A program made the translations under genes and the position numbers. From Henckelia pumila (lineage: Eukaryota; Streptophyta; Magnoliopsida; Lamiales; Gesneriaceae), in assembly GCF_033568475.1 (NCBI RefSeq), contig NC_133121.1, positions 744,001-808,000 on the forward strand: a stretch of DNA of 64,000 nt. Direction: 5' to 3'. The notes below the pieces were generated by a model. It was not told the DNA's origin. It saw only the letters and a program-made list of their open reading frames with translations, and did no database searches. Position 1 is the stretch's first letter. The number at the start of each line of letters is the position of its first letter. Shown piece after piece: positions 1 through 64,000 of this stretch.

Positions 1-332
1 GTCAAAACGGACTAGTGGGACGGCCCAAATTCACAACCCGTCGTAACCCACCATTAGGCGGGGCGGGGCGGGCCGACCCACCTTTAGGCGGGTTGGGAAA
101 ACATCAACCCAACCCACCTATTTTAAGTGGCGAGGCGGGTCAACCCAACGGGCCTAAGTGTAATTTGGCGGGTTTTGGCGGGCCAACCCGCAACCCACTC
201 CAACCCACCATTAGGCGGGACGGGGCGGGCCGGCCCACCTCTAGGCGGGTTGGTAAAATGACAACCCAACTCACCTATTTTGTATGGCGGGGCGGGCCAA
301 CCTGACGGGCCTAGCCCATTTTGACATCTCTA
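1..332. mobile_element. hAT-like non-autonomous DNA transposon, cut by the window edge
   Basis: The right end reads CATCTCTA at 325-332, so on the minus strand it starts TAGAGATGTCAAAATGGG, a typical hAT-superfamily terminal inverted repeat. The first bases of the window (GTCAAAACGGACTAG) are the matching left terminus with its outermost bases lost. The body is GC-rich and dominated by GGCGGGTT / AACCCGCC motifs. It contains an internal tandem duplication with a period of about 157 bp: the block CCATTAGGCGG occurs at 51 and again at 208. No transposase reading frame is visible; the 96-codon open frame at 15-305 follows the repeat and is low-complexity. The target-site duplication cannot be checked because the left flank lies outside. 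Confidence 0.6.
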
Positions 333-2404
333 ATTTCGAGTTGCTGCCCACTAACTTTTAGACCATGTAACTAAGTTTGGCCCATTAACACTTACTCTGG
401 CTCAAGACACTTAGCCTAGCCCAAATATTCATAAATTGACCTAATTAAACTTATATTTGCTCGGATAAAATTTATTCTATTCAAGCCCCATTACTTGACC
501 CATCACTCCCGGCTCAATAAGCTTGACCCAATAATTAATTAAACCCATTAAAATAAATTGGTCTCAATAAACCTAATAAATTTTCCAAGCCCAACTTTAA
601 ATTAATTTAAGTCCTAATATTCATTCCTAAGCCCAAGCAAATAAAATTCAAGTCCTATAAAATGTAAGCCCAAATAAACTTGGACTCTAAAATTAAGGTT
701 ACCCAGCCCGATAAAAATAACATGGACTCAAACCCGAAACCTATGACCCTAAATCCCTTGAACCTACCCGAACCACTCATCTTCATGGACCCAGTCCGGG
801 CTGCTCGAAAATCCCATCTCAGGCTTCAACACTCTCTCTTCGTATCACCCATGCGTTGACCAACTCTACAGCTCACGACCACCAAGCTGCGGCCACCCAT
901 GGCCGGAGCCGCGCTGGCAGGACCATTCCAAGGTCCTGCGGTGCTATAGGACTAGGCCACGGTCTGAGTCATGACTTGCATGGCTCGGCCGTGAGCCTTG
1001 TTTCCCTTGCAATTGTGTGAGCCCCACCTACGTGCACAACCCGGCTACCCTTGGAACCTCTTAGCTAGCCACCACCTCAGGCCCTGGCCCTCGTCGAACC
1101 AATCTCCCAAGGCTCTTAGTCAAGCACCGTGCCATAACATCCTATCGTCAGACCAGCCGTGAACCAACAAGAACAGGGGATCGAACCAACATGCACAAAA
1201 ATGAAAAATGATGCTTGTATCTTAAACATTGAGCTACCAATCCACATAGAATGCGCAAAATCACTATTTTAACATGAAAAAACTGTGGATTATATGATCA
1301 AAATATTGAGAAAATGTAGGTCGAACATGCCTCAAATGAAAAACTAAGGGTATGAGAGCGAAGTTTGCGACAAGGCGACCGAGATGATACGAAAATCTTG
1401 AAATTTTATCAAAATTTTCATGTGATGTGTGTGCAAGTGAGGGACGACAATCAATTTCTTGTTGTTCATCAAGGAATACGTGAGGTAGGGGATGAACAAT
1501 GAATTTAGGGTTTAGTTGTGTGATTGAGTTAGAATGGTTGGGCTTTGGGCTTAAAAAATTAAAAATTAAAATGAGTAAGAGGTCATTATTTGAATTCCTA
1601 AAATAGGTAAGAGCTTAAAGAAATAAAATTCCTTAGTCTAACATTTAATTCGGGCATTTAAGAATTTGTAAATTTTCAAAATTAAAATAGTTCCAAATTT
1701 TAAATTGTCCCCAAATCCCTTAAATCTTCAATCCTACGTCACAAAACAAAGTCAGAGGAATCGGGAGGGTTCCCGGCGAAGGTACTACGACGCTCAAATC
1801 AATGATTACTCGAGGAATAATAATGAGAGTTAAGCGTTATAGTGCTAAAAAAATGTGTACCTTAATAATTTGGTAACTTGAGTTATTTATATATATACGT
1901 AGATGTTTTACGGACTTGAGCCTCTCTGCTTAAATTAAATATTTATAATATTTAAATAAGTTTGGACCTCAAAAATATTTGGAGTGCATTTTTATGATTA
2001 AGTTTAGATCCAATGAAATTTTTAAATGTAACCCATCAACAAGAAAGATTGTAAGTAATCAAACTCTTATTTAAAACGATAAATAATAATTTTGATATAA
2101 AAATTAAATTTATCTGTGATATATGAGTCAAAACACTTGTTTTCTACAAATGGAATCATAACATCGTAAAACACGTTTGATATGGTAAGACTCAATATTT
2201 GCCATTAAAAGAACGATATTCTTTCAAAATAGATAAAAATTTTCGGTATTTATAATTTAGGCGGTAGTAAATAAAGATTTGTTTTTTTGTTTTTTTTTTT
2301 TTTTTTGTAAAACCACAAGCGAGTATGTGCATGTGAATTAGGAAAGTTTCTAGAAGTAATGTTTCTTAACCTCAAAGTAGTCAACACTCCGAATCATCAT
2401 CCAA
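333..2404. other. Intergenic, repeat-derived, no gene seen
   Basis: About 2 kb without a supportable gene. 340-780 is rich in GCCCA/GGCCCA words. 790-1160 is an unusually GC-rich block with no long open frame. Around 1740-2040 the words GGTACTACGACGCTCAA, a poly-purine stretch and a reversed TATA-like run resemble the end of a plant LTR, so part of this may be an old LTR-element remnant on the minus strand; if so it is broken and I cannot fix its borders. A poly(T) run lies at about 2280-2308. Confidence 0.35.
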
Positions 2405-2444
2405 CACGCGTCACAGTCACGCGTTCCCATTTTTCCTATAAATA
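2405..2444 (+). promoter_or_regulatory. Core promoter of the REF/SRPP-like gene
   Basis: A TATA box (TATAAATA) lies at 2437-2444, 88 bases before the ATG. Just upstream are two copies of CACGCGT (2405-2411 and 2418-2424). These match CGCG/CE3-type elements known for CAMTA factors and for coupling to ABA responses. REF/SRPP-family genes are commonly stress and ABA induced, so the pair fits, but binding is inference. Confidence 0.55.
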
Positions 2445-2531
2445 CCGCGACCGTCCCCTCTTTCGCTCCCCACAACCATTTCCCCCTTGTGAATAGCAGA
2501 GAGAAGAGATCTCGATTTCAAATCCCTGATC

Positions 2532-4139
2532 ATGGCACAAGAAGATTCCAGCCCCCAATCTAATTCCGTAAGAAATTTTTTACCTTTTTCATCTCCATTC
2601 GATTTATTCATGATATGTTTTGCTGTATCTATTTGTTAATGATTATGATTTATGATGATTTGCCTTTCCTTTGTGTAAAGGTGGAGAAGGAGAGCGAGGA
2701 GAAGAGGCTCAAGTACCTTGAATTCGTGCAAGTGGCGACCCTCCATGCCCTGATTTGCGCCTCGAGGCTTTACAATTTCGCTAAGGAAAAGTCGGGCCCT
2801 TTGAAGCCCGGGATCCATTCCGTCGAGGATACCGTCAAAAACGTCGTCTCCCCTGTTTACGACAAATATCATGATCTCCCTATCGAGGTCCTCATGTTTG
2901 TCGATCGCAAGGTCTGTTTCTCTTTAATAACAAAAACAACAATAATAGTTGTCATTTGAATCGTTTGGTTCATTTAATATGGATGTAATTTCTCTTATTT
3001 TTCGATCCTTTTTTCCGTCCTTTTGATTTGCTTTTTGGATGGAATTTGTCTTATTTTTAAATCAGGAATCGTTGGATGGTAGTTTTTGAACATTTACCAA
3101 TGCTTGTAGATTTGAATTGTTTATGCTAATTCCTTATTGTTTGAACATGTCGATTCTTATCTTTTTCCTTTCGTTGTTGTTGGATTGCAATTTGAAATGC
3201 TGTGAGATAATAAAATATCGCTCTCAAATATATAAGGGCTTCATTTTCATGGAATGAATGTTGATTCTGCAGTAGTATGATGGCAGTTTTTGTTTAAGTA
3301 ATAAATACACGAATGCTTCTTCTCGAGTCTATAGCTTTTTTGACAGATGCAGGTACATGAGATTGATTATGCATGCTTAGACGAATAATGTTATCTCTGA
3401 AGCTAGATTGCGTCTTAGTAATCACATTGTATTCAACTTGGGTACCAAATCATTATTATTTTTGTTGTCACTCCATTGCTGGGGGTAGGATTCCTTTTTC
3501 CGGGTATTAAGTTTGCAAATTCTAAGGTGCACTTGCATATTGATAGCTCCCAATTGATTGGGAGGAAAGAGGGCCCGGGGGATGTCATGCTTTTATATTT
3601 GTTGCACACCCTGTTGTGTATATTATTTTCTTGCTGATGAAGAGCTTGACAATTGTTTGTTCTTATCTCAGGTCGACGAATCTGTGATCAAAGTGCAGAG
3701 TAGTGTACCCACAACTCTGAAGCAAGTATCGACCCAAGCAATCGACACGGCTCAGAGAGCTCCACAGGCTGCTCGTTCAGTCCTGGCAGATGTCAAGAAT
3801 ACCGGCATGGTGGAGACTGCCTCGGGGATTGCAAAAACTGTGTACACAAAGTGCGAGCCTACCGCCAAGTACATGTACACAAAGTACGAACCCGTGGCGG
3901 AGCAGTGTGCTGTGTCCGCATGGCAATCCCTGAACAAGCTGCCACTCTTCCCTCGAGTGGCTCAAGCTGTTGCTCCGACAGCCAGTTACTGCACGGAGAA
4001 GTATAATCAAGCCGTTCAAGTTTCAGCTGAGAAAGGGTTCAAGGTTGCTTCGTTTCTCCCATTGGTACCCACCGAGAAGATTGCTAAGATGCTTAATACC
4101 GGAAACATGGCGGAGCCTTTGGTTTCTGGTGTCCATTGA
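2532..4139 (+). CDS. REF/SRPP-like (lipid-droplet associated) protein
   Basis: Three exons, 2532-2567, 2681-2911 and 3672-4139, join in frame to give 244 residues. The start ATG at 2532 follows the TATA box at a normal distance. The family signature is clear: EEKRLKYLEFVQVA near residue 18, VEDTVKNVVSPVYDKYHDLP and VLMFVDRKVDES in the middle, then an Ala/Val-rich helical C-terminus with repeated YTKYEP units. Rubber elongation factor / small rubber particle proteins, called LDAPs in non-rubber plants, coat cytosolic lipid droplets or rubber particles, help them form and stabilise them under stress. Length is typical (about 230-250). There is no signal peptide or membrane segment, as expected for an amphipathic surface coat. 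I see no defects. Which paralogue this is cannot be told. Confidence 0.93.
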
Positions 4140-4984
4140 TGATGCTCTTTTATTATGACCAGTGATACTATTCTGTGGTTGCGACTTTTGCGCCTATATG
4201 TTCGTTTCTTTGTTCTATGCTATTCTTTGTAATTTTTTATGTTTGTTAAGAAAACGTATTAAATATCACCTTTCATTCTGTTACCAATCCCCCGTTATAT
4301 TTACAATCCCTATCGAATTCAACTTCCATGGCTAAGCGTGCTATATGATATCGTGTGAATGCGTGATAAGAGGATAAAAATATTTATCGGTCCATATCTT
4401 ATAAAATATTTTTTTGAATGGTTCGTTCTTTGACGGGCATAAGAAATATAAGAGATACGGTTCACAATATTGCTGAATATATAATAAGTTTAATTAATTT
4501 TAAACCGCATGAAATAGAGAGAATCGAGCTTGGGAATGTTTTCACGTTAGCTATGAGAAATAGACAATTAATCAATCAAAAACATCGATTACTATATATC
4601 ATCTAAAAATAAGTGGTTTCTTGACATATTAGATTTTTTTTTTCATTCAATAATTATGTAATTACGAATATATTTTCATTATATTTTTTTTATCATTTCA
4701 TAAATATTTATTTACAAAAATGTTATTTTTTTAATATCACTTTTTATTATTATTTTTTATTTTTAATTAAAAAATGAACAATAGAAACAAGCACGCAACC
4801 CGTGGGGGTACTAGCATACAATATGAATATATGGGAGGAATTGTCAATTGTGATGGTGCATTGTTTGAAAATTGCATACGATACAAATGAAGGATTTTAG
4901 GACATCAATTTTCACTCCGTGGCCCAATGTAACCACACAAATGCCGATGGAACATAAAATTTATGGCGTTAAGGGATCAAATGA
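4140..4984. other. 3' UTR of the REF gene, then AT-rich spacer
   Basis: The first ~150 bases are T-rich and probably the REF 3' UTR. The rest is AT-rich with no convincing open frame, RNA gene or repeat. A 62-codon frame at 4418-4606 has no recognisable family. Confidence 0.5.
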
Positions 4985-5103
4985 AGCCCAGCCCATTATT
5001 AGGCTCCAAAGTCCAAGCCAGTGACCTACAATGGCGCTCCTCGGATGGAAGGAGATAAAAACCCTAGCATGTGACTTCGCCGTCTGCGTACGCTCTCTAT
5101 AAA
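4985..5103 (+). promoter_or_regulatory. Telobox + site II + TATA promoter of a snoRNA locus
   Basis: Two site II-type words (AGCCCA, i.e. TGGGCT on the other strand) lie at 4985-4990 and 4990-4995, a telobox (AAACCCTA) at 5058-5065 and a TATA box (TATAAA) at 5098-5103. This combination is the known hallmark of plant ribosomal-protein and snoRNA gene promoters. No protein-coding frame follows for 3.8 kb, but a box C/D snoRNA does, so I assign the promoter to a non-coding host transcript. Confidence 0.6.
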
Positions 5104-5216
5104 TCATACCTCTACATGTCTTCGCTACTCGCTCTGCTTTTCTCGTTCTCTTTCGAATTTTTTCCCCCTTGATTTCTCTAAAATCTTTATTTCATTTAAG
5201 CAGTGGCGATTTCTTA

Positions 5217-5445
5217 GTGCATGCTAATCCTTACTATGCACGAGTCATGATTGGTTGATTTCCTGGTGAAAAAGGCTCATACAAGTGCGAAAGAATGTTT
5301 CTTGGCTGAGGTCAATACGAGGTATGGCGATTTACTATGCGAATTTCGCCTCTTTGAGTAGCCATATGGAGAGTTAATTCTAATCTCATATCCGGCTTAG
5401 TTACGAGGCGCACAGAAACTCTCAGATCCTTTGGGGATTTGAGAG
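5217..5445 (+). ncRNA. Cluster of short hairpins, candidate structured RNA
   Basis: Several inverted repeats follow one another. GTGCAT 5217-5222 pairs with ATGCAC 5236-5241. TATGGC 5323-5328 pairs with GCCATA 5361-5366, enclosing TACT/AGTA with a 4-base bulge. ATATGgAGA 5364-5372 pairs with TCTCATAT 5384-5391. CTCTCAGATCC 5419-5429 pairs with GGATTTGAGAG 5435-5445 (one G-U). An ACA word lies at 5412. They may be parts of an H/ACA snoRNA, but I could not fit the full hairpin-H-hairpin-ACA plan. Confidence 0.3.
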
Positions 5446-6185
5446 GGAAGGTTGTTTGAATGGACCTTTTGTTCTTCGTCATCTGTCCATCAATCAGCCT
5501 TTGAACATATCCCTATGCGTGCTTGATTTGTCGCATCATTGGATTGCTATACTTAGTTTTCAACCCATTTTGATGAGCCGACACATGAAAAGTTTTATGT
5601 AGAAAATCGAAATTTATATCATACATATATATTTTCTCCAAAGCTGAAAATTTTAGCCCACCTCACAACTTTATTTCTTCTGTTGACTAGATACCGAGAG
5701 TAGTTTGTATATCGGCTCTCATCAAATGCTAAAGCTTCTACCTTTTGAAAAGTTACTGATAAAATTCAGAATTTCGGTTACTACTGGATGCCTCTTGAAT
5801 AACTGGATTGGCTGTTTTCAACGATTCGGTTCAGACGGAGGCGTAAATAAACTCGAATCTGTTTGAGGGTGGGGAATTATTTTCATAATATCTCCAGTCC
5901 TTCTCTTAGTTTTGCTTCAGACATTTAAATCGAATGAGAACATGTTTTGACGTTATGGCTTTAATTTTCTTGGTTTGAAAGCTGATTAAGCGGCTTCTTG
6001 ATGCACATTCAAGTGTATAATGATAAGATGCTTCCTGAGATCAGCTATATCAGCATTTTCATGGCCGATCACTGACCAAGTGGGCTTCCTTTGTTACTAG
6101 CCTCACTTCTGTCGAGATATGGCACATTGCTTTTCTATTTTTCAATCTTGATTATGGTAATTGTGTTTGCAATCTTCAATTTGTG

Positions 6186-6264
6186 GGGCAGATGATGAGC
6201 AATTTATACTGTGGCTGAATAAACCATGTAGCTACATAATTCGAGCTTTTTAAAACTGATGCCC
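6186..6264 (+). ncRNA. Box C/D snoRNA, U36/snR47 class (18S rRNA 2'-O-methylation guide)
   Basis: All parts of a C/D snoRNA are present: terminal stem GGGCA (6186-6190) with TGCCC (6260-6264), C box ATGATGA (6192-6198), D' box CTGA (6215-6218) and D box CTGA (6256-6259). The guide before box D, CGAGCTTTTTAA (6242-6253), is complementary to 12 bases of the universally conserved 18S rRNA segment TTAAAAAGCTCG. By the rule of five bases upstream of box D, the target is the first A of AAAAAGCUCG. That is the site modified under U36 in animals and plants and snR47 in yeast (numbering about A620 in plants and yeast). The second guide before D' has no target I recognise. C' is weak. Confidence 0.82.
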
Positions 6265-8402
6265 ATTCATTTGTGTCATTTTAGCTCTTCTGACAGTTGG
6301 AGCTTTTAAATGATTTACTTGCCTTGAAGTTTTCGAACTTGTGTTATATCAGTTGGGTTTGTTTGATGCTATCCCAACTCCCAAGTATGTCAATGGCTAG
6401 GAATCTGGTTACATGTGTCATATCAAATATGAGTAGCGGATAGATCCTTTGATGTTGATGCTAGATATCATCTTTATCCAAATTTCCTAATTGTTGAGAC
6501 TTGCACGCACAAACCATGCTATGAGCATTGCTTTTCAAAAGTTTAGGCTGTAGCTTGACAGAAGTTTTTATGAGTTAAATCTAAAGTCCTATCTAAAGAT
6601 TGTCTCTCTTTCTTAGCTGATAGAATTGTCGGTTTATGTTAGCAGTATATGCAGAAATAACAGAATGTTTCTCTTGTTTTTCCAGTGTTCTTTTAAGTAG
6701 CAGAGTCCTTATTTCAAACATAAAACCTGGTTTTCCATGTCCTTTATTATGTGAAGCATTCCAAGCACCTTTAGAGTGTTTATAAATTTAAAAGAGCCTA
6801 CAGGGACCGATCTGTTATTTCTTTCGGCAAGTAGAAACCAGGTTTAAGAATTTGATTAGTCCTGTGTCGATGTAGCAACATTGAACAATTGGATTGATAA
6901 AATTATGATTATGTAAATATGCTTCTTGAATATGCAACACTCTCATGTATTTTGGGTTCTCTCACCTCTCTTCATTTACCCTATGCTTTTTTTTAATTAT
7001 TAATAAAAAAATTTTTAGTTTAGACGTGCCTAGCTGCAGTATCAATCTATGAATTTGGTACAATAATCTAGTATATAAAATCTTATGTTAATGGCCAAAA
7101 AACATGTGCTACATGTACAAAAACTAATGATAAATCTGAGTTTGTGCATTTGAGGTTGTGGTTATTTTTGTTTGGATGAAAAATTGGGATTTGATTTAAT
7201 TTGGATGAAAAATTAAATAAAAAGTTGGTCAATTATCGATGCAATCCGTATTCTGTAATATGTTCTGCCTAATAATAACGGGCAACATCACCATGTATGG
7301 ATTTTTCAAAACGAAGTTTATTTACATACATCAAAATTTACGTAAACAAATATAAATTGAAGCAACAAATAATTTTCGGCCGGCTCGTTTTAAAGTATCG
7401 AGATTTAAATTTATAGTTTATTTTTGGGTTTAGAAGAGTCTTAATTTGCGCACCGTAAAATAAGTTAATTTCGGCCTATGAGTCACATAGGAGAGTATTC
7501 GTGTTAAATGGATTATATTTGGCGAATTCAGTTACTTTTGTGGGGAAATCTTAATGAATAAAAAACAAATTTTGAAATAAGATAAGATTAAAATCTGAAA
7601 ACAAGTTCACTATTTTTTGAGTACTACTATAATCATAATTTATATTATTTAGTAATAAAATTTGTATTACAAACGAAAACATGACTTGAGCATGAATTCA
7701 AACCTTGTTTATATGGAACAAAGAAATTACCAGTTGGTCCCAGGACTAAGGCCGCAAAAACAATTCCACTCACAATACTTAAATTGCAGTGTTTTTCGTA
7801 TAAGATAAGATTTAATTTCACTAAATATTATATCTGGAATATTTTTGAATGATTAATTAAATAACATAAATAATTTATACAATTAGTTTTTTAAAATGCT
7901 TATTCTAATTTGATTTGTTTCATATTAATACTGGTGGTTAGCTTTTTCTTGGTTACAAAATAATCAATGTGATGAAACTGTTATGTTTATTCTCTCGCCT
8001 TTAAATGCCATGCTGAATTTGTAGGTTTACCATTAACGTGATAAAACGATCACATTTAAGAATTATGCCTCCTAGTCGAAATTTTCAAGTTTAAATAAAT
8101 GAATATAATTTGTCACATCAAATTAGAGTTGTCAAATGTCTCCATCCCCTATTCATCGAATGGGGCGGGCAGGAAAACCCGAACCTAGTTGGATCAACCC
8201 ATCCAAAAAATTGATAATTATCTTTTAAATAAATAATACAGAAAGCCATTAAGATTTATAATTAAAAACCATTATAAAAAATCACGCACTATCTATTCAT
8301 GCTAAAATTAAAAATTCATTTCAACTACACATTAATTACATAACACGCAACGTGAACATCGATTACTAGTAATTAATATAAAATTTGATTATTAATATAG
8401 AT

Positions 8403-8463
8403 CGAGTCCAACTTTTTTTTTTTTTTTTTTTTTTTGTTTTGTTTAGTTGCGAGTCCATCTTTT
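8403..8463 (-). repeat. Poly(A)-only retroposition scar with target-site duplication
   Basis: CGAGTCCA+CTTTTTT occurs on both sides (from 8403 and from 8450, one mismatch). Between them lie only a T-run and about 14 bases (GTTTTGTTTAGTTG). This is what target-primed insertion of a poly(A) RNA end would leave, read on the minus strand. Confidence 0.5.
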
Positions 8464-8480
8464 TTGACATATCTTATACT

Positions 8481-8506
8481 ATATATATATATATATATAT
8501 ATATAT
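8481..8506. repeat. (TA)n microsatellite
   Basis: Thirteen AT dinucleotides in a row within AT-rich spacer. Confidence 0.9.
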
Positions 8507-8958
8507 TTTAAAAAAAATTATAATTTTTTTTCTTTTTAAAAATCAATGAGACAATGAATGCGGAAATGAGGGGAAAAAATTTAAACCAGCGGATCCCGTA
8601 ATACGTTGGCCGTTTGCGCATATAAAAAGAAATAAGAGGAAAACTGAAAGAAAAAGGCAGTTCACAGTTTATTGCCGAATTTATTTAACTAAATAACCTT
8701 TGTTTACCATATTTTGAAATATAACCTTCTGGATATTTTTACTTTATTTTGTTTTTACATTTTTTTTTGTATTTAAAGGTTATAAATCAAAAAATTTGAT
8801 TTAAACAAAGTTATTTTTCAAAGTCTATCGTTTATTCCCATTTCTGTTGTCTCTCGTGTCTCCAAACTCATTTGATTTTATCTAAATTATCCATTGCCAT
8901 CTTTCTTTTTGACCTGAAGAAATTTTTGTCAAAATCTTCGAAATTGACGATTAAAGTT

Positions 8959-11900
8959 ATGGGATTGGGCGATGCGGATCTCCTTGACGATGGCGATGGA
9001 GTTGGCGGAGGAGGAAAGGCGATGGCCATGGCCTTGTCGTGTTCCATTTGCTTAGAGGCGGTCATGGATAACGGCGATAGATCTTGGGCTAAGCTTCAAT
9101 GCGGCCATCAATTTCACCTCGGCGAGTGATTAACATTTCATTTTCTCAATAATTAATCGTGATCTTGCCAATTTTATTTTTGTTCCATTTTCTATTGATT
9201 GGATTTAGTTCGAAGGCTCAATTCACCCGGAATTTTATAGTTTAACGAGTGATTTTTGTGATATAATGTTTTCCCTCAAAGTCTCAGTGCATCTAACTTG
9301 CTTTTAGAATTTGAGGAATTAAGGAAATTTTGGGCGAACGCGAGATTTTTTGAGTGGAGATATAATTGGAAATTCACAGTTAGGATGATCTAACGTAGTT
9401 CCTTGATTGGAAAAGGAAGTTAACTGCAGAATATTTTAATGTAGATGAAAGTTTGAATCTGTTGAAGTAGAGAAATGATAACGGTGAATAATTGACTCCG
9501 TGTGCTGACTGCTGCATTTGAACTCATTGACTGGTGCCTGTTGGATAGAATACTATATAAGCTTATCGATGGATACATTCTTCCAGTCTCTCTTCCTCTG
9601 TGATTGGAAATGTTTATCGTGATGGTTTAACCTAGTCTAAGCTCAACCTGTTCGTGGTTGTAATTATAATTTTATGGAACGTATATACAAATATTGATTG
9701 TTTTGTAGAGCTGTCCTGTTTTATGTTGGGAAATCCCTCTCTTCTTATTGTCGGCTACCTTTTTTGACAGTGACGATCAATCTACATCACCAGTTCTTCA
9801 TTGTCTTGAATTTTTTTAACCATTTTGATTGGTCTTATGGAGCTAATGAAAATCTATTTTACTTAATAGATCTTTTCTGATACAAGGTTCTCAAAATTAT
9901 ATTACCAGCAAGTCACTTTGAATTTGATTTGGTGAGCAACTGCTAAAAATGGCATGGAAGATAAAGCGTTACCATCTGTCGTTAATTTAGTTTTTAAAAT
10001 TAACCTGATGTGTTTGAAATTTGGTTTTCCTGATGTGAAAGAAGTTAGAATGGTCATGAATATTGCATCGGAAGAAAATAATTGTTAAATTTTTTGTTTA
10101 AAGAATAATTCCTGAATGCTTGGGTGTATAAAACGCATCTTCACAAGAAATTTGTAAATTTTCATACAAAAAGAAAATTCTTGAGGTTGATAATTTTAAG
10201 TGTGGAATTTTGCTCATGTTTTTTCTAGATGCATATTTTTTCTCACTATATTGTGGTTATCATGATCTGTACAGATTGCATTGGCTCAGCCTTCAACATT
10301 AAGGGGGCAATGCAATGTCCCAACTGTCGGAAAATTGAGAAAGGACAATGGCTTTTTGCAAATGGCAGTCGTCCGTTGCCTGAATTTAACTTTGATGACT
10401 GGGCTCATGATGAGGATCTCTATGATCTAAGCTACTCTGACATGGTAATTGCATAAACTTAATTTTTAAATTTTTGATGTTTTATTATTGCTGGAACTGG
10501 AAATTGTAGGTGTATAGACCCTTCTGGTTTCCCTATATGTTAGGAGTCCCATCTATGCTCCCAAATTTCTTTGATCTTATTGTAGGCAATTATGAATCAA
10601 GTTGCTTATACTGAATTGTCACTGTCATTTATTGTTTATGCTCCGAGTTTAGGTGAACTCCAATTGTGCATTATATGTTAGATAGATTATGTGGATTTTC
10701 GCATTTCAACCCTCGTAGCTTATGCCTTATTGTATGTATAACCATGCATAAAAGCTAGATAATAATATTTCTATTTAGTTTTTTTAAAAAATTGTGAGTG
10801 ATTTTGCAGTCATTTGGAGTTCACTGGTGTCCATTCGGTGGGTTGACAAGGATCCCTGCTTCTTTTGAGTAAGCTCTATTAACGATTACGAGTGTATATT
10901 AATTAAGTCCTAAGAGTAGTTTGATTAAGTTTCATTTCTACGTTTGAATAGATAACACATCTTTGAACCATTCTCATATTCAAGTCGCTTTTAGATGCCT
11001 ACAGAAAATATATTCTTGTTTCCTTTGTTTACTAGCAGATTGGCACATGATGAGCTTTTTGGTAAAACTAGCTGAACAACTTTGTGGTTTGGAGGAATAG
11101 TATGGCTATACGATTGCTATGAAATGAAGAATGTAGAATGTTTTGTGAGCATACATAAATCTCTACCTCATCCGGCACTCTGGCTTTGTCTATTCTCATT
11201 TTCCCATCAATAATAGGTAATTGATCGGCGAAGCTTATGAGAGAAAGTTATGCTATCGGCTAACAGCTTGCTTTAAATATTCATTAGATTTTTTAGCACA
11301 ATCATCTGAGTAAATTTGCATTCAAACACACCTGAAGGGGCCCAATCAGTTGAAGGTTCTCTAACTTGATAAATCATACCACTGTCTGAGCACGTACATG
11401 ACATGACACATTGAAACTTTGAAATGAAATTATTACATAAAACTTGTTGGTTTTATACGTTCGCGAAGAAAAGCGTATTATTCTTTGGTCAATTTTGTAA
11501 ATCATTGTATGGCAAACCTTGTTTTCATTTCGACACTCTGTATTCCATATTAAAAGTAAAGACTCTTTGTTTTTTTCTTCCAATTGAACGATGCAATTAC
11601 ATCATAAATGTAATGTTTCCTGCATAATATTTTCAGTTTGGATGCTTTACTAATTATTACATACAAAACACATAAACAGTGCATAAACTTACAATTCGTG
11701 AGCCATATATATGGGATTTTATATGAAAGGATTCTGCTATTAGAATCCACTAATTTGGTGTTTAATTTTTCGTGTCTTTCTGTCATACCATCACAGAAAT
11801 ATATTATAAAGATAGCAAATAATTGTCACAGGTGCAATAGGTAAACATATTGAAATCTTTTCAATTGCTAACAAGCCTCAAATTATGAATTCATCACTTA

Positions 11901-14900
11901 ACATGGAAGGAAAGTTGGAATATAAAACATCGAAAAGTAGAAATAACTAATGTTGAAGTTTATACGAGTCAGAGAAGAGAATCATAATATGATCTAGAAA
12001 TTCCTGTCCAACTCCTTTGCTAATGCTTCATTCCACATATAAAACACAGTAATATTAAATCAACGCGGTTAAATGCGTGTAAAATCTAATGATTAATGTT
12101 ATTTATACTGTGATGTATATAATTATTTAGGGTTAATTGTATCAGGCCCTTGTGAAAAGTATGAAAGGCATAATGACCCCTAAAAATTATTAAAAAGTAA
12201 AAGTAACTACTGTTGAATTTTATAGTAGTCAGAAAAAAGAATGGTAATATGATCTAGAATTCCTATCCAACTCATTTGTTAATGCTCCATTCCCCAAATA
12301 AAAAGACACTTAAATTAAATCAACACGGTTAAATGCGTGTAATATCTAAGGAATAATAATATTAATGCTGTAATGTATACAATTATTTAGGACTAATTGC
12401 ACCAAGCTCCCAGTGAGAAGTATAAAAGACATAAAATAAAATCTCCTAAAAAAATAAAAAAGGGAAAATAACTAACGCTGAATTTTATAGGAGTTAGAAA
12501 AGAGAATCATAATCCGATCTATAAATCACTGTCCAACTCATTTTCTAATGCTTCATTCCGCATATAAAAACGCAGTCGTATAAAACCAACACAGTTAAAT
12601 GCGTGTAAAATCTAATGATTAATGTTATTTATACTGTGACGTATACAATTATTTAGGGCTAATTGCACCAAGTTCCCTGTGAAAAGTATAAAAAAGATAA
12701 ATCCCCCTAAAAACATCAAAAAGTAAAAACTGCTAAAATTTTATAGGAGTCGGAGAAGAGAATCACGATATGATTTAGAAATCTACAACCAACTCATTTG
12801 CTGATGCTCCATTCCACGGATAAAAACACACTTGTATTAAATCAACTCGGTTATATGCATGTAAAACCTAATGAAAAATGTTACTTATACTGTGATTATA
12901 CAATTATTTAGGGCTGATTGCATCAGGTCCCCCCCTGTGTAAAGTCGGAAAGACGTAAAACCTCCTAAAAATATTAATAGAGTAATATATCATTCATTTT
13001 AAAAATCAAACACATTTAACCCATTTGTCCAAAACACTCCAGCACATTTACCCCATTTTTTAGTGGTTATATGCCTGATTTTAAAAGAACATGACGTTTA
13101 AATGCAATTGATTTTAAAGAGTTGTTTTTTCGCATTCTCTATTTTTTACAGGGTACTGACGTAATTTGTCCCACATATTTATATGCAGTGAATATGCTCA
13201 ACAAAGCAATTTGTACCAGTATAACTTTAAATCTGTCCTCCCAACAATGCTTTTAGATCTCAAATAGTTACCCACTAAAGGAGGCATTAGTTGGCAACTG
13301 AAAGAAATCTTTTCCAAAATTCAACACAGTGAAACCAAACTAAATTACCCATGAGGATTCTGGAAAACATAAAAACTGAAACTATTGGAGTATCAGATTT
13401 ATGTAGAATTGTAGTTTTATGTGCTGTTAATATGTTTAGGTTTCGTGGACCACTTGTCTGCTTTTTGTAATTATCCTTCTTATTAATATAATGTATTATG
13501 TCTTATGTAAAAAAAATTGGTAGACCAAAACAAAATAGAAAGACATGTTGTGGAAACTAAAAATTTCCAAGTTGCAAAATATAATTTCCAGAGATAAGGA
13601 TAAATGAGATTCAGAGGAGAGTGTTTTGGCATTGGTCGAAGAAAGTCAAAGACATAAGAACAAGCGAATGTATGTGCCGAGAAACATACCATATAGGTGT
13701 GCAGAATGTGTCCTGGGTTTCTGTTCTTATATAACTAAAGTTCAAACCCTTTTTATTTTGTGTGAAAATATACAAATGCAATCTTTTGGGAAACCACTTA
13801 AAGTTGGTATTGTAACGATGTCTGGCTGAGTTATCAGACTTTTGTCCTCCTAAATTTGGAGTTTATTATGCTTAAAATTTTTCTTAGATTGCGCAGTTGA
13901 AAATGGGGATAAAGGAAAATTACAACTACTTGTGAGACGTAATAAGTTTCCACTTCAGGAATAGGTTATGTCCTTGATCCTCGCACTTAATTATGAATTA
14001 GTTGCATGACCTTCACCTTCTATGCAATCTGCTTTTGAGATGACTTAACAGCTTTTTGACAAGTCTTTACTCTTGAATGCTGGCCTTTTGAACTGGGAAA
14101 AGAATTAACAATCAGTAAGAGAAAAGCTCTTCACATGCCCATGTTAAATTTTGTTTTTCCCTTTTGGGGTCTAGGTGTGGCGAACCTCCTGTATATTCAC
14201 ATCCTCATTTAATTCTTTGTCTCTTTTTTTCCTGATTCTAACAATGATGAAACAAAATAGATGCTGTAACTGTTTACTAGCATTTTTTATTTTAGGCTGT
14301 GTGCAAGTAGTACATTTATAGTTGGATACTGGGGGGTCGATGGTATAAATATCTTACCAAAAGAAGATAAGTCGTAGTTCTTGATAAATGCGTTGGTTTA
14401 ACTATAAAGCATGCATGGTGGAAAAGATTTTCAGTCAGCCCTGAAGCCTATTGTTTTTTTTTTTTTTTTGATGGGTCCTGAAGCCTATTGTTGGCTGTCC
14501 ATATAAGTTACGCATGATTTCTATATTTAGTGAAAGTTCTCCCTTTGTTTATCCTTTTGAAAATTTCAAGAGTCAACCTCATTCAAATGGAAAGCAGAAA
14601 GTGGACGCCTCTTCTTGTCAGTCTGCTAAAATTTCATGTGAAGAATAGCGGGCATATTGTGAACGTTAATGAATGATTCAAGAAGAGATACCACTTCGCT
14701 ACTATCCTGAATCTTTTTATTCCCTGGACTTGGGATTAAGCATAGGCACAAATCATGCTTCACTGTTAGAATCAGGACATATTTTTTTCATGGAGCTCTA
14801 GATTACTTGTATGCGGTTAAATTGCTTTTAGCATAGTATGTTTGAAGTATTTCATGTGAAAGCATTCAGCTAATAGTGCTCTGGAATTTTACTTTTTTTT

Positions 14901-15999
14901 ATTGATTTTTGCAGCGAGGGAGAATTTTCATCCAGTGCATGTAAGGTTTCATTCTGTGTCTTACTAAGGTTTCACCTAGCCTATTAATAATAGTACTCTC
15001 TGTTTCATGCTTCACAATTTTCTTGGCCATCATGCTGTCATTGCTGAACATACATCCATGTCATCTCAGCTCATCCTTGCCCATATATTACTTATTTTGG
15101 GCCAGTCCATCCATCTTCTACATCCAGTGGGAGTGTCTCTGATGGACCCAGTTTTAATAATCCCTGGAGTGGCCCATCAGTTCAAAACGAAGTCCCTAGT
15201 TCCTATGGTTTTCCTTCTATAGATGCACATTTTCATGGTTGGGCCCATTCTCCTTTTGTTACTGGTAGCCGCGTTGGTGCTGCAGATCAAACTTCGATTC
15301 CATCTGTAAATCAGCGAGCTGCTAGGAATGGCTCCAACGTGCCAAGACCTGGAATGCACCCTTTTATTGTTGGTCACAGGTCAGTGAATTGACTGGCTTT
15401 TGATTTTAATCAGGGTTGCATCTGTTGCACGAAATAGATGGCAAATATATTTCTTAAAAGTGTTTATCAACTAAAAGTTTTCTACTTTCTGGTTTATAAA
15501 TTTCGAGTTATATAATGCTGACATGCATATATTCCGACAGTTCTGGTAGTAGAGCTCCAAGCTCCGTTACCACATCAATGCTTCCACCTTACCCAGGTAT
15601 TGTTGCGCGGCCTCGTGACCGTGTGCCATCGCTTCAAGCATATTTTCCGCAATCCAACAACCCCCAATGACACGAAATCCTCTGGTACCCACAGGGAGAA
15701 GATCCAACAGCCGCAGAGGTTTGGCGCAAGTTGTGCCTCTCACTTCATCATCAGATCAATTCTACTTCTTTTCTTCAAGCTCATCAGGAAGAACCTTTCA
15801 AGAAGCTGAAAATTCCCCTCAGGATCAATTTTATGCTTGGGACCGGGATTACCAGTCTTCCCTCCCCCTGAACCATGTTGATAGAGATTCAACGTGGGAT
15901 CCGTTTCACCCACCAGCTGGTGGATCTGAAACTGGAATGCGTTCCAGTGGTTTTCGACATAGACATGGATCAGAGAGGACACCACAAAATCGGCCATAG
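8959..15999 (+). CDS. RFI2: RING finger protein, RFI2-like E3 ubiquitin ligase (reading frame interrupted near the 3' end)
   Basis: Exons 8959-9121, 10275-10444, 10810-10868, 14915-14940, 15070-15379 and 15541 onward join in frame. The start is MGLGDADLL, as in RFI2 homologues; an in-frame ATG at 8872 is less likely. A RING domain spans residues 28-72 (CSIC, LQCGHQFHLDC, CPNC), followed by the RFI2-specific stretches KGQWLFANGSRPLPEF, VHWCPFGGLTRIPASF and the Pro/Ser-rich tail with PRDRVPSLQAYFPQ. RFI2 in Arabidopsis acts in red/far-red light signalling and the photoperiodic pathway. Intron 1 starts GC (CG|GCGAGT), a GC-AG intron. In exon 6 the frame stops at 15668-15670 (285 residues), yet the conserved tail (RRSNSRRGLAQV ... 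FQEAEN ... FYAWDRD) continues in another frame to 15999. Either one C is missing in the C-run 15661-15665, or a 98-base intron (15597-15694, GT-AG) is removed, which restores the frame (362 residues). Confidence 0.88.
11930..12990 (+). repeat. Four tandem copies of a ~260-bp unit inside RFI2 intron 3
   Basis: Marker blocks of the type TTTTATAGGAGTCAGA / GATCTAGAAAT / GTTAAATGCGTGTAAAA / ACAATTATTTAGGGCTAATTGCA recur with starts near 11944, 12203, 12467 and 12726, giving periods of about 259-264 bp. Copies differ by point changes and small indels, so the duplication is old. No coding potential or transposon ends seen. Confidence 0.8.
14440..14492 (-). repeat. Poly(A)-only retroposition scar in RFI2 intron 3
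   Basis: The 16-base word CCTGAAGCCTATTGTT occurs at 14440-14455 and identically at 14477-14492. Between the copies are only a T-run and GATGGGT. A perfect 16-bp duplication around a bare poly(T) tract points to LINE-machinery insertion of almost nothing but a poly(A) tail. Confidence 0.7.
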
Positions 16000-16953
16000 T
16001 TGTCTTACTATGTTAAATTGAAAACTGTGATTGCTATGACTGCAAAATCAATTATGTATGTTTGAGCAGCATTCGACAATGGTTGGAGTCTGCCTTGCAC
16101 GGCAGAGCTGAAACTATTGCGTGGCTTCGAAATTGTTGTGTTCCGTTTCTCTTAGCAGCCACGAGCTGTGTGGTTGCCCGTGGCTTTCTCATATCTGGCA
16201 CCTTTCCCCTATGGCTGACTAGGCTCGCAATTGAATCGGAACAGTTGCATATTAAAGGATTTCCATTTTGTTGGTTTTCCAAATATAATCTATTTGCTGA
16301 GTGTCTTGCTTTGGTGTAATGGGCTAGTCTTACAAGTTAAAGGCACAAAGCCTCGAGTTGTAAGCATTTAAATGTCAGTTGGATTTAGTTCCTCATGATA
16401 ATATCGTTTATTTATTTTTTTAATTAATACAGCCGCACCGCGCAAACTTTTAGCAGCATTGGTACAATTCAGATTTTCTACGCTGAAGTGGTGTATGCAC
16501 TCGGGCTAAAAAAAAACAAAACCACCACCCAAATATATTTTATCCATATCTTGTTGGGTAGAGAGTATTTAAAATTTCAAAGAGTATTATCTACTCTGTT
16601 AGCTTACTTGTTTAAAGACAGATTATAAGCGATAAACTTGGCCAAAATTATTTTGGCTTCGGAATTTTGTTCAAAACAAACAAATTATTGTAAGCCTTCC
16701 CGAAAATCTACAACTGATGTTGATGAAGTCGGGGACATCAAACCACACAAGAAATTAAAATATACAAGCAGAGTTGTAGTTTCACCAAACCTCCATAATC
16801 CCTTGCAGCTAATCCAGAGTACAGTCAAACAAAAGTTCGAAAGCACCTAAAATGGTATTCAACGATTCCTAATCTTAGTAAAGCATAAGATATCAAATCC
16901 CTCCCTATAAACACTATGCTCCTCAGCTTACTTTAATCGAAATTTTATCTGCT
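16000..16953. other. Convergent intergenic region (RFI2 and SR gene 3' ends)
   Basis: It contains the presumed 3' UTR of RFI2 (16000 to roughly 16430) and, on the other strand, the 3' UTR of the SR gene. Open frames of 67-85 codons on both strands (16052-16319) look like chance frames in UTR. No repeats noted. Confidence 0.5.
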
Positions 16954-19900
16954 TCAATCAGATCGCTCCTGCAACCATGAGAAAATCATAAAATGAGAGC
17001 ATGCAAACATAGTCAAGATGTCACATTGAAAAAAAACCACCAAAGAACACGCACCGAGTAAGATACCCTGTCCGAGTTGCTCCTGCTCTTGCTTGTGCTC
17101 GGTGTTCCCCTAGGACTAACACTCAGGCGTCTTCTTTGATGAAACTGGACAGTGACGAGCAGTTGATGATAGAAGCATATAACAGACTGCTATACACACA
17201 ACTAACAAAGTTACACTTACAGGTGATTCGGGAGATTTAGATCTTGAACGATACCTGCATGATTTCCATAAACCACCAATTCAGAACCAAAGAAGTTCGG
17301 ACTATAAAAGCAGCAGCGATAGGTAATCGCATCACATCCACGTTTTCATTTCCAAGTGGATTCATTTTTTTGGCTGGCTGGTCATTCAAACTCAAAAAGA
17401 TCCAAATGAAGAAAAGAGACTGCCAAATAATCGCCAGCAGCCAGCCACAGAAGGTTTTTCACTGATCGGACCAGCACAATCAGATAACTTTGTTTCAGCA
17501 ATGTAACAAACTGTGATCATATCAATCAAATGGCACTGAATAAGCAAACTAAATTTAACACCCACTCATCAATTTCGATTCCAACCAATCATTAATGGGC
17601 AACAGCCACACAAAGAACCTTAATTTAAACTACTAATTAGATTCAGTCGACAATGCTAAACTGAATCGCTTACTTCCACAAAGACGGAGTTGCAAGAAGT
17701 TGAGCACCATGCCACCAACTGTCAGGTATTTGTGACATGCAATCCCCCATAAGCAATGAAAAGCCATATCTCATGATTGTGGCATAGTAGTCTTAAAACT
17801 AGGAATCCAATTCAATGATCAATCTTCTCAGGCTTGAAAACAATGTGCAGACCAGTACCAAAGTTTGAACACATGGCGTCATAAGTAAATTCCCTAAAAC
17901 TCCATGTGAAAACCCATCAACATTCAAATATGATGCTTCAATTGGCAAAAGTCACGCAGTTATCTTTGAATGAAAACACGCACAAGAGTACATTTTAGTT
18001 TTTCAATATCTCAAATGCAAAAGGTGACTTAAACAAAGTACTGAGATCTTTTCGTGATAATCTTCTTTAACATCGTATTTTTTTAGAATGGGGTTTCAAA
18101 TAAAAAAAAGCATTATCTGTAAAAAGTTTGCTTAGCTCGACTGCAACATAAGAGATAGTCTCTCTCCAAATTATCCCTAGAGCAATTACCAAAAACTTAA
18201 GTCAATAGCCACAAAGAGCCTGAATGCCTGAAAATAACCTAAGATAAGCATTCTTTCTTGCATGAATATGTAGAGGGAGAATCAACGTATAGCGCAAGAA
18301 ATATAGCATAATCTAAAGTTAATTTTAGTAAAATTATCATAAATTTGCATCTGATTTACCAATATCATCAATTGACTTTTAGTTAATTTTCCCAGAAAAG
18401 TTGCAGCAAACAGCTCCGATGGCAACATCTTTTTACAACCAACCCTCGTATTTGCATTACCACACCTCAAGGCCCCAGATTCATATTGCACATAGGATAA
18501 CTTTAAACTCTTCATAGTATATCTGATAATATACTTTTTTCTCAACTTATCTAGATGTAAATAATGGTGGCAAAGTCAAAGGGAAAAGCCACTCATCATA
18601 CCTTGACACATTGCGAGGAGGTGATCTAGATCTTGACCTCGATGCAAACCTAAAGATGAGAATTTAAGGGTTAGAAACAAAACAGGTGCACAACATATTA
18701 TATTTGCAGAGCACTACACATATACATATAATATACATAAAATATTTATCTGTCTAATACTGCAAACAACCCATTTGGATTTTAAAAGACACCTTCTATC
18801 CCTGTAGTCATAATGGCTGTGACTGGGACTTCTTGAATAAGGACTAAGGCTCCTGGAATAACTATGCCTCCGGTCATACTCTTCAACCTGAAGTTTACAG
18901 ATACATGAATCAGTTTGATCTTCAAGAAAAACAAATACAAAATTGATATCTTCATAATAACATACCCGTATGTAAGCCCGAGAAAATTGATTACGAAATA
19001 GAGAGTCATCAAGCTTTCTAACCTACGTGTTGCAAGGATACCAGAACAGTGCAAAAGACAATGGAAATTAGTTCATAATCAGTCACCAAATTAATATAAA
19101 TCATTCTTAAAATACAAACTAAGGAGGCAGTCAAAATGACAATCGGTTTCAAAACTCAAAGGCATTAAATCTACTAACCGCGTATTTCATGTCATCAGAG
19201 TTTGTATAGTCAACGACTCCACGCATGCCTGTATAATTAACAAGAACAACAACATCATTGTCAATTATTATGTCAAAAAACCTAAGAAAAGGCAAATCAA
19301 TACTAGTGTATAATTATTACAATCACAATAATAATACTGAATTCTCTATACAGCTTTCCCAGAACACTGGAAACAGCACAGATGAAACTTAAGCAGCTAC
19401 CTAGATGATAATTACTGAGACATAAGGGATGAGATGGGTAGGGTTCATGAGAAAGATCAGACACCAAAAAACTGGTAATTACTTGAATCCACCAACTATC
19501 AAAATAAATCCACTAACAAAATAGCTCTCTCTCACTTCCGACACATTACTTCAAATAAATACGCACAGGCACACTTATCAACGGATTTCTAAATTTTAAA
19601 ATGTCAAATTCACAATAAACAAACCTAGCCCAAAAGCATTTCTAAACTAACAAAGAATCAAATTATCTCAAAATTACTTACTTAACCAATCAAAGAATTT
19701 TAAAAAATTTTGAGCTGCTAACAATTCAAAGCCTACCATCTAATCTTTTTTTTTTTTTTTGGGAACAAACCCACCATCTAATCTTTAGTGTTTCATGTAA
19801 GTTATGTTTCATCCATATCTCCTGGATATCTCGACATCCCATGTAACCGGGATCAAAGGGCATTCCAAACATAAGATCTTAAAAACTTAAACCTCGAGTT

Positions 19901-22809
19901 TTCAAATGCAACAAGGATAGACAAACTGATGTTCACCTCAAAGTTCAGTCATGACTAGAATCTGGATAGTGCGCAGCTTTATGCTGTCATTTTCATAAAC
20001 AAGTTCAGGCCCCTCAACTTAGAGCCTAACATCAAGGTTTATTGGGATTAAGCGGTCACTAATAAGCCACAACATAATTTTTGTTTACGCGTGACCACAA
20101 TGTCTAGCAAACAGGTATATGCATGTGACTCCCCATGCTTAATGCTGCCATCGGCATCTAGCTGACTCATTGGAAGAAACTGGATTTTGTACATATTCTC
20201 GGAGGTAATATCTTTGAATGTGTGTATAGTTCCTCAAGAAGTAATCGAAAGGTAACTCAAAGACAATCATTACATAGAACTGGTGAAACTACCATCATCC
20301 AGTGCCAATGTTTAGACGTATCAAATCCAAAATGAAGTCCCGAAAACCTCACGCAAAGCTTTCATAAAATATAACCAATTTCTTGGAAAACCTAATTGAA
20401 TATAGATAACGTTTTGGCATTTTGGTATCAAATGCATGGTGACATGAGGGAAAAACTACTGCAAGTCATTGACCTTACTACTTGTACTAATTCTTCTCCC
20501 GGAATATCCCAACCGATTGTTTTGTTATCCAAGTACTTACCATCAATCTGGGATTGCCAACACTGCATTTCTCATTCTTTTTACAAGTCTAAATACACGT
20601 CCCAGTTAACTCTCACAGAATCTGAACATCACAAACAGCATTTTTTGCATCTATAAATTTCTGTAATCCAAGTGCTTATCATCAAGGGATTGCCAACACT
20701 GCATTTCTCATTCTCTCCACAAATCAAAATTCGCATATCCCAGTAATTCTTACAGAATCAGTAAATTACAAAAAGCTTCTTTTCCATCTTTAAATGTCTT
20801 CCATGCCAAGATTGTCGTTCCATAATCTCTTAACTATTTACCAAGTGTACTAGAGAAAAAATTGGTGTAATTGTATGGTTTTTTTTGTTGTTTTCCTTTT
20901 TCTTTTTTTAATTCACCATGTTAAATTGCAATCTAGTCCCTGTCTTTTAATTTTTTTCAAATTCTATTATTTGAAATGGCATTTTTCTTCCTTATCAATT
21001 TTTACAATTACGGTATGACCTTATTTAAGCCTTCACTACTATTTACCATTATCATATTACACTTATTTGAATATGAATCGAATTAATGGTAAAAAAGACT
21101 ATACAAGCACGTAACCCATATGATGAGTCACTAGTATAATTTTTTTTTCTTTTTTGACGCAAGTCAATAGTATAAATTTAAGGTTCACTAAGTTAATGGA
21201 AAAATGTGTTTGTCCTTCTTAAAACACTAGCTCAATAAAATTTTGTCCTAATTCGTCATTTCTTTAAATACGATCATACTTCCTTTCACGACAGTCGAAC
21301 TTTATGCAGCAGCCTTTGAAGAGGTGTGAAAGTCCTAATACTAGGTTTTGTGCTACCAGCATCCATAGAGGTCTGAAACTAGACAGAAGTAAGATAATGT
21401 TGAACCAAATTGGTCGTGGATGAAATATTAAGGAGCCTTGGCCACATGCTCCAGATATATGTAGCATCATTGTGGAGTTTCCACTTTGTTTTGGTTAGGA
21501 AGCCAATTATCAACCTGTGTTAAAACACAGGCTTGATGCCTTCTGCTCTGAAAAGGGTAGGATCGCACTCATTCTGGTTTTCAACTCCGGGTTCAAAGAG
21601 GACAGCAGAGGAAGCACAAATTTCCATTTGAACTGCTTTCGCCTTCTCGTAGCAGCTGAGGCAGAATTCTATTTCACATAAAATTTAAAATTCAATGTCA
21701 TGATAATTACCATCTCGATCGCGGTAAACTTGAGAGAAACAGACATCTCCTGCTCGACGCATGTGATCCTACGAATACCGATTCAAGGAGGTGAATTACG
21801 ATGATACAGTGGAACAAATACTCTCCCCACAACCACATACATGCACCCACAGAGGGGAAGAGGCATACCTTTAAGTCTTGCCAAGAAGCAGAAGAAGGAA
21901 GCCCGGTAACCCTACCCCTATAATCAGACCGCTTTGAAATTCCCCCCAAACTACTCCCACTACTGTAGCTACTGTGGTGATCATATGATGGTAATCTTCG
22001 CCCTCCATGAGAAAGCTCAACCTACATCAACCAAAAAGAAATGGCAGATGTTTGAGATATGAGAACCATCAGCATTCTTATGATGTTGTAAAGAGTTAAA
22101 TAACTAACCCGTAACCTATAACGATCAAACTTATAACCATCTCGGCCACGAATAGCATCATCAGCATCACGTGGATCTTCAAACTGAAATAAAAAAGCAC
22201 CAAATTCATTATGGCAAAAAAAAAAAAAAAAGACCACCAAATTAAACTATTTAAGTAAATCTCATGAGGTAAAACCTAATAAGCATGATTTGTCATCAAC
22301 ATCATGATTTCCATCAAGCAATAATTTGCAGCGTCAAATTTCAAATGGTTGCTCACCTCAACAAAAGCATAACCAGGCGGTCTTGATGGAATTTTCAAAT
22401 CAATGGTAACTATAGGCCCATACTACAATAATAACCAAGAAGAGACGTAATTAGCTCACAGAAAATACTTAAAACTTCTTTGATTCAAAACACCGATGCC
22501 ATCTATTGTAAATAAAATATCCATAACATGTTATTCCGACAATAAGCTGTATAATTCACACAATCCAACATTAAAGTAATACTTTATGGCCAAAATTGCA
22601 TCCTTTGACTGCATGTGCATCTACAGTTGCGTCTCTTTCTGCTGAAGGTTGTAAAACAAAACTTTTTTTTTAAACCTTCAAATGAATTCAATACATGCAC
22701 AAGAAAGGGTAAAAAAAAATCAAACCTTGTAAAACAAATCTTCAACCTCACTCTCGCGAATGTCCTCAGGAAGATTGCCCACATAAATGGTACTGCTTGA
22801 GCGGCCCAT
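16954..22809 (-). CDS. SF2/ASF-type SR splicing factor (SR30/SR34 group)
   Basis: Twelve coding exons on the minus strand: 22726-22809, 22357-22422, 22109-22183, 21869-22021, 21711-21768, 19179-19228, 18966-19022, 18793-18887, 18602-18649, 17221-17254, 17055-17144, 16954-16968. All have GT-AG borders and join in frame to 274 residues. RRM1 (about 8-75) shows IYVGNLP (RNP2) and PPGYAFVEF (RNP1). RRM2 carries the diagnostic SWQDLKDHM heptad region at 121-129 (pseudo-RRM of SF2/ASF). An Arg/Ser-rich tail follows ([21 protein letters not shown]). It binds exonic enhancers and helps select splice sites in the nucleus. Intron 5 (19229-21710) is 2.5 kb, far longer than the rest; long introns in this family are often alternatively spliced. 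A 5' UTR intron (about 22813-23087) is likely. RS tail is rather Tyr-rich after RRM2. Exact paralogue not certain. Confidence 0.93.
19735..19786 (-). repeat. Poly(A)-only retroposition scar in SR intron 5
   Basis: ACCATCTAATCTTT occurs at 19735-19748 and 19773-19786 (14 bp, identical). The insert between is a T-run plus GGGAACAAACCC, about 24 bases. Same architecture as the scar at 14440-14492. Confidence 0.65.
21126..21175 (-). repeat. Poly(A)-only retroposition scar in SR intron 5
   Basis: AGTCAnTAGTATAA flanks at 21126-21139 and 21162-21175 (one mismatch in 14). The insert is T10-C-T6 followed by GACGCA. Confidence 0.5.
22198..22243 (+). repeat. Poly(A) tract with 9-bp flanking duplication in SR intron 2
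   Basis: CACCAAATT occurs at 22198-22206 and 22235-22243. Between are CATTATGGC, an A-run and GAC. Shorter duplication, so less certain than the others. Confidence 0.4.
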
Positions 22810-23624
22810 CACTGAGTTAATATCACAAAATTTACACAAGAATGAATAACAAAACAATTGCTCTATTTTAAATTGCATGCATAAAAAAAATTTTAATATC
22901 ACAGCACAACTATACCAAAATTCCAAGAAATAACCAAAAGCTTCCTCTTTTACACCGTAACGCTTCCCAAGACAATCACAAGTACGTCGAGATAAATGAT
23001 TCAAAGCGAAGTGGTGAAATTGAAAATCACGAGAGACTCGCAAACATAAAATCAATCAGCAAAACTAAGGTTAAACTGAAAAACCACCTGAGAAAAATCT
23101 TGATGTAGTAGTAGATATTCCAAAACACAGAAGAATCCCAGAAAACCGAGATGACGTACGTGTCAGCCAATGGAGTTTGTATTTACGGAATACCAACACG
23201 TCCCATTTTTTATTTATTAATAATTAAAAAAACTACATAAAAAAAAGTTTGAGAAAAAAATTAGAAAGACAGAACATTGCTCATAAATTCACGCAATATC
23301 AAAATTACATAACAAAGTGTATATATGAGAGTAAAATTGAAAATAAATTCCATTCGAAAAAAAATGGAAAATAAACTTTTGTTTCTTATAGATTTATAAT
23401 TTTGTTAAATAAATCCTAACTTTTTTAATTTTTTAAGTAAATATTTTTAAATGTTTTTGAATTTTTCCAATAAAGTTTTTCCTCTTTGCATTATGAGATT
23501 GTCTAAAGTAAGAGGTCATTCCTTAAAAAAAAAATTAACACAACAAAAAAAGCCTAAGAGGTCCTTATTTTTCGTGATTTGATAAAATAATATTAGTGAA
23601 ATTCTCCAAGTATTCATTTTCCTT

Positions 23625-23766
23625 CTATTTAAATCATTTTTTTTTTTTTTTTGAGTTGGGGGAGGGGGGATTTGTTACAATTGAATTTCGACTTAAAGGT
23701 TCGTCCCACACTTAAGATCTTGATGTCAGATGAGTTACACGTCATCAGCTCTATTTAAATCATTTT
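23625..23766 (-). mobile_element. tRNA-type SINE with perfect 16-bp target-site duplication
   Basis: CTATTTAAATCATTTT occurs at 23625-23640 and identically at 23751-23766. The ~110-bp insert between reads, on the minus strand, GAGCTGATGACGTGTAACTC, then a degenerate box-B-like GGGACGAACC, then a C-rich stretch and a terminal A-run. Orientation, poly(A) end and duplication are all as expected for a SINE. The perfect duplication suggests a fairly young insertion. Family name not assigned. Confidence 0.75.
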
Positions 23767-23916
23767 GAAATTAGATATTGAGTCCGTTTAGATTTTGTAG
23801 ATAATTTTTTAAAAAAATTGATTTTTTAAGTTATATTTTTTGATTTTTTAAAAAACTCAAATTTTGATTTTAAAAAGTATTTTGTTAAGCACTACCAAAC
23901 AACTTATTAACAGGGG

Positions 23917-25137
23917 TGTATTCAATCCAGAGATTTAATGACTTTCATTGACTTTTTTTTTAGTATAGACTTTCGTGGAGTTGATATATTTTTATTGACT
24001 TTTAGGAAATCTCACAGAGTTTGTGAAAAGAATTATATGGAGTCCTATAGACTTTTTTGCAAGACATTTGCAGACATTTGCAGTGATTTATTGACTTTTT
24101 TTAATAACAGACTTTCGTGAAGTTAATAATATTTTTATATGTTTATTCGATAAAATTATCCTTATATATATGTGTGCATATATATGTTTGTGTGTACGTG
24201 TCAGTGTGTGTTGGTTTATGTATATATTTTTATAAATTTTTAAATATAGTGAAATTATAATATTTAATTAATGCACAACATATATATATATAATTAATGT
24301 TCAATAAGTACTAAATAAATAAATTAAATTATTAAAATAATTTATTATTACTTTCAACTCTGACAATAAAATCTTATTAAAATTTTATGTTTTTTATATG
24401 TATAACATGATAATTTTATTAAGGAATTTTATAATTATAATTTGACGTAATAGAATTTCCATATTAGAAGTTATAAAATAAATATAATTATATTTAATAT
24501 ATTTTTTAAAAAAATTCTTTCAATTATATACAAAATATTAATTTTTATTTTATAAAAAATATCTATAGCAATATTTGTTTTTATTATTATTTTCATCATT
24601 TTGTGGCGTAAAAGTTCTACTATTTAAAAATTAAATGACTTTGTATAGTTTATTGCAATTAATTGTATAAATTATGTATTAAAAATAAAAAAATCATCTC
24701 CAAAATTTCAACGACCAAAATTTTTTAAAAAATGGATTTTCAAATATTTTACTTTTTGATTTCATATTGTAAAAAGTTTTATGAAAAAATTTAAGGAGGA
24801 AGAAGGAAAAGAAGAGGGAAATGAAATTAGAAATCTATTCAAATCTTTGGGTTCAAGCAAAGATAATTTTAGACATTTTATTATTGTACCTTGAACTTTA
24901 AAGTTTGTACTTTAATGACTTTCATGGAGTCATTAAAAGTCTCTTGGAAATTTGAATACCTATGGACTTTTATAGAGTTTTTAAAATTCATAGTTGAATA
25001 CCACATGACTTTTTAAAACTCCATAGACTTTTATTTTGGATACCACTAGATTTTCATAGAGTTTATAAAAGTTTAGATTGAATACCTATTGACTTTTAAA
25101 TTCCACAAGGCTCTTTAAATGTCATGATTTCTCCCAC
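23917..25137. mobile_element. Degraded MITE-like element (GGGGTGTATTCAATCC end)
   Basis: The left border GGGGTGTATTCAATCC resembles termini of abundant eudicot PIF/Harbinger-type MITEs, and inverted matching words (GATTGAATACC) lie near 25076. The body repeats words such as GACTTT, CATAGAGTTT and their complements on both strands. Length (~1.2 kb) and several internal end-like words suggest nested or rearranged copies. The right border is uncertain. Confidence 0.4.
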
Positions 25138-25271
25138 TTTAAATACTACCCACTGACTTAAAAAACAAATGCTTGTCACTTATGATACCAAACAGGTCAT
25201 TCTCGTGGAGGCGATAGAGGAGACACGCACCCGCACAAGTTTGGTCTTGCTGTCGCCGTGAACTGCAAACA

Positions 25272-28200
25272 ATGGCTAAAGTACCTTCCAATCACTCTCG
25301 GGATGAAGCTCCGGTATTTCTCATTTCATGTCTTTGCTTTTTTAGCTTCCTATTTTCAGGAACTAGAGGTCCGCCGCTTTGGTTAACGGTGGTGAATGGA
25401 GACGACTTTGAGTGTTTTTATGGTCTAGCAATCAATTTAGTTTAACTTTGTGGAGAAATGGGGTTGACAATTGGAAACGAATCAAATTATAATACGGGTT
25501 AATGGTTTTGTTAATCGTGTTTCCGTGTGGTTAAAAATATATATATTTAGTTGGCTTTTGTGGAAAATTATACGCCTTTACTTCGCTCTTCTCTCTGCAC
25601 ATTCGATTCTCGGGTACTCGACGAAAAATAGATTTTTTTTGTATTGCATTTTCTTTGTTTACTAGTTGCTATTGAATAGCCTTGTTTTTTTGCTTTCTTT
25701 GCCCTGAATGATCTATTTTTAGTAACTGATAGTGCTTATGTGCCGTGGTGTTCATTTTGTCTTTACTTGCAGTGTGTATATTGAATCTTAATCATTGTGG
25801 GAGCTAACTATTGTTGAAGTTATTTCTTTATTAATACAGCAATTATTAGAAGAAAAAAAAAAAGATATAAAAAGTGAAACAGAGAATCCATGATTCCTCT
25901 TGCATGGAAAAATTCATTGTAACCATCGTCAGATTGTTTTTTTTTTTTTTCTCTAACTTATGGTTCTCATAATTGTAGGTAAAATTTTATTGCAAATTGG
26001 TTCAATTTTTTGGATATTCTGTTTTGCAGGATTACGAGGGGCTCTTGAATAACTTACAAGATTGGGAGTTGTCATTCAAGGAAAAAGATATGAAATTGAA
26101 ATTGGGTTCTACTGGCAAGGAAAAGTTGGTAATTATATTGATCTAAAATTTTTATTATGAATAATCTGTAATTTGTGGTGAAATTGTCATCAGATGTTGT
26201 GTTATGATACATCTTTGTGTAGTAACCATATAATTTCACGCAGATTTGTGTTTGCCAGCATCCTTTCATCTTATTTTCTCTTTAGATTTTCATTTGCCCT
26301 CTTTATCCGACCAAATGAAAATATGATGTGCAATATTTATTTCTAAGGGGAAGATTGGAAGGCATGTGACCTACAGCAGTACAAATTCATATCAAATTTG
26401 CCCTTAGCCTTTACTATGCATTAAATCAGTGTTTCATCGGCTCACTCTTCTGTATGTTATGTGTCTTATATTTTGTAAACTTTGTCCTTTTAAAGGATCT
26501 GCCAGTTAAAACTAGTGGAATGAATAGTGCTAGTCAACTTTCTGATAGTGCTGGATTCAATGGAAGGAGAAAATTGGAGAAAACTCCATCTGACAATACT
26601 GGTCCCTTCAGAGACTATGAACGTCTGAAAGGCTTTGATGTTCTCAGTCATTTATCTGGTGGATTCAGATCAGAGGAGAGCTTTGTTGATGCAAATTCAG
26701 AAAAAGAGTTGGTATTCTCTGCCTTCGAATGAGTATAATTCTAATCTTGTAAATTGACATGACATGCTTGAAGTTTTATTTAATGTTTGTCTTCATTTCT
26801 GTATCATTTTTCCAGGGTAACGAGTTTTTCAAGAAAAGAAAATTTAATGAAGCAATAGACTGCTATTCACGAAGCATTGCATTGTCACCAACTGCAGTAG
26901 CTTATGCAAACAGGGCAATGGCTTTTATCAAAATCAAAAGGTATTTTCAGTGCATGTAGGCAATTTCTGTTGCTTCGGTGAAGGACTTTGCAGTTTTTCG
27001 TCCTAATTTCTATTATTTATCCATGAGTCAATTAGATTCCAGGAAGCCGAGCTTGATTGTTCTGAAGCCTTGAATTTAGATGATCAATACATAAAGGCTT
27101 ATTCTCGTCGATCAACTGCTAGAAAAGAACTTGGCAAACTCAAGGAATCCCTTGATGGTAGAGTCTGAATATATTAAAGTTGACAGACCTTTTTAATTTC
27201 ATTGTGAGTATCTATTTAGTGAACTATGCATAGTTAAACTCAGATGCTGAGTTTGCTTTGAGGTTGGAGCCCCAGAACCAAGAGATAAAGAAGCAGTTTG
27301 CAGAAGCAAAATCTTTGATTCAAAAGGTAAGCATTATACTCCGCGTATATAAGTTTTTTGGTTTCCCAAGATTTTTTTGATATAGCGATTTATGGTTGGG
27401 TAATTTTCTCTAGATGCAAAATGGAGTTACTTCTTGAGGTTTACAAACTAATGTATGTTTAATTACTGCTTAATGTGGCCCGGACATTGAACCTGGTGAC
27501 TTTCATTTGCTGCATAGAGTTTTTCGAAGTCTGCCAGATATTAGAGTTTCACATTTATATTGTGGTGGTCAATGCATTTTCTCGTCCGTGACTATACGGA
27601 AACACATAGATAAATTGTGTGGGTTATTATTTAGACTTTTTTATGTAAAATTAGCAATTAATCATTGTCCAAGAATGTATTCTTAGCATGTAAATCGTGG
27701 TCTCCAATTTGCATTGGAAAAAAAGGGAAAAAAAAAAGAAAAGAAATTAAGTGAAAAACATTTGCTCAGTATGTTGGATCTTTGATGAAAACTATAAAAA
27801 TCACTGGGGGATTGGAAAAAAATAAGGGAGTATGGCTGTGTCATCTTCTTGAACTTGACACATGCAAGATACATGAGGTTGTAAAAGTTGATTGTTGTAA
27901 ATCCCCTCTCAATGGATGCTATGGGGCTAAAATTTAACTGAGCCTGCGATCACTATGTTATTGTTTTTTTCCAACCAAAAGCAATTGAAAACTATGCAAA
28001 TTGGTTCATTTTTCTCTGATTACTTTTTCTTTTAAGGATCTTGTTGAAGCACTGAGAGAAATCAATGTGGTTAATGTTCTGATACATTATGGGTATCAGG
28101 GGGAAAAATATTTCCCTGGTTCGAATTCAATTAGCTCTGATTCTTGGGTATGGAAGTAGTAAGTACAATCTTATAAAACAGTATCAGTATATTTTCCCAA

Positions 28201-31200
28201 TTTGAGCATGAGAAAGCTTCAGAGAAAGTTGGAGAAAGTGAGAGCGATGTGGTAGATCACAAGAGGAAGAACAGGAAACCAATTTTGGTGGCAATTTTCT
28301 CTATAGGTTGTTAGTGCACAGAGGCATTATATATACATAAACTTCAGCTACCTAATTACACCTTTCAACAAGTCAAACATGCTTCTATTTTTTAGGTGGA
28401 ATTAATGGACTGGAACAGAATTATTTTAACCTTTGCCACAAGTTTGTTCGTCCTTGCTAGTATTTATCATGTGCGATTTGGATGACCCAGGTTATTTAAA
28501 TCTGTATTAGTACACCATCACTCCGATGTGGGTGTTAAAATTAAGTGTTTTAGTACATACTACATATACAAGAGAACTGAGTGATGGAGAGAAAAAGGAA
28601 AGATGACAAAAGGAAAGAAGACTTGAACTGCTTAGAGGAATGCAAAAGAAATATGGGGACACAAAATAAGTTATATAAATGGAGTCTTAGATTTCTTACC
28701 ATAATTTCGTGAGACTTCCAATGATGACATGATTATATTGTGTTACAAATAGGTGTGCAGCAGCCACTACTCACAGCTTTTGAATTTGAACTTCCTGCGT
28801 TGAAAACTGTTTTAATTCACAATCTTTAATTTTTGGACTACCTGATTAAAGTGGAAGTGACTTGGCTTCTAATTAATCAGATCATTCATCAAACTTGGCC
28901 TATCAACTCTGTGGACTCAAACTGAAAGAGATACATTAATTCTATCATTATCTGCAGCCAGTCTCATTTTTGTGAGCTTTTCTTGCCTCTGTGACAAGTA
29001 CTGTCCAAAGTTTCAATCTAGATTTTAAGGGAGCAAAATTTTTTTGAAGAACGCTACACTGCTTTATTTCGTGTTGTCGTCGCTGATAAGCATTATGTCT
29101 TGATGCTGTTTCTCTTCCAACTTGTTTCTACCGTCAATTTACACTGAAGACGGTGATGGATTGTCCTTTAAGGAGCTTTGAGAGTTCAACTCTTTGCTGA
29201 GCTTGTTTTCTTTTTTAATTCTAGGAAATTCTTAAGAAGCCACCTGGAGCGCTAGCAGGCTCTGTTGAGGGTGTACGAAGAACAGTAAAATCAAAGTTGG
29301 ACAATAGCACTTCTTTGCAGAAAATTCCATCTGTCTCAACAGTTTCTCCTGCTGGAATAGTGAAGGAGATACTTGAAAATGATGCCAAGGTCAGGACTAC
29401 TCAAGCATACCTTTTTTCTTTTTTAGGTCATGATATCTTTTGAGGAATAAGTTGATTCTGAAAGAAAAAATATTGTGCGACAAGTCTGGTTGATGGTAAG
29501 ATCCTGTTGAGTCGTTTGTTCTTTGTTCTGCACTTTCTAAACTTGCGAGTAGTAAATCAGTTAATTTTTTATTATTTGACCTATGAATGTTTCTTTTGCA
29601 GGATGATAATACGATGGATGTTCCCTCAGAATCATTAAAGGAAATTAAAGGCAAGAATATGAGGATAAATGGGACTGCTGCTGATACCGCCTTAGAGAAT
29701 GCAAAGGTTTGGTTTTGGTATCCTTTCATTGTTAACTGGCCTTGTTTGGGTCCGGTGCATGTCAGATCGTAATCTTAGCCTTCTGTATTGAAAAGCCACG
29801 AACTTCTTTTCAAAATATAGATATAATAGCAGTGGTTCGTATCTCTGTCTACCCAAGCATTTCCATAATTCCACCTGAAGTAAAGGCGAAGGATAGAGCA
29901 GAACTTGCATGGATAAAAACTGGATGATGATAGTGGTTTAGTAACTTGAAGAAAACATGCACATTTTCATAGAAAAAAACAAGATTAGCAATTAGAATAT
30001 ACCTACGATTGTGATGTCATGAAATCATGTTAAAACCTCTTTATTTAATTAATACTCTGTATTCCTGGTTTGAGCTGAAAATTTTAAATATTTTCTGAAT
30101 AAAATTGATCCCTGCTAGCACAGCATTTATGATTCCTGAAAATTTAAAATTCTGCGCGTACAAAATCTTATTGTCATGTTTATCCTTGCACTATATTTCC
30201 TGCTAGACTTCAAGTTTGTGACATTTTATCCCTGATTAAAACTCTCACAGATAAAACATAAAAATGGAAGGCAAGATCTGAAGGCGTCAGTGCAAGAGCT
30301 TGCTGCAAAGGCTGCTAATCTTGCAAAGTCTGAAGCTGCAAAAAATATTGTTCCACCAAGTTCTGCTTTCGAGTTTGAGGTTTCTTGGCGAGGACTTTCT
30401 GGTGACCTTGAGCTGCAGACTAGCTTATTGAAGGTGGAATCATAATATCCAATTGCTCTTTAAATTAATTGTGTTATTAACCATATAATATTCCCATTCT
30501 TGTATGCCGTCCTTTTCCCCCGAGGGAGAGAATATTTTGTTGGTGGGAACAACTAATTTACAGTAAAGAAAACTGATTTCTGTTTGTTGAACTTTTTTTC
30601 TAGATGTAGGGAAACAAAACAGGAAGATTTTCTTATTCTGCTAATGGTATGTCTTGTTTACTGCTTTTTCGTAATCATCATTATTTTCTGTTGATCAGGC
30701 GATATCACCAACCACATTACCAGGGATATTTAAAAACGCATTGTCTTCTTCAGTACTTGTTGACATCATTAGGTGCATTGCCACCTTTTTCATGTGAGTG
30801 CTCTGGTTCTCTCAAGCATGATGAATTTCCCTGCTTTCAGCTTAACATCATAGCATTTGCTTTCATTTGTTTGGCAGGGAAGATATGGCACTGGGTGTTG
30901 ATTACTTACTGAATTTGACCAAGATTCCTAGATTCGACATGGTTGTCATGTGCCTTTCATCCACACATAAGGCTGGTACGTCCTTGTTAACATTCTGTGG
31001 TTGTAAGTTTTGAAGTGTGTACTTTGGTCATGTTGTCTTCTGAGTTCAGGATTCATCTTGTCCTGTTTATCATAAACAGTAAGTTTTTGGGGTCTATACA
31101 AGAAGCATCTTCTGTGATTACAATATGTTGGTATTATCATTAGCCTATAGTGGCAATTCGTGATTCTTTTCTTGATATTCTGGAGAACATATGAAAATTT

Positions 31201-31532
31201 TTATTTTATTTTTCCAGTGAAAATTTTCAATTTAAATACATTAGATGATTACCCGACTTGAGAACAAACTGTGGTGAACCAAACTACTTCTCTCCCTTGG
31301 ATTCAAAGTGCAATATTATTTTTTTTAACAAATATCTAGGGGTGGGAAATAGACTGGAGAAAAGTTATTATCAGGATGTTACTTTGGCATATTACAAGTA
31401 AATTATGCAGCTGAATATAATTCTTTTGGAGCAGATCTTCTCAAGATTTGGGATGAGGTATTCTGTAAAGCGGCTCCAGATTATACCGAGTTACTAGCTA
31501 ATCTACGCTCAAGATATGGCATAAGACAATAA
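25272..31532 (+). CDS. RPAP3-like TPR co-chaperone (RNA polymerase II-associated protein 3)
   Basis: Twelve exons, 25272-25313, 26030-26128, 26496-26711, 26816-26940, 27036-27157, 27244-27326, 29225-29389, 29602-29706, 30251-30433, 30699-30793, 30878-30975 and 31435-31532, join in frame with GT-AG borders to 476 residues. The N-terminus has the RPAP3/SPAG1 motif LLNNLQDWELSFKEKDMKLK. A three-repeat TPR domain spans about 120-229 (GNEFFKKRKFNEAIDCYSRS, AYANRAMAFIKIKRF, LDDQYIKAYSRRSTARKELG). The RPAP3 C-terminal domain lies at about 350-465 (FEFEVSWRGLSGD, LPGIFKNALSS, FDMVVMCLSS). RPAP3 links HSP90/HSP70 (through the TPR) to the R2TP AAA+ complex for assembling RNA polymerases, snoRNPs and PIKKs. 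Length is normal for plants. The link to snoRNP assembly is a coincidence with the nearby snoRNA, not evidence of a cluster. Confidence 0.92.
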
Positions 31533-31732
31533 GGGACGTGCTTTACTATTTTCATTACAAGAGAGTTTTGTGGGTTTCCAGGGAAGTTCACCTTTTATCT
31601 CCAAATGAGGCAGTTGCTCGAGACGGAACACTAATACTATTTGATGAAACAATGGAATTGCTTTGACTACCCAGTTTACTTGTAAAGCTTGTAGAAAATA
31701 CACTTTTTTACCTGAAAATGCTGAAGGTTGTT

Positions 31733-31850
31733 TCTTTTTCTTTTTCTTTTTCTTTTTTTTTTTTTTTACTAAGGGGTGGGGTTGTTGGTTTAGAACCCTT
31801 GACCTCTCCCAAATTTGGGAAAGGTGGTGCCATTAGACCAATTGGTCATT
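31733..31850 (-). mobile_element. tRNA-derived SINE, copy 1
   Basis: On the minus strand the unit reads AATGACCAATTGGTCTAATG (A-box-like), then CACC..CCCAAATTTGGGAGAGGT, AAGGGTTCTAA (box-B-like), CACCCCTTAGT and an A-rich tail (T-run at 31733-31767). It is closely related to the copy at 35492-35608. It sits ~200 bases after the RPAP3 stop, so it may lie in or beyond its 3' UTR. No clean target duplication found. Confidence 0.7.
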
Positions 31851-32379
31851 AACTTATTTTCTAATTTATGATTGCATTAAACTTGAAAGAACTTTTGTCT
31901 ACTGTTGGTTGTAGCCTAAGGCAGTCATTGAAACGCAAAAAACAGAAATATAGTTGGATATTTGGAATCTTTACCCTATTAAATTCGACATGGTGATGTC
32001 AAATGGTTAACGAGTGTTTTTTATCAATATCCTGGCTATATTGATAGTTGGGCGATTATTTATTCGCACTTGGATAGCGTAATCTGATGTGATACCTCGC
32101 CATTAAGAACGCTTCTAGTAGACAAGGCCTCATAAAAGAGTAGCCACTATGAAATTCAAAAACTTTCTGGAACTGCATAAATAAATTATAATTTTTTTCC
32201 TAACTTGCAGGACACTAAAATACTTACAATATGTCCTAATCAAGGCTTCTAAACTATCAATTCTCTTATAAGTATAAATTCACTTGAATTTTAAATCGTT
32301 ATTATCATTCCTCGACAATCAACAGCTTTACAAGCTCCTTCTACGTTTTAGTCCACAACTACCTTGATGCCTTCACAAC
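31851..32379. other. Spacer between RPAP3-like and OTP70 3' ends
   Basis: AT-rich, no open frame or repeat beyond the adjoining SINE. The last part is probably OTP70 3' UTR. Confidence 0.5.
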
Positions 32380-33936
32380 TCAGAAGTTCAGTCCTCGTTC
32401 AATCATCGCAACTTTTATTCGATCGACGTCCTCGTTACGACCTGCATTTCGATAAATCTTCATCAAGAGTTCAAAATTATTCTCCCCATCTGGCTCCAAC
32501 TCAAACATACGTTTCGCAGCTATCTCTCCTATATTAATGTTGCCATGAACATAACAAGCATAAAGCAATGCACCCCATACAGTTGGCCCAGCCTCGAACA
32601 CCATTTTACTGGTTATAAACTTGTATGCTTCGTCGATCAACCCCGCCTTTCCATAAAGATTCACCATACACCCACAGTGCTCCATACTTGGGCTCAAACG
32701 AACCCCCTCCGTCATCAAAACAAACAACTCTTCCCCATCTTTCACCAATCCCAAATGAGCACAAGCAGATAACAGTGAAACAAATGTGATTGAATCTGGT
32801 GAGGCCTCACCAGATTTCATCATGCGTTTGAAGTACTCAAGAGCTTGGGGATCCTTCGAGTGGGCTGAAATTATTGAGTTCCATGAGACTACATCCCTCT
32901 CAGGCATACACTCGAATAACCATCTTGCTTGGTTTAATTTATCCTGGTTCGAGTAAAAAAGGATCAAAGAGTTACCTACGGATAAATTCCACTCCATCCC
33001 TCTTCGAATAATCCATCCATGTACTTGTGCCCCGATTATGTAGGGAGAAATGCTACTCAAAACAGATGACAAGGTAACAGAGTCAGGTTCACCGCTTCTG
33101 GACACCATCCACCGAAAGATATCACATGCTTCGGTTTCAAGATTGTGCTTGAAGTACCCAATAATCATAGTATTCCAAGAGACCAAGTCCTTATCCTTAA
33201 TTCGATCAAACACGTGCCGGGCCTTGACAATGTCACCACATTTGGCATACATATCAGCAAGAGAATTCAGCACAAACGTGTCATTGCCAAGCCCGATTCT
33301 GATCACATGCCGATGAATCTCTTCACCAACTTGAATCATACCAATTCCTCCACAAGCTTTCAACACCCGCGGAAAAGTGTACTCATCAGGCTCCACGTCC
33401 TCTTCCACCATCTGAAAGTACAATGCCAGCGCATCTTCATAGAAACCCATCTCGACATAGCCAGAAATGAGCGAATTCCACGGAAAAGCCGACGTATTTC
33501 GGTCACTCATGTGATCGAACATTTCGTGTGCTTTTTCCACATACCCATTACTAGCATACAATCGGATAAGCTTTGATGAAATTCCGACATTCTTACTCAA
33601 AAGCTTAAGAGGAATGAGATTATGAACTTTAATACCTAGATCAATAGCTTTCAATTGGGCACAGGTTTCAAGAAGCGACGCATAAATTTGAGGATCCTCG
33701 ATTATAATGCCAGTCTTCACAGAGGCTTCTAGTTTTTCGATGACAGTTTCCAGGGCCTGGATTTTGGAACGGGGCGTGATATTTTGGTGGATTAAGAGTG
33801 GGGTTGGCGCTGATTTTGGGAAATGGAGTTTTGGTTTAGGATTTTGGTAGATTTGAATTTGCTTATGCTGTTTCTTCTTTCTTGCGCTGCATGAGAAGCT
33901 TGGGCATGAAAATGGCAGCTGCAAGCAAAGCTTCAT
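32380..33936 (-). CDS. OTP70: Pentatricopeptide repeat protein, OTP70 orthologue (plastid)
   Basis: Intronless, 518 residues from the ATG at 33934-33936. The frame is open a further 20 codons upstream but has no ATG there and is closed by a stop at 34000-34002, so this ATG is the only good start. The PPR motifs are of the PLS type: NSLISGYVEMGFYEDALALYF, EPDEYTFPRVLKACGGIG, NSLADMYAKCGDIVKARHVF, WNTMIIGYFKHN, NSIISAH, PDSITFVSLLSACAHLG, VWGALLYACYVHGNI, ending in an E-type tail without DYW. The order and wording match Arabidopsis At4g25270 (OTP70; about 527 residues), reported to be needed for plastid rpoC1 splicing. The N-terminus (MKLCLQLPFSCPSFSCSARK) is Ser/Cys/basic-rich, as in plastid transit peptides. 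No defects seen. Confidence 0.92.
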   Translation of the reverse strand: MKLCLQLPFSCPSFSCSARKKKQHKQIQIYQNPKPKLHFPKSAPTPLLIHQNITPRSKIQALETVIEKLEASVKTGIIIEDPQIYASLLETCAQLKAIDLGIKVHNLIPLKLLSKNVGISSKLIRLYASNGYVEKAHEMFDHMSDRNTSAFPWNSLISGYVEMGFYEDALALYFQMVEEDVEPDEYTFPRVLKACGGIGMIQVGEEIHRHVIRIGLGNDTFVLNSLADMYAKCGDIVKARHVFDRIKDKDLVSWNTMIIGYFKHNLETEACDIFRWMVSRSGEPDSVTLSSVLSSISPYIIGAQVHGWIIRRGMEWNLSVGNSLILFYSNQDKLNQARWLFECMPERDVVSWNSIISAHSKDPQALEYFKRMMKSGEASPDSITFVSLLSACAHLGLVKDGEELFVLMTEGVRLSPSMEHCGCMVNLYGKAGLIDEAYKFITSKMVFEAGPTVWGALLYACYVHGNINIGEIAAKRMFELEPDGENNFELLMKIYRNAGRNEDVDRIKVAMIERGLNF

Positions 33937-34003
33937 ACTTTGCTGCTGTACTTGAGCAACAGGCAACAAACGTAGGCTCCTGAATTGTCCTCGCAAAATT
34001 CAT

Positions 34004-35395
34004 GTCAAGTCTCTGTTAACAAACATGCAAAGCCTGGAAGAGCTTCTCAATTTGTCGAAGAAGATAAGCCACTTTTGGTGGGCTGTGATTTGGGCCAATT
34101 TAAGGCATTTGATCGGCCCAAATCATAATTTCTGAATTGCTGAAGATAAGCTAAATTTGGGCTCTGACTTCGCCCAATTTATGTTATTTTGTTCGGCCCA
34201 GACCACATCTCTGCTATGCTGAAGCAAAGCCAATTTTGTTCTGTGATTCAGCCCAACTTAGAATGTTTTGTTCGGCCCGGCCTAAAAATTCTGCTGTGCT
34301 GAAGATAAGCCAATTTTGGGCTGTGACATTTAAAGTATCTTGTTCGGGGCAGCCCACAACCCAAATCAGCTCGGTCCAGGCCATAATTTTCGCCATGCCT
34401 ATTTTAGGATCCATTTGGCCCAATTTGAGGTTTTGCTCAGAGCCAGCCCACAGTTTCCGCTATCCGGACGACGAGCCGATTTTGGTCTGTGATTTGGCCC
34501 AATTTAAGGTATTTTGTTCGGGCCCGGCCGATCATTTCTGGGATCCCAAAGAAAAGCGAATTTTGGGTTATGGACAAATCAGGATATTTTGTTCGGGCCA
34601 GCCCAAACTGCTACGCTTAAGACAAACAAATTTAGGCTCTGATTTGGCTCAATTCGAGGTCTTTTGTTCAGGGCCAACCCAAAGTTTCTGCTGTCCGGAA
34701 GATAAGCTAATTTTGGTCTATGATTTTGGCCCAATTAAAGGTACTTCGTTCGAGACCTGCCCTCAATATCTGATATCCCGAAGAGCCATAAGGCTGTGAT
34801 TTGCCTCAATTTATGTATTTTGTTCGGCCCAGACCACAAGAAACTTGGCCCAACTTAGAATATTTTGTTCGGGCCAACCCATACTTTTGTCATATGCTGA
34901 AGACAAGCTGAATTTGGGCTCTCTTTGGCCCAACCTGAGGTATTTTTCTCAGAGCAAGCCCAAAAATTCTTCTATCCCAAAGATGAGCCGATTTTGTTTT
35001 GTAATTTTGGCCCAATTTAAGGTATTTTGTTCGGGGCCGACCGATAATTTCTGATATCCCGAATATAAGCTAATTTTGGGCTGTGATTTGGCCCAACTTA
35101 AGATATTTTGTTCGGTCCACATACCATAAATTCTGAAGACAAGCCAATTTGGGCTCCAAAAGGCCTAACTTCAGCATACAGAAATTCCCGGACTTACCCT
35201 ATATTGGGCCAAACCACAACCCAAAATTGGCTTATCATCAGCGTAACAGAAATTTTAGGCTGGCTCGAATAAAGTACCTTCAATTGGGTCATATCACAAC
35301 CCAAATTTAGCTTATGTTCAGTATATAACAGAAATTGTTGGCTGGCCCCAATAAAATTACATTAAATTGGGTCAATATCACAGCCCAAAATTAGC

Positions 35396-35396
<1 letters not shown>
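34004..35396. repeat. ~78-bp degenerate minisatellite rich in GGCCCA, with an inverted end
   Basis: From about 34050 to 35150 a unit of the type GAAGATAAGCCAATTTTGGG / CTGTGATTTGGCCCAATTTA / AGGTATTTTGTTCGGGCCAG recurs about 14 times. Spacing between successive GTTCGG words is mostly 73-82 bp. From about 35165 to 35396 (and again at 35610-35640) the unit appears in inverted orientation (CCCAAAATTGGCTTAT, GGGTCATATCACA). The array starts within 50 bp of the OTP70 frame and so fills its promoter region. GGCCCA/TGGGCC words are repeated throughout. Confidence 0.85.
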
Positions 35397-35426
<30 letters not shown>

Positions 35427-35427
35427 C

Positions 35428-35459
<32 letters not shown>

Positions 35460-35460
35460 T
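35397..35460. repeat. (ATT)n microsatellite
   Basis: About 20 ATT repeats with one interruption, followed by a T-run. It lies inside the inverted part of the minisatellite. Confidence 0.95.
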
Positions 35461-35480
35461 TTTTTTTTTTTTTGGAAAAG

Positions 35481-35619
35481 AAAATTGGCTTTTCTTTTTT
35501 TTTCTTTTTTTTTTACTAAGGGGTTGGGGTTAGTGCGCATAGAACCCAAGACCTCTCCCCCAATTGTGGGAGAGGTGATGCCATTTTGACCAAGAGATCA
35601 TTGGCAAAAAAATTGGCTT
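35481..35619 (-). mobile_element. tRNA-derived SINE, copy 2, with 11-bp target-site duplication
   Basis: AAAATTGGCTT occurs at 35481-35491 and 35609-35619. The insert reads on the minus strand GCCAATGATCTCTTGGTCAA (A-box-like), CACCTCTCCCACAATTGGGG, GGTCTTGGGTTCTATGC (box-B-like), CCCCTTAGT and a terminal A-run. The duplicated word belongs to the host minisatellite (AAAATTGGCTTAT), so the SINE landed in an existing repeat unit. Same family as 31733-31850. Confidence 0.8.
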
Positions 35620-36210
35620 ATTATCTTGACATAGCAGAAACTGTGTAATACCCTGAAAAGGCCATATTCGTCTATTTACCATCTAATGAAGTCATAAGAT
35701 ATGTCATGCCAAGAAACCAAAATGGAGAACACGAAATATTGCATTTATTTTTTATCAATAAATTCATACGAAAAACTAGATGTCACAAAAATATAGTTTT
35801 GGTGTATTTTGCTCCCTGATTGTTGCCTAAACCTAAGCACGATAATGTCTGTAAATATTTAACTAGAGTACTTTCAAATACATCAATAAATGTCAAATAT
35901 GAATAAATTTTACAGATTCTGTGAACCTGCTATCATTTCCATGAAAAAACACGGTTCACAGCGACACTTATATATATCACCATATAGTCTAAAGACTCAA
36001 CACGACTTAAAATCATAATTACAGCGCCAAAAATCCAGAAACAATTTTTTCTCTGTAATGTAGAGATAAAAGAAGATATTATATAAATTCAAAGCTTAAA
36101 CTTCCAAAAACCAGGATGATTGGCAACAAGTAACAGACACCAAAGACTAGATAACTTCAAGAATAAAATAAGACCTGAAACAGAAAGCAGATCGGATCCC
36201 AGAAAACCAT
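35620..36210. other. 3' flank of importin alpha
   Basis: It opens with the tail of the minisatellite (to ~35645). The rest is AT-rich sequence, probably importin alpha 3' UTR and downstream DNA. Nothing else recognised. Confidence 0.5.
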
Positions 36211-39200
36211 TCAGCCGAATTTGAAGCCGCCTGTAGGAATATTTGGCTGATTATCGCCAAAGTTGAAACCTTGATGATTTCCATCTACATTATTAACAAG
36301 ATTTTGATCGTCTTCTTCTTCAGCCCAGTACTTCTCCAAAATTTTCACTGCCTTTTCATATATTTCCGTGTTGTCATGGCTCTGAAGATTTTCTATTTTG
36401 TCTAGCCCTTCACAATCATCAATCATTTGTGCATATATATTGATTCCATCATTCAAACCATTTTCTTTATCTGTCTCACCTACCTTCAAAATGTTTTCAA
36501 GGCCCTCCAGGCACACGGTGATGATCCTTGGGTCCGGACATATTAAGAGATCGCACAGTGGCTTGATGCAACCTTGGCTCGCCAAGAATCTGCAACAGTA
36601 GTATCATGTCAGAATCCATTTTGCTCAAACATGTTTACATGGTATGATTATAACTTCATGGTATGCAAGCCAAATCCTAAGAATTCTAGAAACGATAACT
36701 TGGAGAAAAGGAAAGGTATCAAGAGGGGGAGAAGATAAATTAGGCGGGGATAGAAGGTGAAGGAAATTCGTTCTTTGTTTTTACTAGCTTGCACTAGGGG
36801 CAAGGAGCGCGAGTGCATTCGTCTTGTAAAATATCCTTCAAGGATGAGATATTTCTCAGATTATAGTCCTATTCAATCAATCTATTTTCCTTTTCTATTA
36901 GTGAAAATTTGCAGAATTAATGGTGTTAGGAGATCTAGATCCTAACAGGGCCATACACAAACCTGATTGGTAGAAAATAAATATCGATAAAAATGTTCAA
37001 GAAGTTGTTGGTGACTACAGAATTCAAACAGTATCAGACCTGATTGGATTTGATATCAAGAACAAATTGCGTCTACCAGATCTTTGTGAACTTTTTTTTT
37101 AAAAAAAATCTGGTAACTATCATTTCCGTTTTCTCAAAACATTGAAGAAATGATGATTGAAATTTTATTCAACTTCCTCTTGAATTGAATTATAGAGTTA
37201 CAATTAGTTTTTGTACTACTGATATCACATAGAGTTGAGAGGAAATCACCACAATACCTAATCTGCTCATAAGATCCACCAGAGGTGGCATTTGATATTG
37301 CCCATGCAGCCTCTTTCTTAATTTCAAACTCTGCATGTTGGAGAAGTTGCACCAAGGGAAGAAGGATATTAGCCTCAATGACAGCCTGTTACAAAGAAAT
37401 TCAACAAAATAATGAAAGAAATGCTCCCAAACAAACACACCAAAAGTATCTCCACACAACTTATAGTTCACAGGAAGAAAGACACCACTGACATCATCTT
37501 CTACTACCTTTTTCTATGAACTGACATTTGCTGACTCATTCAGCTTACTTGTCCCATCTTAACAAAAAAAATGATCAGCCATCACTTCAAACTAGCAAGC
37601 TACTGGCTAAGCTTGTAACCTTTTGGATGATGTGAAACTGAGGCCTTCAAAATTTTTTAACTGAATGCAGAATGATAATCTATTACAACGATACTCACCT
37701 AAGCTACCAATCTGACTGCAGCTATTATGATGCTAGCCTTGAATGGCAAATGAAGATCCTAAATGGGTCAATACAGAGTATAGATCTCCAGTGATAAGGC
37801 AAATAAAAAACAGCATTAAAAAATGTGACCTAGGAGTCGATCGCGTGTGTGTTACAAATTCACAAAGTTCACCCAAACCAAAAATCTCAGGCAGCTTAAC
37901 TTTCATATTCTTTTTCGGAAGAGGGCTATGAAAAATGGATGGATTTATTGAAAGAAAATCCCGTTCAAGACAGAGGCTTTAACAGAAAAATTTTCAAAAG
38001 CAAAAAGGCTTCTTAAAACAGACATTTATCTCACATATATCTAAAGCGTCCGACAAGCGTCCACTTTTCTACTCTGAACTATTAAGGTAGTCATAAAAAC
38101 TTGAAACCCAGTCTTCCAATTACTTTCTTGCATCTGATTTAGATACCTTTCCTTTATGGAGATTGATAATTTTACCTAGGCTTGCCATTACATTCAGTGT
38201 CATAGAGCATCTTATTCTAATCAAAACTTCTGCTCACGTGTACACTTGAAAAATATATGCATTAGTTTCCCTGTATCTTCTAGTTTACAATATAATTTAT
38301 CCAACATTCAGCATATCAGCCACATTTAGGATAAAACTTCCAACACTTGCTCCATATAACATGGCAGCAAGACTAACACAAGTCTTGTAGACATTCCATC
38401 TAACCTTAAAAAGAGTAAGTCAACCACGGAAACTCTACGAAATAAAAATAAATGGAAAAGAAAAGAAAGAAAACAGAAATGAAGATAGAAGGATAAATGC
38501 GAGCTAATAGTGACCATCCATTTTATGTTTATTTGATCAAACTAGTGGTGAACAATTCACTTTAAGTATTCAGCAATATATGATTACACCAAAACAAGAA
38601 AGAGAAAACTTAGTCTACCTGTATTTGAGCTTTATTTCCAGCAGTGATATTGGAAATTGTCCAGCAAGCTTCCTTTTTAATGCTTTTCTTGTGATTTTGT
38701 GTGAGAAGTTGGTAGAGAATCGGGAGAACTTGGTTTTCAATTACAAACTGTAGCAATAAACAAAAAACAATGTGAAGTGATAAAAAAGAACAAAATGGTG
38801 ATGACAAGATGTTTTTATGCTCTATCAGCCACAACTGATTCCCAGAATTTATCTCAATCGGGTGTTCCCGCGTGTGTAGTGTGTACGCTTCTGTGCATGT
38901 GTTTTTGTCCTGTTACTACTTCCAGACTTTATCCTCGTCACATAAAAGAGTAAAGAAATAACAATGCATAATCAGATTCCGGATATGGACATTGCACATA
39001 TATAACATTTAGCCCTCAAACAAACCACATCGAGTTGAATTTTCAGATGGATGAAATTATCAAATTTTTCACATTTTTTCAATATCAATCCCTTTGGAGG
39101 GAAACACTAACAAGAAAAGGACAAGTCAATTAAAACCAATAAACATACAACTGTGCCATGGGAATCTCGAAGAAAAACTATTTATCATATGAGAAATTCA

Positions 39201-41955
39201 TTTCAAACAGATTTCCAGATATCTTGTATCAATAAAGGGAACATCACCAAAGAACAGACAATATGTATCATAATACCTGTGTCTGACCATCATCACCAGT
39301 GACAATATTCCCCACAGTTCGAAGTGCAGGTACAAGAACAGTAGGCGATGGATGGCTTCATTTAAACAAAATTTCATCAGCAGCATAAGATGCAAACATT
39401 TTAACATTCCTTTAGCATTAGTAGGGAGGAAATCTGAATGGAATCTAGAGAGGGAAACATGACAAGAAGACAGGAAAGGGAAGGAAGAAATGTAAATATT
39501 AAAATTCCTGTAATGAGAATAGTAACATACAGTAAAAGCTCCACAAGTCGGGGACAGACACCTGCCTCAAGAACAGCTTGAATTTTATCGTTTGTTCCAT
39601 CAGAAAGATAAGAAAGAGCCCAACAGGCATCAGTCAAGACCTCCTCGTCGTTCAAGTGAATAAGTTGTCTAAGAACGGGCAAGGCAGGCTTCACCTGATC
39701 AAGTTTCCAAAAAACAAACCATTTGTCACGACTCACAATAAATTACCCACTAAAACAAATTAAGAACACCACATAATCAACCTTAGCATTTTTCCAGTAG
39801 CTTGAGGCCAAACCAATTGAAAAGATCAGACATTCGTAAATCGTAATGAATTTGCCTCATACCTGCTCAAACGGTGTGGGTGGCTTCCCACGACAGAAAT
39901 TAGACAATGTCCAGGTAGCATTTCTCAGCATGGAAAGCTTTGAATTATCATTCAACTGAGCTAGCAAAGGCACAAGGGCACCATATTCAAGGACAAGATC
40001 CCTGCAGGTTGGAGAATCACCTGCAACATTACCCAGAGCCCAGACTGCCTGCTCGATAAATATCATTAGGCAAATACATTAGCCATGCTAAGTGATAACT
40101 AACAAATATCAATATAATCACAAATGCCACAAGATCGAAGGTTATTGGAAATCATACATTAAAATTCCACCAGAATACAATACAAAAGTCCCAAGTAACA
40201 ATCCCTCGGTGAGGGCCAAGAAACTACCTGCTCACGGACATCATCACTGGTAGAACCAAGAAGGTGCACAAATTTAGGAACAGCACCATGTTCAATAACA
40301 ACCCTTGTATGCTCTGACGTCCCAGAAGCAACATTTGTCAAAGCCCATGCAGCTTCAAACTGCAATGTGGAAAAAAGTTCTTCATAACGTACAGAAAAAA
40401 AGTACTATGTAGAAAACATTAAATGATGAATTCTCATGGAGAACTCACTTGAAGCTGAGGCAGGTCATTCCTGTCAAGGAACTCGACAAACCTAGGGATA
40501 ACCCCAGATTTAATCACCTCATCAATTGGAGGACTTCGCTCTGCAAAGTTAGGAAATTAAATACGATGCAATAAAAGGATACAAACCAAATTATTCAAAT
40601 TTTAAACTTTATGAAACAACAATACCAATTGATAGGAGCTTTCTAAATTGTGTGGTTGCCTCCACTTGAGCAGCAGGATCATCAGACCATACTCCTTGGA
40701 CCATCAGAGGAATACTTTCCAACTGTCAAAACAAATTGATTGTGAACACTACAAAAGTAGTGCTAGCAGCTTTGATTTGAGATTAAAGATTAATCGAAAA
40801 ATCTAATTAAAACAACAAAGTGGGACGGAGACCCAGTTGTACGCTCCCTTCCTTCTAGGAACACCACTGGTTAGAGGTTACTAGATCTGTGTCAAGACAA
40901 TATGTATATAGAATATGGCAACCAAAGGCAAACAATATTCAGACCCTCATCTGAGAAGCATAACTCCTATTTTGCACAGAAAATTATTTTAAGAAACCAG
41001 AAAGTAGAAGTCTGCTTAAGTAACATTCAATCGAAATATAACAAAAATAAATGGGCCGAGAGGGATCAAATATCAATTACATTTTCAGATGAAACAAAAA
41101 AAATCCTCTGATACCGTTCTACAATGACAAAAATCATCTTCACATGGCCACAACAATTTTTGTAACCCACAAAGACTTGGACCCCAAAAATAAACACTAA
41201 AAATTATACACACAGAACAAAATTAACTTCCAAAAATGTAGAAAAAAGATTAATAAATTGTAAATTTTGATATGAATCATCCTCAGATACATTTCTACTC
41301 AAATCAATCATCAGACTAGATCCCTAAATGGAACCTGTTAATGCCTCTTCATCAACACTTCAGGTTATCCTGCATCAATGTCCAACATTTGAAAAAACGA
41401 CAAACAAATTTCCTGGTCATTTGTGGACTAACAACCTCCCAAATCAGAGATCAAGGCTTTTTCAGCCCATAAACCCCATATCCAACTCAATCCAATGAAA
41501 ATTTAGACTAACACTCATTCTTGTTTTGAAAATAAACTAAAATACATTTCTCGCAAGGTCAGCTGAAAATCAGAAAGCATGCTCTGGAACCCGATCTCTA
41601 TCCCTGCCGGTAAATGAAACAAAGATAGATAGATCGGGAACCGCCGAATCAATCCATAACTAAAGTACAACGATTTACAAAAAAACAGTGACTAAAATGA
41701 AGCGCGATAAGTCACCTTTTTCTCGATTGCCGCCGAGGATTGGGAAGGATCGAGAGGAAAGAGATTTTGATGCTGTTGGGGGAGACTTCCATTGGGAAGA
41801 CCCTCGCGCCGCTTCTTGAGAAGATTATCTTCCCGCTTGTTCTTCCTGATCTCCACCAGATTATCCTCCCTCCGACGCCGAGCCTCCTCCGCGTCGACTC
41901 CGATTTTGTAGGTTTTCTTCCGCACATCTGCCCTGCTACCCGGACGCAACGACAT
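36211..41955 (-). CDS. Importin subunit alpha (karyopherin alpha)
   Basis: Ten exons on the minus strand: 41716-41955, 40626-40722, 40449-40540, 40228-40359, 39863-40048, 39531-39694, 39277-39355, 38619-38747, 37258-37385, 36211-36589. They join in frame to 541 residues, the usual length. The importin-beta-binding domain is at the N-terminus ([43 protein letters not shown]). Ten ARM repeats follow with the conserved cargo-groove Trp/Asn pairs ([102 protein letters not shown]). The acidic tail (EEEDDQN) ends in GGFKFG. It carries classical NLS cargo into the nucleus with importin beta. All key groove residues look kept. Which IMPA paralogue is not decided. Confidence 0.95.
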
Positions 41956-43154
41956 TATCGCTTATTTCTAGATGAATCGCAGTCCTCCTCTTCCTCCTCT
42001 CACTCGAGTGTATGCAAATTGTTGGAGGAAGCAGCAGAGAACGGAGTGAGATCGTGAAAAATGGGGAGAATTAAGAAAAGGTAACGCTGTGGGGACCACA
42101 CCCATGGGCGGCGGGCTCTGGACTCCACCTCAATTACCCGAACCAATACCGGGTCGAATGTGACCCGGATTATATCCAATGAATGAACAATTAATTTTAC
42201 TAGTTACTTATTACGATAAATTTGTGGAAATGATCATAAATCGAATCATTTGGAATTTCCATCGACAGTTAACCTGAATTAGGAATTTTTTTATTTTTTA
42301 ACCTTATCTTACCTAGATGCAACAAAGTGTGATAAAATGATAAAAAATTTGATTTGTATAAGATAAAATAAAATCTATTATTCTTTGTATCGTACACCTA
42401 ATCAGATATAGCTAACAAAAATCAATTAGCTTAGCAAAGAATTTGAGTTTCCATAACTTGAGCTCAATGTCAACACAAGATAAATCATTTGTGTTAGCAT
42501 GATATAATTTTCCAACCTTTTACTCGAAACCAATTCATCACATAATTCAGAAAAAAAAAATGATACTTCAAAAAATAATATTTATACATAATATACAATA
42601 CTAAGCCTCAGTTTGGTACGGGTGATGTGATAAATAATATATAAATAAGTAATATAATGTAATAAAAAATAAATAAGAAAAGATAGTGGATATTTGATTT
42701 GATTGATATATTATAGTTTATTTGATTTGATTGATTAAATTTTATATAAAAATGATAAATTACCATATTATCCTTTTATTAATAATAAAAAATATAAGTA
42801 ATATTATTTATTAAGAGTAATATAGTAATTTCAATTCAATGATTTGATTGATGTAAGATAAATAATTAATGATTTGATTGATGTGAAATTATAATTAATA
42901 GATGGATAAATAATATGTTGAGAAGAACGTGTGATTAGACAGTCTAATTTTATACATAGATTATTAATAACGATATCAAACGGAGCCTAAATATATTATA
43001 TAATTTTATGCATTTGCAACGTTTGTGAGGAATTAATTAATTATGCTAATTATTATGACGGACGGTGGGGTTTGCACAATTGCGCCGTTAACATATTAAT
43101 TTCCGGCGGCATTTCTCCAAAATCCCCAAACTGTAAAACCTCTGAGAAAAATCA
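41956..43154. promoter_or_regulatory. Divergent intergenic region of importin alpha (-) and STR6 (+)
   Basis: 1.2 kb separates the two start codons. The first ~100 bases are importin alpha 5' UTR. The centre is a MITE (42602-42990), which leaves about 650 bp of importin-side and 165 bp of STR6-side promoter. No clear TATA for STR6; a short spacing to the MITE suggests the MITE may be part of its upstream region. Confidence 0.45.
42602..42990. mobile_element. PIF/Harbinger-type (Tourist-like) MITE with TAA duplication
   Basis: The element runs from GCCTCAGTTTGGTA (42605) to its inverted counterpart ending TATCAAACGGAGCC (to 42987), 12 of 14-15 terminal bases pairing. It is flanked by TAA at 42602-42604 and 42988-42990, the 3-bp target preference of this superfamily. 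About 383 bp, AT-rich, non-coding, with repeated ATTTGATTTGATTGAT words inside. Confidence 0.75.
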
Positions 43155-50552
<7,398 letters not shown>

Positions 50553-52255
50553 CTTTACCATGTCCACCATCATGAGATGCTGATGTGATCAGCTTGGGGA
50601 CATCATTCATGTAACTCTCTTTCTTTAGAAGTCTAATGGCTATGTTTGACCTCTTTGGAAGGCTCACAAATAATATATTTGATATTTTTAAAAAAAAATT
50701 CTCTAGAAACAATAAATACGTAAATAATTCTATTGAGTACAAATTTTTGGAAAAATGATAAGTAGAAACAACTCGAAAACAAAATCAAGCTCGACAAATT
50801 CATGTGCATTTTGGCACGTTTTGGTGCGAATAGTGTGAGATTCAACATTGCTGCACCACAAGTTTTCTACCGCAAATATATGTTCAGTTAATTCTTATAT
50901 TTGCAAATATGAGAAAAGTTGGTTGTAGGTCAAGGTCTGATTCGAAACAAGTAGAGTGACTAATACGTACATATGTAATGAGATGCCGGATTTGTGTTTC
51001 AACCAAAATCGCAAAAGTTATTTAAATGTGAAAATAGCATTTAGTTAACTTATATTAATCATCGGTAGGCTACAATTAATATGAAAGGAAAATAGAAATC
51101 TTGATTAGAGATTTTAGGCTTCCTACGTGTTGAAATTGGGGCGGTTTAGGGGAAAAATACTTGCCGGATTTGTATTTGTTTTATGGCATGGGTCCCAATC
51201 TGGACGAAATCGAATTCTTTAGGGAGAATTGTAACTTAGTTACACGTGATAAAAAAACACAACCGTAAGTATATTATTTGGTTCCTAAAAATGTCTTTGC
51301 ATTATTTAGCGAGTTTATTGTAGAGATCCTTGTAATTTTTATGGGATTGTTTCGTTACGCGGGACCTTTTAACGATTTATTTACGAGATTATTATTTTAT
51401 TATTTTAAATATAAAAAACTTAAAGTATTTAAGTTTGTCATTTTGAATGTTGAAAGCCTAGTTCGTTATTTTCTTAGCACCATCAGCTTCAGAAGAAACG
51501 CATATGAGTTTCAAAAAAACAAAAAGAAAAAAGAAAAGAAAAAATAAACTCATATAATAATAATAATAATTAATGAAAGAATAATTCGTATCACACATAT
51601 ATTGCTACAAGAAGTCAACAACAATTAGGTGACACCACAAGTTAGGCTACTTTCTTCTCGCCTGCCAACTTTAAAATTTAGCAAACTTTCTGTACTTTAA
51701 TTTGGAATTTTTTTTTAAAAAAAATAAGTAAATAAATTGGAAGTCGAACTTACCGGGAGAAAATTACATTTGTTTATCCTATATATTTGCGTCTTTGTGA
51801 TTTTGCGTCTTTGTGGTTTTGTCTATTATATTGACAAATTTTTATGTTTTATTGGGTAATTTTAGTTATTTTTCTAATGTTACGTTGATTTGTGTAGTGT
51901 CATCATATTTTTAATGAAAAAAATGAGTGAAATTATCAAAAACTGAAAAATATAAAACGAGAACTTAAATTTGATAATATATATGACCAAAATCGCAAAT
52001 AAACAAACACGCGGATAAAAAATGCATTTTCCCCAACTTATATATTTGGTAAAAAAAAAATTGGTTCACAAACTTTTCCTATTTCGGATTTTGGTTCTCC
52101 AATTTTCGAACATTGGTTTTGGTGCAATAAAATTTTTTTCCTTTTTGACCTTGGGTCTTAGTGTTAATATGGCACTGGAAAATATGTATTTGTCCAATGT
52201 CGCGCGAAATTGGATCGAAATAGTTGAAAATTAAAAGTAGGTGTATCAAAGTCAA
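50553..52255. other. AT-rich intergenic region after STR6
   Basis: The first 150 bases are the likely STR6 3' UTR. The rest shows no credible gene, RNA or transposon end. A short (ATA)n run lies near 51557. An 89-codon frame at 51278-51547 ends in Lys-rich low complexity and is probably chance. Confidence 0.5.
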
Positions 52256-52937
52256 TGTAACGCCCCAGATTCGAAGACTATCCCCACTATATCAAGATGG
52301 ATATTTTTCAGCGTGATTATGTCCTCACTCACACGCATCTTGAAAAAATTTCTAGGTGATCACTCATCCTCAAATTGCCTCAAGTCAAGCATGTTTATCT
52401 TTGGAGTTCTTATGTGATGAATTCCCGAAAAGAAAAATGCAATTTTTTTATATGAGTAGTACATATCAAATCTTTTGTACCTCTCGTTTCGATGTGAATC
52501 TGTTCATTCATGTCACCCGTCACTTATGCTTTGGTGGATTTTCCATCTTTCAGGTATTAACCACACATATTGCGGACCATGTACCGCTCTAAAACATTTG
52601 GCTTTGGGTGACACATGTCCATCAACTTCCACTTGGTTCGTCCCCGAACCACGCCGTACTAGAAGAGACCAAGCTCTGATACCCACCGAAACTTTCCAGG
52701 GGGTCACACATCCTAGAATTGCCCTTTGGAGTTCTTATGTGATGAGCTTCCAAAAAAAAACATCTTCTTGATATGAGTAATACATATCAAATCTTTTGTA
52801 CCTCTCATTCCGATGTGAGATCGGTTCATTCATGCAAGCCATCGCCCATTCATTGGTGGCATTTTCATATTTCATGTATTAAACACCCATATTGCAGACC
52901 ATGTATCGCCTTAAGACATTTGGCTTTGGGTGACACA
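52256..52937 (-). mobile_element. Fossil TRIM-like LTR element, broken
   Basis: One LTR-like copy runs 52256-52615 (TGTAACGCCCC ... GGGTGACACA, TG..CA ends). A second, partial copy lies at about 52690-52937 and shares the words ATATCAAATCTTTTGTACC and ACATTTGGCTTTGGGTGACA. Between them, next to the partial copy, is GCTCTGATACC (52673-52683), the reverse of the plant primer-binding site for initiator tRNA-Met, so the element points to the minus strand. No gag or pol remains. Clear differences between the copies point to a fairly old insertion. Confidence 0.65.
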
Positions 52938-53850
52938 ATCAAACTTTTAAAACTTAATGTACCAGAACTCAAAAAATTAGATAAATTAGTAAACCAACAA
53001 ATTATTTGCTCTTGTATGTACGTGTGCATGTATAATTAAATTCAATGTTTTTCATTTAAAACACGATAATTTTTGGAAAATATTAGAGGTACAACAAATA
53101 TTGTGTACAACGATATTTACAAATAATATCGTCAGATTTTGCTATTTTATCGCGAGATTTTATATTTAATGTATCGTGAGATTTTGATAAATTAAATTCT
53201 TGTATTGAATTTTTTGTTGTTGTAAGTTTTGGTGTACAAATTTCGTTGTACATGTATCATCACTCTAATTTTTTTCCCTCAAATTGTGTCAACCATTAAT
53301 ATTCAGGATTAATAGTCGACGATTGATTTCTACATGTTTCACCAAATATACCTGTAGAAATTACTATATTTGAAACTATTATTCAATATTAGGTAGCGAC
53401 CTAAATTTTTACATGTTATATATGTCATATTTTATAAATGAAAATTAATTAAATTTCAAATAACCTTTGGGTTTTTGAAAAATAAATAACCTTTAGATTT
53501 CTAAAAGGTTAATAAATTTAGGTTTTTGAAAGGTCAATAATGCTTGAGTTTCTGAAAGGTTAATAACCTTTCTGAAAGGTCAAATAACATTTGATATGTT
53601 GAAAGGACACTGACCCTTGGCATACTGAAGGGTCATTTTCCTATAAACACTTGACCTCGTTTCAAAATTTACAACTTTGGAAAACCAATTTTCACTCTAT
53701 CTCTCTTCTCTCGGTTTCTGTCTGAGCTATTTCTTTCCAAGTCATGATAAAGTTCAGGTAATGTTCAGTTCGCCTGTATCGTACTTTGTGCTAATTTGTT
53801 GCAGGTATCATCGTTATATCCTGAAAAACTATCGTCTACAGTAAACCTCA
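52938..53850. other. AT-rich spacer before the protease-derived array
   Basis: 53460-53625 is a degenerate short tandem repeat built on GAAAGGT(T/C)AATAACCTTT-like words of about 30-35 bp. It is followed by a TATA-like TATAAAC (53643) and a CT-rich stretch (53695-53730), which looks like a remnant promoter/5' leader just ahead of the first array unit. No open frame. Confidence 0.4.
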
Positions 53851-53860
53851 AAACACCATA

Positions 53861-54852
53861 GGAGGAGACGAAAATGTTTTAGGGAAACTGTAATTTATTA
53901 CAGGCCTCGGTTTGGTTTCGACTTCTTTATCTTTACAAGATTTATTATTCTATTGTATATTGTAATTGTAATACAGTCTCTTCCACATTCAAGTATTATT
54001 ATACTCCCTTCTAATTCCCCCAACAAGAAATCTATTGGTGTGCGTGCATTTGTTAGTGCAGTAAAATCTGTCGAAATGTATTGCAGATTTTTTAATGTCC
54101 CAATCAATGGTCTATACCCCTTCTGTTTCGACGTCATGGATGTATATAGTAACTGTATTAGGCTCCTCCGCTCATTGATGGTGCCGATTTTTACAAATAA
54201 GATGTTATCTGTGACTACGGAGCTTTTATGTAAGACGTTATGTGGTATATAAAGACACATGGATTAAAAATGTCCACCATATGCACCGATCCCCTTAAAC
54301 GCAATCTAATTACATTTTTTTATGAAATGTAAGACGTTATTGTATTATTTGAAAACATAAAATGGAATTTTTATCATTTATATTTGTATTTATTTTTTGT
54401 TTTTTTAATGAGAAATATATCATATCAACTTGAGTAAGACCATGAAATCAACCAAAGTGATCCAATAATTGAGTTCCGACAATCCAGTAATCGGCAAAAA
54501 TGATTTCATATAAACCTTTTCTTGATCTTAAAATGATAAAATCGGTTGTTCTCTTGTTGCGACACTGATATTCAACAATAACATATTGTATTTTGAAATT
54601 TATATCGTTTTAGGGCTTCTACGATGTGCCAACCGATAATGAGATCAACGAATAAAGACTCTCATCGATATCATTATCTGCCAATTGTGGGACTAGTAAA
54701 AAAAAAGTGTAATGCGTGATTTCTTTATAGTGAAAAAATATGAAGGAGATGACTTTGGTTTTGAAGGCTTTGTGTCATTTGTCAAAGTCGTTTCAGTTCT
54801 CCAACCTATTTGTTGATGAGTTTTGGGCTACAATGAACTTCGAAACACCGTA
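53861..54852 (+). pseudogene. Array unit 1 (long): C1A protease-like pseudogene
   Basis: First unit of the array. An open stretch at 53953-54252 carries the Cys-box region as GVRAFVSAVKSVEMYC, with Arg where the catalytic Cys should be. The His box reads YHYLPIVGL near 54661-54690. Contains the middle segment with a GT-AG intron-like part. Most diverged of the long units, as expected at an array edge. Confidence 0.6.
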
Positions 54853-55862
54853 GGAGGAGACGAAAATATTTTAAGAAAACTGTAATTTATTACATGCCTC
54901 AGTTTGGTTTCAAATTCTTTATCTTTACATGATTTACTATTGTATTGTATATTTTAATTGTAATACATGTCCTACCACATTCAAGTATTATTATACTACC
55001 TCCTAATTCCCCCAACAAGAAATCTGTTGTTGTGTGTACATTTTTTAGTGCAGTGTCATCCGTCAAAATTCATTGCAGATTTTTAAATGTCCCAATCAAT
55101 GGTCTATACCCCTTCTGTTTTGACGTCATGGATGTATATGATAACTTGAATTCGGCTTCTCCGCTCATTGATGGTGCCGATTTTTGTAAATTATGTTATC
55201 CGTTACTACAGAGCTTTTATGGAAGAAATTATGTGGTTACTGTGGTATATGAAAACACATAGATTAAAACAAATCTACCATATGCACCGATCCCCTTGAA
55301 CGTAATCTAATTGCGTTTTTAGATGAGAGGGTAAGTCGTTATTGTCTTATTTGTAAACATATAGTTGAATTTTGATAATTTATATTTGTCTTACTTTTTA
55401 AAAAAAAATAGGAAATATATCATGTCAACTTGAGTAAGACCATAAAATCAACGAGGTGATCCAATATTTGAGTTTCGAAAATCCAGTAATCGCAAATAAT
55501 TTCATATCAACATGTTTTTTTTTATCTTAAAACGATAAACTCGATTGTTCTCTTGTTGTAACGCTAATATTCAACAATAACATATCGTCTTTCGAAATTT
55601 AATATTGTTTTAGAGCTTTTACGATAGATCAATCGATAATAAGATCAACGATATAAACAGAGACACTCATGTATACCATGATGTGCTAATTGTAGGACTA
55701 GTTAATTTTTTTTTTAAAAAAAGGTGTAATTTGTGATTTCTTTATAGTGCAAAATAATGAATAGGAAGACTTTGATTTTGAAGGTTTTGTGGCAATGTCG
55801 TTTCAGTTACCCAACTTATTTGTTGATGAGTTTTGGGGTCCAGTGAACCTCGAAACACTGTA
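54853..55862 (+). pseudogene. Array unit 2 (long): C1A protease-like pseudogene
   Basis: Open stretch 54945-55262 has VVVCTFFSAVSSVKIHC (Cys kept, usual Trp absent) followed by YPFCFDVMDVYDNL and SFYGRNYVV. His/Asn box strongly decayed. Long form. Confidence 0.6.
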
Positions 55863-57082
55863 GGAGGAGACGAAAATATTTTAAGGAAACTGTAATTTAT
55901 TACAGGCCTCAATTTTGTTTCAAATTCTTTATCTTTTACTATTGTATATTGCAATTGTAATACAGGTTCTTTCATATTCAAGTATTATTATACTCCCTCA
56001 TAATTCCCCCAACAAAATTTGTGTGTGTGCATTTGTTAATGCAGTGTCATCCGTTGAAATGCATTGCAGATTTTTTAATATCCCAATCAATGTTATATAT
56101 CCCTTCTATTTTGACGTCATGGATGTATATGATAACTTGTATTCGGCTTCTCCGCTCATTGATGGCGCCAGTTTTTACAAAGCATGTTATCTGTGACTAC
56201 AGAGCTTTTATGGAAGACATTATGTGATATATGACACATGAATTAAAAAAAGTTCACCATATGCACCGATCCACTTAAGCGCAATCTAATTGCATTTTTA
56301 GATGAGATGGTAAGCCGTTATTGCCTTATATATAAACATATATTTGAATTTTGATAATTTACATTTGTCTTTATATTTTTTTAAATAAATAGGAATGATA
56401 TTATATCAACTTGGGTAAGACAATGAAATCAACGAGGTGATCCAGTATTTGCGTTCCGAAAATCTAGTAATCGGCAATTAATTTCATATCAACCTTTTTT
56501 TTATCATAAAATGATAAACTCGATTGTTCTTTTTTTGGGACGTTAATATTCAACAATAACATATTGTCTTTTGAAATTTATATTGTTTAAGAACTTTTAC
56601 GATGGACCAACCGATAATGAGATCAACGATATAAACAGAGACGCTCCTGGATACCATTATCTGCTAATTGGGGGACTATTCAAAACATTAAAAAAAGGTG
56701 TAATGCGCGATTTCTTTATAGTGCAAAATAGTGAATATGAGGACTTTGGTTTTGAAGGTTTTGTGTAAATGTCGTTTCAAAAAAGTTCACCATACGCACC
56801 GATCCCCATGAACGCAATCTAATTGTATTTTTAGATGAGAGAGTAAGCGATGAACCAACCGATAATGAGATCAAAGATATAAACAGAGACGCTCATGAAA
56901 ACCATTATGTGCTAATTATGGGACTAGTAAAAATAAAAAAAGAGGTGTAATGTGCGATTTCTTTATAGTGCAAAATAGTGAATATGAGGACTTTGTTTTG
57001 AAGGTTTTTTGGCAATGTCGTTTCAGGTTCCCAAACCTATTTGTTGATAAGTTTTGGGGCTTGTGAACTTCGAATCACCGTA
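55863..57082 (+). pseudogene. Array unit 3 (long plus partial repeat): best-kept His/Asn box
   Basis: Cys box VCAFVNAVSSVEMHC in 55915-56196. The frame 56571-56768 reads FYDGPTDNEINDINRDAPG, YHYLLIGGL, then RDFFIVQNSEYEDFGFEGFV. This aligns by eye with the C1A pattern (G)HAVLIVGYG ... YWIVQNSWGEDWGEEGF: catalytic His and Asn are recognisable, the Trp after NS is not. From 56780 the last third is repeated in short-monomer style, making the unit 1220 bp. This is where the array switches from all-long to alternating. Confidence 0.65.
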
Positions 57083-58071
57083 GGAGGAGACGAAAATATT
57101 TTAATAAAACTGTAATTTATTATAGGCCTTATTTTGGTTTCAAACTCTTTATCTTTACAGTTATACTATTTTATTGTGTATTGCAATTATAATACATATC
57201 CTTCCACGTTCAATTAATATTGTACTTCCTCCTAATTCCCCAAATAAAAAATTTATTGGTGTGTGCATTTGTTAGTGCAGTGTCATCCGTCGATATGCAT
57301 TGAATATTTTTTAATGTCCCAATCAATGGTCTATACCCCTTTTTTTTTCGACGTCATGGATGTATATGATAACTTGTATTCGGCTCCTTCGCTCATTGAT
57401 GGTGCCAATTTTTACAAAGGATGTTATCTGAGATTATTGAGCTTTTATGGAAGACGTTATGTGGTATATGAAAACACAGGGATTAAAAAAAGTCCACCAT
57501 ATGCACCAATCTCCTTGAACGCAATCTAATTGCGTTTTTAGATGAGAGGGTAAGCCGTTATTGTCTTATTTGTAAACATATAGTTTAATTTTGATAATTT
57601 ACATTTGTATTTTAAAAAAAAAAATAGGAAATATATTATATCAACTTGGGTAAGACAATGAAATCAACGAGATGATCCAGTATTTGTGTTCTGAAAATCT
57701 AGTAATCGGTAAATAATTTAAAATCATCCTTTTTTTATTATAAAACGATAAACTCGATTGTTCTTTTGTTGGGACATTAATATTCAACAATAACATATTG
57801 TATTTTAAAATTTATATTGTTTGAAAACTTTTACGATGGACTAACCGATAATGAGATCAACGATATAAACAGAGACGCTCCTGGATACCATTATGTGCTA
57901 ATTGGGGGACTATTCAAAACATAAAAAAAGAGGTGTAATGCGCGATTTCTTTATAGTGCTAAATAGTGAATATGAGAACTTTGGTTTTGAAGGTTTTGTG
58001 GAAATGTCGTTTCAATTCTCCAACCTATTTGTTGATGATTTTTGGGATCCACTAAACCTCGAAACACCGTA
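57083..58071 (+). pseudogene. Array unit 4 (long), first L of the L/S series
   Basis: Open stretch 57263-57529 carries FDVMDVYDNLYSAPSLIDG, FYKGCYLRLLSFYGRRYVV and ENTGIKKSPPYAPISLNAI. The PPYAPIPLNAI part corresponds to the region after the YPY motif in plant C1A proteases. The Cys box is read in another frame. Confidence 0.6.
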
Positions 58072-58777
58072 GGAGGAGACGAAAATGTTGTAAGAAAATT
58101 GTAATTTATTAAAGGCGTCAATTTGGTTTCGAATTCTTTATCTTGACTGTTTTTACTATTGTATTATATATTGCAATTGTAAAATAGACCCTTACACATT
58201 AAAGTATTATTATACTTCGTCCTTATTCTCCCAACAAGAAATCTATTGGTGCATGTGCATTTGTTAGTGCAGTGTCATTCGTCGAAATGCATTGTAAATT
58301 TTTTAATGTCTCAATCAATGGTCTATACTCCTATGTTTCGACGTCATTTATTTATATGATAACTTGTATTCCGCTCCTCTGCTCATTGATGGTGTCGATT
58401 TTTATAAAGGATTTTATATGTGACTACAGAGCTTTTATGGAAGACGTTGTATATAGAAACACATGGATTAAAAAAAGTCCAACATACGCACCAATCCCCT
58501 TGAATGCAGTCTAATTACATTTTTAGATGAGAGAGTATGCGATGAACCAACCGATAATGAAATCAACGATATAAACAGAGACGCTCATGGAGACCATTAT
58601 GTGCTAATTGTGGGACTAGTCAAAATAAAAAAAAGAGGTGTAATGTGCGATTTATTTATAGTGTAAAATAGTGAATATGAGGACTTTGTTTTGAAGGTTT
58701 TTTTGGCAATGTTATTTCAGGTTCCCCAACCTATTTGTTGATGATTTTTGGGGTCTTGTAAACTTCAAATCACCGTA
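58072..58777 (+). pseudogene. Array unit 5 (short)
   Basis: Short monomer lacking the ~285-bp middle segment: AGATGAGAGAGTATGCGATG joins straight to the CCAACCGATAATGA segment near 58540. Frame 58272-58514 holds FVEMHCKFFNVSINGLY and NTWIKKSPTYAPIPLNAV. Confidence 0.6.
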
Positions 58778-59770
58778 AGAGGAGACGAAAATATTTTAAG
58801 ATAACTGTAATTTATTACAGGCCTCATTTTGGTTTTAAATTCTTTTTCTTTACAATTTTACAATTTTATTGTATATAGCAATTATAATACATGTCCTTCC
58901 ACATTCAAGTAATATTGTACTTACTCCTGATTCTCCCAACAAGAAATTTATTGGTGTGTGTGCATTTATTAGTGCAGTGACATCCGTCGAAATGCATTGC
59001 AGATTTTTTAATGTCCTAATCAATGGTCTATACCCGTTTTCTTTCGACGTCATGGATGTATATGATAACTTATATTCGGCTCCTCCGCTCATTGATGGTT
59101 CCGATTTTTACAAAGGATGTTATCTGTGATTATTGAGCTTTTATGGAAAATGTTATGTGGTATATGGAAACGCATTGATTAAAAAAAGTCCACCATATGC
59201 ACCGATCTCCTTGAACGCAATCTAATTGTGTTTTTAGATGATATGGTAAGCCGTTATTGTCATATTTGTAAACATATAGTTGAATTTTGATAATTTACAT
59301 TTGTATTTTATTTTTAAAAAAAATATAAAATATATTATATCAACTTGGGTAAGACAATGAAGTCAACGAGGTGATTCAGTATTTGCGTTTCGAAAATCTA
59401 GTAATCGAAAATAATTTTATATCAACCTTTTTTTTATCATAAAATGATAAACTCGATTGTTCTTTTGTTGGGACGTTAATATTCAATAATAACATATTGT
59501 CTTTTGAAATTTATATTGTTTGAGATCTTTTATGATGGACCAACCGATAATTAGATCAACGATATAAACAGAGACGCTCATGGATACCATTATGTGCTAA
59601 TTGGGGGATTAGTCAAAACATAAAAAAAAAAGTGTAATGCGCGATTTATTTATAGTGCAAAATAGTGAATATGAGGACTTTGTTTTTGAAAGTTTTGTGG
59701 AAATGTTGTTTCAATTCCCCAACATATTTGTTGATGATTTTTGGGGTCCACTAAACCTCGAAACTCCGTA
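58778..59770 (+). pseudogene. Array unit 6 (long)
   Basis: Frame 58869-59129 holds the Cys box as GVCAFISAVTSVEMHCRFF and YPFSFDVMDVYDNLYSAPP. Contains the middle segment and the His/Asn box region (GYHYVLIGGL near 59582-59611). Confidence 0.6.
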
Positions 59771-60473
59771 GGAAGAGACGAAAATATTGTAAAGAAATTG
59801 TAATTTATTAAAGGCTTCAGTTTGGTTTTGAATTTTTTATTTTTACTGTTTTTACTATTGTATTGTATATTGCAATTGTAATACAGACCCTTACATATTC
59901 AAATATTATTATTCTCCGTCCTTATTCCCCCAACAAAAAATCTATTGGTGCATGTGCAATTGTTAGTGCAGTGTCATTCGTCGAAATGCATTGTAGATTT
60001 TTTAATTGTCCCAATCAATGATCTATACTCCTATGTTTCGACGTCATGTATGTATATGATAACTTGTATTCCGCTTCTTCGCTCATTGATGTTGCCGATT
60101 TTATAAAGAATGTTATATGTGACTACAGAGCTTTTATGGAAGACGTTGTATATAGAAACACATGGATTAAAAAAGTCAACCATTCGCACCGATCCCCTTG
60201 AACGCAGTCTAATTGCCTTTTTAGATGAGAGAGTATGCGTTGAACCAACCTATAATGAGACCAACGATATAAACAGAGACGCTCATTGAGAGCATTATGT
60301 GCTAATTGTGAGACTAGTCAAAATAAAAAAAGAGGTGTAATGTGCGATTTTTTTATAGTGCAAAATAGTGAATAGGAGGACTTTGTTTTGAAGGTTTTTT
60401 GGCAATGTCATTTCAGGTTCCCCAACCTATTTGTTGATGAGTTTTGGGGTCTTGTGAACTTCGAATCACCGCA
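59771..60473 (+). pseudogene. Array unit 7 (short)
   Basis: Short monomer; anchor word has one change (GGAAGAGACG). No open stretch above 60 codons, but the DNA follows the S consensus throughout, including the missing middle segment near 60235. Confidence 0.6.
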
Positions 60474-61462
60474 GGAGGAGACGAAAATATTTTAAGAAAA
60501 CTGTAATTTATTACAGGCCTCAGTTTTGTTTCAAATTCTTTATCTTTACAGTTTTATTATTTTATTGTATATTGCAATTGTAATACATGTCCTTCCACAT
60601 TCAAGTAATATTGTACTTCCTCCTAATTCCCCCAACAAGAAATTTATTGGTGTGTGTGCATTTGTTAGTGCATTGTCATCCGTCGAAATACATTGCAGAT
60701 TTTTTAATGTCCCAATCAATGGTCTATACCCATTTCTCTTTCGACGTCATGGATGTATATGATAACTTGTATTCGGCTACTCCGCTCATTGATGGTGTTG
60801 ATTTTTACAAATGATGTTATCTATAATTATTGAGCTTTTATGGAAGAAGTTATGTGATATATGGAAACACATGGACTAAAAAGAGTCACCATATGCACCG
60901 ATCTCCTTGAACGCAATCTAATTGCGTTTTTAGATGAGAGATCAAGCCGTTATTGTCTTATTTGTAAACATATAGTTGAATTTTGATAATTTACATTTGT
61001 ATTTTTTTTAAAAAAAATAGAAAATATATTATATTAACTTGGGTAAGACAATGAAATCAACAAGTTGATCCAGTATTTGCGTTTCTAAAATCTAGTAATC
61101 GGCAAATAATTTCATATCAACATTTTTTAATCATAAAACGATAAGCTCGATTGTTTTTTTTGGGACGTTAATATTCAACAATAACATATTGTCTTTTAAA
61201 ATTTATATTAATTGAGAACTTTTATGATGGACAAACCGATCATGAGATCAATGATATAAACAGAGACGCTCATGGATACAATTATGTGCTAATTGAAGGA
61301 CTACTCAAAACATAAAAAAAAAAAAAAGAAGAGGTGTAATGCGCGATTTCTTTATAGTGAATCTGAGGACTTTGGTTTTGAAGGTTTTGTGAAAATGTCG
61401 TTTCAATTCCCCAACCTATTTGTTGATGATTTTTGGGGTCCACTAAACCTCGAAACACCGTA
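60474..61462 (+). pseudogene. Array unit 8 (long)
   Basis: Frame 60526-60762 contains KKFIGVCAFVSALSSVEIHC, a well-kept Cys box without the Trp. Long form with intron-like GT-AG middle part. Confidence 0.6.
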
Positions 61463-62174
61463 GGAGGTAACGAAAATGTTGTAAGGAAATTGTAATTTAT
61501 GAAAGGCGTCAGTTTGGTTTCGAATTTTTTATTTTTACTATTTTTACTATTATATTGTATATTGCAATTGTAATACAGGCTCTTATATATTCAAGTATTA
61601 TTATACTCCGTCCTTATTCCCCCAACAAGAAATCTATTGGTGCATGTGCATTTGTTAGTGCAGTGTCATTCGTCGAAATGCATTGTAAATTTTTTAATAT
61701 CCCAATCAATGGTCTATACCCCTATGTTTCGACGTCATGTATGTATATGATAAATATGATAACTTGTATTCCGCTCCCCCGCTCATTGATGGTGCCGATT
61801 TTTATAAAGGATGTTATATGTGACTACGGAGCTTTTATGGAAGACGTTGTATATAGAAACACATGGATTAAAAAAAGTTCACCATACACATTGATCTCCT
61901 TGAACGCAGTCTAATTGCATTTTTAGATGAGAGAGTAAGCGATGAACCAACCGTTAATGATATCAACGATATAAACAGAGACGCTCATGGAGACCATTAT
62001 GTGCTAATTGTGGGACTAGTCAAAATAAAAAAAATATGTAATGTGCGATTTCTTTATAGTGAAAAATAGCAAATAAGAGGACTTTGTTTTGAAGGTTTTT
62101 TGGCAATGTTGTTTCAGGTTCCCCAACCTATTTTTTGATGAGCTTTGGGGTCTTGTGAACTTCGAATCACCGTA
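61463..62174 (+). pseudogene. Array unit 9 (short)
   Basis: Frame 61555-61914 (119 codons, the longest in the array) has KKSIGACAFVSAVSFVEMHC, then CDYGAFMEDVVYRNTWIKKS. A 9-base local duplication (ATGATAA) extends it slightly. Short form. Confidence 0.6.
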
Positions 62175-63167
62175 AGAGGAGATGAAAATATTTTAAGAAA
62201 ACTGTAATTTATTACAGGCCTCAGTTTGGTTTCAAATTTTTTATCTTTACAGTTTTACTATTTTATTGTATATTGCAATTGTAATACATGTCCTTCCACA
62301 TTCAATTAATATTGTACTTCCTCCTAGTTCCCCAAACAAGAAATTTATTTGTGTCTGTGCATTTGTTAGTGCAGTGTCATCCGTCGATATGCATTGAAGA
62401 TTTTTTAATGTCCCAATCAATGGTCTATACCCCCTTTTCTTTTCACGTCATAGATGTATATGATAACTTGTACTCGGCTTCTCCGCTCATTGATGGTGCC
62501 GATTTTTACAAATGATGTTATCTGTGATTATTGAGCTTTTATGGAAGACGTTATGTGGTATATGGAAACACATGGATTAAAAAAAGTCCACCATATGCAC
62601 CGATCTCCTTGACGCAATCTAATTGCGTTTTTAGATGAGAGAGTAAGCCGTTATTGTCTTATTTGTAAACATATAGTTGAATTTTGATAATTTACATTTG
62701 TATTTTTTTCAAAACAAAATAGGAAATATATTATATCAACTTGTGTAAGACAATGAAATCAACGAGGTGATCCCGTATTTGTGTTCCGAAAATCTAGTAA
62801 TCGTCAAATAATTTCATATCAACCTTTTTTTTATCATAAAACGATAAACTCAATTGTTCTTTTGTTGGAACGTTAATATTCAACAATAACATATTGTCTT
62901 TTGAAATTTATACTGTTTGAGAACTTTTACGATGGACCAACCGATAATGAGATCAACGATATAAACAGAGATGCTTCTGGATACCATTATGTGCTAATTG
63001 GGGGACTATTCAAAACATAAAAAAAGAGTTGTAATGCGCTATTTCTTTATAGTGCAAAATAGTGAATATGAGTACTTTGGTTTTGAAGGTTTTGTGAAAA
63101 TGTCGTTTCAATTCCCCAACCTATTTGTTTATGATTTTTGGGGTCCACTAAACCTCGAAACACCGTA
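62175..63167 (+). pseudogene. Array unit 10 (long)
   Basis: Frame 62288-62515 covers the Cys-box zone in a neighbouring frame (FDVMDVYDNL-type words are displaced). Long form; His/Asn region near 62970-63060. Confidence 0.55.
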
Positions 63168-63854
63168 GGAGGAGACGAAAATGTTGTAAGGAAATTGTAA
63201 TTTATGAAAAGCATCAGTTTGGTTTTGAATTTTTTATTTTTAATGTTTTTACTATTGTATTGTATATTTCAATTGTAAAAAATGGCCTTACATATTCAAG
63301 TATTATTATACTCCGTCCTTATTCCCCCAACAAAAAATCTATTGGTGCATGTGCATTTGTTAGTGCCATTCGTCGAAATGCATTGTAAATTTTTTAATGT
63401 CCCAATCAATGGTCTATACCTCTATGTTTCGACGTCATGTATGTATATGATAACTTGTATTCCGCTCCCCCGCTCATTTATGGTGCCGATTTTATATGTG
63501 ACTACGGAGCTTTTATGGAAGACGTTATATATAGAAACACATGGATTAAAAAAAGTTCACCATACGCACCGTTCCCCTTGAACGCAGTCTACTTGCATTT
63601 TTAGATGAGAGAGAGTAAACAATAAACCAATCGATAATGAGATCAACGATATAAACAGAGACGCTCATGGAGACCATTATGTGCTAATCGTGGGACTAGT
63701 CAAAATAAAAAAGAGGTGTAATGTGCGATTTTTTTATAGTGAAAAATAGTGAATAGGAGGATTTTGTTTTGAAGGTTTTTTGGCAATATCGTTTCAGGTT
63801 CCCAAACCTATTTTTTGATGAGTGTTGGGGTCTTGTGAACTTCGAATCACCGTA
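63168..63854 (+). pseudogene. Array unit 11 (short)
   Basis: Frame 63282-63581 shows FVEMHCKFFNVPINGLYLY. Shortest unit (687 bp), with small extra deletions at about 63365 and 63495. S-type diagnostic words throughout. Confidence 0.6.
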
Positions 63855-64000
63855 GGAGGAGACGAAAATATTTTAAGAAAACTGTAATTTATTACAGGCC
63901 TCAATTTGGTTTCAAATTCTTTATCTTTATAGTTTTACTATTTTATTGTATATTATAATTGTAATACATGTCCTTCCACATTCAATTAATATTGTACTTC
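63855..64000 (+). pseudogene. Array unit 12 (long type), cut by the window end
   Basis: Begins after the L-type lead-in TTGTGAACTTCGAATCACC, so a long monomer is predicted beyond the window. This shows the L/S series goes on. Confidence 0.55.

Follow-up and report, generated by a model that had tools for sequence, protein, structure and literature searches.

A tandem array of alternating long (L) and short (S) units occupies the right end of the window, by which we mean the whole 64,000-nucleotide stretch of DNA analysed here, and each unit can be read as containing scraps that resemble a papain-like (C1A) cysteine protease. This raises the question of whether a protease gene has here been turned into a higher-order satellite of the centromeric type, as the first-pass annotation of this DNA had proposed, or whether the array has a more local origin. 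Our answer is that the locus is likely a fossil array of tandem pseudogenes, organised in dimers and derived from the 3′ end of a C1A gene.

Extent of the array and order of its units

Comparison of the region with itself by self-BLAST, together with cutting at a conserved anchor, reveals a tandem array that begins at approximately 53,839 and runs off the window at 64,000; it comprises 11 complete units in direct orientation and the first 150 bp of a twelfth. The units all lie on the plus strand and follow each other head to tail: no minus-strand match was found inside the array by self-BLAST up to an E-value of 1e-10, and many of the unit-versus-unit E-values equal 0, a similarity far beyond chance. 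The array was not called by Tandem Repeats Finder, which covers periods up to 500 bp.

The left edge of the array lies at about 53836–53841. The first two units are L-like: U1 (53857–54848, 992 bp), which is the most divergent unit and has lost the cysteine codon of its Cys box, and U2 (54849–55858, 1010 bp). They are followed by U3 (55859–57078, 1220 bp), a fusion that is L up to 56,775 and continues as an S 3′ part from 56,776, with the junction falling at a short A run. Beyond U3, the L units U4 (57079–58067, 989 bp), U6 (58774–59766, 993 bp), U8 (60470–61458, 989 bp) and U10 (62171–63163, 993 bp) alternate with the S units U5 (58068–58773, 706 bp), U7 (59767–60469, 703 bp), U9 (61459–62170, 712 bp) and U11 (63164–63850, 687 bp), until the window end cuts U12 after its first 150 bp (63851–64000). 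Of the structure claimed in the first-pass annotation, the strict L/S alternation from 57.1 kb holds throughout U4–U11 (L 989–993 bp; S 687–712 bp) and the dimer of about 1.69 kb agrees with the four that were measured (1,678–1,701 bp; counted from 56776, these are 1692, 1701, 1699 and 1678 bp long), while the twelve tandem monomers are indeed tandem but amount to 11 complete units plus one partial unit, with U3 being a fusion.

The S unit corresponds to L minus approximately 280 bp, a segment in which two intron-like stretches flank a small exon-like piece; an alignment criterion that also takes in a few scattered columns places the difference at 288 columns. Since U3 is an L unit fused to an S tail, a first L-S pair was probably once present at this position and was then damaged. 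The L-S dimers are multi-monomer units repeated as a block, which is the form taken by higher-order repeat satellites.

Genes are found to the left of the array. Pfam was run on 10 open reading frames and six matched: the matches are to a rubber elongation factor in two pieces (2564–4136), a partial RING domain under its cut-off (8800–9126), a PPR protein (32383–33996, minus strand), an Arm-repeat end (36214–36603, minus strand), presumably of an importin alpha, and an FSH1 serine hydrolase (49701–50549). The last of these is the nearest Pfam-recognised gene, with about 3.3 kb between its frame and the array start; three snoRNAs lie at 5390–6265. Judged by these genes, the DNA probably comes from a plant. 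Neither further unit copies nor the missing 5′ part of a protease could be clearly seen in 1–53,838: the array gave short DNA matches only to this interval (best 47 bp, E 7e-6), which among the matches listed fall for the most part within one intron-like, A/T-rich portion of the unit, and protein searches of the same interval reached at best E 3.9 with a unit reading and E 0.026 with C1A proteins. No living parent gene was seen within the window. A search of viral contigs with one exact 20-base pattern gave no match.

Divergence among the units and the satellite question

The complete units share 83.1–93.3% pairwise identity. The L units U4–U10 are 91.0–93.2% identical among themselves and L units compared with S units 83.7–85.8%, while U1 shares 83.1–85.1% identity with all other units and U2 83.5–87.9% with the later ones. 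The four dimers gave identities of 91.3–92.7% over six comparisons: from left to right, neighbouring dimers are 91.3, 92.1 and 92.7% identical, and non-neighbours 91.8, 92.1 and 92.5%. Near-identical copies, or neighbours more alike than other pairs, would be a sign of homogenisation, and neither was found in these six comparisons of four dimers. The four S units group together with a support of 1.000 for the whole alignment, 0.998 for the 5′ part and 0.766 for the 3′ part; together with the dimer identities, this is what a single amplification of the block and subsequent decay would produce. As a rough estimate using substitution rates for plants, the dimers may be a few million years old.

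A competing explanation is that the window holds the diverged edge of a true higher-order satellite, whether centromeric or subtelomeric, with homogenised copies following beyond 64,000. The dimeric higher-order structure and the fact that the array runs off the window are consistent with this, as is the position of the most divergent unit, U1, at the edge. The slight rightward rise in the identity of neighbouring dimers would also fit; however, this rise is small and non-neighbouring dimers are just as close, genes are present in the same 64 kb and 1–53,838 holds no clear further copy, and we regard this explanation as unlikely. The same evidence bears on the likening to centromeric satellites made in the first-pass annotation, which it does not support: the dimers share 91.3–92.7% identity with neighbours no closer than non-neighbours, in a window that contains genes. 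Nothing seen points to a working centromere. Satellite status is only partly supported, in that the higher-order form is present but the dimers are not near-identical and genes lie nearby. That a genuine higher-order satellite of dimeric type arose from the end of a dead protease gene, and continues and expands beyond the window, appears distinctly improbable; if it were true, each stage on the way from gene fragment to satellite would still be visible at a single locus, in order from the edge unit U1 over the diverged monomers U2 and U3 and the deletion-born S to the block-amplified L-S dimers. The best reading is rather that the array is gene-derived and of dimeric order, local as far as visible, old and not homogenised.

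Resemblance of the units to C1A proteases

Judged from the sequence, the ancestry of the units is likely a papain-like C1A cysteine protease. In a comparison by hhalign of the unit readings with papain and 52 prokaryotic C1A proteins, a single collinear alignment was obtained that spans the Cys box through the Asn box and has the catalytic Cys, His and Asn residues in register. The score of 24.8 exceeds the best of 21.6 from 200 column shuffles, with a probability of only 9.8% and with frames that were picked by the analyst with papain in mind. An earlier choice of frame had scored 23.4 with a probability of 6.8%, where the best of 100 column shuffles reached 21.9; it was revised for the central part of the long exon once U1 showed a more continuous frame there, and both versions beat their shuffles.

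A scan for the C1A Asn signature, which we take to be the PROSITE pattern, is free of frame choice, though the box had been inspected beforehand. In U3 and U10 the signature is matched at 11 of 13 positions, in Asn-box coding remnants at 56712–56771 (directly preceded, without a change of frame, by a His-like box) and 63043–63102 respectively, both on the plus strand, and in U4 it is matched at 10 of 13 (at 57947); no other position in the six frames of the window reaches 10. A match of 9 of 13 occurs at six window positions, five of them in the array, with none outside the array reaching 10; in 30 mononucleotide shuffles of the left 53.8 kb, 19 positions reached 9 and none reached 10. A His box of 6/8 in the same frame beside the Asn box was not found even in the units (best 5/8).

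Profile searches gave a fainter picture. The 10 native open reading frames of the array, taken from both strands, had no Pfam match to Peptidase_C1 (best chance match Osmo_MPGsynth, E 0.08), five array pieces matched no Pfam family and three readings with the first frame choices had no C1 match, their best chance match being that of a composite to Clr5 (E 0.023). Single-unit readings likewise gave no match to Pfam C1. Composite His/Asn pieces matched PF00112 alone in two of three queries (E 0.031 and 0.039), spanning profile positions 164–204 and 167–203, and the full composite matched it in one of five queries (E 0.1), beside an unrelated family at 0.12. The best of these matches, from a composite His/Asn piece, reached 14.8 bits (E 0.031) compared to the curated cut-off of 20.7 bits for PF00112, and given that unrelated families reach E 0.023 and 0.08 on other readings, an E-value near 0.03 is not strong alone. 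NCBIfam returned no match for two queries, and the PDB sequence searches returned no C1A chain and one irrelevant chain each. A profile HMM built from papain and 52 of 55 prokaryotic relatives (three were dropped, being too short before the first stop) was also tried as a test of ancestry and set aside as too distant to help: of 13 unit readings, only that of U9 scored higher (6.7 bits) than the best shuffle (6.4 bits), out of 2600 shuffles of which 1735 were given a score.

Chance resemblance to a protease, or descent from another gene family, would be in keeping with the low hhalign probability, with the lack of any profile match at a curated threshold and with the unrelated families that appear at similar E-values on other readings. 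Against this stand the boxes, which follow each other in the expected order and in register, separated by intron-like sequence, the hhalign score, which none of the 200 column shuffles equalled, and the Asn signature, which within the window reaches at least 10/13 in three units only; taken together, these make such an origin very unlikely. Recognition of the C1A family is best graded as probable, being supported by box order, register and the Asn signature but faint and below the Pfam cut-off, and the profile searches came close to returning no C1A match at all, with native frames and single-unit readings giving none and composites sub-cut-off matches only. The order of all three boxes that had been claimed for every monomer applies to the L units, but the four S units are without the middle segment and U1 has lost its catalytic Cys codon. 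Compared with papain-like C1A proteases (PF00112), the units have their Cys, His and Asn boxes in the same order and register, whereas two Trp residues, one following the Cys and one following Asn-Ser, are replaced.

Coding decay, proposed history and known systems

The longest stop-to-stop frame in the array measures 147 codons. No complete unit reads through its own blocks without a stop or frameshift, and owing to these stops and frameshifts no open reading frame capable of encoding an enzyme is present; intron-like stretches are nevertheless kept between the coding-like blocks of the units. Differences at codon positions 1/2/3 amount to 0.094/0.062/0.090 among the L units (n = 4; 0.077 outside the coding blocks) and to 0.083/0.067/0.062 among the S units (n = 4; 0.092 outside), with no third-codon-position excess within either group. 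In the deeper comparisons, the values are 0.147/0.123/0.138 for L versus S (rest 0.186) and 0.173/0.113/0.162 for U1 versus the other units (0.182 outside the coding blocks). The two introns alone differ by 0.137 and 0.115 over all units, which is no more than the coding blocks. The combination of intron-like segments, stops and frameshifts and no third-position excess indicates that the amplified gene end was probably already dead, with decay following. These are the features of a tandem pseudogene array, with a gene-like, intron-bearing and disabled unit apparently free of coding constraint, although in the deeper comparisons its coding blocks vary somewhat less than the remainder. As a separate observation, second codon positions vary least in most comparisons and coding blocks vary less than the rest in the deeper ones, and pure drift does not predict these lower differences.

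Length differences set U1 apart from the later units. In the long exon, U1 differs by 2 nt from U2–U10 (U11 is without that stretch), near the end of the last exon it differs by 7 nt from U2–U11 and in the small exon by 1 nt from the six later L-type units (U2, U3, U4, U6, U8 and U10). Across the 2-nt site U1 keeps one frame, save for in-frame stops, of which one falls exactly at this site, and a 1-nt loss of its own upstream. Frame-changing length differences from U1 are common to the later units, and the simplest reading of this comparison within the array, also as to which state is the older, is that U2–U11 probably go back to a single copy that was already broken.

The history that we propose for the pseudogene array would begin with an intron-containing 3′ end fragment of a divergent papain-like (C1A) gene being duplicated head to tail, with the later copies probably descending from one already broken copy. 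One copy would then have lost approximately 280 bp (intron, small exon, intron) to become S, and an adjacent L-S pair would have been amplified as a block to give at least five L-S pairs, the first of which was damaged by the U3 fusion. The engine of this amplification was most likely unequal crossing-over or replication slippage between repeats, and the array would have decayed afterwards. It appears to have no present coding role, and probably no present function.

Searches of the open-licence literature gave no title on a C1A-derived satellite among the matches listed, no occurrence of the protease phrase among those listed for papain-like proteases with tandem duplication, pseudogene or satellite, a sole match for gene-derived satellites, on U2 snRNA-targeting retrotransposons, and no match for a tandemly repeated pseudogene as satellite. 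The closest precedent seen is Stellate/Su(Ste) of Drosophila melanogaster (review PMC7874207), where a protein-coding gene with an intron has been amplified in tandem and mutations and deletions are present in the Su(Ste) copies, as they are in the copies here. The same review describes expression and piRNA control, and a high-copy Stellate allele with 150–400 copies, far more than the approximately 12 decayed copies of our array. A transcribed non-coding array yielding small RNAs against living protease relatives in the manner of Su(Ste) would find its support in the gene-like tandem repeats and this precedent, the window itself offering nothing for it, but with no inverted repeat arm inside the array (self-BLAST, E 1e-10) and with AT-chX piRNAs, 76% similar to vasa, insufficient for repression according to PMC7874207, it is extremely unlikely. 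Higher-order units are described in a review of satellites (PMC5615363) as arising by simultaneous amplification and homogenisation of adjacent monomers: adjacent monomers were apparently amplified jointly both in primate alpha satellite and here, but our dimers show amplification with little homogenisation.

As a pseudogene array, the locus would represent a readable history from a dead gene fragment to a tandem array of alternating units. Such a path is among the routes by which satellites are thought to begin, and the finding would weigh more if the dimer proved abundant elsewhere in the genome. Primate alpha satellite arrays are very large and near-identical, compared to four measured dimers of 91.3–92.7% identity near genes in our case. 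Plant tandem pseudogene clusters consist of local decayed gene copies, present as whole genes with spacers: local decayed tandem copies are common to both, whereas the array described here is built from partial-gene units in regular L-S dimers.

snoRNA matches

Matches to three snoRNAs (snoU19, snoR138 and SNORD36) were obtained on the + strand at 5390-6265, with two of the three barely exceeding their cut-off.

Repeats distant from the protease array

Besides the protease array (the tandem, probably C1A-derived pseudogene units), we observed a further tandem repeat at 11933-12922, which comprises 3.8 copies with a period of 266 bp and 79% matches. Adjoining the PPR gene, a PPR protein frame on the minus strand, lies a degenerate repeat family of ~80 bp (34060-35400): its copies include both orientations, and one frame continues for 214 codons without a stop.

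Repeats close to the protease array

A short way upstream of the array, a ~215 bp direct repeat is present in two copies of 82% identity (52399-52937), and a short minisatellite-like run with periods of 20-51 (53458-53592) lies shortly before the left edge of the array.
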